Assembly: GCF_024734665.1 (NCBI RefSeq) | Contig: NZ_CP102931.1 | Span: 6,136,001-6,200,000 of the forward strand | Origin: Variovorax paradoxus | Lineage (GTDB): Bacteria; Pseudomonadota; Gammaproteobacteria; Burkholderiales; Burkholderiaceae_C | Direction of reading: 5' to 3' | Length of the DNA stretch: 64,000 bases | Part shown: positions 1-64,000 of the stretch, one piece after another | Numbering within the stretch: the first letter of the stretch is position 1 | How the letters are laid out: every line of letters begins with the position of its first letter | Notes under the pieces: model-generated | Databases searched by the model: none | What the model was told of the DNA's origin: nothing | The model's input: only the letters and a program-made list of their open reading frames with translations | Program-made: the position numbers and the translations under genes

Positions 1-499
1 GTGCCGACTTGACCTTCACCGTGCGGTAGCTGATGGAGATCAGCTCCGAGGGCACGCCCCAGTGGCCGCCGGAGTTGAGCACCAGCCGGCAGATGCGCGC
101 GTTCTCCAGCACCATCTCGAAGGTCGACTGCGCATCGGGCGAGCGCTCGTCGCCGCCCGACTTGAAGGCGCTGATGACGACCTTCAGGTCTTTCTCCTGC
201 GCGCGCAGCAGGCTGGCGATGGTGGCGGTGGCCGCGTCGCTGCGGCGCGCAACGATCAGGTTGTTGGGCACGACCTGGTTCTGGCTGGAAGATTCGGGCA
301 CCTGCACCGACCAGTAGTAACCGCCGATGTTCATGCGCGCCTTACCGTCGTCGAAGGGTCGGTCGAGTTCGCCTTCGACCGGCGCGCCCTTGTTCTCGAT
401 CAGCATGACCAGGTCGGTTTCGGCCGAGCCGGTGCCGATCAGTTCGTAGAACCGCTGGGCGTCTTCAGGGCTCCAGGAGCCATCGTCTAGAAATGCCAT
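1..499 (-). CDS. Hcp-like T6SS protein (partial, runs off the window)
   Basis: Only the first 166 codons are in the window; the 3' end lies beyond base 1. The start is the ATG at 499-497, preceded by a strong GGAGGTGA. The protein begins MAFLDDGSW. Its second half has the strand pattern of the Hcp/TssD tube family: a segment containing RRSDAATATIASLL, then a hydrophobic strand (VVISAF), then TFEMVLENARI and ELISISYRTVKV. Hcp rings form the inner tube of the T6SS and can also carry effectors. It is the last gene seen in the T6SS-linked minus-strand run, 54 bp after the caspase gene. The N-terminal 50 residues are not typical of Hcp, so a divergent Hcp-fold effector is also possible. I see no signal peptide. 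Confidence 0.55.
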   Translation of the reverse strand, partial: MAFLDDGSWSPEDAQRFYELIGTGSAETDLVMLIENKGAPVEGELDRPFDDGKARMNIGGYYWSVQVPESSSQNQVVPNNLIVARRSDAATATIASLLRAQEKDLKVVISAFKSGGDERSPDAQSTFEMVLENARICRLVLNSGGHWGVPSELISISYRTVKVKSA

Positions 500-553
500 A
501 TCACCTCCGGAAATCGAAACGAAGAAAAGAAACCGTGATCTCGGACCGCGTCG

Positions 554-2638
554 TCATGGCCGGGCTCCGCCACCATCCATGGCGCCGCCACTCCTGCGCA
601 GCAGGGCCGCGAACACCTGCCGCTCGCCGCTCTCTGCAGGTGGCTGGCCGCCGCGCACGCGCACTTCCGACACATCGGCCTGCGCATAGGCCACGCCGAA
701 CAGGCGCGGCGCGCTGTAGGGCGTGGCGGGCACGGCCATGACCAGCAGTCGCGCATCGCCAGCAGCATCGAGCCAGGGCAGGTCGAAGCGCTTGACCGAG
801 GGCTGATCGGGCGTGCCGCGCTTGAAGCGGTTGGTTTCGCCGACGAGCTCGTCGGGGTAGACCGACTGCAGGTTGCCGCGCGCGTCGATGCCGGCGATGA
901 CGAGATCGAGCGAACGGCCGCTGGTGTTGCGCACGTTCAGGCGCAGGCGCTCGCCGGTGCGCAGCGAGGGCAACGCGCTCGCCGCTTGAGCAACGGGCGT
1001 GCTGCGCAACATGCGGTCGGCGCTCCACACTTCGAGCGCGGCATCGAAGCCGTCGAGCTGGCCGTCCTTGCCGTAAGCCTGCAGCTGCGCGAGCCACTTG
1101 AGCTGCGCCAGGGCCTGCAGGCGGCGACGCAACGTGGCGGTGTCGGGCAGCACCACAGTGGAAACCGTGGCGCCGAACAGCGGCGAGAGCAGTTCGAGGC
1201 GCTGGCCCGAGGGGCCGAGGTCAGTCCAGCGCACGTCGGCGGTGGCCGCATCGTCGGTGGGGCGGATCGCGGCCGGGTAGTCGAGGCTGAGGCCGGCGGG
1301 CAGCGGCTTGTCCGCGCGCACGCGCAAGGCGGTGGCGGCCGGCTCGCTCATCGGCGTGACGCTCCAGAACGCAGCGCCCGATACATCCTTCAGCGCCGCC
1401 GGCACGGCCAGCCATGCGCCGCCGAGCTTGATCTGCGACACGGTGGCCGGCGCGCTGCGCACGGCGCCGTCTTCGAGCGTGGCGAGCACGCGCAGCTCCT
1501 GCTGCTGCGCGAGACCGTCGAGCAAACCGGCCTTGATGGCCAGGCTGTCGCCGCTGCGTTGCGCGCGCCACACGGGGCGCGTGGATGCGGGCGCGCCGCT
1601 GTTGGCGAACAGCGGCGCATCGAGGTTGCCTTCGGCCACCGGCGACGGCAGCTCGCGCGTAGGAAAGCGCTGCGCGAGTTCGTCGATGACCGGCGGGTAC
1701 TGCGCGAGCACGCCGTCGAACAGGTCGCGCCAGGTGGCGGGCTTGCGCGACAGCGCCTCCACCACCGCCCAAGTCAGCAGGCCCTGCGGCCGGGCATTGC
1801 GCGCCTTGCGGGGCAGGCGCAGCTCGGGCGTGATCTGGTGGCTTTCGGACGCGAAGAAGGCGACGTAGCGGGCGCGTGGCACGGCTTCGGCCGGCACGGG
1901 CGGCGTCTGCGGTCGCGCTGGCGGTGCGCCACCCGTCAGTTGGGTCACGCGCAGGCCGCGCCAGCGCACTTCGTCGTCGGGCGGACCTTCGGCGGTGGCG
2001 GGTGCATCGGCCGTGCCGCGCGTCATGGAGTTGGCGGAGCAGGTGTCGAACACCGAGGCGACGAACACGTTCTTCGCGAGGAAGGACTGGATCCACGCGT
2101 CGAAGTCGACGTCGCGCAGGTCGCCCGTGAGCACGTTGTCGCTGCCGAGCGTGCCGCGCACGTCGCGCGCGAGAAAGTTCTCCGACAGCCCATCGGGCTC
2201 CTGGTAGCGCTTGGCGATGTCGCGCAGGCGGGTGCCGTGGCCGGAGAAGTACAGCAGCACGAAGTCGCCGCTCTTCGACTGCGCGAGCAACCTGGCCAGC
2301 GCGTCGTGGATGGCTTGCGATTCTGGCAGCGCGGCGCCGCTCACGCCGTCGGCGAGCACTGCGATGTCGGGCGCCGCGAAGCCCTGCTTGAGCAGCGCGT
2401 CGCGCATCAGCATCACGTCGTTGCGCGGCGCCTGCAGCCACAGTGCCTGCGGCTGGTTGACGAGTTCGGAGACACCGACGAGCAAGGCGCGCGGGGTGGC
2501 GAAGGCCAGGGTGCAGCAGGCGAGCAGCCACAGCACGAGCAGCACCTGGAGAAAGCGCAATTGCGTGACGCCCTTCCCCTTGGGCCGCAGGTGAAGGTGC
2601 AGACGGGCAGCATGCCCGAGGGCCGCGGCGCGTGTCAT
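554..2638 (-). CDS. secreted or membrane-anchored caspase-family (C14) peptidase with DUF4384-like C-terminus
   Basis: 694 residues. The ATG overlaps the stop of the upstream anti-sigma-like gene (ATGA at 2638-2635), so the two are translationally coupled; the reading frame is open further upstream but that part overlaps the neighbour. A hydrophobic stretch at about residues 29-46 ends in ALAFA-like small residues and should act as signal peptide or anchor. The caspase fold follows: RALLVGVSEL, the catalytic His at 134 in YFSGHG and the catalytic Cys at 200 in VFDTCSANS (usual form D-x-C-H-S-G; here the residue after Cys is Ser). About residues 590-660 resemble the DUF4384 domain (RLRLNVRN, NLQSVYPDE, RLLVMAVP), which is often fused to kinases and caspases. 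Family knowledge: bacterial C14 proteases cleave after Arg/Lys or Asp and may act in regulated proteolysis. Substrate unknown; the neighbouring anti-sigma-like protein is the obvious candidate. Confidence 0.8.
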   Translation of the reverse strand: MTRAAALGHAARLHLHLRPKGKGVTQLRFLQVLLVLWLLACCTLAFATPRALLVGVSELVNQPQALWLQAPRNDVMLMRDALLKQGFAAPDIAVLADGVSGAALPESQAIHDALARLLAQSKSGDFVLLYFSGHGTRLRDIAKRYQEPDGLSENFLARDVRGTLGSDNVLTGDLRDVDFDAWIQSFLAKNVFVASVFDTCSANSMTRGTADAPATAEGPPDDEVRWRGLRVTQLTGGAPPARPQTPPVPAEAVPRARYVAFFASESHQITPELRLPRKARNARPQGLLTWAVVEALSRKPATWRDLFDGVLAQYPPVIDELAQRFPTRELPSPVAEGNLDAPLFANSGAPASTRPVWRAQRSGDSLAIKAGLLDGLAQQQELRVLATLEDGAVRSAPATVSQIKLGGAWLAVPAALKDVSGAAFWSVTPMSEPAATALRVRADKPLPAGLSLDYPAAIRPTDDAATADVRWTDLGPSGQRLELLSPLFGATVSTVVLPDTATLRRRLQALAQLKWLAQLQAYGKDGQLDGFDAALEVWSADRMLRSTPVAQAASALPSLRTGERLRLNVRNTSGRSLDLVIAGIDARGNLQSVYPDELVGETNRFKRGTPDQPSVKRFDLPWLDAAGDARLLVMAVPATPYSAPRLFGVAYAQADVSEVRVRGGQPPAESGERQVFAALLRRSGGAMDGGGARP

Positions 2639-3810
2639 GGCCGCTGCTCCCCGGCCGGCCCGGCCGACTCGACCAGCGGCGAAGCCGCGAGCACCGCCAG
2701 CGCATCCACCGGCTCCGGCACCCGCAGCCGCCATACGCCATTGCCACCCGGATCGCCCGGCCCGCCCACCACGTCGGCCGATATCGACTGCAGCAGCCGG
2801 TCGGCCTCGTCCATGCGCACGCCGGCCTTCCAGCGCACCACCAGGTCGGCGCGCGCCGGCGCGGGTGCGGCTGGCACGTCGCGGAAGCGCACCTCGTCTT
2901 CCTCGGGAGCACCGCGGCCGCCGAGCAGCCCGACGTTCTGGATCACCACGAACAGCGCCAGCACTGCGAAGGCCGGGCGCGCCCAGCCTTCCGCGCCGAA
3001 CCAGCGGCGGATGCTGCCCCACCAGCCGCCTTCGGGACGGGGCTGCGGCCGCGCGGGCGATGGAGCGGGAGAAGAAGAAGCCTCGTCACCCTGCGGCCGC
3101 GTCAGCGCCTTTCCTAGCTGCAGGCCCGCGTCGCGGTACAGCTCCTGGTAGTCGGCACGCGGGTCCTGCGGCCCGAGCGGCGTGCCCGACAGCACCGAGA
3201 ACACGCCGCCCACGCCGCGCAACGCGATGCGCCCCGGCTCCGGCGCAATGGCGAGCGATGCGTGCGCGGCCCACTCGTCGTGCACCGCGCGGATCGCGGC
3301 CAGCCGCGTGGCCGAGACCTCGCCGAGCACGCGCGCGCAAAGCTGCGGAGCGGGTGCCAGCGTGAGCACGTTCCAAGACTGGATCACGCCGAACATCGGC
3401 TCGAAGGGCTCGTCGTCAGGCTCCAGCAGCACGTCGAAGGCAGATGCCCAGTCGGCTTCGCCGGCGGCCATCCAGCCTTGCCAGAGCTCACCGTGGATGC
3501 AGCGGTCGAGCAGCACGCCGAGCAGCCGCCCTTCGTGCACCACGCTGACAAGGCGGCCCGGCGCCCAGCGGGCCGGAAAGGCGCGCTGGGCGACAGCCTC
3601 GCGGCGCCGGGCCAATTCGACAAGAGGCAGCAGCAGGTCGGATGCGGCGGCCACCCGGGGGGCCGGTGCAGCGCCCGTTGGAGGGGACGTTCCCGGCATG
3701 GCCACGGTGGCCGTGCCGGGTGCGCTGTCCGGCGCATCGTCGGGCACGGCCGCGCCGGTTTCCAACGCGTGGCGGATCACGCTGAGCGGGGGCCAGAGGT
3801 CGTGGGTCAT
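2635..3810 (-). CDS. membrane-anchored anti-sigma-like protein
   Basis: 391 residues. The first 270 form a cytoplasmic region of unknown family (notable: GRLLGVLLDRCIHGELWQGW, LLEPDDEPFEP, VIQSWN). A proline-rich linker leads to one membrane segment at about 285-302 (AFAVLALFVVIQNVGLL). The last 80 residues (ADLVVRWKAG, DEADRLLQSISADVVGGP, WRLRVPEP, LAASPLVESA) resemble the small protease-prodomain-like module found at the C-terminus of many proteobacterial anti-sigma factors. There is no HxxxCxxC zinc finger, so if it binds a sigma factor it does so differently. It lies 27 bp after the sigma-like gene and overlaps the caspase gene by ATGA. Role as anti-sigma is inference from topology, C-terminal module and gene order. 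Confidence 0.5.
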   Translation of the reverse strand: MTHDLWPPLSVIRHALETGAAVPDDAPDSAPGTATVAMPGTSPPTGAAPAPRVAAASDLLLPLVELARRREAVAQRAFPARWAPGRLVSVVHEGRLLGVLLDRCIHGELWQGWMAAGEADWASAFDVLLEPDDEPFEPMFGVIQSWNVLTLAPAPQLCARVLGEVSATRLAAIRAVHDEWAAHASLAIAPEPGRIALRGVGGVFSVLSGTPLGPQDPRADYQELYRDAGLQLGKALTRPQGDEASSSPAPSPARPQPRPEGGWWGSIRRWFGAEGWARPAFAVLALFVVIQNVGLLGGRGAPEEDEVRFRDVPAAPAPARADLVVRWKAGVRMDEADRLLQSISADVVGGPGDPGGNGVWRLRVPEPVDALAVLAASPLVESAGPAGEQRP

Positions 3811-3837
3811 GGCGTCTGTTCCTGAATGGCTATGTCT

Positions 3838-4587
3838 TCAGGCATAAGACGCTTCAGCACCGAGGATTTTGAAAACCTGCAGGATCGCGGCCATGTTGTC
3901 GGGCTCGATGGCGATGCCCAGCGTCTGCTGGAGCCAGCCGCCGATCCGGGTTTTGGCGTAGTCCGCGGTCAACCCCTCGCGCTTGTGCACGAGGCCCAGC
4001 CGGCCCGCGCGGTAGTGATAAGAAGCAATGGCGTGGCGCGAGGCGATGCCCGACAGCCCGCCCTCGGCCTCCTTGCCGAAGCCCTCGCACAGCAGCAGGC
4101 GCTCGGGCTCGGGCAGTTCGGCGATGAAGGCGCGCGCGGCCACTTGCACGGCCTGCGCGCTCAGGCCATGCTCGGCCAGGCAGCCATCGAGGTCTTCGCC
4201 CGCGCCGATCTCGTCTTCGAGCTGCGCCTCGGTGATCTGGTCGCCGATGGAGAGCTTGCGGCGGAAGGAACTGGCGCGCGTGCAGTCGATGAGGTAGCGG
4301 CGGAAGTAGGCGCACAGGGCAAAGGCGGTGGAAGGCGCGCTGTGGCTGGCGCGCTCGTCGGCCTCGTCCGGGTCGGCATCGAGCCGCAGCACCTTCACGT
4401 AGATGAACTGCGCCACCAGCTCCTGCCGGCCCTCGCCCAGCACCTGCAGCTCGGGCGGATTGCAGGCCACCAGCGCATCGCCCACGATGCGGTACATGGC
4501 GCCCATGTCGTTCGGGGACAGCGTCTGACGCCGCCGCCAGAGGCGGACGAGCTCACTGCTTTCCGCGGACGAAAGGGTTTCCTGCAT
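3838..4587 (-). CDS. sigma-70-like regulatory protein
   Basis: 249 residues starting MQETLSS. The N-terminal part is helical and contains an aromatic/basic stretch (AFALCAYFRRYLIDCTR) like region 2 of sigma factors, where WRVARNRALDWLR-type sequence is usual. Residues about 160-210 (ELPEPERLLLCEGF, then GGLSGIASRHAIASYHYRAGRLGLVHKR) follow the plan of sigma region 4: a proline, acidic/basic helix, then an HTH. It is divergent enough that standard ECF profiles may miss it, and a C-terminal extension of about 35 residues has no counterpart I recognise. It is followed by the anti-sigma-like and caspase genes, an arrangement known for ECF sigma factors. Alternative: a non-sigma HTH regulator. Confidence 0.5.
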   Translation of the reverse strand: MQETLSSAESSELVRLWRRRQTLSPNDMGAMYRIVGDALVACNPPELQVLGEGRQELVAQFIYVKVLRLDADPDEADERASHSAPSTAFALCAYFRRYLIDCTRASSFRRKLSIGDQITEAQLEDEIGAGEDLDGCLAEHGLSAQAVQVAARAFIAELPEPERLLLCEGFGKEAEGGLSGIASRHAIASYHYRAGRLGLVHKREGLTADYAKTRIGGWLQQTLGIAIEPDNMAAILQVFKILGAEASYA

Positions 4588-4610
4588 GAGGAGTCAAGGC
4601 GCCCGATCGA

Positions 4611-6230
4611 TCAGTCGTCGACGCAGCTGCCCTCCGAAGGCACCAGGCACTGCGGCAGGTTCGCGCCCACCGGCCCGCCGCGCGTGCGGATGGCCGACGA
4701 CACCGCGGCCTGCGCCACGGCCAGGCCGCGCGGCAGCAAGATCCACAGCTGGCCGCGCTCCTTCATGCGGCGCGCATTGGTCGCGGCCTGCTGGCCGTTG
4801 CCGAAGAAATAGTCGGCCCGCACCGCGCCGCGGATGGCGCCGCCGGTGTCCTGCGCGATCGTCAGGCGCTGCATCGGCGCGCCGCTGCCGGGCGTGCGCG
4901 TCGACACGAACACCGGGTAGCCCAGCGGCGTGCTGCGCGGATCGACCGCAATCGAGCGCCCCGCCGACAGCGGCACGCCGAAAGCGCCCACCGGTCCGCC
5001 CACGGGCGAGGTCGATTCCTTGAAGAACACATAGCTCGGGTCCTTGATGCCCGAGCCCGACACCGCGCCGGCCGCGCGCCGCCCCGGCACCACGACCGGG
5101 CCGCTGGCAACGGGCCGCGCGAGCGTGAAGCCGCGCGTGCGGATGGTGCCGCTGTCGACCGCGCCGACGTCGTCGTCATCGCCGTCGTCAAGCTGCAGCT
5201 CGATGGACGAGCCGCGCACCTTCACCGGACTGCGCGGCTTGCCGTTGGAAGCCTGCGCCAGCGTCGGGCGGAAGGGCTGGCCGTTCTGCTCGGCGTAGGC
5301 GACACGAACGATGTCGCCGTTGGCCAGCTTGATGCGGCCCGAACCCTGGATCTGCATTTCGTACAGCGCGGTGGCGCTGCTCACGAAGGCCAGCACCTTG
5401 GCGTTGGGCGCGCCCTTGGTCTCGATTTCTTCGCGCGTGTAGTACGGCAGCAGCTGCTTGCCCTCGACCCGCAGGCGCACCTTGCGGTCGAGCGTGTCGC
5501 GCGAAATGGCCGAGAGGTCGAGCGCATAGAGGCCCGGCGCGCCCATGTCGCGCGTGCTGAGGCCGGTCTGCACCACCACGTTGCGCCCTTCCACGCGGGC
5601 CGCCACCGTGCCGTTGCCGGCGGGCAGCTTGCGCGCATCGGCGAACAGCATGTCGTCGGGCTGTCCGTACACGGGGTAGATGAAGGGCGCGCCGTACTGG
5701 CGGGCGCCGGCGATCTCGGGCTCGAAGTAGCCGGTGACCACGCCGTCGGGCTTGCGGTCGTCGTCGCGAATCTGGTAGGCCGAGAACTCGCCCTCGAAGA
5801 AGCCCCGGATGGCGTTGTTGTTCTTGCCGTCGACCTTGAGCGCGCGGTCGCACACCTCTTTCCATTCGGCGCCGCGCCCGGTCAGCACCTTGCAGCTGCC
5901 GAGGAAGGCGGGCCAGCTTTCGGAGAAATCGTCGCGCGACCAGCCCGGCACCGAGTCGAAGCCCACCGAGGTGTAGGTGGCGAGCTGGGTCGAGAAGGTG
6001 CGCGCCTGCCCTGCCACGCTGGCGCCGGTCGGCGGCGGGCGCGAGGCGCTGCTGCTGGTGGCGGTGTCTGTCGTGGCCGCGCCGCTGCCCGTGGCGCCTG
6101 GTGGCGGCACGGCGCAGCCTGCCAGCGAGGCGATGACGGCAACAACGGCGGCAGTAGCGGCCCACTGGAGCACATAGTTGAGGCGCTGTTGCTGTTGTTG
6201 TTGCTGCTGCAGTGCTTGCGAGGTGGTCAT
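4611..6230 (-). CDS. mltA: membrane-bound lytic murein transglycosylase A (MltA), lipoprotein
   Basis: 539 residues. MltA cleaves the MurNAc-GlcNAc bond of peptidoglycan with formation of 1,6-anhydroMurNAc. The N-terminus has a run of eight Gln (residues 8-15), a hydrophobic helix and a lipobox LAGC with Cys38, so it should be lipidated. The MltA core includes VTGYFEPE, TREEIE, MQIQGSGRI, and the 3D domain with AIDPRSTPLG-like (SIAVDPRSTPLG) and IAQDTGGAIRG, whose Asp (about residue 461) matches the catalytic Asp of E. coli MltA. It is longer than E. coli MltA (365 residues), with an insertion rich in Asp around QLDDGDDDDVG. Position between the kinase and the sigma-like gene in the T6SS-linked run suggests local wall opening for the secretion apparatus, but it could equally be the general housekeeping MltA. 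Confidence 0.9.
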   Translation of the reverse strand: MTTSQALQQQQQQQQRLNYVLQWAATAAVVAVIASLAGCAVPPPGATGSGAATTDTATSSSASRPPPTGASVAGQARTFSTQLATYTSVGFDSVPGWSRDDFSESWPAFLGSCKVLTGRGAEWKEVCDRALKVDGKNNNAIRGFFEGEFSAYQIRDDDRKPDGVVTGYFEPEIAGARQYGAPFIYPVYGQPDDMLFADARKLPAGNGTVAARVEGRNVVVQTGLSTRDMGAPGLYALDLSAISRDTLDRKVRLRVEGKQLLPYYTREEIETKGAPNAKVLAFVSSATALYEMQIQGSGRIKLANGDIVRVAYAEQNGQPFRPTLAQASNGKPRSPVKVRGSSIELQLDDGDDDDVGAVDSGTIRTRGFTLARPVASGPVVVPGRRAAGAVSGSGIKDPSYVFFKESTSPVGGPVGAFGVPLSAGRSIAVDPRSTPLGYPVFVSTRTPGSGAPMQRLTIAQDTGGAIRGAVRADYFFGNGQQAATNARRMKERGQLWILLPRGLAVAQAAVSSAIRTRGGPVGANLPQCLVPSEGSCVDD

Positions 6231-6285
6231 GAAAGTCTCCTTGTCCGGAAAGTGGCGACCCGAGGGGCCAACGCTCTACAGACGA

Positions 6286-8175
6286 TTACTTCTCGACGAT
6301 TTTGAAATTCCCGACGCCATAGACGTCGTTGCACGGGGCGCCGGGTGCGCACACGGGTTTGCCCAGCAACGGCGAGGGGCCGGTACCGCGCGTGGCTTCG
6401 AGCGCGGCCAGCACCGGCAGCGGGAACACCGGGAACACGCCGTCGTTCTGCACGCCGGCGGCGCTGAAGTCGCGCTCGTGCTCGCTCACGAGCACCGCGA
6501 ACTGGTCGGTGCCGGCCGGGCCGCCCGCGTCCATCGGCCACGAAGCGCGCGGCAGAGAAAGCGAACCGCCCGCGGTGATCTTGTTGTACTTGTCGAGCAG
6601 GTTCGGGAACAGCAGGAACATCTCGCCGCCGCTGGACAGCAGGAACACGTAGACAAAACCTTCGCGCTTGCTGCGCACCTCGAAGGCGAGGCGGTCCTTG
6701 CCGATGGCGACTTCGGCCTTCTTCGGCGTGGCCGTCACCTCGAAGCCGGGCGCAGCGCCGGTTGCGAGAGATTGCAGCGATTCGGCGGGCGTGCGCGGGG
6801 CCGGAGGGGGCGGTGGTGGTGGTGGCGGTGCTGGGGGAGCCTCTGCGATCTTTGTGTCGGGTGGCGGGGCCGGCGTGGTGGTGACGACCTTCGTGTCATC
6901 GGCGTTCGTGTTGCCGCCGGTGCGGCCCTGGAACCACCACCAGCCGCCACCGGCCGCGGCTGCGAGAACGGCGACCGATACGAGTGCGGCGACGGTCTTG
7001 TTGCTCTTGCCCCCGCCGCTGGTGGGAGCGGGCGCGGGCGCCGGCGCCTTGCCACCTGCCTTGCTCTTGCCGCTCGCGATGACTGTCGCGGCGTCGGCAT
7101 TGCTGTTGCCGCTGCGCGCGCCCGAAGGCGGCTGCGTGCGCGGCGTCGGCGCGATGCTGTGCCCCACTTCGAGATCGAGCGCGGCGCGCAGCTCGGCCAT
7201 CGACTGCGGCCGCTGCTCGGGCCGCACGCCAAGGCCCGCATCGATCGCCTCCAGCAGCCGCAGGCTGTAGCGCTGCCGCAGGATCTCGTTGCCCGCGAGC
7301 GGCACATAGCTGTCGGACAGCAGCCGCGCCACCGACGGCGGCGGCGCGCGACCGCACACCGCCACGTGCATCACGGCCGCGAGCGCATACACATCGGTCC
7401 ACGCGCCCTGCGACATGTCAGGCATCTCGGCGTACTGCTCGATCGGTGCGTAGCCTGGCTTGAGGATGACGGTGATCGCCTGCGTCTTGTCGGTGATCAC
7501 GCGGCGCGCGGCGCCGAAGTCGAGCACCACCGGGCGGCCCGAGCCTTCGAGCAGGATGATGTTGTCGGGGGCGATGTCGCGGTGGTAGCAGTTGGCGTTG
7601 TGCATCACCGCGAGCGCCTGCGTGACGCCGTCCATGATGCGGATGAGCCATGACTCGTCTACGCCTGCGGGGATGGCTACCAGGGCCTCTCTCAGCGTGT
7701 CGCCTCTGTAGAAAGGCATGACCATGTAGGTGGTGCCTTTTTCTTGCCAGAAGCGGTAGACCTTCAGGAGCGACGGGTGGTCGAACTGGGCGAGCAGGCG
7801 GGCTTCGTTGATGAAGCTGCGCATGCCGAGATCGAAGGTTTCCCTGTGGCGTTCGGACAGGGGGACTACTGTGCCGTCGTTCTGTCTTGTCGACAGTGAC
7901 GTAGGGAGGTATTCCTTGATTGCTACCACGCGTTCCAGCGTGTGGTCCCACGCCTCGTAGACGACGCCGAAGCCGCCTTGGCCTATGACTCTTGTGACTT
8001 CGAATTCGGCCAGGCGGCTGCCTACTGGCAACAGACCGGCGTCTGTGGTGCCTGTGGCTGGGCTGGTCACCGGGGTTGCGCCTGCGGTGATGACTGTGGA
8101 GGCCGTGTCGCCGGTTGTTGTTGGCTGGCCTTGCTTGGGGACTACGCGGGTGCGGTCGTCGTTGGAGTCAGTCAT
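6286..8175 (-). CDS. T6SS-linked transmembrane Ser/Thr protein kinase with DUF4384-like sensor domain
   Basis: 629 residues. Kinase motifs are intact: Gly loop GQGGFG at 65-70, Lys87 in AIKEYLP, HRD at 198-200, DFG at 219-221, and APIEQY in the activation segment. A disordered Ala/Pro/Lys linker follows, then one membrane helix at about 385-405, a proline tract, and a periplasmic DUF4384-like domain (LAFEVRSK, VYVFLLSS, LLFPNLLDKYN, QFAVLVSEHE). T6SS loci often encode such kinases (PpkA type), which control assembly by phosphorylating Fha-type proteins; no Fha or PppA phosphatase gene is in the window. AAGGAG at 8183-8188 lies 7 nt before the ATG and fixes the start. The gene is cut off from tagF by the large inverted repeat, so it probably has its own promoter or depends on read-through. 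Confidence 0.9.
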   Translation of the reverse strand: MTDSNDDRTRVVPKQGQPTTTGDTASTVITAGATPVTSPATGTTDAGLLPVGSRLAEFEVTRVIGQGGFGVVYEAWDHTLERVVAIKEYLPTSLSTRQNDGTVVPLSERHRETFDLGMRSFINEARLLAQFDHPSLLKVYRFWQEKGTTYMVMPFYRGDTLREALVAIPAGVDESWLIRIMDGVTQALAVMHNANCYHRDIAPDNIILLEGSGRPVVLDFGAARRVITDKTQAITVILKPGYAPIEQYAEMPDMSQGAWTDVYALAAVMHVAVCGRAPPPSVARLLSDSYVPLAGNEILRQRYSLRLLEAIDAGLGVRPEQRPQSMAELRAALDLEVGHSIAPTPRTQPPSGARSGNSNADAATVIASGKSKAGGKAPAPAPAPTSGGGKSNKTVAALVSVAVLAAAAGGGWWWFQGRTGGNTNADDTKVVTTTPAPPPDTKIAEAPPAPPPPPPPPPAPRTPAESLQSLATGAAPGFEVTATPKKAEVAIGKDRLAFEVRSKREGFVYVFLLSSGGEMFLLFPNLLDKYNKITAGGSLSLPRASWPMDAGGPAGTDQFAVLVSEHERDFSAAGVQNDGVFPVFPLPVLAALEATRGTGPSPLLGKPVCAPGAPCNDVYGVGNFKIVEK

Positions 8176-8205
8176 TGACTGGCTCCTTTGTTGTGGGTTT
8201 GCTTT

Positions 8206-8754
8206 CCGAGGCCGGGTCTCGGCCCGGCGGCCGACCTACTTTTCTTTGCTTCGCCAAAGAAAAGTAGGCAAAAGAAAGGCGACCCCACTGTCTGCGACCC
8301 CTTCGCGTAGCGAAGGGGCAACCTGCGGTGCTCGCGTTTCGCGGGGTCCGCAGAACTCGCTTCGCTCAAACAGCTGCGGCCCTGATCCGCGAAACGCTCC
8401 GCTCCTCGGCGCAGCCAGAGGGGAGTTGGAGACAACACGGGCCATCGCTTCGCTCGGCACGGTGCGACTGCAGGCGCGCAGCGCCTGCAGTCGCACGGTG
8501 GCCGAGCGAAGCGATGGCCCGTTCGGTTCCCCAAATCCCTTCTGGCTGCGCCGAGGAGCGCAGACGTAGGAGGGATCAGGGCCGCAGCTGTTTGAGCGAA
8601 GCGAGTTCTGCGGACCCCCTCCGGAGTCGAGCACCGCAGGTTGCCCGTAGCGAAGCGAAGGGACGCAGACAGTAGGGTCGCCTTTTCTTTGCTTACTTTC
8701 TTTTGGCGAAGCAAAAGAAAGTAAGTCGCCCGCCGGGGCGAGACCCGGCCTCGG
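8206..8754. repeat. 549-bp imperfect inverted repeat between the kinase gene and tagF
   Basis: This fills the only long gene-free stretch (8176-8779). The outer ends match as inverted copies (CCGAGGCCGGGTCTC at 8206-8220 and its complement at 8740-8754). Each end carries its own 14-bp-stem hairpin (8235-8268 and 8692-8725). The centre is a near-perfect hairpin: GTGCGACTGCAGGCG at 8462-8476 faces its complement at 8482-8496 with a 5-nt loop, extended outward by GGGCCATCGCTTCGCTCGGC and its complement. In between, both arms carry CGCAGAACTCGCTTCGCTCAA-like tracts in opposite orientation. It codes for no recognisable transposase; the open frames across it look like translated repeat. I read it as a repeat family of this lineage that folds as long RNA hairpins in both directions. 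Confidence 0.85.
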
Positions 8755-8779
8755 AAGAACAAACGAGAAGAGGCCTCCA

Positions 8780-9445
8780 TCACCCCTCCTCCGCAAACCC
8801 AAAGAACAGGGCTTCAAACTGCTCATCCCGAGGCAACCCAGTACAGAGCATCCGAACCCCATGCTCAGCAGCAGGATCACCCAACCAAATCGAAGCCCCC
8901 GCCAGCGGCAAAGCCAGCGATTCAACACCACTCTCACGCCCGTCAGAAGATGCACCGTCAACAAACAGCCGATGCAACACTGCATCAAACCGCAGCGCAT
9001 CCAGATCCCCATCAAGCCCTTCCAACGCAGCCTGCGTAGCATGAGCCCACCACTGCAACGCCATAGCCAGCGCCTCCCCCTGCAGTTGCCCGGAAACAGA
9101 CTGATCAAGCTCCATAGCCAGAGCAAACGGAAAGTACCGCCCCACCCCATCGACAGAAGGCATCAACACCCCAATCCACGCCTGCTCCCCCGCCACCTGC
9201 CGCCCCAACGCAAAACACCAGATAGGCGCTTCGAGATACCGCTCAGTCCAGTCCGCATGCCGATCCCGCAGCCGGGCCATGCCCCGCTGCAGCCACTGAT
9301 CCCACACAGCACGAAACGCCTCCGGCAGCCGCCGATGCGCAAAGTCCCCCATGCCCGGCAACTTGCCGAACCACCCCGGCAACGCAGTCGAGGCAAAGAG
9401 CAACGGTGAAGAAGAGGAGGCCTCGTTCACAGCCCCTCCGGACAA
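8780..9445 (-). CDS. tagF: type VI secretion-associated protein TagF
   Basis: 221 residues. The N-terminal WFGKLPGMGDFAHRRLP is the hallmark of the TagF family (DUF2094), followed by WLQRGMARLRD, APIWCFALG and GVLMPSVDGVGRYFPFALA. TagF is a post-translational repressor of T6SS firing that acts on the Fha protein in Pseudomonas aeruginosa and works together with, or independently of, the kinase pathway. Length is usual for the single-domain form; there is no fused PppA phosphatase domain. The chosen ATG overlaps the end of tssM by 19 bp. Co-occurrence with the kinase gene on the other side of the repeat supports a shared role in switching the system on and off. Confidence 0.9.
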   Translation of the reverse strand: MSGGAVNEASSSSPLLFASTALPGWFGKLPGMGDFAHRRLPEAFRAVWDQWLQRGMARLRDRHADWTERYLEAPIWCFALGRQVAGEQAWIGVLMPSVDGVGRYFPFALAMELDQSVSGQLQGEALAMALQWWAHATQAALEGLDGDLDALRFDAVLHRLFVDGASSDGRESGVESLALPLAGASIWLGDPAAEHGVRMLCTGLPRDEQFEALFFGFAEEG

Positions 9446-12400
9446 GAAAACTCCCGCAACTCACGCAAGCGAATCGGATGCTGCACGCTGTTAGTCGTCA
9501 CCTCGAAGCGCGTCTTCCGAGCACCGATCTGGAAGGTAATGAAGAACTTCTCCGGTGCATCGCCGGCTTCGAGCTGCCCGTCGTCAAGCGCCCGGAACAG
9601 CGCCCACGGCCCATCCACAGCCGCACCCGAACTGCCAGTGGTCGAAGGCGGGCTGACCTGGATGCGCACCTGGTTGCTGCCCTTCGGCCCCGGCCACTGC
9701 ACGGCCATCGGCACCACCGGTCCGTGCGCGTACTTCACGAGCTGGCCGTCGACGTCGAGGATGAACTGCGTGATGCCCGCATCCATCTCTACCGGCTTGA
9801 AGTCCAGCCGCATCGAAGGCCCACGGCCGCCGCCGCGGAAGAAGATGTCCTTGATGCGCGCGGCCCGCTCGAACTGCGCCAGCGCCTGAGTAGTGATGGC
9901 ACCGCGCTCGGCCACGGGCTTGTAGCGCCACGGCTTGGTGCTGGTGTCGACCAGCGCGGCCAGGCGCTTCTGGAAGAAGTCGTCCATCAGGCCACCAGGG
10001 CCGAACATCTGGCCGAAGTCTTCGGGCAGCACGTCGCGCTTGCTGGTGCTCACGAAGGGGTAACGGCCCGCGATGGCGCGTGCGCAGAACTCGGCCACGG
10101 GGCGCAGGTCCTGGCTCAGGTTGCCGCGCTCGGCCGTCTGTGCCTGCGCGGCGCCAGACTGGCTGAGGTTCTCGACCATCGATCGCACCGGCTCTGGCAG
10201 GCGGCCCGCGTCTGACTTGAGCTTGCCGGCCACGTCGCCGGGCGGTGGCGAGGTGCGGCCCTTCACGGCCGTGTCGACGGCGTTGAGGTACACGTACACC
10301 TCGTTGAAGAGCTTCAGCGCATCGTCGATGGGTGCAGGCTGGTTGGGGCCGCCGGCGGTGACGAGGCGGCGCAGCGACTCGAAGCGGTCGTCCACGATGC
10401 TCTCGATGCGCTTGCCCGGGGCCACCTGGCGGCCGGGGTCGCTGCCGAACAGGTCTTCCAGGCCCTTGCGCGTGTTGCGCACTGTCTCGGTCGCCTTGCT
10501 GACCACGTCCTTGTTGGCGTCGGCCGCCGGGATCAGCGTGGTCTGCTTGACCACGGCGCGCAGGAAGTTCGCAAGCGGGGAATCGACGCCCGAAAGAATG
10601 CGCGCGGTCTCGATGTTCTTCTCCAGGCCGGTGGCGCGAATCAGGCGCACGTCGGCGAGCAGTGCTTCCCACTGTTTGACGTATTCCTCCAGGTACAGGC
10701 GGCGCACGCGGTCGGTCAGCGCGCCGAGCGCGGCCACGTCGCGCAGGCGGTCGGCGGCGTTGCGGTCCTGGCCCAGCACCCACGGATCTTCGTTGGCGAG
10801 CAGGCCGGTGAGCACGGTCACTTCGTTCTGGAAGCGCTTGTGATAGCCGTCGTAGGTGAACATGCCCGGCACGCCTTCGGTCAGCGGCTTGCCGCTGATG
10901 CGTTCGAACACCAGCGGGCCCGAGGGGCCGGTGGCGGTGGCCACGCTGAAAGCCGGAATGTCCTTGGTGGCGCGCTGGCGCTTCAGGCGGCTGAACACAC
11001 GCTGCTCCAGCGGGTAGCTCGCGAGCACGGCGCGCACGCTGCGCACCAGGTTCTCGTCCATCTTCAGCGGCGAGCGCGGCGGGCCCTGGGCAATGAGCAC
11101 GTCGAGCTGGTCTTCGAGCGCCTTGCGCTGGTCTTCGGGAATGCCGCGGTCGAGGTTGCGCGACCAGTCGAGCGTGATCCAGGCCTTCAGGGCCTCGGCG
11201 TCGAAGTGCTCGGGCTGGTAGAGCATCAGGTAGCTCTTGAGCGCCTCGTACGTGTACTCGAGGTTGTCCTTCTGCGCGGTGCGCAGCTGGTCTTCGATGC
11301 GCTTGGCGATCTGCGGCAGGAAGGCGTCGTTGAGCGCGCGCTGGTGCGTGAGCATCGCGGCGGCATCGAGCTTGTCGCCCTGGTAGAGGCCCAGCGTCAT
11401 CGACAGCGGCTCGTCGCCCTGATGGTTGTCGGGCGTCTTCCAGATGTCGCGCAGGCTCTGCAGCACGGGCGCGACCTCGACCAGGTTCTGCACGCGCGCG
11501 GGCAGCGCCGCAAGGTTCTGCTTGGCGGGCTCGACGCGGGCCTCGACCGACTTCAGGTAGTTCATGTTCTGCAGCGTGCTGTAGCCCCAGGCCGCGAGCA
11601 GGCCGACGGTGACGAGTGTCATCGCCGTCACGCCGATCACGCGCAGCGTGTGGCGGCGGCGCTCCAGCTTCACGTCGGCGCCGGCCAGGCGCTGCTCGGG
11701 GAACACCACCTCGCGCAGCAGCGAGGTAAGAAAGTAGCTGCGCCCGCTCGACTTCTGCGGCGCGAGCATCGCGCGCTCGATGCCGAAGCTGCGCGCAAGG
11801 CTGCCCATCACGCGGTCGATCGGGCTGCCCTCCTGCGTGCCGCTGGTGAAGTACACGCCGCGCACCCACGGCGGCTGCGCAAAGCGCGAGCCGGTGAACA
11901 CTTGTTCGAGCAGGTCGGACAGCAGCGAGCCGATGGAGCCGAACTGCGCCGGAAAACCGAAGATGGCGGCGCGGCGCGTGCCGTCGGTCTCGCGCTGCAT
12001 GCGCGCGATGAGGCCGTCGTTCACGCGGTTGTGCAGCAGCGCGAACTCGCGATTGAAGGCCGTGGAAAGGCCCTTCTCTTCCAGCTGCACGTTCTCGTTG
12101 GCCGGCAGCGTGAAGCCGAACACTTGTGCGCGCTGCTCCTTGCCGAGGTCGTCGAAGTAGTCGGTGAAGCCGTACAGCAGGTCGCTCTTGGTGACGAGCA
12201 CATACACCGGCAGGCGCGTGGTGAGCTTGCTGTCGAGTTCGAGCAGGCGCGCACGAATCGAGGCCGCAAGCTGCGTGCGCGCCTCGGGGCCCTGGCTCAG
12301 CAGGTCGGCCACGCTCACGGTGAGGAACACGCCGTTCAGCGGACGGCGCGGGCGCGCCTTCTTCAGCAGGCCCAGGAAGCCTTCCCATGCGCTCTTGTCT

Positions 12401-13029
12401 TCCGATTGGTGGCTGTCCTGCGTGGTGTAGCGCCCGGCGGTGTCGATGAGCACGGCCTCGTCGGTGAACCACCAGTCGCAGTTGCGCGTGCCGCCCACGC
12501 CGCGGATGGCGCCGGGGCCGAACTTCTCGGCGAGCGGGAAGCTCAGGCCCGAGTTGACCAGCGCCGTGGTCTTGCCCGCGCCCGGCGCGCCGATGAAGAC
12601 GTACCACGGCAGGTCGTACAGGTAGCTACCGCCCGAGATCGACATCCAGTCGCGCCAGCCCGGCTTCTTGCCGGCGGCATGCAGGCGCATCTGCTTGAGC
12701 GTGGCCACGGCTTCGCTGAAGCGCGTGTCGAGGATCTTCTGCTCGCCGTTGACGGGTGCGTCGGTCTTCGCGGCCGGCGCCTTCATGAGGCCGTCGGTCA
12801 AATGCTGGCTCGCACGGCGCGCGCGCCAGCGGCGGTACAGCGCGCGCAGCACCACGATGAGCACGATGACGCCGATGACGATGGCGCGCGTCATTTCGCT
12901 TTCGAGCGGCGCGAGCGAGCCGATCTTCACCAGCGGGCCGATCCACCAGATCAGCAGCGCGACGACGATCAGCGCGAGCAGTGTCAGCAGCAGCGGGCTG
13001 AACAGGAAGCCGAAGATTTTCTTGATCAT
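9427..13029 (-). CDS. tssM: T6SS membrane-complex protein TssM (IcmF/VasK)
   Basis: 1200 residues, normal for TssM. Start is the ATG of MIKKIFGF, overlapping the tssL stop as ATGA; the frame is open further upstream inside tssL. Two membrane helices lie at about 8-30 and 46-64, then a cytoplasmic NTPase domain with Walker A GAPGAGKTT (147-155) and the DTAGRY motif, then a third membrane helix at about 460-480 (TAMTLVTVGLLAAWGYS) and a long periplasmic part ending in the beta-rich IcmF C-terminal domain. With TssJ and TssL it forms the trans-envelope channel. Walker A is intact, so this TssM should bind nucleotide. Confidence 0.97.
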   Translation of the reverse strand: MIKKIFGFLFSPLLLTLLALIVVALLIWWIGPLVKIGSLAPLESEMTRAIVIGVIVLIVVLRALYRRWRARRASQHLTDGLMKAPAAKTDAPVNGEQKILDTRFSEAVATLKQMRLHAAGKKPGWRDWMSISGGSYLYDLPWYVFIGAPGAGKTTALVNSGLSFPLAEKFGPGAIRGVGGTRNCDWWFTDEAVLIDTAGRYTTQDSHQSEDKSAWEGFLGLLKKARPRRPLNGVFLTVSVADLLSQGPEARTQLAASIRARLLELDSKLTTRLPVYVLVTKSDLLYGFTDYFDDLGKEQRAQVFGFTLPANENVQLEEKGLSTAFNREFALLHNRVNDGLIARMQRETDGTRRAAIFGFPAQFGSIGSLLSDLLEQVFTGSRFAQPPWVRGVYFTSGTQEGSPIDRVMGSLARSFGIERAMLAPQKSSGRSYFLTSLLREVVFPEQRLAGADVKLERRRHTLRVIGVTAMTLVTVGLLAAWGYSTLQNMNYLKSVEARVEPAKQNLAALPARVQNLVEVAPVLQSLRDIWKTPDNHQGDEPLSMTLGLYQGDKLDAAAMLTHQRALNDAFLPQIAKRIEDQLRTAQKDNLEYTYEALKSYLMLYQPEHFDAEALKAWITLDWSRNLDRGIPEDQRKALEDQLDVLIAQGPPRSPLKMDENLVRSVRAVLASYPLEQRVFSRLKRQRATKDIPAFSVATATGPSGPLVFERISGKPLTEGVPGMFTYDGYHKRFQNEVTVLTGLLANEDPWVLGQDRNAADRLRDVAALGALTDRVRRLYLEEYVKQWEALLADVRLIRATGLEKNIETARILSGVDSPLANFLRAVVKQTTLIPAADANKDVVSKATETVRNTRKGLEDLFGSDPGRQVAPGKRIESIVDDRFESLRRLVTAGGPNQPAPIDDALKLFNEVYVYLNAVDTAVKGRTSPPPGDVAGKLKSDAGRLPEPVRSMVENLSQSGAAQAQTAERGNLSQDLRPVAEFCARAIAGRYPFVSTSKRDVLPEDFGQMFGPGGLMDDFFQKRLAALVDTSTKPWRYKPVAERGAITTQALAQFERAARIKDIFFRGGGRGPSMRLDFKPVEMDAGITQFILDVDGQLVKYAHGPVVPMAVQWPGPKGSNQVRIQVSPPSTTGSSGAAVDGPWALFRALDDGQLEAGDAPEKFFITFQIGARKTRFEVTTNSVQHPIRLRELREFSCPEGL

Positions 13030-14375
13030 TTCGTCGCTCCTGGTGCGGGAGCAGCCGGCGCGGCGGCAGCGAGCCGATCGGGTTCGGTCAGCAGCACGAT
13101 GTCGACGCGGCGGTTCTTCGCGCGGTTGGCCGGCGTGTCGTTGGCGGCGACGGGCTCGGCGTCTGCCTTGCCGTCGGAGCGCATGCGCGCGGGGTCGACC
13201 AGCGTTGTCAGCGCGCCCTTCACCGCATCGGCGCGCGCGGCCGAGAGGTGCCAGTTGGAGGGATAGCGCAGCGAGCGGATCGGCTGGTTGTCCGAGTGGC
13301 CGGTGATCAGCACCTCGCCCTTCACCTCGGCCAGCGCCTGGCCGATGCGGCGCAGCACGGGCAGCGACTGCGCCATCGGCTCGGCGCTGCCGGAGCCGAA
13401 GAAGGAGTCGCCGCGCAGGCGCACCACGCTGCGGTCGGCCTCGTCGGTCACCGTGACCAGGCCCTGCTTGATCTCGGGTTCGAGAAAGCGTGCGAGGCGC
13501 GGCGTCTTCGCCGGCAAGGCGGGCGGCGCGATCTGGATGTTGGGCGCACGCAGGCTCGACACCGCGGCGTAGGTGGTGTCGGAGCGGTAGTTGAGCGTGA
13601 GCCGCAGGCCGAACCACGCGAGCGCGAGCAACAGCGCAAAGCCGGCCGCGAACACCCACAGCGGCAGCGACTCGCGCAGCCGCACCGTGCCCGCGCCCTG
13701 CCCGCGCCAGTGCGGAGAAAGCTCGGGCTCCACGGCCGGGCGGTCTTTCGCGATCAGGTCGGCGAGGCGCTGGCGCACCGAGTCAAGCTGCGCGCGGCCG
13801 TTGTCGACCACGCGGTAGCGGCCTTCGAAGCCGAGCGCGAGCACGCTGTAGATCAGCTCCAGCAGCTGGCGGTGCGTGGGCACGTCCTGCGCGAGCTTGG
13901 CGAGCAGCTGGAAGACTTTTTCGCCGCCCCAGGTTTCGTTGTGGAACTGCACCAGCAGGCTCTGCTTGTTCCAGCCGGCCTGCACGCCCCAGGGCGTGTT
14001 GGCCACGGCTTCGTCGAGCGCGGTGCACAGCACGTAGCGCGCGGCGAGCACCGATTCATTGCTGACGCCAGCGCGCCGCGCATTGGCGTCGAACTGATTG
14101 ACAGCATCGGCAGTGGAGGCGCGCAGCGCCGGCACGTTGGGCGGCTGCGCAAGGTTGCGCAGCTTGCCGATCAACACCAGTAGCTTGCCGGCGGCCGACA
14201 CCAGCGGGTTGAGCAGGCCGAGCTCGCCGACGTCGGCGGCCGGTGTGGGATCGGCACCGCCGAAGAAAGGCGCCGGTGCCGGCGCGGGCGGCGTGCCACC
14301 GGGCGTGCGCGGCTTGGGCTTGATGACCGTGCGTTCCGACTCGAAGGCGGCGAAGGGGTCGGGAGGTGTGCTCAT
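13026..14375 (-). CDS. tssL: T6SS membrane-complex protein TssL (DotU) with peptidoglycan-binding OmpA tail
   Basis: 449 residues. A proline-rich N-terminus precedes the cytoplasmic DotU domain (NPLVSAAGKLL, YVLCTALDEAVANTPWG, WNKQSLLVQFHNETWGGEKVF, LLELIYSVLALGFEGRYR), then one membrane helix at about 239-259, then a periplasmic OmpA-like domain at about 325-440 with ITGHSDNQPI and NRRVDIVL. The OmpA domain anchors the complex to peptidoglycan; in systems without it a separate TagL does this. Lies between tssK and tssM; stop overlaps the tssM start. Confidence 0.95.
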   Translation of the reverse strand: MSTPPDPFAAFESERTVIKPKPRTPGGTPPAPAPAPFFGGADPTPAADVGELGLLNPLVSAAGKLLVLIGKLRNLAQPPNVPALRASTADAVNQFDANARRAGVSNESVLAARYVLCTALDEAVANTPWGVQAGWNKQSLLVQFHNETWGGEKVFQLLAKLAQDVPTHRQLLELIYSVLALGFEGRYRVVDNGRAQLDSVRQRLADLIAKDRPAVEPELSPHWRGQGAGTVRLRESLPLWVFAAGFALLLALAWFGLRLTLNYRSDTTYAAVSSLRAPNIQIAPPALPAKTPRLARFLEPEIKQGLVTVTDEADRSVVRLRGDSFFGSGSAEPMAQSLPVLRRIGQALAEVKGEVLITGHSDNQPIRSLRYPSNWHLSAARADAVKGALTTLVDPARMRSDGKADAEPVAANDTPANRAKNRRVDIVLLTEPDRLAAAAPAAPAPGATK

Positions 14376-14406
14376 GATGGTGTTCCGTTTCCGTCAGCCC
14401 ATGTGG

Positions 14407-15738
14407 CTAGGAACGAATGGCCCAGAACGCGAGGTCCAAGCCGGGGAAGTCGCCCGCGATATGCATCGCGATGCCGCCGGATTGCTCGAGCTGGCGCCAC
14501 AGGTCGCTGTTGCGCGTTTCGAGTTCGAAGTAGTTGGCGCCGGTGTGGAAGGGAATCTGCCGCGGCGCGACCGGCATCGGCGTGAGCGTGACGCCCGGCA
14601 GCGCAAGGTTCACCAGATCGCGAATGCGCTCGACCGGACCGATCTTCACCTGCGTGGGGAAGCGCGCGCGCAGCGCTTCGCTGGGCATGTTCGCGTTCAC
14701 CGCGAGCACGAAGGTCGCCTTGCGCTGCAGTTCCACGTCCGTCACCATCGCCACGCGCACACCGTGCTTGCGGTCATGCAGCTCGATGCGGATGGCCGAT
14801 TGCTCGAACACCATCGAGAGGCTGCGACGCAGGTCGTCCATCACCGGGCGGAAGCTCAGCGCAAGGTCGTCGTGGATGTAGGGGCCGAAGCGCGCGACGC
14901 GGCGCGAGTCGCGAAAGCTCGAAAGGTCGCCGGCCAGCCCGAGGGCATGTTCGAAGAAATGCTGCGGGTGCAGCATCGCGCTCTTTGCCAGGTGCGCGAA
15001 GATGGCTTCGTTGCGGTTCACGGCCTGCAGCAGCATGAAGTCGGCGATCTCGGCCACGCCGCCGGTGCCGCCCTGCGTCATGCGGCCCGCCAGCGCTTCG
15101 CCGCGCTGGCGCAGCAGCCCCAGCAGTTCGTCGAGCCAGGCGCGAATGACGGCATGGCCGGCCACGTCGAGCAGCGGCGGCAGCATGGCGCGGTCGAGCT
15201 GCACCTGGTTGTCGACGCGGCGCTCGACCACGCGGGCAACGCCGATGGTGGTCCAGGCGTCGGTGGCTTCGCCGGCACGCATCAGGCGCGTGTGGAGCTG
15301 GCCCAGTTGCAGCATCGCCGTGCGCTCGCCGGCGGTGTTCGAATCGGGCACTTCGGATTCGAGCACGCGGTGGCGCACCAGCTCTTCATATTCTTCGGCG
15401 TCGGCCTCGCGCGCACCGGCGCGGCGCAGCGGCAGTGCGAGCACCACGGCCTCGTCGCGCATGGACGAAGGAATGTCGATGGGCTCGGGCAGCGGGTCGA
15501 CCGCCGGCATGTCGAAGACCGTACCGTCGCCGAAGATGCCGACCGCCCGCACCAGCGCCAGCTTGCCCAGCGTGAGCGCAGCGGCGTCGATCTCCAGCTC
15601 GGCAAAGCCCCAGGCGTAGGGGGTGGTCGAACGCAGAAGCACATGCCTCGCATGATCGGCATGACGCTCGCTCTGCTGCAGGTGCTGAGGCTGCAACAGC
15701 ATCCCCTCGCTCCAGACCACTTTTGTTCGCCAACTCAT
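14407..15738 (-). CDS. tssK: T6SS baseplate protein TssK
   Basis: 443 residues starting MSWRTKVVWSEGMLLQPQHLQQ, the conserved TssK N-terminus. TssK trimers join the baseplate wedge (TssEFG) to the TssLM membrane complex. Other family features are ATPYAWGFAELEID-like sequence near residue 40, EHRFLLRQ-type helices and a C-terminal receptor-binding half ending FWAI. It is the first T6SS gene in the window, so the promoter of the tssK-tssL-tssM-tagF unit should lie in the 154 bp upstream. A 23-codon N-terminal extension is open but lacks family support and is not used. Confidence 0.95.
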   Translation of the reverse strand: MSWRTKVVWSEGMLLQPQHLQQSERHADHARHVLLRSTTPYAWGFAELEIDAAALTLGKLALVRAVGIFGDGTVFDMPAVDPLPEPIDIPSSMRDEAVVLALPLRRAGAREADAEEYEELVRHRVLESEVPDSNTAGERTAMLQLGQLHTRLMRAGEATDAWTTIGVARVVERRVDNQVQLDRAMLPPLLDVAGHAVIRAWLDELLGLLRQRGEALAGRMTQGGTGGVAEIADFMLLQAVNRNEAIFAHLAKSAMLHPQHFFEHALGLAGDLSSFRDSRRVARFGPYIHDDLALSFRPVMDDLRRSLSMVFEQSAIRIELHDRKHGVRVAMVTDVELQRKATFVLAVNANMPSEALRARFPTQVKIGPVERIRDLVNLALPGVTLTPMPVAPRQIPFHTGANYFELETRNSDLWRQLEQSGGIAMHIAGDFPGLDLAFWAIRS

Positions 15739-15818
15739 CCGCACTCCGTCAACGGCAAGGGTGCCTGAAAGAAACACGAAGTTTCCGGCGCGGGGGACGG
15801 GAGGCAAATCCGCCTTAA

Positions 15819-15842
15819 GGCCTAGCTAATGGCCTAGGCGGG
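15819..15842 (-). promoter_or_regulatory. direct-repeat element upstream of tssK
   Basis: On the minus strand, TAGGCC occurs twice (15836-15831 and 15824-15819) separated by 6 nt, with a further CTTAAGGCC beside it. The whole segment is flanked by AAATCC and its complement, so it can also fold as an imperfect hairpin and might end transcription of the upstream PhnD-like gene. It lies about 81-104 bp before the tssK ATG. A very similar element occurs at 34458-34483 before the CHAT gene: 20 of 24 positions match once a 2-nt gap is allowed. Regulatory role is inference. Confidence 0.35.
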
Positions 15843-15892
15843 GGGATTTGGAGCTACGGCGAAGGGACTAGGTTGAGAGTCGAACCCGGCGT

Positions 15893-16951
15893 TCAGCGCG
15901 CCGGAGCCACGCGCAGGATCTCGACCTGCTCCGCGTACGTCTTCTCGATGCGCTGCAGCCGCTGTTCGCGCGCCGCGTCGTTGACCCACGAGGCGGCCAT
16001 GGCGCGCTGCCTGCCCAGCTGATGCTCCAGCCGCGCCTCCGGCAGCAGTGCGCTGTCGTCGGCCGCAACGTAGCCGTAGGCCGCGCGCAGGGTCTTGAGC
16101 ACTTCGCGCTCGGCGTCCGCGCGCGGTCCCTTGCCCTTGCCGTAGCCGGTCAGGAAGTTCTGCAGCCGCGCCTGGAACTCGGGCGGAAAGTCGCGCCGCA
16201 CCACCATCGGCGCGCCGGGCGGCGGCTCCGATTGCCACACCACCTGCAGCCGCTCGGCCTCCACCGGGAACTGCTGGCGAAAGCGCTCCAGGTCGGTGGT
16301 GTTGTTGGTGGCCACGTCGGCGTCGCCGTTGGCCACGGCCAGTGCGGTGGCCTGGTGGGTGCCGACGAATTCGCTGCGAAAGCGCGTCTCCATCTCGATG
16401 TTGTTCGGCAGGAAGAGCTGGCTCTGCGGCACGATGAAGCCAGTGACCGAACGGCTGTCGCCGCGCGCGAGCCGCCATTTCTCCGGCTGCGCGAGCACGC
16501 CTTCGAGGGTGTTGAGCGGCCCGGCCTTGCGCACCAGCAGCACGGCGCGGTGCTCGGGCACGCTGGGGTGCCGGGCGATCTGCGCCACCACCTTCATGCG
16601 CCGCTGCATCACGGCGTCGAGCGCCATCTTGGCCGAGAGGAAGGCCATGTCGATCTCGTCGCGGCCGATGGCACGGTCGAGCTCTTCGTACGTCGGCACC
16701 GAATAGGCGCTCACCGGAATGCCGAGGCTGCGGCTCATGTCGGCCATGAGCGGGGTCCACAACGCGCGCGATTCGACGGTGCCGCCCAGCGGCAGCACGC
16801 CGAAGCGGATCATCCTGATCGGCACTGGCGCGGCCTTCTCTGCTGTCTTCTCGGATGATGCGGCGGCCCCCTGCGCCATGGCCGGCAGCGGCCCGGCCAG
16901 CATGGCGGCGAAGGCCAGCACCAGCACGGCAGCCACGCGCCAAGGCTTCAT
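15893..16951 (-). CDS. PhnD-like periplasmic substrate-binding protein (copy 2)
   Basis: 352 residues. The signal peptide (VLAFAAMLAGPLPAMAQG) is followed by the phosphate/phosphonate-binding PhnD-like fold: RFGVLPLGGTVESR, AYSVPTYEELDRAI, MAFLSAKMAL, then TGFIVPQSQLF, ADVATNNTTDLERF and a C-terminal helix region. It is a close paralogue of the gene just upstream, aligning along its whole length with the same motif order, so a tandem duplication is likely. ATGA overlap with that gene at 16951. No permease or ATPase gene accompanies the pair. The divergent hybrid kinase suggests that these proteins present a ligand to a sensor rather than feed a transporter, as TorT does for TorS; the ligand cannot be told from sequence. 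Confidence 0.8.
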   Translation of the reverse strand: MKPWRVAAVLVLAFAAMLAGPLPAMAQGAAASSEKTAEKAAPVPIRMIRFGVLPLGGTVESRALWTPLMADMSRSLGIPVSAYSVPTYEELDRAIGRDEIDMAFLSAKMALDAVMQRRMKVVAQIARHPSVPEHRAVLLVRKAGPLNTLEGVLAQPEKWRLARGDSRSVTGFIVPQSQLFLPNNIEMETRFRSEFVGTHQATALAVANGDADVATNNTTDLERFRQQFPVEAERLQVVWQSEPPPGAPMVVRRDFPPEFQARLQNFLTGYGKGKGPRADAEREVLKTLRAAYGYVAADDSALLPEARLEHQLGRQRAMAASWVNDAAREQRLQRIEKTYAEQVEILRVAPAR

Positions 16952-17985
16952 CACGGCGTCACGTCCTTGAGCACGCTGACCTGCTCGGCGTAGCCGCTCT
17001 CGATGCGCTGCAGGCGGGCTTCGCGCGCGGCGTCGTTCACCCATTGCGCGGTCATGGCGTTCTGTTTGGCGAGCTGGTAGGCCAGCTTGGCCGCGGGCTG
17101 CAGCGAGCTGTTGTCGGCAGCCACGAAGCCGGCCAGGTCGTGCAGCGACTTGAGCACCAGGCGCTCGGCGTCGCCGCGCGGCCCCTTGGCGCGACCGTAG
17201 CCGGTCAGGAAGGCCTGCACGCGCTTGCGCAGCTCGGGCGTGTATTCGCGGCGCACCACGATCTGCGCGTGCGGGATCAGGTCCGACTCCCACAGCACCT
17301 GCAGCCGCTCGGTCTCGGCCGGAAAGCGCAGCTTGAAGCGCTCGAAGTCGGCCGTGTTGTTGGTGGCCACGTCGGCTTCGCTGTTGGCCACGGCCAGTGC
17401 GTTGGCCTGGTGGGTGCCCACGATCTCGCTGCGAAAGCGCGTCTCCATCGCGATGTGGTTCGGCAGGAAGAGTTGCAGCTGGGGCACGATGAAGCCCGAC
17501 ACCGACTGCTTCTCTCCGCGCGCCAGCCGCCAGCGCTCGGGCTGGTCGAGCATGTTCTTCAGCGAGTTGAAGGGCGGCGCCTTGCGCGCCAGCAGCAGCG
17601 CGCGGTAGCCGGGCAGCCCGTCGTGCCGCACCACCTGCGCCACCACCTTCATGCGCCGCTGGGTCACGGCGTCGAGCGCCATCTTTCCGGACAGGAAAGC
17701 CATGTCGACCTCGTCGCGCTGGATGGCCTGCTCCAGCGCCTCGTACGAGTTGACCGACAGCACGCTCACCGGGCGGTTGATGGCGCGGCTCAGTTCGGCC
17801 AGCAGCGGGTCCCAGTCGCTGCGCGACTCGAAGGCGCCTCCGAGCGGCAGGATGCCGAAGCGCACCGGCCCGTCCAGCGGGCTGGCCTGGGCCGCGGCCC
17901 ACAGCGGAAAGCCCATGAGCAAGGCCAGTGCCGCCGTACGGAGGGCACCCGGGAAATCGACGAATCGGCGCATGAAAGCCTGCAT
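16951..17985 (-). CDS. PhnD-like periplasmic substrate-binding protein (copy 1)
   Basis: 344 residues from the ATG at 17985 (MQAFMRRF); the frame is open 22 codons further, but a signal peptide fits only near here, and an ATG at 17973 (MRRFVDF) is an equally good start. After the signal peptide (ALALLMGFPLWAAAQA) come RFGILPLGGAFESR, SVNSYEALEQAI, MAFLSGKMAL, VSGFIVPQLQLFLP, ADVATNNTADFERF. Same fold and probable role as the following gene. It shares a divergent intergenic region with the hybrid kinase at 18148, so the binding proteins and the kinase may be regulated together. Confidence 0.8.
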   Translation of the reverse strand: MQAFMRRFVDFPGALRTAALALLMGFPLWAAAQASPLDGPVRFGILPLGGAFESRSDWDPLLAELSRAINRPVSVLSVNSYEALEQAIQRDEVDMAFLSGKMALDAVTQRRMKVVAQVVRHDGLPGYRALLLARKAPPFNSLKNMLDQPERWRLARGEKQSVSGFIVPQLQLFLPNHIAMETRFRSEIVGTHQANALAVANSEADVATNNTADFERFKLRFPAETERLQVLWESDLIPHAQIVVRREYTPELRKRVQAFLTGYGRAKGPRGDAERLVLKSLHDLAGFVAADNSSLQPAAKLAYQLAKQNAMTAQWVNDAAREARLQRIESGYAEQVSVLKDVTP

Positions 17986-18059
17986 TTCTGGACCTAAAGA
18001 GATAGGGCCGTTGCGCACCGGCGGGTCTAACATGGGCAGCGCGGACGCCATTAAATATC

Positions 18060-18073
18060 AATTGCAAGCAATT
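18060..18073. promoter_or_regulatory. AT-rich inverted repeat in the divergent promoter region
   Basis: AATTGC and GCAATT separated by 2 nt, in an AT-rich patch between the PhnD-like gene (start 17985) and the kinase gene (start 18148). The surrounding sequence is GC-rich, so the patch stands out. It may be a regulator-binding site or part of promoter DNA for either direction. Confidence 0.3.
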
Positions 18074-18147
18074 TTTGTGATGTTTTTCCTGTCTTTCCAG
18101 TTCCGGACCGCCCCCCCAAGCTCGGCGCCCATGCGTCCGATGCCCCC

Positions 18148-20037
18148 ATGAACTGGAACTTCCGTGTCCTGCGCGGCCTGGCGCGCCTGACCTTCGCCCA
18201 GCAGCTGATCCTGCTGGCGATGGTGCCGGCAACGCTGGCCACGCTGGCGGCCATCACCGTGCTGACGCGGCAACACCTGGACAACCTCACCGAGCTGATG
18301 CGCGCCAATGCGCAGACGGTGGCGCTGCAGGTGGCCACGGTGGCGCAGGCGCCGCTGGCACGCATGGACCGCCGCGCGCTGGCGCGCACCGCCCAGTCGG
18401 GCACCTACCAGCCCAACGTGCAGCAAGTGCAGATCTGGACGGAAGACGGCGAGATCGTGGCCAACTCCGAAACCGTCGACCGCGCCCGCGGCGACGGCCT
18501 GCAGGTGGTGGTGCCCATCGTGGGCGACGACGGTCGCCACAACGGCCAGGTGATGGTCGAGATGAGCCTGGCCGCGGTGCAGAGCGCGCGCCGCTCGGTC
18601 TGGTTCAACGTGGGGCTGGTGCTGGTGATCAGCCTCGTCGGCGTGGGCCTGGCGGGCTGGTGGGCGGCGCGGCGCATCAGCGAGCCGATCCGCGCGCTCG
18701 GCAAGGCGGTCGACCGCCTCGGCGCTGGCGAGGACGCGAGCGTGGCCATCGAGGGCACGTCTGAAGTGCGCCACCTGCAGCACGGCTTCAACCAGGCCGC
18801 GCGCGCACTCGCGGAAAGCCATCGGCTGCTGCAAAGCCGCATCAACGAGGCCACAGCCGAGCTGGCCCGCAAGAACCAGCAGCTCGAAGTGGCGAGCCAG
18901 GCCAAGACCCGCCTGCTGGCCGCCGCCAGCCACGACCTGCGCCAGCCGCTGCATGCGCTCACGCTGTTCTCCGACGGGCTGGCCAACGGCGAGCACGACC
19001 CGGTGAAGCTGCAGCGCATCGGCCACATCCGCGAATGCGTCGATTCGCTCGACCGGCTGTTCTCGGAGCTGCTGAACCTGTCGCAGCTCGACGCGGGCGT
19101 GCTGCAGCCGCAGTGGATCGACTTTCCGCTCGACCGGCTGTTCGATGAAATCAGCCGCAACTTCCGCCCGGTGGCCGAGCAGCAGAGCCTGCGGCTGGTG
19201 GTGCGCAAGACCGACATGTGGGTGCGCTGCGACTACGTGATGCTGTCGCGCATCCTGAACAACCTGGTGTCGAACTCGCTGCGTCACACCATCGAGGGCG
19301 GCGTGCTGATCGGCGCGCGGCGACGCGGCAGGGGCGTGCGCATCGACGTGGTCGACACCGGCGTGGGCATTGCCGCGCAGCACCAGGCGCGGGTGTTCGA
19401 GGAGTTCTACCAGGTGGAGCCCACCGGCCGCCAGGCGGCGCGCGGCGCGCGCGGCATGGGGCTGGGCCTGGCCACGGTGCAGCGCCTGGCCGAGCTGCTC
19501 AACACGCGCGTCGAGCTGAGCTCGAAGCTGCACAAGGGCACCTGCGTGCGGGTGCTGGTGCGTTCGGCTCCGGCCGCACTGCCACCGCCGGCGGGGTCGC
19601 CTGCCGTTGCCGCCATCGAGGAAGAAGAAAGCCTGGCCAACGTGCGCATCCTCGTGATCGACGACGAGCGCACCATCCTCGAAGGCCTGACGGTGGTGCT
19701 CTCCAACTGGGGCGCCGAGGTGCTGCCCGCGCAGACCCGCGCCGAGGCGCTGGCGCTGGCCGACACCTGGGAGCAGCCGCCCGACGTGGTCATCAGCGAC
19801 CTGCTGCTGCAGGGCGGCGACAACGGGCTCGACGTGATCGCCGCGCTGGAGCGCCATCCGCGCGGCATCGGCGCCGGCACCGCGCGCCTGCTCGTCACCG
19901 GCGAGACCAAGCCCGACCGCCTGCGCGAAGTGGCGAGCGCGGGCATCACGGTGCTATACAAGCCGGTGTCGCCGCGCGTGCTGCGCCAGGCCATCCAGGC
20001 GCAAAGGGCCGTTGCGGCGCTGGCGGTAGGTGCGTAG
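18148..20037 (+). CDS. hybrid sensor histidine kinase/response regulator
   Basis: 629 residues. Membrane helices at about 18-40 and 152-172 bracket a periplasmic sensor domain of about 110 residues. HAMP follows (ARRISEPIRALG), a coiled coil, then HisKA with the phospho-acceptor His262 in AASHDLRQPLHAL, HATPase with NLVSNSLRH (N box), DTGVGI (G1), MGLGLATVQRL (G2), and a C-terminal receiver with IDDE, phospho-acceptor Asp551 (VVISDLLL) and the conserved Lys in YKPVSP. There is no DNA-binding output domain. Its partner regulator is not in the window. It is divergent from two PhnD-like binding proteins, which may bind its sensor domain. Confidence 0.92.
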   Translation: MNWNFRVLRGLARLTFAQQLILLAMVPATLATLAAITVLTRQHLDNLTELMRANAQTVALQVATVAQAPLARMDRRALARTAQSGTYQPNVQQVQIWTEDGEIVANSETVDRARGDGLQVVVPIVGDDGRHNGQVMVEMSLAAVQSARRSVWFNVGLVLVISLVGVGLAGWWAARRISEPIRALGKAVDRLGAGEDASVAIEGTSEVRHLQHGFNQAARALAESHRLLQSRINEATAELARKNQQLEVASQAKTRLLAAASHDLRQPLHALTLFSDGLANGEHDPVKLQRIGHIRECVDSLDRLFSELLNLSQLDAGVLQPQWIDFPLDRLFDEISRNFRPVAEQQSLRLVVRKTDMWVRCDYVMLSRILNNLVSNSLRHTIEGGVLIGARRRGRGVRIDVVDTGVGIAAQHQARVFEEFYQVEPTGRQAARGARGMGLGLATVQRLAELLNTRVELSSKLHKGTCVRVLVRSAPAALPPPAGSPAVAAIEEEESLANVRILVIDDERTILEGLTVVLSNWGAEVLPAQTRAEALALADTWEQPPDVVISDLLLQGGDNGLDVIAALERHPRGIGAGTARLLVTGETKPDRLREVASAGITVLYKPVSPRVLRQAIQAQRAVAALAVGA

Positions 20038-20038
20038 G

Positions 20039-20058
20039 TAGTCCATCGGACATAGGCC
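20039..20058 (+). promoter_or_regulatory. direct-repeat element upstream of the second sensor pair
   Basis: TAGTCC at 20039-20044 and TAGGCC at 20053-20058, 8 nt apart. GGACATAGGCC (20048-20058) recurs as GGACATAAGCC at 20111-20121. Both copies lie in the 155-bp gap between the first kinase and the binding-protein gene. The TAG[TG/A]CC pair has the same layout as the elements before tssK and before the CHAT gene. Confidence 0.3.
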
Positions 20059-20192
20059 GTGCGGCTGCTGCCGTGTGGAATCCGTCACACGAGCAGGCCC
20101 CCGCCGACAGGGACATAAGCCCTCCGCCTTATCGCGCCAAGCCGGGTCCGTCCTTACATTGGACTATCGCCCCCTCGCTGCGGAAGCAGTCC

Positions 20193-21251
20193 ATGTTTGT
20201 TGCCGTGAATTCCTTTCTCTCGCCCTTCCCCGGAAGGTTGCGCCGCGCCGTGCTGGCCGTGGGCTTCGTGTGGGCCGGTACCGCCTCGTTCGCTGCTCCG
20301 GCCTCGGCCTCCAGCCTCACGGTGCTGATGGGCGACGATGCCGCGGCGTCTTCCGAGTTCGTGCAGCAGCTGCGCGCGGACCAGGAGCCCGGCGGCAAGT
20401 TCGAGCTGGTGCGGCTCACGCCGGCTGGCACCGATCCGCAACCGCCCACGGAGGCAACAGACACCGAGCGCGCCGCGAACGCCGGCGTGCGCACGCGCAG
20501 CCTGCGCACCGCCTCCGATGCGCCCCTCACCATGGCCGTGGGCCCTGCCGCCGCGCGCGCCGCCGTCGAGCGGCCGGGCCAGGAGCCGCTGGTGCTGGCG
20601 ATGCTGAGCCGGCTCGAATACGAAACCCTGAAGGCCAGCAGCCCCGCCCTGCGACGCGGCGACCGGCGCGTGGGCGTGCTGCTGCGCGACCCGGCCATGG
20701 CCGACCAGCTTGCGCTGATCACCGCCGTGCTGCCGCAAAAGCACCGCATCGGCGTGGTCGCCACGCCCGAGTCGGAGCCGCTGGTGCGCGAGCTGCAACG
20801 CGCGGCGCAGGGCGCAAACCCGCCCTGGGACCTGCGCGTGGAATACGCGCCCGACGCCAAGTCGCTGGCCAACGCCCTGCGCCAGGTGGTGCCGCTGAGC
20901 GACGCGCTGATGGTGCTGCCCGACCTGATCGGCGACAGCCAGGCGGCCACGCTCTCGGTGCTGCGCGCCGGCGCGAGCGCGGGCCTGCCGGTGTTCGGCG
21001 CAAGCGAAGGACTGGTGCGCTCGGGCGGCCTGGCCGCGGCGGTATCGACGCCGTCGCAACTCGCGCAGCAGGCCCGGCTGCTCGGCCAGAAAGTGGCGAG
21101 CGCGGGCACGGGCAGCAGCAACAGCAATGCGCCGCTGGTGGAAGCGGCAACGCCCGCCACCGTGCGCGTCAACGCCACCGTGGCACGCGGACTCGGCCTG
21201 CGCATGCCGGAGGAACGGGAACTGACCGACCGGCTCGCAGCCCCGCGATGA
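20193..21251 (+). CDS. ABC-type substrate-binding (TrpX/ABC_sub_bind-like) periplasmic protein
   Basis: 352 residues starting MFVAVNSF, with signal peptide (AVLAVGFVWAGTASFA). The body has the Rossmann-like halves of the ABC_sub_bind family: TVLMGDDAA, PLVLAMLSRLEYE, RIGVVATPESEPLV, DALMVLPDLIG, GLPVFGASEGLV, and the typical end VNATVARGLGLRMPEE. No transporter genes are nearby. The stop overlaps the next kinase start as ATGA, so the two are translationally coupled, which argues for a sensory partnership with that kinase. Confidence 0.75.
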   Translation: MFVAVNSFLSPFPGRLRRAVLAVGFVWAGTASFAAPASASSLTVLMGDDAAASSEFVQQLRADQEPGGKFELVRLTPAGTDPQPPTEATDTERAANAGVRTRSLRTASDAPLTMAVGPAAARAAVERPGQEPLVLAMLSRLEYETLKASSPALRRGDRRVGVLLRDPAMADQLALITAVLPQKHRIGVVATPESEPLVRELQRAAQGANPPWDLRVEYAPDAKSLANALRQVVPLSDALMVLPDLIGDSQAATLSVLRAGASAGLPVFGASEGLVRSGGLAAAVSTPSQLAQQARLLGQKVASAGTGSSNSNAPLVEAATPATVRVNATVARGLGLRMPEERELTDRLAAPR

Positions 21252-23227
21252 GCACCGCACCGCCCTCTCAAGGCCCGCCGGGAACAAACGGGGCCGGTGC
21301 GCCCATGCCCACGCCGACACCACCGCCCCCCCAGTCTCCCCACACGCTGGTCGTGCGCGGCAACCTGCAGCGCGATTTGTTCCGCCTCGGCGTGGTGCCG
21401 TGTGCGGCGGTGGCGCTGGCGCTCACCGGCTGGTTCACGCACAACCGGCTGCAGACCCTCGAAGCCGCATTCGACGCCGAAGGCCAGGCCGTGGCGCGGC
21501 AGGTGGCGGCCATGTCCGATCTGAGCCTCTACGCCGGCGACCTGCCTGCACTGCAGAACGTGGCCAATGCCGCACTGCGCGGCGGCCAGGTGACGCGCGT
21601 GGAGATCAGCAACAGCGCGGGCGTGTACGTCACGGCCGGGCCCAAGACACCGCCGCTGGCGCAGTTGCGCATATTCACCTCGCCGGTCACGCTGCGCGAG
21701 GCCTCGCGCGCGAGCGCCTTCGCACCCGCCGGCTCCACCGCTGCGGGCGACACGCCCATCGGCCTGGTGCAGACCTTCCGCGACACCACCGCCTACACGC
21801 GCGAGCGCAGCCGCTCGCTCTTCGCGGGCATCGGCATTGCGCTGGTGGCGCTGGTGGCGGCCTGGGCCTCGGTGCGCCACATGGCGCGCACGGTGGCGCG
21901 GCCGCTGCGGCGCGTGTCGCGCACGGTGGCGGCGCTGGAGTCGGGCCATTTCGAGGTGCGCTGCGACGTGGTCGAGGGCGGCACGCGCGGTACGCACGAA
22001 CTCGCGGTGCTCGCGCACGACATCGACCGCCTCGCCGAGCGACTGCAGCGCAACCGACAGGTCAGCGAGGAGCGCGTGCGCGAGGCCACCGCCGTCGCAT
22101 TGCAGCGCATGGCCGAGGCCGAGCAGGCAGCACTGTCGCGCGCGCGATTTCTGGCGGCCGCGAGCCACGACCTGCGCCAGCCTCTGCATGCCATGGGCCT
22201 GTTCATCGACGGCCTGCTGCCGGGCGCCTCGCCCACGCAGCGCCCGGCCGTGCTGCGGCTGCAGGAGAGCACCGAGTTCATGGGCGTGCTGCTCGACGAC
22301 CTGCTCGAGATCTCGCGGCTCGATGCGCAGGTGCTGACGCCGGCGATTGCCAAGGTGCCCCTCGCCGCGCTGTTCGACCAGCTCGATGCGCAGCACGCCG
22401 CCACCGCCGTCGAGGCCCGCGTGCGGCTGCGCTGGAGCGACCGCGGCCTGGCCGTGCGCACCGACGCGGCGATGCTGCGGCGCATCGTCGGCAACCTGGT
22501 GAGCAACGCGCTGCGCCATGCGCCCGAGGGCGGCACGGTGCTGGTGGCCGCACGGCGCAGTCCGGCCGGCGTGCGCATCGAGGTGCGCGACAACGGCGTG
22601 GGCATCGCGCCAATCCACCAGGGCCGCATCTTCGAAGAGTTCTACCAGGTGGCCAACACCGAGCGCGACCGGCGCCGCGGCTTCGGGCTGGGGCTGGCCA
22701 TCTGTGCGCGCATTGCCGCGCTGCTGGGAACCCGCATCACCGTGCGATCGGCGCTGCAGGCGGGCAGCACTTTCAGCTTCACGCTGCCCGAGGCGCGCCT
22801 GGCGGACATCACGCCACCCGAGCCGCCGCCGCTCGCCGTCGCGCCCCTGGCCGGCCTGCGCTGCCTGGTGGTGGACGATGACCCCGCCATCCTCGACGGC
22901 AGCCGCGCGCTGCTGGAGCAATGGGGCTGCCAGGTCGAATGCGTGACCAGCGGCTCCGAGGCCATCGCGCGGCTGGGCACCGGCGACATCCACTACGACG
23001 CCGTGCTGTGCGACCTGCAACTGGCGGGCGAAGGCGACGGCGTGGACGTGATCGACGCCGCCAAGCGCCTGCAGCCCGATGCGCTGGCGGTGCTGGTGTC
23101 GGGCGCCACCGGGCCGGAGGTGCTGCAGCGGCTGCGCCATGGCGGGGTGATGCTGCTGACCAAGCCGGTTGCGCCGGCGAAGCTGCGGGCGTTGCTCACC
23201 ACGCGGCGGCACGTGCACATCGCCTGA
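21248..23227 (+). CDS. hybrid sensor histidine kinase/response regulator
   Basis: 659 residues. A proline-rich N-terminus precedes a membrane helix at about 46-63, a periplasmic domain of about 120 residues, a second helix at about 190-207, HAMP, HisKA with His307 in AASHDLRQPLHAM, HATPase motifs NLVSNALRH, DNGVGI and FGLGLAICARI, and a receiver with DDDPAI, Asp589 (VLCDLQL) and Lys in TKPVAP. The catalytic and receiver domains align well with the first kinase, and the pair probably arose by duplication. No output domain. The sensor halves differ, which suggests separate input signals meeting a common downstream regulator encoded elsewhere. Confidence 0.92.
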   Translation: MSTAPPSQGPPGTNGAGAPMPTPTPPPPQSPHTLVVRGNLQRDLFRLGVVPCAAVALALTGWFTHNRLQTLEAAFDAEGQAVARQVAAMSDLSLYAGDLPALQNVANAALRGGQVTRVEISNSAGVYVTAGPKTPPLAQLRIFTSPVTLREASRASAFAPAGSTAAGDTPIGLVQTFRDTTAYTRERSRSLFAGIGIALVALVAAWASVRHMARTVARPLRRVSRTVAALESGHFEVRCDVVEGGTRGTHELAVLAHDIDRLAERLQRNRQVSEERVREATAVALQRMAEAEQAALSRARFLAAASHDLRQPLHAMGLFIDGLLPGASPTQRPAVLRLQESTEFMGVLLDDLLEISRLDAQVLTPAIAKVPLAALFDQLDAQHAATAVEARVRLRWSDRGLAVRTDAAMLRRIVGNLVSNALRHAPEGGTVLVAARRSPAGVRIEVRDNGVGIAPIHQGRIFEEFYQVANTERDRRRGFGLGLAICARIAALLGTRITVRSALQAGSTFSFTLPEARLADITPPEPPPLAVAPLAGLRCLVVDDDPAILDGSRALLEQWGCQVECVTSGSEAIARLGTGDIHYDAVLCDLQLAGEGDGVDVIDAAKRLQPDALAVLVSGATGPEVLQRLRHGGVMLLTKPVAPAKLRALLTTRRHVHIA

Positions 23228-23250
23228 CCCCCGGCGCTTTCTTTCTGTGT

Positions 23251-24216
23251 CTACGCCCGCGAGAACTGCCGGCGATACACCGTCGGCGACACCTTGAACG
23301 CCGACATGAAATGCTTGCGCAACGACACCGCCGAGCCGAAGCCGGCACCGGTCGCCACGCGCTCGACTGGGTGATCGGTGGTTTCCAGCAGCCGCTGCGC
23401 CAGCGCAAGGCGCTGGTTCTGCACCCATTGGCCGACGGTGGTACCGGTGGATTCGCGAAAGCGCCGCGTGAAGTTGCGCCGGCTCATCAGCGCGCGCCGC
23501 GCCAGGTCGTCGAGTTCGTGCGGCGTGTCGAGGTGCCCGCCCAGCCACTCCAGCAGCGGCGCGAGGCGGTCGCGCTCGGCTGTTGCAGGCACGGGCTGCT
23601 CGATGTACTGCGCCTGCCCGCCCTGCCGGTGCGGCGCGACCACCATGCGCCGCGCGGCGCGGTTGGCCGTCTCGGCGCCGTAGCGCACGCGCAGCAGGTG
23701 CAGGCAGCAGTCGATGCCCGCGGCCGTGCCGGCGGAGGTGAGCACGCTGCCGTCGTCCACGTACAGCACCTCGGGCTGCAGCTGCACCTTCGGATATTGC
23801 TTGGCGAAAGCGGGGGCCAGCTTCCAGTGCGTGGTGGCGGGCCGGCCGTCGAGCAGCCCCGCCTCGGCCAGCACGAATGCGCCAAGGCACAGGCCGACCA
23901 CGGTGGCGCCGCGCCGGTGCGCGGCCTGCAGCGCGCGGATCAGCTCGGGCGGCGCCGCGCTGCCGTCGTCGCGCCATGAAGGCACCACCACGATCTGCGC
24001 CCGGCGTATCGCCTCGAGCCCGTGCGGCACCACGAGCGTGAAGCCCGCGTTGGTCTGCAGCGCTCCGGGCTCCGGCGCGCACACCCGCATGCGAAAGCGC
24101 GGCGCGCCGGTCTCCGTGCGGTCTTCACCGAAGACCATGCAGGGCACGGACAGGTGGAAGGGGCTGATGCCGTCGAAGGCGACGACGGCGATGGTTTCGA
24201 TGGCCGGATTGCGCAT
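23251..24216 (-). CDS. GlxA-family transcriptional regulator (DJ-1/PfpI domain plus AraC HTH)
   Basis: 321 residues. Residues 1-190 form a class-I glutamine-amidotransferase-like/DJ-1 domain with Cys110 at the nucleophile elbow (VVGLCLGAF); in this family the domain usually senses a ligand and is not catalytic. Residues about 220-318 are an AraC HTH (LDDLARRALMSRRNFTRRF, VERVATGAGFGSAVSLRKHFM, VSPTVYRRQF). It is divergent from the isochorismatase-like gene with 100 bp between them, the usual layout for a regulator and its target. Convergent with the kinase gene, 23 bp away. Confidence 0.92.
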   Translation of the reverse strand: MRNPAIETIAVVAFDGISPFHLSVPCMVFGEDRTETGAPRFRMRVCAPEPGALQTNAGFTLVVPHGLEAIRRAQIVVVPSWRDDGSAAPPELIRALQAAHRRGATVVGLCLGAFVLAEAGLLDGRPATTHWKLAPAFAKQYPKVQLQPEVLYVDDGSVLTSAGTAAGIDCCLHLLRVRYGAETANRAARRMVVAPHRQGGQAQYIEQPVPATAERDRLAPLLEWLGGHLDTPHELDDLARRALMSRRNFTRRFRESTGTTVGQWVQNQRLALAQRLLETTDHPVERVATGAGFGSAVSLRKHFMSAFKVSPTVYRRQFSRA

Positions 24217-24316
24217 GGCCCGATCTTATCGATGAATGGCTTTCGGGCCACTGTCGTCAAACGGTGCAAAGGCGAAGAATCAGGCCATCCGAACAACCAG
24301 AGAGAAGGAGCATTTC
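24217..24316. promoter_or_regulatory. divergent promoter region, GlxA-type regulator / isochorismatase-like gene
   Basis: 100 bp between the two start codons. The plus-strand gene has GAAGGAG at 24304-24310 before its ATG at 24317. I see no clear -35/-10 pair by eye. The layout implies that the regulator's operator is here. Confidence 0.4.
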
Positions 24317-24952
24317 ATGAGCAACACCACAACCCCACGCCGCGCCCTCGTCGTGATCGACGTGCAGAACGAATACTTCGAAGGCGGCGGCCTGCCGATC
24401 GAGTTCCCGCCCATCGAAGGCACGCTGCCCAACGTGACGAAGGCCATGGACGCCGCCCGCGCCGCCGGCACGCCCGTTGTCGTGGTGCGTCACCATGCCC
24501 CCAAGGGCGCGCCAGTGTTCCAGGCCGACACGCACAACGGCCAGCTGCACCCCGAGATCGCAAAGCGCCCGCACGACCATCTCATCACCAAGAGCTTTCC
24601 GAGCGTGTTCACCGGCACCGACTTCGCCGACTGGCTCGCGCGCCACGAGATCGACACGCTGAGCGTGGCCGGCTACATGACGCAGAACTGCGACGCTTCC
24701 ACCGTGTTCGAGGCCATGCACCGTGGGCTGAACGTGGAGTTTCTGGCCGACGCCAGCGGCGCGCTGCCGTACGAGAACGCGGCGGGCAAGGTCACGGCGG
24801 AAGAAATCCATCGCGTCTTCAGCGTTGTCTTCCACAGCAACTTCGCGGCCGTGACTTCGACCGACGCGTGGATCTCGGCGATGCGCGAGGGCCAGGTCAT
24901 CCCGAAGGACAACGTCGTGATGTCCAACCGCCGAGCACGCGGCGTCGCCTGA
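24317..24952 (+). CDS. isochorismatase-family cysteine hydrolase
   Basis: 211 residues starting MSNTTTPRRALVVIDVQNEY; the start is set by GAAGGAG 6 nt upstream. The catalytic triad of the family is present: Asp15 (VIDVQNEY), Lys92 (ITKSFPSVF) and Cys125 (GYMTQNCDAS). Members hydrolyse isochorismate, nicotinamide, biuret or other amides; the sequence does not decide the substrate. The divergent GlxA-type regulator suggests induction by a small amide or amine. It ends 16 bp from the convergent tpsA stop. Confidence 0.88.
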   Translation: MSNTTTPRRALVVIDVQNEYFEGGGLPIEFPPIEGTLPNVTKAMDAARAAGTPVVVVRHHAPKGAPVFQADTHNGQLHPEIAKRPHDHLITKSFPSVFTGTDFADWLARHEIDTLSVAGYMTQNCDASTVFEAMHRGLNVEFLADASGALPYENAAGKVTAEEIHRVFSVVFHSNFAAVTSTDAWISAMREGQVIPKDNVVMSNRRARGVA

Positions 24953-24968
24953 ACCGGACGCGGATCAG

Positions 24969-27900
24969 TCAGAAGTCTGCGCAGCCGTTGCGCTTTTCGG
25001 TGTCCACGCAACTCGACAGGTTGGGCCGCGAGCGCACGCGCGACCATTCGCGCGCCAGCACGTCGCTGCCCTGCGTTGCGCGGTCGCCTTCCAGCGGCCC
25101 GGTGGCGAAGCAGATCGGCGGCGGGCCGATGTTGCGGTCGTACACCCAGGTGGCGGGCAGGTCGCGCAACACGTCGGGGCGCGGCAGGTTGGGCAGCCCG
25201 CCGACGAACAGGGTGCCCGGCACCACGTTGACCGCATAGCCCTCGGCCGAGGTGAAGGTTCCGTTGATCGGGTACGCGCCCTGCGGGCTGGCCTGCAGCG
25301 CCGGCGAGAACAGGAAGCCGGCGAAGCCCGCACCCGTGTCGCCCAGGATGAGCCCGCCGATGCCGTAGCTGAACAGCGGGTTCGGATAGCCGAAGGGCCG
25401 GCTCGCGTTGGCGATGATCACCGTCGCCACCGGCTGCTGCGCGTAGATGAAGTGGTTGGCGCCCGCGGGAATGCTCACCGCGCACAGGCCCGAGTACGCG
25501 CAGTGGTACAGGTTGGGGTACAGCCCCGAGCCCGCCAGGCCGCCGCGCGTCTCGCCCACCCAGGTGTCGGCCCACACGCGCCACGGCGCGCCGGCGATGG
25601 TGTAGCCGCCGGTGTTCTGGAAGCGCGAGGCCGCCACGAGATCGGTGCCGCTCGTGCTGCTCACGTTGGCGCCCAGCAGCAGGTCGCCGCTGAGCGTGCG
25701 CACGAACACGGTGTCGGCCGCCATCGAGGTGGCCGACACGACCTGCGGCGCATTGCCGGCGGCGTCGTAGCCGGCGACGCTCACCGAGCCCAGCTTCACC
25801 GTGTCGACATCGACATACCGGAAGGCGCCGGCCGCGCCGCCGCCCACGGTGTCGGCGCTGACGTTGTTCGCCGCCTGGTCGAGCAGCACGCTGCCGCCGG
25901 TGGAGCGCGCCAGCAGCGTGCCGGCGGTGATCGGCGCGGCGGCTGTCTGCGTGATGTTGCCGCCCGAGATCAGCCCGATCTTCGACGCCGTGAGCGCGCC
26001 GCCGAGCTGGATGTTGCCGCCATCGCCGTTCTGCAGCGTCAGCGCGTTGGGCACGCTCAGCGGCCCGACGACGTTGATGTCTGCCGCGTGCGCGTTGCTT
26101 CCGGCGACGATGGTGGGCGCGTCGAGCCGCGTGAACTCGTCGGCCGACACCGCAAAGCCGGTGGCCGCCGTGCCGCCGAGCGTGATCGGGTTGGCCGTGC
26201 GATCGACCGCGTTGCCTGCCGCGTCCACGCCTCCGGGGCGCAGGTTGAGCACATTGCCCGCGCGCACGTTTCCGCCCACGACCAGGGCATCGACGGTGCC
26301 GCTGTTGCTGGCTCGCAGCACCACGTTGTTGTTGCCGTTCACCTGCGCGCCTGCGGCGATGGTGACACCAGTGCCGTTGGCCTGCGACTCGCCCGCGATG
26401 TCGATGTTGCCCACGCCGAGCGTAGTGACCAGCGCTGTACCAGCCAGCAGCACGCCGCCCGAAGGCGCATCCAGCGGACCAGGCGTCACAAGGCCGCGAA
26501 TGCCGATGTTGCCGTCTACGCTGCGGACCACCGTCGCGCCGGTGATCTCGACGCTTTGCACGGACAACGGAGAAAGACTGTAGTTGTAGCTGGCGCCGAT
26601 ACCCACGATGTCGATGTCGCCGCTGGTGGTCAGTATCTGGCTTGCCGCCGTGCCGTTCTGAATGCGCACGCCATCGCCATGCTGACCGACGCCGGTGATC
26701 GAGACATCGCCGGTGCTGCTCTGGATGGTGACGCCCGTGAGGTCGACCGTGGGCACCGTGCTGAAGACGGTGGTCGGCAGGGTACGCCTGCCGCTCAGTT
26801 GCACGAAACCGCTCGGCCCGCCGTCGCCGCCCGCGATGGTGCGCGTGTCGATCTTCGTTCCGTTGAGCGACAGCGCCGAGTTGCTGTTCGCACCGGCATC
26901 GGCGTTCATCGTCACATTGCCGCCGTTGGTATTGATCGTGCCGTTGAAGCTGATCGTTCCACCCTGCCCGCCCACGCCCGCGTTGAACACCACGTTGAGT
27001 GCGCCGTCAGCCGACTGGATGGTGTTGCTGTTGCCCGATCCGCTGATGTTGTGCGCGGCGTCGAGCTGGAAGGTCAGGGGCGCACCGCCGGTCGTGCGCT
27101 GGATCGCCGCCAGCGTGTCGAAGCTGATGTTGCCGTCGGTCGCCACACCGCCGGTACCGGTGGTGATGGTCACGCTGGTGCCCTTGTCGAGCGCGGCGTT
27201 GATGTCGCCGTCCTGCACCGTCGAATTCGCCATCGGCGCGAAGGGATCGCCCGTCAGGCTGCCGCTGGCCGTGCCATGGGCGATGATGACGTTGTAGGGG
27301 TCGATAGTCCACGTGCCGGCCGTGCCTACAGGCGCCGAGGCGTCCACGCGCACACCGGTCAGGTCGAAGTGCGGCGCCGAGGTCTCGATGTTGCCGCCGT
27401 TGCCGCCGGCACTGCCGCCGCGCGCCGACAGGCTGCCGTAGCCGCGCAGCGTGTCGCCCGCGATCACGTTCACCGTGCCGCCGTTGCCCGTGGCCGACTT
27501 CGCGTCGGCGCGCAGGCTGGCCTGGTCGCTGATGGCGATGGTGCTGGTGGCGCGCACGTCGATGGTGCCGGCCTGGCCCGCGCCGCCGGCGTCGATGGTG
27601 GTCACGTTGTCGAACGCGTCGGTCACCAGCACGTTGCGCCCGCTGAGGCTGACGGTGCCGCCCGCGCCGGTGCTGCTCGATACGTCGAGCACCGGCAGGA
27701 TGGTGATGCCCGACTCCAGGTCGCGCAGGTTCACGCGCCCCACGCGCACGTCGCCGCCGCGGCCGTCGATCGCGATGCGTCCGCCCTCGGCGCGCACGGT
27801 GCCGCCGGCTTCCATTCCGAGCACCACCGCCGATGCGTCGTTGCCGACGGTCGCGGCGCCGTTCGCCACGTCGAAGCCCTTGCCGCCCGCCGTGCCCGAG

Positions 27901-30395
27901 ATCGACACGTCGCGCCCCTTGCCGGCCGTGATGCTGCCCCCGAGGATGGAAACGCCGTTGCCCGCGCCGTAGCTCATGCCGGCGCCGCCGTTGGCGGCCG
28001 ATGCCGAGGTCAGGAAGGCGCTGTTCGCCGTCAGGCCCTGCATGTCGCTGCCGGTGCCGTCGATGGCCACGCGCCCGCCGGCATCGATGATCGCGCCGCG
28101 CATCGAGATGCCGCCGATGTTGCCCGTGGTCACGTCGGGGAAGGAGCTGTCGACGAAGTCCACGGTGCTGCCGTACACCGCGACGGGGTCCGTGGCCGTC
28201 CAGTTGCGCGAGCTGCCGGTGATGTTCACGTCGCCGGTGCCGGTGCGCAGCACCGTGTCGTTGCTCTCGGTGCCGTCCAGCAGCACACCACCCGCGCCGA
28301 TGCCGCCTGCGCCGGTGATCGCGATGTTGCCCGCGCCGGTGGTCAGGCTGCTGCCCGAGACTTGCACGCCATCGGAGCTCACGTAGTAGCTCGGATCGCC
28401 CGCCGAGCTGCTGGTGCCCTGCCCGCGCAGCGTGATCGCGCCGCTGCCGCCGCAGGCGCCCGAGGCCATCGCGCAGGTGTTCAGCGTGCTGTCGAAGAGC
28501 GAGATGCCCGCGCGGCCGATATTCGGCCCGCCATCGGTGGGCGCAATGCCGCCGACCGCGTAGCCGTTGGCCGCGTCGCTCTGCCCGTAGAAGCGGATGT
28601 TGCCGCCGTTGGTGGCGATGCTCGCGTTGTTGAGTTCGATCACGCCGCCGTCGGTGCCGCCGGCCGAGTTGGCGTTGAAGTCCACGTGCAGCGCGCCGCT
28701 CTCCGAGCGGATCGACGAGCCGCTGGACATCTGGATGTCGCGCAGCGAATCGACCGTGAGGCGCGCATCGCGCCCCTGCGACTTGACGATGCTCGCGTTG
28801 TCCTGGAACACCACGTCGTGCGACTCGCCATCGTTGGAGCCGGTGCGCAGCGTCACGTCGGTCGAGCGGCCCAGCGCGTTGCCGATGGCTGCCGTGCTGA
28901 TGCGCGTGTCGGCCGTGTTCTGCGCGTAGTCCGACGGGTCGTAGGGCGGCACGGTGTTGTCTACATTGAGCGTGCCCTTCGACTCGACCACCCAGGTCCC
29001 ATTGGCGCCGCTCGCGCCGCCCGCCGCGTCGATCTGCGCCAGCTCGGTCACCTCGACCTGCCGCGCCGTGGTGGTGATGGTGCCGCCCGCGCCGCTGCCC
29101 GCGCCGCGCGCCTGGAGCTGGCCGGAGACGTGCGTGTAGTCGGCGCTCAGGTCCACTGTGCCGCCTTGTCCGTTGGCACCGGTGGCGTTCGCGCGAAGCA
29201 CCGAATCGGGCGACATGCTCACTGCGCTGTTGCCCGTTACCTGGATCTGCCCGCCCTTGCTGCCGCCTGCATCCGCGGTCAGGGCGGACAGGCGCACGTA
29301 GTCCGCGCTCGCGGTGATCGAGCCGCCGGCCACGCCCGCTTCGGTACCCGTCACATCGAGGGTGCCGCCGAGCAGCATCTCGTTCGAGCGCGCCGGCGAC
29401 TGGCCACCGTCGAGCACGATCTCGCCGTTGCGCGTGGACAGCGAGAGCGCCCGGATCACGCCGGTCTGGCTCACCACGAGCTGGCGTGCATCGACATCCG
29501 CCGCGGCCGCCATCAACACCACGCGACCGCCATTGGCCGTGATGTTGCTGGTGTTCATGAGCTGCGCGGTGGTGGGACTGTTCTTGTCCCCGATCGTGTC
29601 GGTGGCCTGCAGGTCCGCGAGCTTGAAGGTGGTTTGCCCGTCCAGCGGCACCTTGAAGGTCGTGAGCCCGTCGCCGTCGAAGTCGAGGTTCATCGTGAGC
29701 TTGCTGGCCGACACCAGGCCCACCGAGCCGCGCGCGACGTTGATCTCGCCGTCGTTGCGCACCGAGCCGCCGACCAGCGCCACGGTGCCGCCCTGCGATG
29801 CGGTGATCGACGCGCCGCCCTCCACCCTCACCTGCGCAATGCTGCCCGAGGGGCCGACGAAGACAAGCTGCTCGCTCTTGTCGAAGGCCTTGTTCTCCGA
29901 GCCCGCGGGCATGAAGTTGTTGTTGGCGATGTCCAGCGTGGACGCAACCAGCCCGCCCACGTTGACCGACGAGCCCTTGCCGAACACGATGCCGCTCGGG
30001 TTGATGAGGAACACGCTGCCGCCCGGCAGGTTCGGACTTCCGATCAGCGAGGTCTTGAGCGTGCCGTCGATGCGCGATGCCTGGATGGTGCCGCCGTCAC
30101 CCACCACGCGATTGAGCAGCACCGCACGCGTGCTGGGTTGTGCGATGTCGACCGTGTTGGCCGCACCGATGGAGAAGGTCTGCCAGTTGACGATGCCGCG
30201 CTGGAACGGCTGATTGATGTTCAGCACGTTGCCGTTCCGCGTCATCGTGACGTTGCCGACGATGGCGCCAGGGAGCGTCGAAACGGCGGGCAGTACCTGC
30301 GCCATCGCCGGCGCGAGGCCCGCGCACAGGAGCGACAGCGCAACGGGCCGCAGTTGAAGCCGCCGCTGTTGTGGAATTCGATTGCGTTGCTTCAT
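24969..30395 (-). CDS. two-partner-secretion exoprotein TpsA (filamentous haemagglutinin-like)
   Basis: 1808 residues starting MKQRNRIPQQRR. A signal peptide (ALSLLCAGLAPAMAQ) leads into the TPS secretion domain: NVLNINQP, IVNWQTFSIG, and the hallmark FLINPSGIVFGKG with GGLVAST. The bulk is Gly/Thr/Ala-rich beta-helix repeat with repeated INTSGNV/VSITG-type strands. Near the C-terminus is an MBG-like module (IIANASRPFGYPNPLFSYGI, GDTGAGFAGFLFS). The extreme C-terminus has a Cys pair, Cys1796 and Cys1805, four residues from the end at the nearest. HMW1-type adhesins use such a terminal Cys pair to stay tethered to their TpsB. The start lies 2 nt after the tpsB stop. Likely surface adhesin or matrix protein. 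Confidence 0.92.
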   Translation of the reverse strand: MKQRNRIPQQRRLQLRPVALSLLCAGLAPAMAQVLPAVSTLPGAIVGNVTMTRNGNVLNINQPFQRGIVNWQTFSIGAANTVDIAQPSTRAVLLNRVVGDGGTIQASRIDGTLKTSLIGSPNLPGGSVFLINPSGIVFGKGSSVNVGGLVASTLDIANNNFMPAGSENKAFDKSEQLVFVGPSGSIAQVRVEGGASITASQGGTVALVGGSVRNDGEINVARGSVGLVSASKLTMNLDFDGDGLTTFKVPLDGQTTFKLADLQATDTIGDKNSPTTAQLMNTSNITANGGRVVLMAAAADVDARQLVVSQTGVIRALSLSTRNGEIVLDGGQSPARSNEMLLGGTLDVTGTEAGVAGGSITASADYVRLSALTADAGGSKGGQIQVTGNSAVSMSPDSVLRANATGANGQGGTVDLSADYTHVSGQLQARGAGSGAGGTITTTARQVEVTELAQIDAAGGASGANGTWVVESKGTLNVDNTVPPYDPSDYAQNTADTRISTAAIGNALGRSTDVTLRTGSNDGESHDVVFQDNASIVKSQGRDARLTVDSLRDIQMSSGSSIRSESGALHVDFNANSAGGTDGGVIELNNASIATNGGNIRFYGQSDAANGYAVGGIAPTDGGPNIGRAGISLFDSTLNTCAMASGACGGSGAITLRGQGTSSSAGDPSYYVSSDGVQVSGSSLTTGAGNIAITGAGGIGAGGVLLDGTESNDTVLRTGTGDVNITGSSRNWTATDPVAVYGSTVDFVDSSFPDVTTGNIGGISMRGAIIDAGGRVAIDGTGSDMQGLTANSAFLTSASAANGGAGMSYGAGNGVSILGGSITAGKGRDVSISGTAGGKGFDVANGAATVGNDASAVVLGMEAGGTVRAEGGRIAIDGRGGDVRVGRVNLRDLESGITILPVLDVSSSTGAGGTVSLSGRNVLVTDAFDNVTTIDAGGAGQAGTIDVRATSTIAISDQASLRADAKSATGNGGTVNVIAGDTLRGYGSLSARGGSAGGNGGNIETSAPHFDLTGVRVDASAPVGTAGTWTIDPYNVIIAHGTASGSLTGDPFAPMANSTVQDGDINAALDKGTSVTITTGTGGVATDGNISFDTLAAIQRTTGGAPLTFQLDAAHNISGSGNSNTIQSADGALNVVFNAGVGGQGGTISFNGTINTNGGNVTMNADAGANSNSALSLNGTKIDTRTIAGGDGGPSGFVQLSGRRTLPTTVFSTVPTVDLTGVTIQSSTGDVSITGVGQHGDGVRIQNGTAASQILTTSGDIDIVGIGASYNYSLSPLSVQSVEITGATVVRSVDGNIGIRGLVTPGPLDAPSGGVLLAGTALVTTLGVGNIDIAGESQANGTGVTIAAGAQVNGNNNVVLRASNSGTVDALVVGGNVRAGNVLNLRPGGVDAAGNAVDRTANPITLGGTAATGFAVSADEFTRLDAPTIVAGSNAHAADINVVGPLSVPNALTLQNGDGGNIQLGGALTASKIGLISGGNITQTAAAPITAGTLLARSTGGSVLLDQAANNVSADTVGGGAAGAFRYVDVDTVKLGSVSVAGYDAAGNAPQVVSATSMAADTVFVRTLSGDLLLGANVSSTSGTDLVAASRFQNTGGYTIAGAPWRVWADTWVGETRGGLAGSGLYPNLYHCAYSGLCAVSIPAGANHFIYAQQPVATVIIANASRPFGYPNPLFSYGIGGLILGDTGAGFAGFLFSPALQASPQGAYPINGTFTSAEGYAVNVVPGTLFVGGLPNLPRPDVLRDLPATWVYDRNIGPPPICFATGPLEGDRATQGSDVLAREWSRVRSRPNLSSCVDTEKRNGCADF

Positions 30396-30397
30396 GG

Positions 30398-32185
30398 TCA
30401 GAACGCCTTGATGAGCTGCACGTACAGCCTCGGGTTGCGGCCACCGCCATCGGTCAGCGCGGGCGGCGTGCCGGCGCGCCAGGCGAGCGTGGCGTTGATC
30501 GAGAAATTGCCCGGCCGCGACCAGCTCAGGCCCACGCCGTAGCCGCGCAGGCTGTGGCTGTTGATGCCGTCGTAGGGCGTCGGGTTGCGCACGATCTTTC
30601 CGTGCGCGGCGTCGTAGAAGAGGAAGGGCGTGAGCTCTTCGTTCAGCGACCAGCGCCATTCGACCGTGCCGATCACGCCCTGGTCCACCAGCAGTTCGCC
30701 CGAGGGGTAGGCACGCACCGCGCGCGCGCCGCCGAGTGCGAGTTTTTCCGAGGCGTCGAGGTTTTTGCTCGCCCATTGCCCGCCCACCGACAGGTACAGC
30801 GAGTGGCGCGGCACGATGGCCTGCAGGCGCGAGAGCTGGAAGCTCAGCTTGGTGAAGCCGCCTTCGGTGTTGTGGCCGGTGATGCTGCGATCGAAGTCGC
30901 GGCTTTCCGGGTCGCGGATCGAGAGGTTGCCGTGGTACAGCGTGCCCGAGCTGGCCCAGTAGCCGCCACCCAGCAGATCGTCGCGGCGCTCCCAGGTCCA
31001 GCCCAGGCTCAGGCCGTTGACGCGTTTCTTCGAGCTGAAGTCGGCTGCGCGCAGTTCGTCGGTAAGGTCTTTCACATCGACGCCCAGGCGCAGGAACAGG
31101 TTCTGCTGGCGCTGGCGGATCAGCGGATAGTTGAGCGAAAAATCGAGCACGTTGGCACGGCCGCGTGCATCGAGGTCGACGAACTGGCCGCCGAGCTCGT
31201 AGCTCACCCGCGACAGGCCGACGCCCGCGCGAAGCCCGCTGGTGCCGATGGGCGCCTCGTAGGCAATGCGGCCGTATTGCAGCGCGTTGCTGTCGGACAC
31301 CATCACGCGCATGTCGAGGTTGTCGCCGATGCCGAAGGGGCTGAGCCAGCGCGCCGTGCCGCCCACGCGGTAGCGGCCCGATTCCTTGGTGCCGTGGTTG
31401 TCGGCCTCTGCCGTGAAGGCCCAGCGCGGCGCGGCCGCCACTTCGACCGACAGGTCGGTGGTGCCGGCCTGCGCTCCTTCCTGCAGTCCCGAGGACACCT
31501 TGACGCCGGGCTGGTCCGACAGCAGCAGCATCGCGCGTTCATAAGCCGGCGCGCTCACGGCCTCGCCGGGCTGCAGTGGCGCGAGGAAGCCGCGCACGCG
31601 CGACTCGGCAATGGGCGCGTCGGGCGCAACCACCACGTCGACCTTGCCGAGGCGGCCTTCGATGACGCTGATCTCGACGATGCCGTCGCGCACGGTCTGC
31701 ACGGGCACCACGGCCTGCGCGAGGAAATAGCCTCGTTCCTTGTAGCGGGCGGTGATGGCCTTCGCCAGTTCTTCGAGGTCAGTGAGCGTGACGTCGCGGC
31801 CGATGTAGGGGCCGGTGATGGTCTGCAGCTCTTCGTTTGTCAGCGCTTTGACGCCGTTGAGCCGCAGGTCGTTGAGCTTGAATGTCGCGCCTGTGGGGCG
31901 TGGTGGTGCGGGCAGGCTCTGCGGTGCGACGGCGCCGGTTGCTTGCGCGAGCGGGCGGTCGCAGGTGCCGCAGGGGTCCTTGGTGGGCAGCAGTTCGGTG
32001 CTGTCGCCGGCATCGTTGGCCGACGTGGCTTGCGGCTCGGCCTGCGCCTGCTCCTGGGCATGCGCGCGATCGGCAGCCATGAAGAACATGGCCGACACCA
32101 GCGCGCCGGCGGCCCAGGCAACGGGACGCAGCGCGCTGCGCGGATCAAGAGCAAGGGAGCGGTTTCTGTTCATGGCATTGCGCAT
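30398..32185 (-). CDS. ShlB/FhaC/HecB-family outer-membrane transporter TpsB
   Basis: 595 residues. Signal peptide at the N-terminus (LVSAMFFMAADRAHAQ), a spacer with a CGTC pair, POTRA domain(s) from about residue 101 (FKLNDLRLNGVKALTNEELQ ... GYFLAQAVVPVQ, GIVEISVIEGRLG), then a 16-strand barrel with the loop-6 motif present as VRAYPSGE (usual VRGY/VRGF). It ends in Phe as barrel proteins do. It secretes the TpsA encoded right after it. The SD (GGGAG) sits inside the last codons of the CHAT gene, so CHAT, TpsB and TpsA are coupled. An ATG four codons in (32173) is a possible alternative start. Confidence 0.95.
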   Translation of the reverse strand: MRNAMNRNRSLALDPRSALRPVAWAAGALVSAMFFMAADRAHAQEQAQAEPQATSANDAGDSTELLPTKDPCGTCDRPLAQATGAVAPQSLPAPPRPTGATFKLNDLRLNGVKALTNEELQTITGPYIGRDVTLTDLEELAKAITARYKERGYFLAQAVVPVQTVRDGIVEISVIEGRLGKVDVVVAPDAPIAESRVRGFLAPLQPGEAVSAPAYERAMLLLSDQPGVKVSSGLQEGAQAGTTDLSVEVAAAPRWAFTAEADNHGTKESGRYRVGGTARWLSPFGIGDNLDMRVMVSDSNALQYGRIAYEAPIGTSGLRAGVGLSRVSYELGGQFVDLDARGRANVLDFSLNYPLIRQRQQNLFLRLGVDVKDLTDELRAADFSSKKRVNGLSLGWTWERRDDLLGGGYWASSGTLYHGNLSIRDPESRDFDRSITGHNTEGGFTKLSFQLSRLQAIVPRHSLYLSVGGQWASKNLDASEKLALGGARAVRAYPSGELLVDQGVIGTVEWRWSLNEELTPFLFYDAAHGKIVRNPTPYDGINSHSLRGYGVGLSWSRPGNFSINATLAWRAGTPPALTDGGGRNPRLYVQLIKAF

Positions 32186-32188
32186 GGC

Positions 32189-34333
32189 TCAGCTCCCTAC
32201 CGTCAGGCGCCAGTTGCCGATGAGGTTGAACGGCGCCCAGAAGAAGGGATGGGACATCTTTGGGTCCTTCAATACAGCGAGTTGCCCGGCCTGCATGGCC
32301 TTCTGGATGTCGCGGCCCTTGGCCAGCTCGCCGTAGAGCGTGCTCATGAGCACAGCGGTCGCGTCGTCCGACACCGGCCACAGCGAGGCGATCAGGCTGG
32401 AGCTTCCAGCCGAGAGAAACGAGCGCGTGAAGCCCAGCACCTCGTCGCCCTGCGCGATGCGCCCCAGCCCCGATTCGCAGGCCGACAGCGTGACCAGCGC
32501 GGTGCCGTCCATCGGCAGCTCGAGGATCTCGTGAGCCTCCAGAAAATTCTGCTTGCCGCCCTCGTTGGCCAGCAGGATGCGCGAGTACAGCGGATCGACC
32601 GCATCCGCCTCTGCATGCGCCGCCACGTGCATCAGCGGCGAGCGCGAGGCCACGTCGCGGAACTGCGTCTTGGTGGCGGCCGCGCCCATGTACACGGTGT
32701 TGCGCGGGAACAGCTGTGCGAGCTGCTTCACTTCCGTCTCGGCGCCGGGCAGGTCGTACTTGTCCTCGATGCGCGGATTGCCGAAGGCGGTGAGCGATGC
32801 GTTCACGCGCGGCGTGCGCTGCGCGAGCTGCACCGCGATGCTGATCGACGGCGCCACCGCCACCGGATGCGTCTCTATGACGTAGCGGCCGTCGAGCCGC
32901 AGCGCCTGGAACGGCAGGTAGTGCAAGGGCCCGTGCGGCACCACGATCAGCCTCTGCCCCGGTGCCAGGCCGAGCGGCCCGAGCAGTGCGGCGCCCAGCT
33001 TGTCTGCGTTGGTGATGGCGGTGCGGCGGCCGCGCACGATGGAGTTGCGGAAAGTCTCGACCAGCTCGTTGAGCTCGTCGCGCTTCACCGCCACCGTCTT
33101 CTCCGTGATGCTGCTCGAGCTCACGACCCACACCACGAGCCGGTCGGGCAGCGAGTGGAACTGCACTACGCGTTCGTCGGGCGCCAGCGTGCGCTGCAGC
33201 GTGGCAAGGTCGACTGTGTTGGCGGCCTGCTCGTTGATCTTCGCGCGGCCGCGCACCGCATCGAGCAGCGCGCGCGAGCGGCTGTGCTCGCTCACCTCGA
33301 ATGCAGCCCGCGCATCGCCCGCGTCGCTGTAGACGGCCACGCCGCGCTCGAACACCGTCTGCAGGTCCGAGAACAGGCCCATCTTGAATTCTTCGCTGCG
33401 GAACTTGGCGCGCACCTTGTCGACATCGCCCAGCGCGCGGCCCACGGCCTCGGCCGCGGCCTGCTTCTGGCCCAGCGCGAGTTCGCTGCGCGCCACACCG
33501 TCCCAGGCCCAGAGACGGTAGTACTCGGTGTCCGCGCCGACCTGGCGCGCCGTGAGCGCGCGGTACATGTCGCGCGCCTCGGCCGGCTTGTTCTCGGCCA
33601 GCAGCAGGCGGGCGCGGGTGCGGTCGAGCTGCGCGGTGAGTGGTGCGTCCTTCGGCGGCGCCATGGTGCCGAGCACTTCGCGTGCCCGTGCGGGGTCGCC
33701 CGATTCGATCAGCGCATTGACCAGCGAGGCCTGCACCAGCGGCGCGTAGCGCGGCGAGCTGTTGGCCAGTGCCTCGTCATAGCTGAGCACCGCGCCGGAG
33801 AAATCGCCGCGGCGCGTGCGCACGTCGCCGATCACCTTCTGCACGGGGCCGACCACCAGCTTGGGGTCGCGCGCCTGGTGCCTGAGCGCTTCGCGTGCGA
33901 ACTCTTCGGCCTTCTCGAGCTGGCCCGAATAGCTGTAGACAATGGCCAGGTCGCGATTGGCCATGGCCATCAGGTTCGGGTCGTTGGTGGCGTTCGCCAG
34001 GTGCAGCGCCTTGCTCGCGGCGCGCACGCTCTGGCGAAACTCGCCGGCCTCGGCCAGCGCAACGGCCTGGCTGCAGTACTGGTAGCCCGAGAGCTTGACC
34101 GCGTCCTGCCCATAGAGAACAGCGCCTTCGCTGGTCAATGCCAGCAAGGTGTCGGTGTCGGCCAGTCGGGCCTGCTCCATCTTGCTGGCCGCGGCTTCGG
34201 CGCTCGTCGCCTGCTGCGCCGATGCCAAAGAGCCGTAGCCCAGGAGAAGAATGCCAGCCAGACCGAGCGCACCTGCGAAGCCCGCACGATGACGTGCAGG
34301 GCGCTCCCATCCCCATCTTGAAAACCACGCCAT
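32189..34333 (-). CDS. CHAT-domain protease with TPR repeats, secreted
   Basis: 714 residues from the ATG at 34333 (MAWFSRWGW); an ATG nine codons upstream (34360) is also open. A signal peptide (ALGLAGILLLGYGSLASAQQ) implies export to the periplasm. Residues about 60-330 are TPR-like helical repeats (AVALAEAGEFRQSVRAASKAL, GQLEKAEEFAREAL). The CHAT domain, a caspase relative, fills the C-terminal half, with the catalytic dyad His573 (HVAAHAEAD) and Cys619 (TLSACESGLG) both present, plus LIVVPHGPLHYLPFQAL. It is first in the operon with tpsB and tpsA. Cyanobacteria also pair CHAT proteins with haemagglutinin-type secretion genes. A role in maturing or releasing TpsA is inference. Confidence 0.92.
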   Translation of the reverse strand: MAWFSRWGWERPARHRAGFAGALGLAGILLLGYGSLASAQQATSAEAAASKMEQARLADTDTLLALTSEGAVLYGQDAVKLSGYQYCSQAVALAEAGEFRQSVRAASKALHLANATNDPNLMAMANRDLAIVYSYSGQLEKAEEFAREALRHQARDPKLVVGPVQKVIGDVRTRRGDFSGAVLSYDEALANSSPRYAPLVQASLVNALIESGDPARAREVLGTMAPPKDAPLTAQLDRTRARLLLAENKPAEARDMYRALTARQVGADTEYYRLWAWDGVARSELALGQKQAAAEAVGRALGDVDKVRAKFRSEEFKMGLFSDLQTVFERGVAVYSDAGDARAAFEVSEHSRSRALLDAVRGRAKINEQAANTVDLATLQRTLAPDERVVQFHSLPDRLVVWVVSSSSITEKTVAVKRDELNELVETFRNSIVRGRRTAITNADKLGAALLGPLGLAPGQRLIVVPHGPLHYLPFQALRLDGRYVIETHPVAVAPSISIAVQLAQRTPRVNASLTAFGNPRIEDKYDLPGAETEVKQLAQLFPRNTVYMGAAATKTQFRDVASRSPLMHVAAHAEADAVDPLYSRILLANEGGKQNFLEAHEILELPMDGTALVTLSACESGLGRIAQGDEVLGFTRSFLSAGSSSLIASLWPVSDDATAVLMSTLYGELAKGRDIQKAMQAGQLAVLKDPKMSHPFFWAPFNLIGNWRLTVGS

Positions 34334-34457
34334 TGAACCCCCTGCGTGCGGCCCATGCATCCGCTGCTGCGGATGTTCGACGCCGCGGGAGTGCGCGCCG
34401 TTCAGGCCTCGGGGGGAAAGTCTAGGAGCGGCCTCCTGCCGCGCCTATTCTCAATAC

Positions 34458-34483
34458 GGTCTAGCGCTAAAGGACTAAGAGGG
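34458..34483 (-). promoter_or_regulatory. direct-repeat element upstream of the CHAT-TPS operon
   Basis: On the minus strand TAGTCC (34477-34472) and TAGACC (34463-34458) are 8 nt apart, enclosing the palindrome TAGCGCTA (34462-34469). It lies about 125-150 bp before the CHAT start, in the 163-bp gap after the nuclease gene. It resembles the element before tssK. A TTGACC at 34500-34495 could be a -35 hexamer, but it overlaps the nuclease stop codon and I see no convincing -10. Confidence 0.35.
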
Positions 34484-34496
34484 TGCTTGCGCCAGG

Positions 34497-37307
34497 TCAA
34501 TTTACCGTGTGTGCGCCCAGGCCGTCGGAGGTGTCCTCTGGCAAACCGATCCATTGCACCGACGGATCGAAAGCAAGGCCCGGGTTTCGATCCCCCGCCT
34601 TGACGTCGGGCTTGCGGCGCAGGGTCCGGTTCAGTGTGCCGACTCCGCCGACGGTCCACTCGGTTCCGGGATCAAAGCCGACTTGACCGAAGCGATCGAT
34701 GACCACGCCCGACTTTTCCAGCGTCAGGGCATCGTCGCCATTGAAGTTGACTACGCCGCTGGTGAGTGTGCCTGCGGGCTTGAAGGCAGCCGCAGCACTG
34801 GCGTTCGCCAGCACCAGCACGCCACCGGCGGGCAAGGAGCCGGAAAGCGCCTGGGAGTTGGTTGGCGGCGTAGCCGTGCCGTTGGAATACAGCCTGACGG
34901 TATACAGGCTCAGGTCCACTGCCGATGCGGTCGGGTTGTAGATCTCGATCGCCTTGTTGCTCGCCGTGCCTTCCACGTATTCGCTGAAGAACAAGTCCGG
35001 CGGCCCGGGCGGTACTACCACGACCACCGCGCTCACGTTCACGCTGCCCGATTGCGTTGCGGTCTGGCCGGCGGAGTTGGTCAGCGTGGTCACCACGTTG
35101 TAAGTGCCCGCGGCCGCGTAGGTATGCGTCACCGTGCCGGTGCCAGGTGCTGTCGTGGCGCCGCTGCCGTCTCCCCAATCGACTGCAAGAGAAGTCAGCG
35201 TGGTCGCGCCGCCGGGTGTGGCTTCGAAGATGTTCACGCTGTAGGTTTCCCCGACCTTTGCGGCCGTCGGCATCGACGCGCTGACGATGGGCTGCGTTAC
35301 TGCGGCATCGGCCGCCAGGGTCAGGCCGACAAGCACCGGGTCATGGTCCGATGCCCGGAAGGGCGTGGGCGCATAGCGGTCGTCGGTGGTGAAGTCGGTG
35401 TTGTAGTCCAGCGCGGTGGGCTCGTCGGCGTTGATGTGCCACACGCTCACGCCGCTGACCTGCGAGCCCAGCGAAGACGATGCATAGGCATGGTCGAGCG
35501 CGCCAGTTTCGCCGCCGAAGACGTAGGTGTACCGGTTGTCGGCGGGCATGCGCTTGAGCAGGCTCTCGTTGCCGGCGGCTTCGAGCACCTTGGTCGGGTC
35601 TTCCAGCAGGTAGCTGTTGAAGTCGCCCATCATCAGCACGTCGGTCTCGTCCTCGTCCATGAGCTTGAGCTTGGCGACGAAGCTGTTCAGTGCCGTCCCC
35701 TGCTGGGTGCGCGCCAGGTTGAAGCAGCCCTGCCCCTGATCGACGTCGCCGGTGGTGGGGCAACTGCCCTTGCTTTTGAAGTGGTTGACCACGAACCAGA
35801 AGCCGCCGTTGTTGCCCACCGCGCTGAATCGCTGGGCCAGCGGCGGCCGTCCGCTTGCGGCGGTGTAGTCGGTCAGATCCGTGCCCGTCGGAAGAACTGC
35901 GTTGCCGACGCGCTGGACTTTCGCGGGCTTGTACAGGATGTCTACCTTGATGGCATCCGTGCCGAACACGCCGCTGTTGACGGCGGCATAGGTGTTCGGG
36001 CCGACTTTGGCATTGAGGGCAGCCAGCAGGTCGTTCGTTGCCACGTCGGAGTTCTGGATTTCCATCAGGCCCACCACGTCGGCATCGAGGCCCGCAATGG
36101 CGGCCACGATCTTGGCCTGCTGCCGCTGGAACTCGTTCAGGTTATTCGCGCCGCGGCAGTTGGCCGCGGATGCAGGACCGGTTCCGAACGAACAACCCTG
36201 GCCGGTCTGGCCCGATGAGGTTTCTCCGTTCACGAACGTGGTGAAGTAGTTGAGCACGTTGAAGCTGGCCACCTTGAGTTGGCCGCTGACGACCGGTGCG
36301 GTCGGCGAGCGCGGATTGGCCTGCGCGAACACGGGCGCCACCGTCGGCTGGATGCGATAGGCCGCGAAGTTGTGGCTCAGGATGCCGGTGACTTTCTGCG
36401 TCGTATCGCCGATGCGCCGGGTGCCGTCTGTGCCGGCTGCGCTCAGGTACGGAATGGGGCTCGGGTTCTGGCGCGAGGAGCCGTCGTCCAGCACGATGCG
36501 CGAAAGCAGGTTCTGCGCATGGGTCGCCGCTGCGTTGCCGTTGGTGGCGTTGAACTGCCGCCCGTTCAATGCCAGCACCATCTGGCCATAGCGGCCCAGC
36601 TCGAACAGTTCCGTCACGGCCAGGGGCTGCGCAATTTCGACCAGCATGCCTTCGTAGCGCTCCAGCGTTGATTCGTCGGCCACCGGTAGCGTGATCTGTG
36701 TCGGGCTGATGGCAATGCCGGAAGCGCAGACGCTGATAGCCAGTGGGTCCGCTGTCGTGCCGGCAATCTGCGTGAGGCTGTCGGGCTTTGCCCCGGCGCC
36801 TGCGGTCTGGCCGAACTCGGTCACCACGCCGGAGACCTGAACGAAATCGCCAACGGCCACACGGGTGGCGCTGTTCGGTGCATAGACAAAGACGCCTTCC
36901 GAGGTCAGCGGATCGGCATCGGGCACGAGCTGCTGCACGAAGAATCCATTCAGCTTCACGGTTGTGGTGCCGGTGTTCTGGAAGTCACCGACGACCACGC
37001 CACGCACCGTCACTGCTTGCGTTGCCAGAGGACTCGTGTCGCCCGTGCCTTGAACGGATGAAATGGCCGTGACCGGCGCGTTGGACGGGACAGCGGCGGT
37101 ACATGTGGGCGGTGGCTGCTCCGCAACCGGCGGTGCCGTGTCGGTCGGCGGCGGCGTGTTCGGCTGCGTGGTGCCCGTAGAAGGCCCGGGGATCACCGGG
37201 AAGGAGGTCCCGCCGCCACCACCGCCGCCGCAGGCGGTCAGCGCAAGGACCAGTGTCAGTGCCAGAGCTTTGAACTGCCGGATTGGCCTCGGTGCGGGAT
37301 GAGTCAT
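34497..37307 (-). CDS. ExeM/NucH-family extracellular endonuclease, lipoprotein-like, with PKD and lamin-tail domains
   Basis: 936 residues. The N-terminus has a lipobox (LALTACGGG), then a Pro/Thr linker, an OB-fold-like ExeM domain (about 75-310, including AVTVRGVVVGDFQ, GFFVQQLVPD, VGDFVQVSGVV), an endonuclease/exonuclease/phosphatase domain (about 330-665) with LKVASFNVLNYF, catalytic Glu in VVGLMEIQN, Asp/Asn in MMGDFNSYL and the RASDHDPV end motif. After it come a PKD domain (VDWGDGSG, HTYAAAGTYNVV) and a lamin-tail (LTD) domain at about 771-936 (LFFSEYVEGTASNKAIEIYN). In many NucH proteins the LTD is N-terminal; here it is last. Probable role: degradation of extracellular DNA. No C-terminal sorting motif seen. 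Confidence 0.92.
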   Translation of the reverse strand: MTHPAPRPIRQFKALALTLVLALTACGGGGGGGTSFPVIPGPSTGTTQPNTPPPTDTAPPVAEQPPPTCTAAVPSNAPVTAISSVQGTGDTSPLATQAVTVRGVVVGDFQNTGTTTVKLNGFFVQQLVPDADPLTSEGVFVYAPNSATRVAVGDFVQVSGVVTEFGQTAGAGAKPDSLTQIAGTTADPLAISVCASGIAISPTQITLPVADESTLERYEGMLVEIAQPLAVTELFELGRYGQMVLALNGRQFNATNGNAAATHAQNLLSRIVLDDGSSRQNPSPIPYLSAAGTDGTRRIGDTTQKVTGILSHNFAAYRIQPTVAPVFAQANPRSPTAPVVSGQLKVASFNVLNYFTTFVNGETSSGQTGQGCSFGTGPASAANCRGANNLNEFQRQQAKIVAAIAGLDADVVGLMEIQNSDVATNDLLAALNAKVGPNTYAAVNSGVFGTDAIKVDILYKPAKVQRVGNAVLPTGTDLTDYTAASGRPPLAQRFSAVGNNGGFWFVVNHFKSKGSCPTTGDVDQGQGCFNLARTQQGTALNSFVAKLKLMDEDETDVLMMGDFNSYLLEDPTKVLEAAGNESLLKRMPADNRYTYVFGGETGALDHAYASSSLGSQVSGVSVWHINADEPTALDYNTDFTTDDRYAPTPFRASDHDPVLVGLTLAADAAVTQPIVSASMPTAAKVGETYSVNIFEATPGGATTLTSLAVDWGDGSGATTAPGTGTVTHTYAAAGTYNVVTTLTNSAGQTATQSGSVNVSAVVVVVPPGPPDLFFSEYVEGTASNKAIEIYNPTASAVDLSLYTVRLYSNGTATPPTNSQALSGSLPAGGVLVLANASAAAAFKPAGTLTSGVVNFNGDDALTLEKSGVVIDRFGQVGFDPGTEWTVGGVGTLNRTLRRKPDVKAGDRNPGLAFDPSVQWIGLPEDTSDGLGAHTVN

Positions 37308-37436
37308 GTGGGTTTCTTTGAATGGAGGGGGAAACAGCGAGCAGACAGCGCGCGTTTATATGGACCATGTGTGTAGCCCCCGAGAAACCCGGACCCGTCA
37401 TGGGTGATTGCCTGCATTGGCGCGGCGCGCCACGCG

Positions 37437-37460
37437 CTGCAGGCCGCATGCGGCCTGCAG
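37437..37460. terminator. perfect 24-bp palindrome after katE
   Basis: CTGCAGGCCGCA is followed directly by its complement TGCGGCCTGCAG. It lies 21 bp beyond the katE stop in the 173-bp gap before the nuclease gene. As RNA it gives a strong GC hairpin. There is no T tract on either side, so a Rho-independent terminator is not certain; it may act as an RNA 3'-end stabiliser or be a protein-binding site. Confidence 0.4.
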
Positions 37461-37480
37461 ACAGATACGTCAAAAGCTTG

Positions 37481-39691
37481 CTAGGCCGGCACTGCGTCGA
37501 TGTTCACGCGATCCCAATGCCGATGCTTCGCGATGGCGACGATGAAGTCGTGCGCGATCTGCGTTGCGGCAGTCGCATCGCCCAGGTTTGTGACCGGCGT
37601 GGCGGCCACGATCACGCCTGCTGGAGCATCGGAGTCGGCGGCAATGCCCAGCGTCGAGAGCAGTTGCACGCCCTCTCCCACCGTGCAGATCGCCTTGCAG
37701 TGCTTGTAGGCCTCCAGCATGAAGTGCACGGCATCGCCGATGCCCGCCAATGCAGCGGCGCTTTCGCTCCCGGCGGGCACCAGCACCGCATCGAACATCA
37801 CCGACGGCGTGTTCGCGAACGTCATGTCGATGTCGATCTGCCGCTTCGACGCGCTGGCTACCGTGCCCAGCCGCGGCCCGACGACCTTGCATTGCGCGCC
37901 CGCCTGTTCGAGCGCATCGCGTATCGGCTTCAGCGAAGCCGAATCCACACCGTCGGCCACGAGGATCGCGACCTTGCGCGTGCGGATCGAACCGTCTCCG
38001 GTATCGGCCATGCTGAGTGCGGGCGATTCGTCGATGGGCAGCTCGATGCGGTGGTCGCGAAAGCCCGCGCGACCCGCTGCCGCCTTCGCATCGGGCTCGC
38101 CGATGCCCAGCGGCTCGGCCACGCGGCGCGCGAGCTTCTCGTCCACGTGCGCGAGGTTGTCGACCATGCGCTGGCGGATGGCGGGCACTTCGAGCTTAGA
38201 CAGCTCGAAGCGGAAGGCCGCGATGATGTGTTCCTTCTCGGCCGCGCTCTGGCTGTTGAAGAACAGGCGCGCCTGCGTGAAGTGGTCGTCGAACGACGGG
38301 CTGCGGCGGCGCACCTTGGGCGGATCGATCTCTTCGGGAAAAGACTGGAAGCCGTGCTGGCCGCCGTCCACGCGAAACTCCGTGCCGCTGCCCAGCGTGT
38401 TGGGCTCGTAGGCCACCTGTCCTCGCGCGATGGTCTGCCTGTGCATGCCGTCGCGCTGGAAGTTGTGGAACGGGCACACGCCCTTGTTGATCGGCAGCTC
38501 GTGGAAGTTGGCGCCGCCCAGCCGCGAGATCTGCGTGTCGGTGTACGAGAAGAGGCGACCCTGCAGCAGCGGGTCGTTGCTGAAGTCGATGCCGGGCACC
38601 ACGTGGCCCGGATGGAAGGCCACCTGCTCGGTCTCGGCGAAAAAGTTGTCGGGGTTGCGGTTGAGCACCAGCTTGCCGATCTTCTGCACGGGCACCATCT
38701 CTTCGGGAATCAGCTTGGTGGGGTCGAGCAGGTCGAAGCCGAGCGAGTGTTCCTTGTCCTGCGGAATCATCTGCACGCCGAGCTCCCATTCGGGGAAGTC
38801 GCCGTTCTCGATGGCTTCCCACAGGTCGCGGCGATGAAAGTCGGCGTCTTTACCCGCGATCTTCTGCGCCTCGTCCCATGCCAGGCCATGGATGCCGAGC
38901 TTGGGCTTCCAGTGGAACTTCACGAAGTGGCTCTCGCCGCGGCTGTTGACGAAGCGGAAGGTATGAACGCCGAAGCCTTCCATCATGCGCAGGCTGCGCG
39001 GAATGGCGCGGTCGCTCATGGCCCACATCAGCATGTGGGTGCTCTCGGGCATGAGCGAGGCGAAGTCCCAGAAGGTGTCGTGCGCGCTCGCAGCCTGCGG
39101 CATCTCGTGGTGCGGCTCGGGCTTTACGGCGTGGATGAGGTCGGGGAACTTCATCGCGTCCTGGATGAAGAACACCGGAATGTTGTTGCCCACGAGGTCG
39201 TAGTTGCCCTCGCGGGTATAGAACTTGACGGCGAAGCCGCGCACGTCGCGCACCGTATCGGCGGATCCACGCGAGCCGGCCACGGTCGAGAAGCGCACGA
39301 AAACGGGCGTCTTCTGGTCCGGGTCCTGGAGAAAGTCGGCGCAGGTGAACTGCGACATCGACTTGTAGACCTGGAAGTAGCCGTGCGCCGCCGAGCCGCG
39401 CGCATGCACGGCGCGCTCGGGAATGCGCTCGTGGTCGAAGTGCGTGATCTTCTCGCGCAGGATGAAGTCTTCCAGCAGCGTGGGGCCGCGCACACCCGCT
39501 TTCAGCGAGTTGTGGTTGTCCGGTATCTGCAGACCCTGGTTGGTGGTGAGGGTCGTCGGATGCTCGACGGTGAAGCCTTCGAGTTGCTGCTGCTTGGCGT
39601 TGCTGCCGTCGCTCGCCTTGGTGGCGCTGACACGGCGGCCTGCGGCGGCCTTGTTCTGTGGCGTCATCGTGGATCTGCTGGAATCTTTCAT
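37481..39691 (-). CDS. katE: large-subunit catalase (HPII/KatE type, clade 2)
   Basis: 736 residues starting MKDSSRSTMTPQNK; an internal ATG at 39667 is possible and neither has a strong SD. The catalase core carries the distal His in ERIPERAVHARGSAAHGYF, Asn in VGNNIPVFFIQDA, the proximal heme Tyr in GRLFSYTDTQISRLG and DFDLL-type sequence. From about residue 590 there is the C-terminal class-I amidotransferase-like domain of large catalases (KVAILVADGVDSASL, DAVLVPAGSES, AICTVGEGVQLL). Large catalases are commonly stationary-phase or stress induced. The 50-residue membrane protein lies 11 bp upstream and is probably cotranscribed. Confidence 0.97.
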   Translation of the reverse strand: MKDSSRSTMTPQNKAAAGRRVSATKASDGSNAKQQQLEGFTVEHPTTLTTNQGLQIPDNHNSLKAGVRGPTLLEDFILREKITHFDHERIPERAVHARGSAAHGYFQVYKSMSQFTCADFLQDPDQKTPVFVRFSTVAGSRGSADTVRDVRGFAVKFYTREGNYDLVGNNIPVFFIQDAMKFPDLIHAVKPEPHHEMPQAASAHDTFWDFASLMPESTHMLMWAMSDRAIPRSLRMMEGFGVHTFRFVNSRGESHFVKFHWKPKLGIHGLAWDEAQKIAGKDADFHRRDLWEAIENGDFPEWELGVQMIPQDKEHSLGFDLLDPTKLIPEEMVPVQKIGKLVLNRNPDNFFAETEQVAFHPGHVVPGIDFSNDPLLQGRLFSYTDTQISRLGGANFHELPINKGVCPFHNFQRDGMHRQTIARGQVAYEPNTLGSGTEFRVDGGQHGFQSFPEEIDPPKVRRRSPSFDDHFTQARLFFNSQSAAEKEHIIAAFRFELSKLEVPAIRQRMVDNLAHVDEKLARRVAEPLGIGEPDAKAAAGRAGFRDHRIELPIDESPALSMADTGDGSIRTRKVAILVADGVDSASLKPIRDALEQAGAQCKVVGPRLGTVASASKRQIDIDMTFANTPSVMFDAVLVPAGSESAAALAGIGDAVHFMLEAYKHCKAICTVGEGVQLLSTLGIAADSDAPAGVIVAATPVTNLGDATAATQIAHDFIVAIAKHRHWDRVNIDAVPA

Positions 39692-39702
39692 GGGGTGGGC
39701 AC

Positions 39703-39855
39703 TCAGCCTGTTTCGTTGTTGCTGTCGAGGAACATGTCGAGCACGTTGACCACGGCGACGAGGCATATGCAGCCCGCCACGGCGGCGACGGCCCACACGA
39801 GGATTTCGTCGCCCCAGGTACTGGCGAGCGTGTCGAAATGAGAAAAGAGCTCCAT
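39703..39855 (-). CDS. 50-residue single-pass membrane protein upstream of katE
   Basis: Starts MELFSHFDTLASTWGDE, with GGAGGG at 39862-39867 spaced 6 nt from the ATG. One membrane helix at about 18-39 (ILVWAVAAVAGCICLVAVVNVL) is followed by a short acidic tail (DMFLDSNNETG). I do not recognise a family. The clear SD, the membrane helix and the 11-bp distance to katE support a real gene rather than a leader artefact; the frame is open further upstream but without an SD. It could be a small stress-membrane protein or could couple translation into katE. Confidence 0.6.
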   Translation of the reverse strand: MELFSHFDTLASTWGDEILVWAVAAVAGCICLVAVVNVLDMFLDSNNETG

Positions 39856-40144
39856 ATGTGTCCCTCCGGGGATGCAAGCGAATTGCAAGGTTATGTTTCG
39901 CACCGCCCGAACCCCGTAGTGGCCGCCCTTCCCCGTCTGTGGGAGAAAGCGTGTGTGCAAGGTAGGAGCGCACCGACAGCGCATCGCACCCGCCTACGCT
40001 GCTTCGCGGGTACTGGCTGTGGAGCCTGAAAGATTCGTCGCATAGCATGGGCCCACAGGACGGCACTGATCGTGCTTGTCATTCATCGCACTGCCTCGCG
40101 CACCGGCCGCACCGCCCGGATCCCCTCAGGGAAGAAAGAACCCC

Positions 40145-40963
40145 ATGCAGATCAGGATCGGCTTCGACATCGAACTCGGCGTCACCGCCCCCACGGCGGT
40201 GATCTACATGCTGCAGGTGCACCCGTCGCGTGCCCAGGACCTGCAAGGCGGCGAGAACATCACCCTCAGCCCGCCGATGGCCACCGACCACTACCAGGAC
40301 AGCTTCGGCAACAATTGCGCGCGCGTGCACGTTCCTGTCGGGGTGAGCAGCGTGCGTTTGCGCAACCACGCGGTGGTGTTCGACACCGGCTGGCCCGACC
40401 CGGTGGACTTCAGCGCCAGCGAGCATGCGGCGGCCGATCTGCCGGTGGAGACGCTGCCTTTCGTGCTGCCGAGCCGCTATTGCGAGGTCGACGGCGAACT
40501 GCTGCAGTTCGCCTGGGCCAACTTCTCGAACGTGGCGCCGGGCTGGTCGCGCGTGCAGGCAATCTGCGACTTCGTGCACCGGCATCTGCGCTTCGACTAC
40601 CAGAATGCACGGGCCACGCGCACCGCTTTGGAGGGTTTTCGCGAGCGCACGGGCGTGTGCCGCGACTTCGCGCACCTTGCAATCACGCTGTGCCGCTGCA
40701 TGAACATACCGGCGCGCTACGTCACGGGCTACCTCGGCGACATCGGCATTCCGCCGGTGCGCTTTCCGATGGACTTCAGCGCGTGGTTCGAGGTGTACCT
40801 GGGCAACCGCTGGCACACCTTCGACGCGCGGCACAACACGCCGCGCATAGGCCGCGTGGTGATCGCGCGCGGGCGCGACGCGGCGGACGTGCCGATCACG
40901 ATGGTGTTCGGCGCGAACACGCTGCAGCGCTTCGAGGTGACGACGGAAGAAGTGCTGCAGTAG
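40145..40963 (+). CDS. transglutaminase-like cysteine peptidase family protein
   Basis: 272 residues starting MQIRIGFDIELG. The N-terminal half is a beta-sandwich of the kind that precedes bacterial transglutaminase-like domains. The catalytic triad is visible: Cys in RTGVCRDFAHL, His in RWHTFDARHN and the Asp two residues on. The motif SGYL/TGYLGDIG and the conserved FSAWFEVYLG also fit. Such proteins are thought to act as peptidases or amidotransferases; substrate unknown. There is a start 23 codons upstream in frame but AAGAAAGAACCCC before 40145 fits better. Convergent with the GMC gene, 10 bp apart; divergent from katE by about 290 bp. Confidence 0.88.
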   Translation: MQIRIGFDIELGVTAPTAVIYMLQVHPSRAQDLQGGENITLSPPMATDHYQDSFGNNCARVHVPVGVSSVRLRNHAVVFDTGWPDPVDFSASEHAAADLPVETLPFVLPSRYCEVDGELLQFAWANFSNVAPGWSRVQAICDFVHRHLRFDYQNARATRTALEGFRERTGVCRDFAHLAITLCRCMNIPARYVTGYLGDIGIPPVRFPMDFSAWFEVYLGNRWHTFDARHNTPRIGRVVIARGRDAADVPITMVFGANTLQRFEVTTEEVLQ

Positions 40964-40973
40964 CTCTTGCAGG

Positions 40974-42755
40974 TCAGGCCAGCGCCGCGGGCCTGGCGAT
41001 GTAGCGCTCGCGGATCGCCTTGGCCGACCAGTAGGTCAGCGCCGCCACCAGGCCGGTCGGGTTGTAGCCCAGCCCCTGCGGGAAGGCCGACGCGCCGGGC
41101 ACGAAGACGTTGTGCACGTCCCAACTCTGCAAGTAGCGGTTGACCGCGCTGGTGCCCGGGTCGGTGCCCATGATCGCGCCGCCGTTGAGATGGGTGGTCT
41201 GGTAGCTGGTCGTGTCGAAGTGCTCGCCGAAGTTCTTGACGAACACGCGTACGGCCTTCGGGCCCATCGCCTCCGCGATGCCGTGCATCTTCTCGGCCAT
41301 GAAGCGGGTCATGCGGACGTCGTTGTCCTTCCAGTCGAAGGTCATGCGCAGCAGCGGCAGGCCCCAGGCGTCCTTGTAGGTCGGGTCCAGGCTCAGGTAG
41401 TTGTCGTGGTAGCTCATGTGCGCGCCATGCGCATCCATCGACATCGTGTGCGTGTAGTTGTCGGCAACGGCCTGCTTCCACGCGCTGCCCCAGCCGGGCG
41501 CGCCCTCGGGCAGCGAGATGCCGCTGATCGGCTTCACGCCGGCCTGGTTGACCCACATCGGCGAACCGCCGACAAAGCCGAACGGGCCGTGGTCGAAGTT
41601 GTCGGCATTGAAGTCATCGATCGCCACGCCGTTGCCGCCCGCGCCGATGAAGGGGTTGGCGTGCACGTCCTTGTCGAAGAAGGCCTTGATCGTCGCCATG
41701 TTCTGGTAGGCGAAGTTGCGCCCGACGGTGCCCTTGCCGGTCGCCGGGTCGTAGGGCGTGCCGATGCCCGACAGCAGCATCAGCCGCACGTTGTGGAACT
41801 GGAACGCGCAGATGACGACGATGTCCGCCGGCTGCTCCACCTCGCGCCCTTGCGCATCGATGTAGGTAACGCCGGTGGCGGTGCGGCGATCGGCCGCGAG
41901 GTTCACGCGCAGCACGTGCGCATGCGTGCGCAGTTCGAAGTTCGGCACCTGGCGCAGTGCCGGCAGCACGTTGACGTTGGGCGAGGCCTTCGAATAGTTG
42001 TAGCAGACATAGCCACTGCAGTAGCCGCAGAAATTGCACGGCCCCATCTGGCAGCCGTACGGATTGGTATACGGCCCCGAAGCGTTGGCCGATGGCAGGT
42101 CATAGGGGTGATAGCCCAGCTTCGCCGAGGCATCGCCGAAGCGTTGCGCCGACACCGTGCGCTTCTGCGCGGGCAACGGAAAGGCGTGCGAGCGGTCGGC
42201 CGCAAACGGGTTGCCGCCCTTGCCTTCTCCCACTTTCTGGCCGGCCACGGTCCATGCACTACCCGATGTGCCGAACACCTTTTCAGCAAAGTCGAAATGC
42301 GGCTCCAGCTCTTCGTAGCTGACGCCGAAGTCCTGGATCGTCATGCCCTCGGGAATGAACTTCTTGCCGTAGCGTTCTTCGTAATGGCTGCGCAGGCGCA
42401 GTTCGGCGGGGTCGACGCGGAAATGCACGCCCGACCAGTGCAGCCCCGCGCCACCGACACCGGTGCCGGGCAGGAAAGCACCCAGCTGCCGATAGGGCAG
42501 CGCCGTGTCGTTCACGCCGTGGCGGATCGTCACCGTTTCGCGCGAGATGTCCTGGAACAGCTTGCGGCGGATGTTGTAGGTGAGCTCGTCCAGCACCTTG
42601 GGGTAGACACCGTCGGTGGCCGTGTCCTGCATCGGGCCGCGCTCGAGCGCGACCACGTTCAGGCCGGCCTCGGTCAACTCCTTGGCCATGATCGCGCCGG
42701 TCCAGCCGAAGCCGACGATCACCACGTCGGCTTTCTTCATCGTGTTGCCGGCCAT
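40974..42755 (-). CDS. GMC-family FAD dehydrogenase, large subunit (gluconate 2-dehydrogenase/fructose-dehydrogenase type)
   Basis: 593 residues. FAD-binding Rossmann motif at 12-30 (VVIVGFGWTGAIMAKEL) and GMC signatures (GTGVGGAGLHWSG; C-terminal HLNGGAIMGTDP with the active-site His, and GLGYNPTGLVAAL). A Cys cluster at 235, 240, 243, 246 and 251 (GCQMGPCNFCGYC) matches the place where membrane-linked FAD glucose and fructose dehydrogenases hold a 3Fe-4S cluster that passes electrons from FAD to heme. It follows the small subunit by 2 nt. Likely oxidises a sugar, sugar acid or alcohol in the periplasm; substrate not determinable. It has no signal peptide and probably rides out with the Tat-bearing small subunit. 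Confidence 0.92.
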   Translation of the reverse strand: MAGNTMKKADVVIVGFGWTGAIMAKELTEAGLNVVALERGPMQDTATDGVYPKVLDELTYNIRRKLFQDISRETVTIRHGVNDTALPYRQLGAFLPGTGVGGAGLHWSGVHFRVDPAELRLRSHYEERYGKKFIPEGMTIQDFGVSYEELEPHFDFAEKVFGTSGSAWTVAGQKVGEGKGGNPFAADRSHAFPLPAQKRTVSAQRFGDASAKLGYHPYDLPSANASGPYTNPYGCQMGPCNFCGYCSGYVCYNYSKASPNVNVLPALRQVPNFELRTHAHVLRVNLAADRRTATGVTYIDAQGREVEQPADIVVICAFQFHNVRLMLLSGIGTPYDPATGKGTVGRNFAYQNMATIKAFFDKDVHANPFIGAGGNGVAIDDFNADNFDHGPFGFVGGSPMWVNQAGVKPISGISLPEGAPGWGSAWKQAVADNYTHTMSMDAHGAHMSYHDNYLSLDPTYKDAWGLPLLRMTFDWKDNDVRMTRFMAEKMHGIAEAMGPKAVRVFVKNFGEHFDTTSYQTTHLNGGAIMGTDPGTSAVNRYLQSWDVHNVFVPGASAFPQGLGYNPTGLVAALTYWSAKAIRERYIARPAALA

Positions 42756-42757
42756 GC

Positions 42758-43498
42758 TCAGCCTCTCTGCCCGCTCAAGGCCACGGGTGGCAGCGGGTAC
42801 TTCACGTCGCGCTCGACCCAGTCCATGAAGTCGGCGCGCGCACCGGGAAACCCGATCAGCTTCCAGCCCGCGAGACCGCGATTGCCGCCATGCACCGGAT
42901 CGGCGAAGAAGCCTTCGCGCACGTTCTGCAGCAGCATCGAGAAGAACAGCTGGGCCGGCACGGCTTCGAACACGGCCTTGCCCGATTCGATTTCATGCAG
43001 CGCCGCATCTTGCGCATCCGCTGCGAGTTGCACGAAGGATTTGCCCTGCGCCTTCTGCACGAAGCCGTTGGCGGCATCGATTCCCAGGCGATAGATCTGC
43101 TGCGGGGTGAGCTGCGATTGATAACCCATCGTGGCCGGTGCGTCGGCGTTGAACGGCCCTTGCATGTACCAGAGCTTGCCGGTGGCCCAGGGTGTGTCCA
43201 TCTGCCGATCGATGTACTCGGGCACGCCGGCTTCCACCGCCCCTGGACCCGATGCGTCGTTCGGAATCAATCGCGCGCTGGCGGCGTTGACGAAGGCCCA
43301 CTCGCCTGCGGTGAAGAAGCGCGGCGAATAGGTGCTCGGTGCCGGGCTGCTCGTGGGCGCTTCACCCTGCGCGGCGGTTGCCTGCCGGGTGTCGCATCCG
43401 GGAAGCACCGCGACGGCGAGGGTCGCTGCGCCCAACCCCTTGAACAACTGGCGCCTCGATGACGGTGGTTGCGATGAGTCCGGTGCGGTCACGGGCAT
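42758..43498 (-). CDS. gluconate 2-dehydrogenase subunit 3-like protein (Tat-exported small subunit)
   Basis: 246 residues from the ATG at 43498. The AGGAG sits almost on this ATG; the in-frame GTG at codon 3 (43492) has a better 7-nt spacing and may be the true start. A twin-arginine signal ([22 protein letters not shown]) ends in Cys, so lipidation after Tat export is possible. The body matches the Gluconate_2-dh3 family ([38 protein letters not shown]). This subunit stabilises and exports the FAD subunit encoded next. Confidence 0.88.
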
Positions 43499-43531
43499 GC
43501 TCCTGTCTGGTTCATGAGGCGATCAATCAAA

Positions 43532-44884
43532 TCAACGCGCGGGAGCGGCCTGCGCGGACCGCTCCTTCTCGATGGCGCTGCGGATCTTGCCGACTTGTGC
43601 GGCCTGCACGGCCGAAGCCTTGTTGCCCCAGCTCTGGCGCGTGAAGCTTGCGAGCTGCGCCACTTCGTCGTCCGACAGGCGCCAGCCGAAGCCGGGCATG
43701 CCGAGCTCCGATGGCGCGACACGCGTGGCGGGCAATTTGCTGCCTTCGAGGATCAGGCGGATCACCGAACTCGGGTCGCCTGCCAGCACGGTGGAATTGC
43801 CGGCGATGCGCGGAAATACCTGCACGTAGCCCAGGCCGTCGCTGCGATGGCAGGCCGCGCAGTTGTCGACGTACAGCTCGGCGCCGCGCGTCGAGTTGAC
43901 GCCCTGCCACAGCGCCTTGGCGGTTGCAGGGTCGGCATTGAACGACGATGGCGCATGGGCCGAAGGCGGCAGCGTCTTGAGGAATGCAGCAATCGCTTTC
44001 AGATCGTCGTCGCTCAGGTGCTGCGTGCTGTGCACGATGGCATCGTTCATCGCACCGCCGACCACCGCATGCGACGCGTTGCGCGCGCTGCGCAAGATCG
44101 CGACGATGTCAGCGACGGACCATGCGCCCAGTCCGTCCGCCGGATTGCCGCGCAGGTTCACCGCCACCCATCCGTCGATGAGCGGCCCGCCGGCCAGGTA
44201 CTCGGGGCTGGACTCGTCCAGCGCCTTCTCCTGCATCGTCGGCGCCCGCGGCGTATGGCAACTGCCGCAATGCCCCAGGCCCTGCACCAGATACGCACCC
44301 CGCGCCACCGACATGTCGGCATAGCGGGCGGCGTCGAAGGCCACGGCATCTGGTTGCGGCGCGAATGCCTTGCGCCACAGCGCCATTGGCCAGCGCATCG
44401 ACAGCGGCCAGGCAATGCCGCGTGGATGCGGTTGCGACGGGGCCGGCGCCACGCCATGCATGAAAAAGGCATACAGCGCGCGAACGTCGTCGTCACTCAT
44501 GCGCGCATACGACGGATAAGGCATCGCGGGGTACAGCGAGTCGCCGTCGATCCGGATGCCGTGGCGCACCGCGCGATCGAAGTCGGCGAGCGTGTAATTG
44601 CCGATGCCGCTGTCGTGATCGGGCGTGATGTTGGTGCTGTACATCGCACCGATGGGCGAAGCCAGCGGCAGCCCGCCAGCGAATGGCGCTCCGCCCGGCG
44701 ACGTGTGGCAGGCCACGCAATCGCCCGCCTGGGCCAGGTAGCGGCCCTTGTCGATGAGGGCTTTCGAATTGCTGTCGGACGCGGCGGCGATGGCCCGCGT
44801 GGTCGTGGGCCACAGCGCAAGAGCCAGCACTGCAATGATGATGAGTACGGTGATGCCTGCGAAAGGCCACAGAAGTTTCTTCAT
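43532..44884 (-). CDS. membrane-anchored triheme cytochrome c subunit
   Basis: 450 residues from the ATG at 44884 (MKKLLWPF), with GGAG 10 nt upstream. An N-terminal membrane helix at about 5-25 acts as uncleaved anchor or signal. Three heme-c sites: CVACH (56-60), CGSCH (206-210) and CAACH (342-346), the layout of alcohol/gluconate/fructose dehydrogenase cytochrome subunits, which pass electrons to ubiquinone or an oxidase. The gene comes first, then small subunit, then FAD subunit, whereas the usual order ends with the cytochrome. Confidence 0.93.
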   Translation of the reverse strand: MKKLLWPFAGITVLIIIAVLALALWPTTTRAIAAASDSNSKALIDKGRYLAQAGDCVACHTSPGGAPFAGGLPLASPIGAMYSTNITPDHDSGIGNYTLADFDRAVRHGIRIDGDSLYPAMPYPSYARMSDDDVRALYAFFMHGVAPAPSQPHPRGIAWPLSMRWPMALWRKAFAPQPDAVAFDAARYADMSVARGAYLVQGLGHCGSCHTPRAPTMQEKALDESSPEYLAGGPLIDGWVAVNLRGNPADGLGAWSVADIVAILRSARNASHAVVGGAMNDAIVHSTQHLSDDDLKAIAAFLKTLPPSAHAPSSFNADPATAKALWQGVNSTRGAELYVDNCAACHRSDGLGYVQVFPRIAGNSTVLAGDPSSVIRLILEGSKLPATRVAPSELGMPGFGWRLSDDEVAQLASFTRQSWGNKASAVQAAQVGKIRSAIEKERSAQAAPAR

Positions 44885-44960
44885 CGTCGTTGCAGTCTCC
44901 TTGCGCCGCTGAATGACGTCAAGCAAATGATGAAGAGGAATGGCTCTTGATACTTTCGGA

Positions 44961-47453
44961 TCAGCGCATCACTCCGGCTTTATAGCCGAGCAACTTCATC
45001 GCGGCAGCGAGGCCCTTGCGGCTGCGCTCCATCGCGGCCCAGGGCTTGTTGCCGATGTCGAAGCGCTGCGCCGCGTTGGCGACTGTCCATTGCGCAGCGC
45101 TCGTGAGCTCCGGCAACTCTTCCCACGCAAGCGGCACCGACACACCCAGCCCCGGGCGCGAACGCGCCGACCACGCGCTGACGGTGGTCGCGCCGAAGCC
45201 GTTGCGCAGGTAGTCGACGAAGACCTTGCCCACGCGGTTGCGCGGCCCGCTCTTGGCGACGAAGCGCGCCGGAATGGTCTGCGCGAGATGCGCCACCACG
45301 GCCTGCGAGAAGCCCTTGACGGCGTCCCAGTCGTACTGGCGCCGGATGGGCACGACCACGTGCAGCCCCTTGCCGCCGCTGGTCTTCAGGAACGAAGGCA
45401 GGCCCAGTTCGTCGAGCAGCGTGCGCACCAGCATCGCGGCCTCCTGTATCTGCGGCCATGCCACGCCTTCGCCGGGGTCGAGGTCGAAGGTCATGCGGTC
45501 GGGCTTGCCGATGGCGCGCGAGGTGGCGTTCCAGGTGTGCAGCTCGATGACGTTCATCTGCGCGGCGCCGAGCAGGCCCTGCTTCGTGTCGATCTGCAGC
45601 AGCGGCTCGTGGCCCGGGTCCAGCGCGGGATCGAGCAGGCGCACGCCGGGAATCTCGCGGTTCTGCAGGTGCTTCTGGAAGAACAGCTCGCCGCCCACGC
45701 CCTCGGGCGCGCGCACCAGCGACACCGGCCGGCCGCGCAGGTGCGGCAGCATGAGCTTGGCCACGCCGTCGTAGTAGGCGGCGAGCTCGCCCTTGGTGAT
45801 GCCGCTGTGCTTGTCGATCACGCGGTCGGCGTGGGTGATCTTCTGCTGGGACATGGGGGTGCTCTTTCTCTTTTCTTCCTCCGGCCGCTCGCGGCGGATG
45901 TCGCGAGCGGGCTTGTCGGCGCGCAGGCCTTGAAAGACGGCCTGGCGCACGCGGTCTTCGCGCGTCCACTCGCCGAACGAGACCTCGGCCACGAGTGATG
46001 GCTTGACCCACTGCGCCTTGATGCCGCGCGGCGTGGGCGTGAACGGGCAGTCGTCGGTGGACAGTCTGTCGAGCTTCGTCTTGATGTCGGCGAGGCGATT
46101 GGCGTCGAAGCCCGTGCCGACGTTGCCGCAGTAGCGCAGGCGCCCGGTGGCCTCGTCGTGCACGCCGAGCAGCAACGAGCCGAAGCCCGTGCGCGTGCCC
46201 TTGGGCGTGGTGTAGCCGCCGATCACGAATTCCTGGCGCTGCTGGTTCTTGAGCTTGATCCAGTCGGGCGAGCGGCGCGACACATACGGCGAGCCCTTGC
46301 GCTTGCCGACAATGCCCTCGAAGCCGATGCGCGCCGACGACGCGAGCAGGTCGCGCGGCGAGGCGTCGAAGGCTTCGCTCAGGCGCAGTGGTGCGGGCGG
46401 CTTCTTGCCGAGCAGCTGCGCGAGCCGTGCGCGGCGCTCCTCGACCGGCATGTCGCGCAGGTCTTCGCCGTCGAGAAAAGGCGCGTCGAACAGCCAGTAG
46501 ACGATGGACGATGTCGCGCCGCTGTCGAAGGCGTTCTGCAGCGCCTGAAAGTCGGGCGCGCCGTTTTCGCCATCGACGGTGATCTCGCCGTCGAGCCAGG
46601 CCGAGTCGGTAGGCAGCTTCGCGAGGGCCTTGGCGAGCGTGGGCAGCTTCGCGGTCCAGTCATGGCCATTGCGAGTGAAGCAGCGGACCTTGCCCTTGTC
46701 GATGCACGCGAGCAGGCGGTAGCCGTCGAACTTGAGCTCGTAGAGCCAGTCGTTGGGGGACGGCGGTGGCGAGGCTGCGAGCGTGGCGAGCTGTGGCTGA
46801 AAGGTGGCGGGGAGTGCTGTCTTCTTTGCGGGCGCCTTCTTCGTTGCGGCTTTCTTCGGCAGCTGGTCCACCTCGTCCACGCCGCGCCCGGTGATCACGC
46901 TGGCCGGTTGTTCTTCGAGCACGTCGTAGTCGTCGAGCGCACGCGCATCGCCGTCGCGCTCCTTGATGAGCAGCCAGGGCTCGTGCTTCTCGTCGCCCTT
47001 GCCGTGCATGCGCACCAGCGTCCAGTGGCCGTGCAGCTTCTCGCCGCGCAGCTCGAACTTGAGCTTGCCGGCCGCGAGCGCCTTGCGCGCATCGCCGTCG
47101 GGCAGCCAGTCGCCGCGGTCCCAGACGATGACGGTGCCCGCGCCGTACTGCTTCGGCGGGATGGTGCCCTCGAAGCCGGCGTACGAGATCGGGTGGTCTT
47201 CGACGTGCACGGCCATGCGCTTCACGGTCGGATCGAGGCACGGCCCCTTCGGCACGGCCCAGCTCTTGAGCGTGCCGTCGAGTTCGAGCCTGAAGTCGTA
47301 GTGCAGATGGCTCGCGTGGTGCTTCTGGATGACGAAGGACAGCACGCCCTTGCCATTCCTGCCGCCGGCCTTGGGCTCGGGCGTGCGGGTGAAATCGCGC
47401 TTGCCGTGGTAGCGCGCCAGCGCCTTGCGCGCGGTCGATGCGGTGGTGCCCAT
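44961..47453 (-). CDS. ligD: NHEJ DNA ligase D (phosphoesterase-ligase-polymerase)
   Basis: 830 residues. Domain order: 3'-phosphoesterase at about 1-175 (FVIQKHHASHLHYDFRLELDG with catalytic His/Asp), a Lys/Ala linker, ATP-dependent ligase at about 220-520 with adenylated Lys241 (YELKFDGYRL) and FEGIVGKRKGSPY, then the AEP primase/polymerase at about 545-830 (LVRAPEGVGGELFFQKH, DLDPGEG with the metal Asps, KTSGGKGLHVVVP). This is the order seen in Pseudomonas LigD, not that of Mycobacterium. Lies 15 bp after ku and will be cotranscribed with it. Joins double-strand breaks with Ku. Confidence 0.97.
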   Translation of the reverse strand: MGTTASTARKALARYHGKRDFTRTPEPKAGGRNGKGVLSFVIQKHHASHLHYDFRLELDGTLKSWAVPKGPCLDPTVKRMAVHVEDHPISYAGFEGTIPPKQYGAGTVIVWDRGDWLPDGDARKALAAGKLKFELRGEKLHGHWTLVRMHGKGDEKHEPWLLIKERDGDARALDDYDVLEEQPASVITGRGVDEVDQLPKKAATKKAPAKKTALPATFQPQLATLAASPPPSPNDWLYELKFDGYRLLACIDKGKVRCFTRNGHDWTAKLPTLAKALAKLPTDSAWLDGEITVDGENGAPDFQALQNAFDSGATSSIVYWLFDAPFLDGEDLRDMPVEERRARLAQLLGKKPPAPLRLSEAFDASPRDLLASSARIGFEGIVGKRKGSPYVSRRSPDWIKLKNQQRQEFVIGGYTTPKGTRTGFGSLLLGVHDEATGRLRYCGNVGTGFDANRLADIKTKLDRLSTDDCPFTPTPRGIKAQWVKPSLVAEVSFGEWTREDRVRQAVFQGLRADKPARDIRRERPEEEKRKSTPMSQQKITHADRVIDKHSGITKGELAAYYDGVAKLMLPHLRGRPVSLVRAPEGVGGELFFQKHLQNREIPGVRLLDPALDPGHEPLLQIDTKQGLLGAAQMNVIELHTWNATSRAIGKPDRMTFDLDPGEGVAWPQIQEAAMLVRTLLDELGLPSFLKTSGGKGLHVVVPIRRQYDWDAVKGFSQAVVAHLAQTIPARFVAKSGPRNRVGKVFVDYLRNGFGATTVSAWSARSRPGLGVSVPLAWEELPELTSAAQWTVANAAQRFDIGNKPWAAMERSRKGLAAAMKLLGYKAGVMR

Positions 47454-47468
47454 GGCGGCAGGCCGGCG

Positions 47469-48413
47469 TCAGGCTGCGCGGCGATGGCGGACCGGGGCCT
47501 TGCGCGCTGCTGTCTTGGCGGCGGGCTTGCGCTTCTTCGCCGCAGCCTTGGGTGGGGGAGCTTCTTCTTCGCCGGCAGCCTTCGCCTTGCCGCGCAGGCT
47601 GCGCTGCAGCAGTTCGGTCAGGTCGATGATCTTGGCGCCGCGGCCTTCGGTGGACTGCTCTTCTTCAGGCTCGGGCTGCGTCACGGTCTCGGTCTGGCCG
47701 GCCTTCACCTTCTTGTCGACAAGCCGCAGGATCTCGTCCTTGAACTCGTCCTTGAATTCGTTCGGGTCCCAGTCGGCGCTCATGTCGTCGACCAGTTGCT
47801 TCGCCATCTTGAGCTCGCGCTCGCTCAGCCCGGCCTTCTTCGCGTCTTCGGAGGGCAGCGGCAGGTCGGTCCACGGGCGGATGTCGGCGCCCCAGCGCAG
47901 CAGGTTCAGCACGAGGCCGGGGCCGACTGGCACCAGCACGGCGAGGTGCTGCTTGGTCTGGATGACGACGCGCGCCACGCCCACGCGCCCGCTGCGCTGC
48001 AGGGTTTCGCGCAGCAGCGCATACACCTTGGCGCCGCGATTGATCGGTGCCACGTAGTAGGGCCGCTCCAGGTACACGAAGGGAATGCCGTTGGCCGGCA
48101 CGAAGGTCTCGATCTCGATGGTCTGCGTGGTCTTGGGGTAGGCGGCCGCGATCTCCTTGTCGCTGATCACCACGTACTCGCCGTCCTCGTATTCGACGCC
48201 CTTCACGATCTGCTCGCGCGCGATTTCCTTGCCGGTCTTCTTGTTGATGCGCTTGTAGCCGACCGGGTCCATGGTCCGCTTGTCGAGCCAGTCGAAATCG
48301 ATGCCGTGGTCGGTGGTGGCTGAATACAGCGCCACCGGAATGTGGACGAGGCCGAAGCTGATGGCGCCCTTCCACAGGACGCGCGGTGCGGGGGCTTTTT
48401 TCGAGACTGGCAT
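47469..48413 (-). CDS. ku: bacterial Ku homodimer protein
   Basis: 314 residues from the ATG at 48413 (MPVSKK). AAGGAG at 48421-48426 is spaced 7 nt from this ATG and favours it over an in-frame GTG two codons upstream. The Ku core begins VLWKGAISFGLVHIPVALYSA and includes KRINKKTGKEI, GVEYEDGEYVVI and ELKMAKQLVDDM. The C-terminus is a long basic Lys/Ala/Arg tail (about 265-314) typical of proteobacterial Ku and thought to bind DNA. Binds broken ends and recruits LigD. Confidence 0.97.
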   Translation of the reverse strand: MPVSKKAPAPRVLWKGAISFGLVHIPVALYSATTDHGIDFDWLDKRTMDPVGYKRINKKTGKEIAREQIVKGVEYEDGEYVVISDKEIAAAYPKTTQTIEIETFVPANGIPFVYLERPYYVAPINRGAKVYALLRETLQRSGRVGVARVVIQTKQHLAVLVPVGPGLVLNLLRWGADIRPWTDLPLPSEDAKKAGLSERELKMAKQLVDDMSADWDPNEFKDEFKDEILRLVDKKVKAGQTETVTQPEPEEEQSTEGRGAKIIDLTELLQRSLRGKAKAAGEEEAPPPKAAAKKRKPAAKTAARKAPVRHRRAA

Positions 48414-48420
48414 GGGCACA

Positions 48421-48426
48421 CTCCTT
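48421..48426 (-). promoter_or_regulatory. ribosome binding site that decides the ku start
   Basis: AAGGAG on the minus strand, 7 nt from the ATG at 48413 and only 1 nt from the alternative GTG at 48419, so the ATG is preferred. Confidence 0.6.
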
Positions 48427-48486
48427 CAGTCTTGGAATGTGCGCCGCCCATGTGCGGGCGATGTAGGAGCGCGGCGTCAGGCGTCG

Positions 48487-49497
48487 TCAGGCCGTGCCGG
48501 CCACCGGCCCGAGCCGGCGCTCGCTCGGGCGCGCGAAATAGAACCACTCGGCGCCCGGCAGCGCCATCGCGTTGGGGAACACGATGAAGCCGTCTTCGGG
48601 CGCGCTCAGCAGCGTGCCGTCGTGGCGCATGCCGATGGGCTCGCCGCGCTGCACTTCGTCGAAGGTGGCCCAGTCGCGCACGAAGCTGTCTTCCTCGTGC
48701 AGGCGGTCGGTCACGCTGGCAAGGCGCAGCAGCTTGGGCGGCTGTTCCGGCGCGCCCGACAGCCCTTCGGGCAGCGCCGCCATGCCCAGCAGCGCAAGCG
48801 TGCGGCGGATGGCGCGCCACGCCACTTCGGGGGCCTGCGGGTCCAGGTGCTGGCCGCATTCGAGCGTGACGCCATAGCCGCCGCGGCTGCGGATGTATTC
48901 GTTGGTGCCGCGGCCGAAGTCGAGCGCAGCCTCGTCGGCCGGCGTGCCGCCCGCGCGCTGCGCGAGGCCGGCGGCGTAGATGTCGAGCCAGCCCTCCACC
49001 ACGATGGGCGTGCCGATGTGCAGCGCGAGCTGGCCCTCTTCAAACGAACGGGCGAAGGGCTCCAGCGTGCCGGTGTTGTCGCGCGGGCCGATCATGGCAA
49101 AGGCCTCGCCCTCGCTCTGGAAGGAATGCAGGTCGAGCAGCACCTCGTGGCGCGCGATCAGCGGGGCCAGCACGTTGGTCACGCGGGCTTCGTAGTCGAC
49201 GGGTGCTTCGGTGGGGCGGAACAGGCGGTTGAGATTGCGCTCGCCCTCGCGCTGCAGTCGGCGCCGTGCGAGCGGATTGGCGACGGGCACCAGGGTCAGC
49301 TCGCCGCGCTTCAATTGCAGCGTGCCGGCCTCGAACTCGGCCAGGATGCGCTCGATGCCCAGGGTGCCGGAGACTTCGTCGCCATGCACGCCGCCCATCA
49401 CGAGCAACCGGGGACCGGGGTTCAGCGAGGCGAAGGCGTGGATGCGCAGGCTGTCGGTGGCAATGCCGGCAAATGGATCTGAAGGATCGGAGGACAT
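48487..49497 (-). CDS. succinylglutamate desuccinylase/aspartoacylase-family metallo-hydrolase
   Basis: 336 residues from the ATG at 49497 (MSSDPSDPF); the frame stays open 12 codons upstream. Zinc-carboxypeptidase-like (M14 AstE/AspA) motifs: GGVHGDEVSG supplies His and Glu ligands, and LLDLHSFQ supplies the second His; NRLFRP and GVTLECGQH are also typical. It hydrolyses an N-acyl amino acid or related amide. It ends 73 bp before the ku start on the same strand, so some coexpression is possible, but a functional link is not obvious. Confidence 0.88.
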   Translation of the reverse strand: MSSDPSDPFAGIATDSLRIHAFASLNPGPRLLVMGGVHGDEVSGTLGIERILAEFEAGTLQLKRGELTLVPVANPLARRRLQREGERNLNRLFRPTEAPVDYEARVTNVLAPLIARHEVLLDLHSFQSEGEAFAMIGPRDNTGTLEPFARSFEEGQLALHIGTPIVVEGWLDIYAAGLAQRAGGTPADEAALDFGRGTNEYIRSRGGYGVTLECGQHLDPQAPEVAWRAIRRTLALLGMAALPEGLSGAPEQPPKLLRLASVTDRLHEEDSFVRDWATFDEVQRGEPIGMRHDGTLLSAPEDGFIVFPNAMALPGAEWFYFARPSERRLGPVAGTA

Positions 49498-49645
49498 CCG
49501 GGGATTATTGCGGAGCCCCTTCCCTGCGCGCAAAGGCGCTACTCATTTCATAGCAGACCGCAACACCTACAGGGGCTGGCTTGCATGTCCTACCGACCAG
49601 GCGGCGGTCGCGACGCAGGCTCGTTCTTCATTGAAGGAGCCCCGC

Positions 49646-49912
49646 ATGAGCAAGAGCAGCAAGAGCAAGACCGCGCCGGCCGATCCTCAAAAGGATGCCA
49701 GCGGCGGCAATACCAAGGTGGAGCAAGGCGGCGAATCGGCGCCGCGCCTGCCACACGAGCACGACCAGTCGTCCGACAGCCAGCAGACGCCGGACGGCCG
49801 TCCGACCGAGGTGGGCCGCCAGGCCCATGAAGACGTGGAGCGCGGCCTGGTCGATACCGACCGCGGGCTGGAGGCCAACCGCGTCTACAAGAGCGGGAAG
49901 ATCAAGCGCTGA
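49646..49912 (+). CDS. small hydrophilic, probably disordered protein
   Basis: 88 residues starting [21 protein letters not shown], with GAAGGAG 6 nt before the ATG. The composition is Lys/Ser at the start and Asp/Glu/Arg at the end, with no hydrophobic core, so it should be unfolded. I do not recognise a family; small proteins of this kind occur in stress regulons of Burkholderiales. Its last 11 bp overlap the end of rpe on the other strand. The ribosome site and intact short frame support it as real. Confidence 0.6.
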
Positions 49913-50597
49913 CGACGCCGGCCAGCTGCTTGCGCATGTCGGTGATGACGGCGCCGTAGTCCTTGGCGTTGAAGATGGCGCTGCCCGCCACGAAGGTGTC
50001 GGCGCCGGCCGAGGCCACGCGCGCAATGTTGTCGGCCTTGATGCCGCCGTCCACCTCGAGGCGGATGTCGCGTCCGCTCTGCTCGATGCGCTTGCGCGCG
50101 AGTTCGATCTTGCGCAGGGCCGAATCGATGAAGCTCTGGCCGCCGAAGCCGGGGTTCACGCTCATGATGAGGATCAGGTCGATGTCGTCGATGGCCCAGT
50201 CGAGCGCCTCGAGCCCCAGCCCGGGGTTGAACACCAGCCCGGCCTTGCAGCCGGCCGCCTTGATGGCCTGGATGCTGCGGTGCGTGTGGGGCGAGGCGTC
50301 GGGGTGGAAGCTGATGTAGTCAGCGCCCGCTTGCGCAAAAGAGGCCGCCAGTGCGTCAACCGGCTGGATCATCAAGTGCACGTCGACGGGCACCGGGGTG
50401 CCGTCGGCGGTCTTGGCGTAGGGCTTGAGTGCCTGGCAGATCATCGGGCCGAAGGTCAGGTTCGGCACGTAATGGTTGTCCATCACGTCGAAATGGATCC
50501 AGTCGGCGCCGGCCGCAATCACGTCGGTCAGTTCTTTGCCGAGGTGCGCGAAGTCGGCGGACAGGATGGAGGGCGCGATGCGAAACGGGGTGCTCAT
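49902..50597 (-). CDS. rpe: ribulose-phosphate 3-epimerase
   Basis: 231 residues starting [22 protein letters not shown]-barrel epimerase with the family motifs [35 protein letters not shown] (catalytic loop) and EVDGGI. Interconverts ribulose-5-phosphate and xylulose-5-phosphate in the pentose phosphate and Calvin pathways. Full length. In related genomes it is divergent from apaG; here an RDD-family gene lies between. Confidence 0.97.
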
Positions 50598-50705
50598 GCC
50601 CCGATTGTCGCTTCAGCCCCGCCCGCTTGTCCTTGGAGCAAGGAGTACTTCCCGATACATTTGTGTGGCCCATAGAGGGCGGCACTACAGGACGGGGGAG
50701 CTTCC

Positions 50706-52085
50706 ATGGACGAGGGCTGGTGGTACGCACAGGGCGAAGACAGGCAGGGTCCGCTGTCGAGCGCGCAGATCCATGAACGCATTCGCACGGGCATCATCGA
50801 CGCGCAGACGCTGGTCTGGCGTCCGGGCCGGCTGGCCTGGAAGCCCCTGCACCAGGTCGAGGAACTGATGCTGCCCGGCATGCGCATGGAACCCGTGCTG
50901 CTGCAGGACTTCGGGCCCGCCGCAGTGCGCGAGGCGCCGCCTTTGCCCGACGAGCAACCAGCCCCGGACCGCCCGATGCCCGCGCCGCAGTCCGCGCGAC
51001 CCGACCCGGAACCGTGGCTGTCCGACGGTCCCCTGGAGGCACCCGCACCGCAAAGGCGCACCCCCGGCCTGCCGGCGGCCGGCCCGTGGCGCCGCTTTTT
51101 CGCCCGTCTCTTCGACGTCTGGACGATGTGCCTGCCCGCCGGCTTCTTCATGGCCGCGGTGGTGGGCCGCATCTGGCCGGCCTTCGGCCTGTGGATGGAA
51201 AACCCGTCGTCCACGCCAACGCTCGGGATCATCTTCCTGCCCGTGGCGCTGGTCTTCGAAGCCATCGTCTTCGGCCTGTTCGGCACGACGCTGGGCAAGC
51301 TGCTGTTCGGCGTGCGGGTCAGGCTTCACGACGGCGGGCGGCCCACTTTCCTCCAGTACCTGGGGCGCGTGGCGTGGATGTACCTGTCCGGCCTCGGCCT
51401 GGGCATTCCCTTCGTCACGCTGTTCACCATGGGCCGCCAGTTCTTCGAGGTGAAGGAGGGCCGCCCTGCCACCTACGACGCGAAGCGCTACCTGGTGCAG
51501 GCGGCGGGAACGGGCGTGTTGCGCACGGGCCTGGCCGTGACCGCACTGGCGGGCCTCGTGGCCGGCGTGGTCTTCATCAACCAGCGCGAGGCGCAAAGAA
51601 GCATGCGCTTCTACGCCGGCTTCGAGTGGACGAACCCCGTCACGAAGCTGCGCGCGAGCATCCCGCGCGGGTGGCAATACCGGGAGCAGTCCAACACCAC
51701 TGGCGACGTGGTTCACACCTTCTTCTCGGACACCGTGGTCGCGGTCTTCGCCGTGGAAGGTGGCATGGAGCAGGTGAGCCTGGACGAGTACCAGCGAATC
51801 TGGGCGATGGCGGTGCGCCCGTCGATGGAGCTGGACGCACGCGCGCGCCCCATCAACGTCAAGGGCCGCCTGGGCCTGCAGATGAAGGGTGCGATGACCG
51901 CGGACGCCTCGCGGCACGTGGATGCCACGCTGCTGAAGAGCGGCACCCAGGTCTGGCGCATCGTGCTGGTCGGCACCTCGGACCGGGACCCGGACACGGC
52001 CGCCACCGCGGCGCTGCGCGACCTGCTGTTCCAGACCGTTCCGGCCGCAGCGCCCGAGAGCACGCCGAAGGGCAACACGGTCTGA
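50706..52085 (+). CDS. GYF_2/RDD-domain membrane protein
   Basis: 459 residues. Residues about 4-50 are a GYF_2 domain (WWYAQGEDRQGPLSSAQI, TLVWRPGRLAWKPL). After a proline-rich linker, residues about 120-270 form an RDD domain (RRFFARLFDVW with the Arg and Asp, FGTTLGKLLFGVRVR, SGLGLGIPFVTLFTMGRQF) with three to four membrane helices. A further helix at about 277-297 precedes a C-terminal soluble domain of about 150 residues, probably outside. RDD proteins are of uncertain function; some act as ion exchangers. Unrelated to the neighbours rpe and apaG by function. Confidence 0.85.
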   Translation: MDEGWWYAQGEDRQGPLSSAQIHERIRTGIIDAQTLVWRPGRLAWKPLHQVEELMLPGMRMEPVLLQDFGPAAVREAPPLPDEQPAPDRPMPAPQSARPDPEPWLSDGPLEAPAPQRRTPGLPAAGPWRRFFARLFDVWTMCLPAGFFMAAVVGRIWPAFGLWMENPSSTPTLGIIFLPVALVFEAIVFGLFGTTLGKLLFGVRVRLHDGGRPTFLQYLGRVAWMYLSGLGLGIPFVTLFTMGRQFFEVKEGRPATYDAKRYLVQAAGTGVLRTGLAVTALAGLVAGVVFINQREAQRSMRFYAGFEWTNPVTKLRASIPRGWQYREQSNTTGDVVHTFFSDTVVAVFAVEGGMEQVSLDEYQRIWAMAVRPSMELDARARPINVKGRLGLQMKGAMTADASRHVDATLLKSGTQVWRIVLVGTSDRDPDTAATAALRDLLFQTVPAAAPESTPKGNTV

Positions 52086-52134
52086 CATCGCCCGGCGGAC
52101 GTGGGGGAGAGGGCCTGCAGTTACCATCGCGCCC

Positions 52135-52530
52135 ATGTCACACAGCCCCTTCAGCGTGCAAGTCGAACCGCGCTACCTGGCCGAACAGTCGTCGGCCAAG
52201 GACAACATCTACACCTTCTCGTACACGGTCACCGTCACCAACACGGGGACGGTGGCTGCCCAGCTGATCGCCCGCCACTGGCTCATCAACGATGCCTCGG
52301 GCCATGCGCAGGAGGTCAAGGGCCTGGGCGTGATCGGCCAGCAGCCGCTGCTGGCGCCCGGCGAATCCTTCCGCTACACCAGCGGCTGCCGCCTGCAGGC
52401 GCCCAGCGGCACGATGCATGGCAGCTATTTCGTGGTGACGGAAGAAGGCGAGCGCTTCGACGTGCCGATTCCGATGTTCGTGCTCGAAGCGGACGTGGGC
52501 GGAGCCCCCGTCTCCCGCGTGCTTCACTAG
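52135..52530 (+). CDS. apaG: ApaG (FN3-like) protein
   Basis: 131 residues starting MSHSPFSVQVEPRYLAEQSS. ApaG hallmarks: YTVTVTNTGTVAAQLIARHWLI, the GLGVIGQQPLLAPGESFRYTSG segment with its GxGxxG, and GTMHGSYFVV. The E. coli gene is linked to Co/Mg sensitivity, and eukaryotic relatives sit in F-box proteins; its biochemical role is unsettled. Start ATG is 49 bp after the RDD gene stop. Confidence 0.96.
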   Translation: MSHSPFSVQVEPRYLAEQSSAKDNIYTFSYTVTVTNTGTVAAQLIARHWLINDASGHAQEVKGLGVIGQQPLLAPGESFRYTSGCRLQAPSGTMHGSYFVVTEEGERFDVPIPMFVLEADVGGAPVSRVLH

Positions 52531-52640
52531 GTACTCCCCCAGGCTTCGCGCACTTCGTGTCGCTTCGCCACCCCCCTCGCCCGGGGGCAACACCTGCGGC
52601 CCGGCAAAGCCGGTTCCGCGGTGTTCCCCGGCGCTTGACG
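52531..52640. repeat. intergenic repeat-like element with a long hairpin
   Basis: The gap between apaG and the next gene begins GTACTCCCCCAGGCTTCGCG and contains a strong hairpin at 52589-52625: AACACC, GCGG and CCGGC pair with GCCGG, CCGC and GGTGTT around an AAA loop. Sequences of this shape, CTTCG-rich and ending in such a hairpin, are frequent in intergenic gaps of Comamonadaceae to my knowledge. It probably shapes RNA between the two cotranscribed genes or marks a repeat family. The part-shared style with 8206-8754 (TTCGCT/CTTCGC tracts) is noted, but they are not copies. Confidence 0.5.
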
Positions 52641-52650
52641 AGATCGTTCC

Positions 52651-54636
52651 ATGGCTGCCGCATCGCGCGACTTGCAGGGGCTGCTTGCCGGCCTCGACCC
52701 GACAGCCGACGTGGCACAGCGCCACATCTGGCTCATCAATATCTTCGACTGGCTGCGCGGCGACCGCGCCTCGCCCCAGGCGGCGATCGGCCGCGTGCAG
52801 TTGCTGCTCGACGCCATCGAGGCGCGGCCCGAATTGCGAGAGCGGCTGCGCGCCTGGTGGCGCGTGTTCACGCAGGCGGTCGACCTGACCACGCTGCTGG
52901 CCGACTACGGCTTCGCCCCGCGCACCGCCTTCGCCAGCGAGCTGGGCGAGCGGCTGCGCCGCAAGATCCTGCCCGGCACGCCCGAGACCACCGACGCGTC
53001 AGACCTGTTCCGCATGGTGCTGCCCGGCGTGTTCGACGCGGGCTGGATCGCTCTGCTCGACGAGACGCAGCTGGCTCGCATCGGCGCGCTGCTGGCCGAC
53101 GCGGCGCTGGACGACGACGGCGCGCCGCGCTGGCGCCACACGGTAATGGACGCCGTCACCTACTGCAGCAGCCAGGTGGTGGCGGCCGGGTTCTCGCCGG
53201 AGCTGCGCCTGCGCATGAGCACCGAGGTGCTGGGCCAGGGGCGCCCTTTTCATTCGCTGATGGCCGATCTCGACGAACTGCGCGAGCAGATGTTCGACCG
53301 GCCCGGCGAGCCCCGCGACGAGGAGGCGCTGCAGGCGGCCTTCTTGGCCTTCCGCGACCGGCTCGACGCCTGCCGGGCCGGTGCCGCCTCGGTCTACACG
53401 CACCTGGAAGACAACGGCATCTCGGTCGGGCTGGTGTTCCGGCTGCGCCAGTTGCGCGAGCGGGTGCTGCGCATCCGCGAACTGCTCGACTGCCTGATGG
53501 CGCCCAACCCCGCGCCCAGCGTGGCTCGGCTGGTCGGGCGGCTGGTGCTGGCGGGCGGCGAACGCAACAGCATCCGCGCGCTGATCGCCTCCAACTCGTC
53601 GATGCTGGCGGCCAAGGTGACCGAGCGCAGCGCCGAGACCGGCGAGCACTACATCACCCGCGACCGCGCCAGCTACCTGCAGATGGTGAAGAAGGCCGCG
53701 GGCGGCGGCGCGCTCACGGCCATCACGGTGCTGCTGAAGTTCGGCATCTACGCGCTGGGCTTGTCGGCCTTCTGGAGCGGGCTGGGCGCGGGGCTGATGT
53801 ATGCGGCCAGCTTCGTCGCAATCCAGCTGCTGCACCTGACGCTGGCCACCAAGCAGCCCGCGATGACGGCGCCGGCCATGGCGGCGCGGCTGCGCGACAT
53901 CGATTCGGACGGCGCGGTGAGCGATTTCGTCGATGAGGTCGCGAACCTCGTGCGCTCGCAGGTGGCGGCGGTGCTGGGCAATGTGCTGGTGGTGGTGCCG
54001 GCGGTGGTGGGCATCGCCCTGCTGGCCCAGCTGGCGCTGGAGCGGCCCCTGCTCGACGCCGCGCATGCCGCGGCCACGCTGAAATCACTCTCGCTGGCCG
54101 GGCCGACCGCGCTTTATGCGGCAATCACCGGCATCCTGCTGTTTTCGGCCAGCATCGTCGCCGGATGGACAGAAAACGCCTTTGTCCTGCATCGCATGGA
54201 CTCCGCCATGCGTTACAACCCCCGCATCGGCGCTTTTCTCGGCGCCGCACGGGCCCGCCGCTGGGCCGATTTCATGCGCACACACATCTCAGGCTTCGCC
54301 TCCAACATCTCGCTGGGACTCATGCTCGGGCTGCTGCCCGCGTTCGCGGGTTTCTTCGGGCTTGGCCTTGATGTACGGCACGTGACACTCTCGGCCGGAC
54401 AGATCGCCGCAGCCGCGGCATCCACCGGCCTCGGGGTGCTGCAGCAGCCCGCGCTGTGGTGGGCGGTAGCGGCGATCCCGGTCATTGGCGCGCTCAATGT
54501 GAGCGTGAGTTTCTACTTCGCTTTCCGCCTGGCGCTGCGCGCGCACAGCGTGAGCCTCGGTGACCGCGCCCGCATCCGCAGCGCGATCTGGGCCCGCTGG
54601 CGCAGCCGGCCGGTGAGCTTTTTCCTGCCTGGATGA
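52651..54636 (+). CDS. PF10136-type 'site-specific recombinase' family membrane protein
   Basis: 661 residues. Matches the SpecificRecomb (PF10136) family by its start ([26 protein letters not shown]) and by a C-terminal half with at least five to six membrane helices (from about residue 350: [70 protein letters not shown]). No serine- or tyrosine-recombinase residues are visible. The family's name comes from early annotation; I regard a membrane role as more likely. Its stop overlaps the antiporter start as ATGA. Confidence 0.82.
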
Positions 54637-55904
54637 ATTTGACGAGCTTCCTCAACGATCTGCTGGGCTTCTGGTCCGAATGGGTGCGCCCCTCGGCGGG
54701 CCTGCCCACCGTGCTGTGGTCGCTGCTGCTGGCGGCGGCGGCGGCTTCCGGCCACCTGGTGCAACGCTATCTCGGGTTTCCCAAGGTCATCGGCTATTCG
54801 CTGGTGGGCGCTGTGGTGGGCTTTGCCGGCTTCGAAGGCGCGATCTGGCCGCTACGGGGCATCAGCCTCTTTCTGCTCGAACTCGGCGTGGCCGTGGTGC
54901 TGTTCGAGGCCGGTGGGCGGCTGCCGCTGCGCTGGTTCCGCCACAACCCGATGGTGCTGGTGCAGAGCCTGCTCGAAGCCACGCTGACCTACTTCGGCGT
55001 GTACTGGGTGCTCACGCTGCTGGGCCTGCCCGAGCCGGTGGCCAACCCGATCGCGCTGATGGCCATCGTCGCCTCGCCGGCGGTGCTGAGCCGCGTGATC
55101 ATCGACACCCGCGCCGCCGGCCCCGTGACCGAACGCGCGATGACGCTGGCCACGCTCAACACCTTCTACGCGCTGGCACTGGGCTACGCGCAGGCCGGGC
55201 TGATCGAGCGCGCGCCGCAGACGATGCTGCAGAAGCTGTATCCGGTGGCGGTAGTGCTGGGCCTTTCGTTCGTGGTCGGCGGGATCATGGCGCTGGCGCT
55301 GCGCTCGGCCCTGCGGGTGATGAGCCCGTCGAGCGAGAACACGTCGATCCTGCTGCTGGCGATCATCGCGGCGGGCGCCGCGCTCACCGCGCACATCGGC
55401 GGCTCGGCGCCGCTGGCCGCGCTGATCGGCGGCGTGCTGCTGAAGACGCTCAACCCCAAGCCCTGGGCCTGGCAGCGGCAGCTGGGCACAGCGGCTTCGC
55501 TGCTGACCATGCTGATGTTCGTGCTGGTATCGATCGTTGCGGCGCAGGCCGACTGGACATTACCGGTGGCCAGCGTGGTGCTGGCCGTGATCGGCGTGCG
55601 CCTGCTGGCCAAGATCGCCGGCGTGGCCATCGCCAACCCGGGCAGCGGCGCAAGCTGGAAGCAGGCCTTCTGGGTCGGCTGCGCGATGTCGCCGCTGTCG
55701 TCGATTGCGCTGCTCATTGCCTCCAATTTCGCCACAGCATCGCCGCTGCTGGGCACGATGATCACGCAGGTGGCCCTGCCCTCGATTCTGTTGATGGAGG
55801 TGGTGGGCGCGATGCTCGCCACGGTGGCCATCCATGCGGTGGGCGAGAGTTCGGTGCCCTGGATGCCCCAGGCCTTCAGCATCACGGAGGACACGCAGCG
55901 ATGA
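54633..55904 (+). CDS. CPA2-family cation:proton antiporter (Kef-like membrane part)
   Basis: 423 residues with 11-12 membrane helices. Sodium/hydrogen-exchanger features: [35 protein letters not shown] (helix 3), [11 protein letters not shown] and the [15 protein letters not shown] segment. It lacks the C-terminal RCK/TrkA-N domain of KefB/KefC, so regulation would be by other means. Both ends overlap neighbours as ATGA (54633 with the PF10136 gene; 55901 with the YbdK gene), which implies fixed stoichiometry. Confidence 0.9.
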
Positions 55905-57115
55905 GCACCGCAGTCAACAACAACAGCCCCGTCGACCCGGACAGCGACGACGTGCGCTCGGCACCGCTGCCTTCAGACCCGGAGAGCCGCGCGGTCAAGC
56001 TCGAACCCTTCAACAAGTCGGAGGCGCTGTCGCTCGGCGTGGAGCTGGAGCTGCAGCTCGTGAACACGCACGACTACGACCTGGCCCCCTACGCCGAGGA
56101 CATGCTGCGCCTGATGGCGCAGACCCCGCTGCCCGGCAGCGTGGTGCCCGAGATGACGTCGAGCATGATCGAGATCTCGACCGACATCTGCCACTCGGCG
56201 CAGGACGTGATCACGCAGCTGTCGCCCATTCGCGAAGCGCTGATCCGCAATGCCGACAAGCTCAACATCGCGGTGGTGGGCGGCGGCACGCACGCGTTCC
56301 AGCAGTGGCACGAGCGGCGCATCTATGACAAACCGCGCTTTCGCGAACTGTCGGAGCTGTACGGCTACCTGAGCAAGCAGTTCACCATCTTCGGCCAGCA
56401 CGTGCACATCGGCTGCCCCGACGCCGATGCTGCGCTGCTGATGCTGCACCGCATGTCGCGCTACATCCCGCACTTCATTGCGCTGTCGGCGTCTTCGCCC
56501 TTCGTGCAGGGGCAGGACACGCAGTTCGACTCGGCGCGGCTGAACTCGGTGTTCGCGTTTCCGCTGTCGGGCCGCGCGCCCTTCACGCTGAGCTGGAAGG
56601 AATTCGAGGCGTATTTCGAGCGCATGACCCGCACCGGCGTCGTGCGCAGCATGAAAGACTTCTACTGGGACATCCGCCCCAAGCCCGAGTTCGGCACCAT
56701 CGAGATCCGCGTGTTCGACACGCCGCTCACCGTCGAGCGCGCCGCCGCGCTCGCGGGCTACGTGCAGTCGCTGGCAGCGTGGTTCCTGCAGGAGCAGCCC
56801 TTCGAGCCGACGGAAGACGACTACCTCGTCTACACCTACAACCGCTTCCAGGCCTGCCGCTTCGGGCTCGACGCGGTGTACGTCGACCCGGCCACCGGCC
56901 AGCACATGCCGCTGCGCGACCACATCCTGATGACGATGACCCAGCTCGAATGGCACAGCGAGGCGCTCAACGCCACGCAGGCCCTGGGCGAGCTGCGCAC
57001 CAGCGTGGAAGCCAACCGCAACGACGCGCGCTGGCTGCGCGAGAAGCAGGGCAAGGAGCGGCTGCTGGCGGAGGTGGTCCGGCAGGCGTCGCTGCGCTTT
57101 CGCGGGCAGGCTTGA
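55901..57115 (+). CDS. ybdK: YbdK-family carboxylate-amine ligase (weak glutamate-cysteine ligase)
   Basis: 404 residues starting [10 protein letters not shown]. The GCS2 family core begins [18 protein letters not shown] and includes [50 protein letters not shown], residues that bind ATP/Mg and glutamate. E. coli YbdK has weak gamma-glutamate-cysteine ligase activity. An N-terminal extension of about 35 residues is hydrophilic. Coupling to a Kef-like antiporter is interesting since Kef systems respond to glutathione compounds. Confidence 0.93.
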
Positions 57116-57137
57116 GCCGCGACCGGTCGACACACGA

Positions 57138-57160
57138 TCGGGCTTTTCCTTCGCGCCCGA
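57138..57160. terminator. weak hairpin between convergent genes
   Basis: TCGGGC (57138-57143) and GCCCGA (57155-57160) enclose a TTTTCC-containing loop, between ybdK (stop 57115) and the hypothetical gene (stop 57162). Position fits a terminator for the plus-strand operon, but the stem is only 6 bp and there is no T run after it. Confidence 0.3.
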
Positions 57161-57161
57161 A

Positions 57162-57623
57162 TCAGGCCTCGTCGTCGAGAAATGGCGCGGCAACGGCTGC
57201 GCATCGCGGCAACAGTGCCGGGAGTTCACTGCGCACGAATGCAAGCGCGGCCTCTTCATCCTCGCAATCGATGAGCAGATGATCGACCCGGTAGCCGAAG
57301 GCCACGGCGGGCTCGGACAGCTCTTCGCCCATGCAGCCTCGCGAGGCCCAGCTTGCGAATGCCAGCGTCGACACCGTCGAGTCGAGCTGGGTTTCGATCG
57401 CGCGAACGCAGAACTGCTGGAGGTAGCTCATCGACGCCGGGCGCGGAGGAAAATCGTGCTGGGCCCGCTTCAGGCATTGCTCGGGCCCATAGGTCACGAG
57501 CTCGAAAAGCTCTTGCCGTGACTCGCCTGGCCTGGCAACAGCGGCGCTGGCCCAGTCGACAATGGCTTGCGAAGATCGAAGGCCTGAAGCCCAGAGGCCG
57601 AGCATGTTCTCGATCGATCGCAT
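57162..57623 (-). CDS. hypothetical protein
   Basis: 153 residues from the ATG at 57623 (MRSIENMLGLW); the frame stays open 16 codons upstream, but the basic N-terminal stretch there looks non-coding. It has helical segments (SSQAIVDWASAAVARPGESRQ, AIETQLDSTVSTLAFASWASR) and an acidic C-terminal domain (LLIDCEDEEAALAFVRSELP) ending LDDEA. No signal peptide or membrane helix. I do not recognise a family. It is a single gene between convergent ybdK and divergent thiL. Confidence 0.55.
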   Translation of the reverse strand: MRSIENMLGLWASGLRSSQAIVDWASAAVARPGESRQELFELVTYGPEQCLKRAQHDFPPRPASMSYLQQFCVRAIETQLDSTVSTLAFASWASRGCMGEELSEPAVAFGYRVDHLLIDCEDEEAALAFVRSELPALLPRCAAVAAPFLDDEA

Positions 57624-57703
57624 CAAGGAAGTCCTGTTACGGGCATGGCGCATTTGAGCATTGCACGCCACCTGCCCGGCCTCACCCCTTATGCTCGCTG
57701 CCC

Positions 57704-58660
57704 ATGGGTGAATTCGACCTGATCACGCGCTACTTCAAGCGCCCCGCCACACGCTCCCCGCTGGGCGTGGGCGACGACTGCGCACTGCTTGCGCCCGCTG
57801 CGGGCATGCAGCTCGCCGTGTCTTCCGACATGCTGGTCGAGGGCCGGCACTTTCTTTCCACCGTCGATCCGGCGCGGCTGGGCCACAAGGCGCTGGCGGT
57901 GAACCTCAGCGACCTGGCGGCCTGCGGTGCGAAGCCACTGGCCTTCACGCTCGCGCTGGCGCTGCCGGGCGTCGACGAGCCCTGGCTCGAAGGCTTCTCG
58001 CGCGGCCTGTTCGCGCTGGCCGATGCGCATGGCTGCGAGCTGGTGGGCGGCGACACCACGCGCGGCCCTCTCAACATCTGCATCACGGTGTTCGGCGAAG
58101 TGCCGGCCGGCGCTGCGCTGCTGCGTTCGGGCGCGCGCGCGGGCGACGACATCTGGGTGAGCGGCACGCTGGGCGATGCGCGGCTGGCGCTGGAGGTGTT
58201 CCGCGGCACGGTCGCGCTGTCGGCCGAAGCTTTCGAATCGGCGCGCATGCGCATGGAGCAGCCCACGCCGCGCGTGGCGCTGGGGCAGGCCTTGCGCGGC
58301 ATCGCCTCTTCGGCGGTGGATGTGAGCGATGGGTTGATCGGCGACCTGGGCCACATCCTCGGTTCTAGCGGCGTGGGCGCCACGCTCGATGCCGATGCGA
58401 CCACGGCCCTGATCGCTACCGAAGCGCCCGGCCTGCGCACCGAGATCTTGCGCACCTGCGCGCTCTCGGGCGGCGACGACTACGAGCTGGTCTTCACCGC
58501 GCCCACTTCAGCGCGCGAAGCGGTCACGCAAGCCGGCTTGAACAGCGCCACGCGCATCACGCGCATTGGCCGCATCGAGGCCGATGCCGGCCTGCGCATC
58601 GTCGATGCAACCGGCGCGCCGGTGTCACAGCGCTTCGGATCGTTCGACCACTTCGTCTGA
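57704..58660 (+). CDS. thiL: thiamine-monophosphate kinase
   Basis: 318 residues starting MGEFDLITRYF. Motifs of the ThiL/PurM ATP-binding family: LGVGDDCALL, VSSDMLVEGRHF, GHKALAVNLSDLAACGA, LVGGDTTRG and DVSDGLIGDLGHI. It phosphorylates thiamine monophosphate to the diphosphate cofactor. Full length. The upstream gap is 80 bp to the divergent hypothetical gene; the convergent DUF3053 gene ends 32 bp after it. Confidence 0.96.
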   Translation: MGEFDLITRYFKRPATRSPLGVGDDCALLAPAAGMQLAVSSDMLVEGRHFLSTVDPARLGHKALAVNLSDLAACGAKPLAFTLALALPGVDEPWLEGFSRGLFALADAHGCELVGGDTTRGPLNICITVFGEVPAGAALLRSGARAGDDIWVSGTLGDARLALEVFRGTVALSAEAFESARMRMEQPTPRVALGQALRGIASSAVDVSDGLIGDLGHILGSSGVGATLDADATTALIATEAPGLRTEILRTCALSGGDDYELVFTAPTSAREAVTQAGLNSATRITRIGRIEADAGLRIVDATGAPVSQRFGSFDHFV

Positions 58661-58692
58661 GCTTTGTCTGAAGGCTTGTTGCGCCGCTCCGG

Positions 58693-59403
58693 TCAGGAGC
58701 CGCGCACCATGGCCTGCATCTTCTGCTGCGCCGCGTTGATGGCGGCCGACTGGCCGTTCAGCTGCTGCAGCATCTTGCCGAGTTCGGCCTGCACAGCAGG
58801 GTCGGTCACGGTGACCGAGGCGCCTGCGACCTGGATCTTCGACTTGTTCTTCTCCATGAAGTCGCCGATGGCCAGCGCGCTGTTGAACACCGTGTCGAGC
58901 GCGGGGAACACTTCCTTGAAGGTGGTGGACGGCGCGGTCACGGTCTTGTCGAAGGCCTTGTCGTAGACCTGCTTCAGGTCGTCAGGCTGTTTGAGTTGCG
59001 CATGCGCGGCATCGGCCTTGGCGGTCTGTTGGTCGAGCGCGGTGCGCAGGGCGGTCAGGCCGTCCTTCGCGGCCTTGAGGTCGTCGCGGCGCGCCGGCAG
59101 GTCGGCAATGGAACGCAGCGCGCCTTTGGCCATGATCTGCGTCATGGGCTGGCTCACCGACTTGTTCATGCCTTCGTTGAAATCGGTGATCACGGCGTAG
59201 TGCTTCGCGTAGTCGCCGAACGAGGTTTTCTCTTCCTCGTTAGGCACCGGCACGCGCAGGCCGGGCTTGTCGAGCACGCGGGTCTGCAGGAAGGTGGTGA
59301 AGGCCTTGCGCTGCTCGGCTTCCTTGTTGCCGCAGGCCACCAGCGCGAAGCTGAAGGCCACCAGGAGCGACAGGGCCCCGAGACGTTGAATGAAAGTTCT
59401 CAT
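58693..59403 (-). CDS. DUF3053-family lipoprotein
   Basis: 236 residues. Signal sequence and lipobox: SLLVAFSFALVACGNKEAEQRKAFTTFLQ; after the Cys is Gly, Asn, so outer-membrane sorting is plausible. The remainder is almost wholly helical (DLKAAKDGLTALRTALDQ, LGKMLQQLNGQSAAINAAQQK) and matches the YiaF/DUF3053 family. Function unknown. Separated from the downstream LysR gene by only 36 bp on the same strand (LysR lies upstream in transcription is not so; the LysR gene starts at 60342 and reads toward it). Confidence 0.8.
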   Translation of the reverse strand: MRTFIQRLGALSLLVAFSFALVACGNKEAEQRKAFTTFLQTRVLDKPGLRVPVPNEEEKTSFGDYAKHYAVITDFNEGMNKSVSQPMTQIMAKGALRSIADLPARRDDLKAAKDGLTALRTALDQQTAKADAAHAQLKQPDDLKQVYDKAFDKTVTAPSTTFKEVFPALDTVFNSALAIGDFMEKNKSKIQVAGASVTVTDPAVQAELGKMLQQLNGQSAAINAAQQKMQAMVRGS

Positions 59404-59439
59404 GGGGACTGGCCCTCCCGTGTGTTGTGGATCGAAAAA

Positions 59440-60342
59440 TTATAGGGAGCGCTTCAGGGCCTCTATGAAGGCGCGCGCCGCGGCCGAGAGCGAGTGGCCG
59501 CGCTTGGTGACGATCGAGATGTCGCGCGCCACGCGCGGCGAACTCAGTATCTTGATGACGAGCGAGGGATTGGCCTCCGCGCGCGCGAAGGCCGAGGGCA
59601 TGATCGACGCGCCCATGCCGGCGGCCGTCATCCAGATGGCGGTGGAGAGGAACGAAACCTCGTTCACCACATCAAGCGCCACGCCCGCATCGGCCGCAGT
59701 GCCATCGATGAGCGGGCGCACGCCGTAGCCCGGGCGCACGGTGATGACGGGATGGCGCGCCAGGTCGGTCCAGCGCACCACCCGCGCCTTGGCCAGCGGG
59801 TGGTCTTCGCGGCACACCAGCGCGAGGTGGTCGCGCATGAGCCGCTGCACCTCGACCTCGGCGCCTGGCCGCTCGGGCGTGCCGATGCCGAAATCGACAT
59901 GTTCGCCGAGGATGCGCGAGATGAACTGATCGGGCGCGCAGTCGTTCACCAGCACGCGCACGCCGGGGTGCTGCTCGTTGAACGCGCGCATGGCATCAGG
60001 CAGAAGCAAGGCCGAGAGCGTGGGCGTGATGGCCAGCGTGACACGGCCACGCTCGAGCGTGGCCAGTTCGCGGAAGTCGGCCGAGAGCGAATCGACGTCG
60101 CGCAGGATGCGCTCGACCGTGACCATCATCTGCTCGGCCGCCGCCGTGGCCTTGAGCGAGCGCGTGGTGCGGTCGAACAGGCGCGTGTCCAGTCCGTCCT
60201 CGAGCTGGCGGATCAGCATGCTCACCGCAGACTGGGTAACGAACAGCCGCTGAGCCGCCGCGCTGAGCTTTTTCAGCTGGTAGACCGCGAGGAATGCACG
60301 CAGCTGGCGGATCGTAGGACTGAAGTTCGTATTCATCAGCAA
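59440..60342 (-). CDS. LysR-family transcriptional regulator
   Basis: 300 residues starting MLMNTNFSPTIRQLRAF; an ATG two codons in is also possible. The N-terminal winged HTH is typical (FLAVYQLKKLSAAAQRLFVTQ, SAVSMLIRQLEDGL, LFDRTTRSLKAT). The effector domain runs from about residue 90 (GRVTLAITPTLSALLLP). It is divergent from the Bug-type gene across a 91-bp AT-rich gap, the usual place for LysR binding, and so probably controls the binding protein, hydroxylase and perhaps the MFS gene. Confidence 0.93.
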   Translation of the reverse strand: MLMNTNFSPTIRQLRAFLAVYQLKKLSAAAQRLFVTQSAVSMLIRQLEDGLDTRLFDRTTRSLKATAAAEQMMVTVERILRDVDSLSADFRELATLERGRVTLAITPTLSALLLPDAMRAFNEQHPGVRVLVNDCAPDQFISRILGEHVDFGIGTPERPGAEVEVQRLMRDHLALVCREDHPLAKARVVRWTDLARHPVITVRPGYGVRPLIDGTAADAGVALDVVNEVSFLSTAIWMTAAGMGASIMPSAFARAEANPSLVIKILSSPRVARDISIVTKRGHSLSAAARAFIEALKRSL

Positions 60343-60433
60343 AGATGATATTTCATTAGAAATTTCTTGATTTACGAATGAATGCTGTCATCGTTCAATC
60401 ATTGAAAAGACAGATCACATTCAAGGAGCCTCG
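60343..60433. promoter_or_regulatory. divergent LysR/Bug promoter region with inverted repeats
   Basis: A markedly AT-rich 91 bp in a GC-rich background. TTCATT (60352-60357) and AATGAA (60377-60382) form an inverted repeat about 31 bp across; inside it AGAAATTTCT (60358-60367) is a perfect palindrome. Both suit a LysR T-N11-A type operator, but no computation was run. AAGGAG (60423-60428) serves the Bug-type gene. Confidence 0.5.
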
Positions 60434-61465
60434 ATGGCAGTACCTCTTGCCGACGGGAAGAGCGCGCTTCGCAGGCAGCTCATGCTGGGCGCGGTTGGCG
60501 CGGCATTGACCGGCGGCTCGGCTTTCGCGCAGGCCCCTGCGCCCACGCCATCTCCGGCCGGCGGCGACTTCCCGAACAGGCCCATCCGCATGGTCGTGAC
60601 CTTTCCGCCGGGCGGCAGCGCCGATGCGGTGGTGCGACTGATGGTGCCCCGGCTCAACGAGAAGCTGGGCCAGCCCTTGGTGGTCGACAACCGACCCGGC
60701 GCCGGCGGCAACGTGGGGCTCGCGCTGGTGGCCAAGACGCTGGCCGACGGCTACACGTTGGGGCTGGGCGCGGCCGGCGCGCTGACCGCCAACGCCAGCC
60801 TGTACGCGCAGATGCCCTTCGACCCGGTGAAGGACTTCAAGCCCGTGGGCATGGTCGCGGCCACGCCCTTCGTGATCGTGGGACACCCTTCCCTGCCTGC
60901 GCGCACGCAGCGCGAGCTGATCGCGCTGGCGAAGGCAAAGCCGGGCACGCTGTCGATCGGCCATGGCGGCAACGGCACGGCCATGCACCTGTCGGCGGCG
61001 CTGTTCGCGCAGATGGCCGACGTGAAGCTGGTGGAAGTGCCTTATCGCGGCTCGGGCCCCGCGGCGCTCGACACCATGGCGGGGCAGATCCAGCTCGCGC
61101 TGGTCGACCTGCAGGCTTCGCTGCAGCAGATCCGCGCGGGCAAGCTGATCGCCTTCGCGGTGACCAGCGCACAGCGCGTGCCGATGCTGCCCGAGGTGCC
61201 CACGGTGTCCGAGGCCGGCCTGCCCGGCTACGACTCCACGGGCTGGTTCGGCGTGGTGGCGCCTGCGGGCACGCCCGCGCCCATCGTCGCGCGGCTCAAC
61301 GCCGAGATCAACGCCGCGCTCGCCGACGAGCAGATCAAGGCCGCGATGCGCAACCTCGGCGCGGAACCTGCGCCGAGCTCGACCGAGGCCTTCGAGGCCT
61401 ACATCCAATCCGAGACGAAGAAGTGGGCGAAGGTGATCCAGACCGCCCACATCCGGCTCGACTGA
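60434..61465 (+). CDS. Bug-family (TctC-like) tripartite tricarboxylate transporter binding protein
   Basis: 343 residues. Twin-arginine-like signal (SALRRQLMLGAVGAAL ... GSAFAQAP). Bug-family motifs: FPNRPIRMVVTFPPGGSADAV, LGQPLVVDNRPGAGGNVG, FDPVKDFKPVGMVA, VEVPYRGSGPAALDTMAGQ and DSTGWFGVVAPAGTP. Binds small carboxylates or aromatic acids in the periplasm. TctA and TctB membrane components are not in the window; Bug proteins are often encoded apart from them. It lies 30 bp before the hydroxylase gene and is likely cotranscribed with it. Confidence 0.95.
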   Translation: MAVPLADGKSALRRQLMLGAVGAALTGGSAFAQAPAPTPSPAGGDFPNRPIRMVVTFPPGGSADAVVRLMVPRLNEKLGQPLVVDNRPGAGGNVGLALVAKTLADGYTLGLGAAGALTANASLYAQMPFDPVKDFKPVGMVAATPFVIVGHPSLPARTQRELIALAKAKPGTLSIGHGGNGTAMHLSAALFAQMADVKLVEVPYRGSGPAALDTMAGQIQLALVDLQASLQQIRAGKLIAFAVTSAQRVPMLPEVPTVSEAGLPGYDSTGWFGVVAPAGTPAPIVARLNAEINAALADEQIKAAMRNLGAEPAPSSTEAFEAYIQSETKKWAKVIQTAHIRLD

Positions 61466-61495
61466 CGGCACGCTCCCTTTCGCCCTCTTCCGAAC

Positions 61496-63208
61496 ATGAC
61501 CGACCACCACACAGCAGCACTGCAAGCGGACGTGATGATCGTCGGCGCCGGCCCCGTGGGCCTCACGCTGGCGATGGACCTCGCCTCGCGCGGCGTCTCG
61601 GTCGTCATCTGCGAGACGCGCCGTTTCGCGGAGCCGCCGAACGTGAAGTGCAACCACGTGGCCTCACGCACCATGGAGCAGTTCCGCCGCCTGGGCGTGG
61701 CGCAGAAGCTGCGCGATGCGGGGCTGCCGGCCGACTACCCCAACGACGTGGTGTTCCGCACCAGCGTGACGGGCACCGAGCTCACGCGCATTCCGATTCC
61801 GTGCCGGCGCGATCGCTACACCGAGACCGAGGGCCCCGACGCGTGGTGGCCCACGCCGGAGCCGCCGCACCGCATCAACCAGATCTACCTGGAGCCCATC
61901 CTGCTGAAGCACACGGCCGCGCTGCCGGGCGTGACGCTACTGAACCGCACGCAGTTCGCGGGCTTCACGCAAGACGATGAAGGCGTGACGGCGATTGCCA
62001 CCGACATGGACAGCGGCGTGACGCGCAGCATCCGATGCCGCTACATGGCGGGCTGCGATGGCGGCGCCTCCATCGTGCGCAAGCAGATCGGCGCAAGGCT
62101 CGAAGGCACGGCAGTGATCCAGCGCGTGCAGTCGACCTTCATCCGCGCGCCGCAACTGCGCGCGCTGATTCCGGGCAAGCCGGCGTGGTCGTACTACGCG
62201 ATGAACCCGCGCCGCTGCGGCACCATGTTCGCCATCGACGGGCACGACACCTGGCTGGTGCATAACCACCTGAATGCCGAGGAGCCGGAGTTCGATTCGG
62301 TCGACCGCGACAAGTCGCTGCGCGAAATCCTCGGCGTGGGCCCCGATTTCACGTACGAGATCATCAGCAAGGAAGACTGGATCGGCCGCCGCCTCGTAGC
62401 CAACCGCTTCCGCGAGGGCCGCGTGTTCCTCGCGGGCGACGCGGCGCACCTGTGGGTGCCCTATGCGGGCTACGGCATGAATGCGGGCATTGCCGACGCG
62501 CTCAACCTCTCGTGGCTGCTGGGTGCTGTTGTGCAGGGCTGGGGCGACGAGGCCATCCTCGACGCCTACGAGGCCGAGCGCCAGCCGATCACCGAGCAGG
62601 TGTCGAACTTCGCGATGGACCATGCGCAGAAGATGATCCGCGCGCGCCGCGCCGTGCCGCCGAACATCGAGGAACCCGGCCCTGCCGGCGATGCGCTGCG
62701 TGCCGACATCGGACGCGAGGCCTACGAGCTGAACGTGCAGCAGTTCTGCTGCGGCGGCCTGAACTTCGGCTATTTCTACAGCGGCTCGCCGATCATCATT
62801 GCGGACGGCGAACACATGGCGCCGCCCTACTCGATGGGCGAGTTCACGCCGTCCACCGTGCCGGGCTGCCGCGCGCCGCACTTCTGGCTTTCGGACGGCC
62901 GTTCGGTCTACGACGCCTTCGGCCCGGGCTACACGATGCTGCGCTTTGACCGCAGCGTGGACGTGCGGCCGCTCGAACGCGCCGCGGCCGCCTACAGCAT
63001 GCCGCTCACGGTGCTGGACATCGAGACCGAGGACGTGCCCAAGGCCTACACGCACCGCCTCGTGCTGTGCCGCCCCGATCAGCACGTGGCCTGGCGCGGC
63101 GCGCACCTGCCGGCCGAGGTCTACGACCTGGTGGGCCTGCTGCGCGGCGAAGGCCTGCGGGTGCGGGCGCGCCGGCGGGCGCTCGCGTGGGAAGGCGTGG
63201 TGGCCTGA
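61496..63208 (+). CDS. FAD-dependent aromatic hydroxylase (PHBH-fold monooxygenase)
   Basis: 570 residues. FAD-binding GxGxxG in VGAGPVGLTLAMDLASRG, the GCDGGASIVRKQIG DG motif and the second FAD motif GRVFLAGDAAHLWVPYAGYGMNAG. The C-terminal thioredoxin-like domain (LVLCRPDQHVAWRG) fits phenol/3-hydroxyphenylpropionate hydroxylase relatives. Uses NAD(P)H and O2 to hydroxylate an aromatic ring before ring cleavage; the substrate is not shown by sequence. Forms a probable operon with the Bug-type gene and is under the LysR regulator. Confidence 0.92.
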   Translation: MTDHHTAALQADVMIVGAGPVGLTLAMDLASRGVSVVICETRRFAEPPNVKCNHVASRTMEQFRRLGVAQKLRDAGLPADYPNDVVFRTSVTGTELTRIPIPCRRDRYTETEGPDAWWPTPEPPHRINQIYLEPILLKHTAALPGVTLLNRTQFAGFTQDDEGVTAIATDMDSGVTRSIRCRYMAGCDGGASIVRKQIGARLEGTAVIQRVQSTFIRAPQLRALIPGKPAWSYYAMNPRRCGTMFAIDGHDTWLVHNHLNAEEPEFDSVDRDKSLREILGVGPDFTYEIISKEDWIGRRLVANRFREGRVFLAGDAAHLWVPYAGYGMNAGIADALNLSWLLGAVVQGWGDEAILDAYEAERQPITEQVSNFAMDHAQKMIRARRAVPPNIEEPGPAGDALRADIGREAYELNVQQFCCGGLNFGYFYSGSPIIIADGEHMAPPYSMGEFTPSTVPGCRAPHFWLSDGRSVYDAFGPGYTMLRFDRSVDVRPLERAAAAYSMPLTVLDIETEDVPKAYTHRLVLCRPDQHVAWRGAHLPAEVYDLVGLLRGEGLRVRARRRALAWEGVVA

Positions 63209-63236
63209 GCCTTCTCTTCTTCCAGGGCTGCCCTGC

Positions 63237-64000
63237 TCACCAGCCGCGCCGTGCGACAGCTCGGTACGCGAGCCACACCGCCAAAGCCGGCGCGAGCGCG
63301 AAGCTCGCGAACAGCCACACGGCCGCCGACCGCGCGCCTTCGACGCCGCCCGGCACGGTGAGCCCCGCCGCATTCGCCACCAGCCCCGCCACCGCCGCGC
63401 CTACGGCCATGCCGTAGAGCTGCACGGTGGTGATCGAGGCCGAGGCCAGGCCTTCCTCACCCTTGGGCGCCAGCGACATCACGCGCGTGATCAGGTGCGG
63501 CCAGCCGATGCCCACGCCAAGCCCCACGGCCGCCAGCGCAATGGCTATCAGCAAGGTCTCGAAACCGTCACCGAAGAACCCCGGCGACGGCAGCAGCCAC
63601 GCCAGCGCCACAAGCCCCAGCGTGCAGATCACCGGGCCGGCGCGCAGCATGCGGTCGGCCCCCGTGCCGCTGCGGCCCGAGGACAGCAGCGAGCCCGCGC
63701 TCCAGCCACCCGCCATCGCAGCCGTGAGGTAGCCCGCCGCCAGCGGCGAATGGCCGTGCAGCAGCTGCAGGAAGTACGGCACGAAGATCTCTGTGGTGCT
63801 GCCGATGAGCAGCAGCGCCACGCTCGCGTAGATGGCGCCCAGCGGCGCGCTCATCGAATAGGCGCCGCTCGGCAGCACGCGCACGGCGGCGCGGCTGTCG
63901 ATGCGCGTGGCCGCGAAGCCGATGGCCAGGCCCAATGCGACGCCGACGGCCTGCCAGAGCAGTTCGGGCCACAAGCCGCTGGCCGCAATCACCAGTACCG
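63237..64000 (-). CDS. MFS transporter (partial, C-terminal half)
   Basis: About 254 codons in the window; the frame is open through base 64000 so the N-terminus lies outside. Seven to eight membrane segments are visible (LLWQAVGVALGLAIGFAA, AIYASVALLLIGSTTEIF, VICTLGLVALAWLL, LLIAIALAAVGLGVGIGWPHL, VAGLVANAAGL, AVWLFASFALAPALAVWLAY). The repeated GxGxGWPHL and proline patterns fit the drug/aromatic-acid MFS branch. It is convergent with the hydroxylase gene, 28 bp apart, so it may export or import a related aromatic compound. Confidence 0.82.
   Translation of the reverse strand, partial: VLVIAASGLWPELLWQAVGVALGLAIGFAATRIDSRAAVRVLPSGAYSMSAPLGAIYASVALLLIGSTTEIFVPYFLQLLHGHSPLAAGYLTAAMAGGWSAGSLLSSGRSGTGADRMLRAGPVICTLGLVALAWLLPSPGFFGDGFETLLIAIALAAVGLGVGIGWPHLITRVMSLAPKGEEGLASASITTVQLYGMAVGAAVAGLVANAAGLTVPGGVEGARSAAVWLFASFALAPALAVWLAYRAVARRGW

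Follow-up and report, generated by a model that had tools for sequence, protein, structure and literature searches.

A predicted sigma factor, a membrane-anchored MazF-fold protein and a metacaspase-like protease encoded together in a T6SS locus of Variovorax

Analysis of a 64,000-nucleotide stretch of Variovorax paradoxus DNA (the window, meaning the whole stretch analysed) pointed to three adjoining genes in a T6SS locus, which on balance probably encode an ECF-type sigma factor, a membrane-bound inhibitor with a MazF fold, and an exported caspase that would cut this inhibitor after the residues V-R-F-R, releasing the sigma factor and likely changing T6SS expression. The trio lies on the minus strand in the order sigma-like gene (3838-4587), membrane-protein gene (2635-3810) and caspase gene (554-2638), between the mltA gene upstream and an hcp-like gene downstream. 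The tight packing described in the sequence-only reading agrees with the sequence in its coordinates and in its overlap: spacers are 23 bp between mltA and the sigma-like gene, 27 bp between the sigma-like and membrane-protein genes and 54 bp between the caspase and hcp-like genes, and the stop of the membrane-protein gene and the ATG of the caspase gene share the letters ATGA at 2635-2638, a 4-bp overlap. Counted from this ATG the caspase has 694 residues, the open reading frame 554-3022 in the mechanical list being over-long.

The same reading had attached the trio to a T6SS locus, and Pfam matches to Tss, Tag and Hcp genes on both sides bear this out. Upstream, all on the minus strand, are genes for an MltA-type protein (4611-6230; PF03562, 2.3e-29), a PpkA-type Ser/Thr kinase with a DUF4384 domain (6286-8175; PF00069, 2.1e-27; PF14326, 8.5e-14), TagF (8780-9445; PF09867, 3.5e-41), TssM (9427-13659, with an over-long start; PF14331, 2.6e-92), TssL (DotU-OmpA; 13026-14375; PF09850, 5.5e-71) and TssK (14407-15807; PF05936, 3.3e-149). 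Downstream, the Hcp-like gene is next on the minus strand (PF05638, 1e-5; frame open from 2 to 499) and runs off the window, and further downstream matches are to TssF (5.2e-209) and a ClpB/ClpV-type AAA protein. A second caspase-clan protein, with a CHAT domain and TPRs (4e-64), is encoded in the window at 32189-34360, about 28 kb from the trio, and adjoins a TPS-domain protein at 24969-30776.

The 249-residue product of the first gene gave nothing in plain family searches (Pfam/NCBIfam): no Pfam family was matched at E<=1, including the profiles of sigma-70 regions 2 and 4, and a distant member of its family reached Sigma70_r2 at E 1.2, above that limit. Its profile had no credible match among PDB sequences, and Foldseek with the structural model gave a best E of 0.52, which alone is not decisive. 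The predicted structure is nevertheless sigma-like with modest confidence, with a sigma2-like N-terminal half, a sigma4-like part at residues ~133-223 and a C-terminal extension, and from this model the protein is predicted to be an ECF-type sigma factor. The sequence-only reading had called the protein sigma-like and had named a missing sigma fold as the observation that would speak against it; the fold obtained speaks for it.

How the sigma factor would be controlled can be read in more than one way. One explanation, which we consider unlikely, is that it is controlled mainly by phosphorylation from the nearby PpkA-type kinase, while the membrane protein and the caspase do something else. 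The kinase gene lies two genes upstream of the sigma gene, lone sigma genes in some Burkholderiaceae loci are found near a PpkA or PP2C gene, and there is a precedent in EcfK-PknS (ECF43) of Xanthomonas citri (PMC8999054; PMC13147305), where, according to the available part of the latter paper, a T6SS locus encodes an ECF sigma factor next to a Ser/Thr kinase, and induction of T6SS genes requires that factor. EcfK, however, is switched by phosphorylation of a Thr in a QTTA-type motif of sigma2.2, and this stretch reads GRQE in the window protein, without Ser or Thr, an argument confined to this motif. The ECF43-type phospho-switch was rejected as the main mechanism because of the missing Ser/Thr in the sigma2.2 motif, and kinase control would also leave the membrane protein, the V-R-F-R motif and the caspase unexplained.

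The second gene encodes a 391-residue single-pass membrane protein that is likely an anti-sigma factor. In the predicted structure it consists of a MazF-fold domain predicted to be cytoplasmic (residues 78-185; 3256-3579, minus strand), a membrane helix (residues 278-296; 2923-2979, minus strand; hydropathy 2.36) and a subtilisin-propeptide-like domain predicted to be periplasmic (residues 320-385; 2656-2853, minus strand). The protein has no Pfam or NCBIfam match (no Pfam family at E<=1), five relatives matched no Pfam family, toxin families included, even at E<=10, and the MazF-fold profile found no credible match among PDB sequences; the best Foldseek match of the MazF-fold model was to MazF itself, at an E of 0.021 that alone is not decisive. 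Classical (class I) anti-sigma factors carry a helical anti-sigma domain. Of the earlier description as a single-pass anti-sigma-like protein, the single-pass helix was retained; the folded soluble part, in its predicted structure and among the matches listed, resembles MazF rather than such a domain. By analogy with CalpT and Csx30, this cytoplasmic domain likely holds the sigma factor inactive.

A MazF fold could also indicate a toxin system, in which the domain would be a toxin that cuts RNA, held in check by the sigma-like protein until an attack leads the caspase to set it free. We regard this as improbable. An Arg-Pro dipeptide is part of the MazF active site, and its place is taken by Leu-Gly in the window protein, though Arg-Pro is kept in some relatives. 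The partner protein is moreover sigma-like. CalpT, which Rouillon et al. reportedly recognised in 2023 as a MazF homologue, offers a further argument. It acts as an anti-sigma factor, as stated in the accessible text of PMC11417357.

The third protein matches Peptidase_C14 (PF00656) at 8.9e-10 and the generic PADLOC caspase model at 4.9e-10, and its profile finds as best matches among solved structures the metacaspases AtMC4 (metacaspase-4, 6w8r; 6.9e-14) and AtMC9 (1.4e-12). The catalytic domain spans residues 50-307 (1718-2491, minus strand) and contains D74, S132, H134, D198 and C200, all invariant in 24/24 aligned caspase proteins; the intact His134/Cys200 dyad reported earlier is therefore present at those positions and conserved. 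In an alignment with TbMCA2, D74 and S132 fall on D95 and S156 (with a tag offset of 20), and D198, two residues before C200, corresponds by spacing to D211 of TbMCA2, the pocket residues being taken from the available part of PMC4357240. As judged from these alignments, the metacaspase dyad and the acidic arginine (S1) pocket are kept. The caspase is likely exported, as predicted from a hydrophobic N-terminus and a signal peptide read by eye. Its long C-terminal part matches DUF4384 in 4/24 members at E<=0.01 (best 0.00095). DUF4384 is found in the PpkA-type kinase (6286-8175) and weakly in the C-terminus of the caspase (554-2638), and could perhaps be a shared periplasmic sensor.

A candidate site for such a protease is found in the membrane protein just outside the membrane. 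Conservation in the linker that follows the helix is poor outside V-R-F-R at residues 307-310 (2881-2892, minus strand), where the caspase would cut after R310: mean identity is 84% over columns 305-310 and 49% over the remaining linker, and R310 is kept in 35/35 rows of an alignment from which L126, L129 and L130 had been taken out. Both the membrane helix and a V-R-F-R-type motif are present in 55/55 caspase-bearing loci (44 VRFR, 5 MRLR, 2 VRYR, 2 VLFR, 2 VRLR), and the motif occurs in 119 of the 120 proteins listed among 347 homologues, the exception being P0080 (302 residues), which has no predicted helix. Where the caspase is truly absent, the motif is missing as well (found in 0/3 loci), a link to be read with the caveats that the rows compared are relatives, that there are few losses, and that the motif and the caspase gene are near each other. 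Of these loci, L126 still has the periplasmic domain and a helix, though a weaker one (1.58); in L129 the helix is gone, and L130 has lost both helix and periplasmic domain and keeps the MazF-fold part. In a divergent group of 13 aligned proteins, the members with a helix by eye all carry an Arg (R-G/A-L/I) in that linker (11/11), and one member, L054, adjoins a divergently transcribed caspase gene (C14, 3.5e-25). According to the part of PMC10896300 available, Arg at P1 is favoured by metacaspases, strongly so over Lys in an algal type II enzyme; the usual test substrate is VRPR, whose design goes back to the sequence optimal for an Arabidopsis metacaspase. In its letters V-R-F-R is close to this substrate.

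The trio recurs widely within the genus. Among 100 genus genomes the sigma gene was found in 66 (65 strong matches and one at 8.8e-4), the membrane protein in 66, the caspase in 71 and TssK in 82; 65 genomes have both sigma and membrane protein, and 63 of those the caspase too, while in the two strong-sigma genomes without a caspase match (G206, G227) the locus reaches a contig end. A separate scan of named genomes gave 195 sigma relatives, of which 80 were kept, and 64 close-relative loci (L067-L130; one strain is recorded twice, as L109 and L110) come from Variovorax, Xenophilus, Pseudacidovorax, Rhodoferax, Polaromonas and others. In these the membrane-protein gene follows sigma in 64/64, the caspase is present in 55/64, mltA precedes in 63/64 and the hcp-like gene is seen in 57/64; six of the nine loci without a caspase are cut off by the end of a contig (L075, L080, L093, L098, L099, L102) and the other three (L126, L129, L130) are those truly lacking it. 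The genome and locus surveys speak against a chance grouping. The sequence-only reading had called for a survey of recurrence beside T6SS, and gene order and T6SS slot proved to be conserved across these loci. In wider surveys the spread is narrow, with sigma in 8/200 family and 6/399 order genomes (one weak, 1.9e-4) and the MazF-fold profile matching in 2/369 class genomes and in 5/39 genomes of the family of G495; weak sigma matches (G226, G054:C17, G930) were left out.

The T6SS also occurs without the trio. Of the genus genomes, 17 carry TssK and no sigma gene. In 5/12 stretches taken from these, hcp comes after mltA and none of the three genes lies between (a gap of 33-143 bp in four and of ~810 bp in L168). 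Because these five slots are complete, a T6SS exists without the trio, and an obligate role as a T6SS part is ruled out. Of the other stretches, five stop before the slot, L170 has a different T6SS layout, and L176 (7869-8615; G295) has in the T6SS slot the N-terminal part alone of the membrane-protein gene, probably a remnant; G295 gave no sigma or caspase match. The trio behaves like an add-on regulatory cassette. Least probable among the alternatives is that the caspase, whose gene adjoins the hcp-like gene, is an envelope protease or effector inhibited by the membrane protein, whose periplasmic domain resembles in predicted fold the subtilisin propeptides that inhibit their own proteases, with sigma merely sharing the operon; the adjacency of sigma and membrane protein in 64/64 loci, and the MazF-fold part kept in L130 after loss of caspase, helix and periplasmic domain, argue against it.

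The sigma gene stands alone in L131-L146 (16 loci) and in five loci on plasmids (L042-L046), and T6SS genes lie within 8 kb in 5/16 of the former. Upstream of lone Burkholderiaceae sigma genes are two GTTTACCC-type repeats 11 bp apart, followed by CACTTAATCCATAT. This conserved block is seen at L131:2234-2250 and in L133, L134, L135, L140-L142, L145 and L146, also in L150/L157; the exact GTTTACCC/CACTTAATCCATAT pattern is present in 11/179 loci (L150 and L157 being from the same genome stretch). It looks like an operator or promoter, and the upstream regions of 21 lone sigma genes gave no link to T6SS promoters. In L045 (6503-15732), on a Paraburkholderia plasmid, the lone sigma gene lies close to a TOMM bacteriocin cluster that contains a kinase/cyclase fusion.

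More distant relatives widen the picture. The loci of G158 and G917 (L158:14847-18280 and L155:1481-4700), in which tblastn found no T6SS gene, have the sigma/membrane-protein pair followed downstream by a zinc-ribbon gene, which in L155 is fused to OmpA. The profile search also reached proteins of Propionivibrio and Thiodictyon type, and in one distant family the order sigma-like, MazF-fold, CHAT holds in 5/5 loci (L166:8118-12375; L165:7718-11981; L154:7326-11217; L164:1-2928; L167:1698-5929). Pfam CHAT is matched in 5/5 of these triads (1.2e-7 to 0.003), above the curated cut-off in 2/5; hhalign ties both triad families, sigma and MazF-fold, to those of the T6SS loci (2.9e-38 and 1.3e-37), and in the MazF-fold proteins of the triads the C-terminal part is different and shows no comparable helix by eye. 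RAMP proteins (6e-23, 1.2e-5) are encoded in L166 as well, L165 has a CRISPR-like array of ~100 repeats at 71-75-bp spacing, and L154 has a few similar repeats. Possibly the CHAT triads are unrecognised relatives of the Craspase/Calp modules. The modules without a nearby T6SS (G158, G917 and the CHAT versions) keep the sigma and MazF-fold genes adjacent, and a T6SS-only module is ruled out by these loci outside a T6SS stretch. The earlier expectation that wide occurrence without T6SS and without conserved order would count against the idea is therefore answered in two parts: order and slot are conserved among close relatives, and the module also exists with no T6SS nearby.

Taken together, we favour the reading in which the MazF-fold domain is the sigma-holding part, as CalpT and Csx30 would suggest, moved to the membrane so that the trigger lies outside. 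The likely exported caspase would cut the membrane protein after R310, removing the propeptide-like domain and exposing the membrane stub to further proteolysis, and breakdown of the stub would free the sigma factor, a step that is likewise still inferred for Csx30. The cell may be responding to attack or to damage of its envelope, and the sigma factor would likely act on genes of the T6SS. In outline this is the reading given from the sequence alone; for its periplasmic cut there is now a candidate site together with a fitting arginine pocket, and the inhibitor is predicted to be of another kind than supposed. A more far-reaching version is only tentative: an envelope-facing metacaspase alarm outside CRISPR would sense damage or an incoming hit, cut the MazF-fold membrane anti-sigma factor at VRFR and so release a sigma factor dedicated to firing the T6SS of the same cell, and together with the CHAT modules would form one family of switches made of sigma factor, MazF-fold inhibitor and caspase-clan protease with interchangeable sensors. 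If the favoured reading is true, a defined substrate would be known for bacterial caspases, together with a role in signalling that is not tied to CRISPR, a further way to control a T6SS would be added in which envelope events alter gene activity, and MazF-fold sigma inhibitors would be a family whose partner proteases differ from one compartment to another. A single arginine change at the candidate site would put the proposal to the test.

Single-pass anti-sigma factors of the RseA/DegS/RseP type are cut first on the periplasmic side. Such proteolysis is outlined in the available part of PMC10028731; in the trio, the first protease would instead be a caspase and the inhibitory domain would have a MazF fold. 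Compared with the type II metacaspases AtMC4 and AtMC9, the trio caspase is bacterial, predicted to be exported, and has a long C-terminal part. For EcfK-PknS, the available part of PMC13147305 describes no caspase or membrane inhibitor. In the Csx29/Csx30/CASP-sigma system of type III-E CRISPR, an ECF-like sigma factor is blocked by an inhibitor, which is in turn cleaved by a TPR-CHAT protease (PMC10028731, in the part available); the system differs from the trio in being RNA-guided and in using CHAT rather than C14. The trio shares with CalpL/CalpT/CalpS adjacent genes for a protease, an anti-sigma factor and an ECF sigma factor, with the membrane protein as the likely inhibitor in the trio; CalpT holds the ECF sigma factor and cutting of the inhibitor starts its release, according to the accessible passages of PMC11417357 and PMC12751052. 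CalpL, however, is a Lon-SAVED protease activated by cyclic tetra-adenylate and linked to CRISPR, whereas the trio combines a caspase of the C14 family with a MazF-fold protein anchored in the membrane and lies in a T6SS locus, with no CRISPR link and no Lon-SAVED or Cas7-11-Csx29 protease, the scanned neighbours being T6SS genes. The sequence-only reading knew of no described system of exactly this form. Among the papers listed by searches of open-access literature none describes the sigma/membrane-protein/caspase trio itself, and the idea has precedents in Csx29/Csx30/CASP-sigma, CalpL/T/S and EcfK. The logic of protease, inhibitor and sigma factor is already known from CRISPR-linked systems, and on the best reading, by analogy, the trio would be a membrane version of the CalpL/T/S and Csx29/Csx30/CASP-sigma switch outside CRISPR, a variant in a T6SS locus that would work with a C14 caspase.
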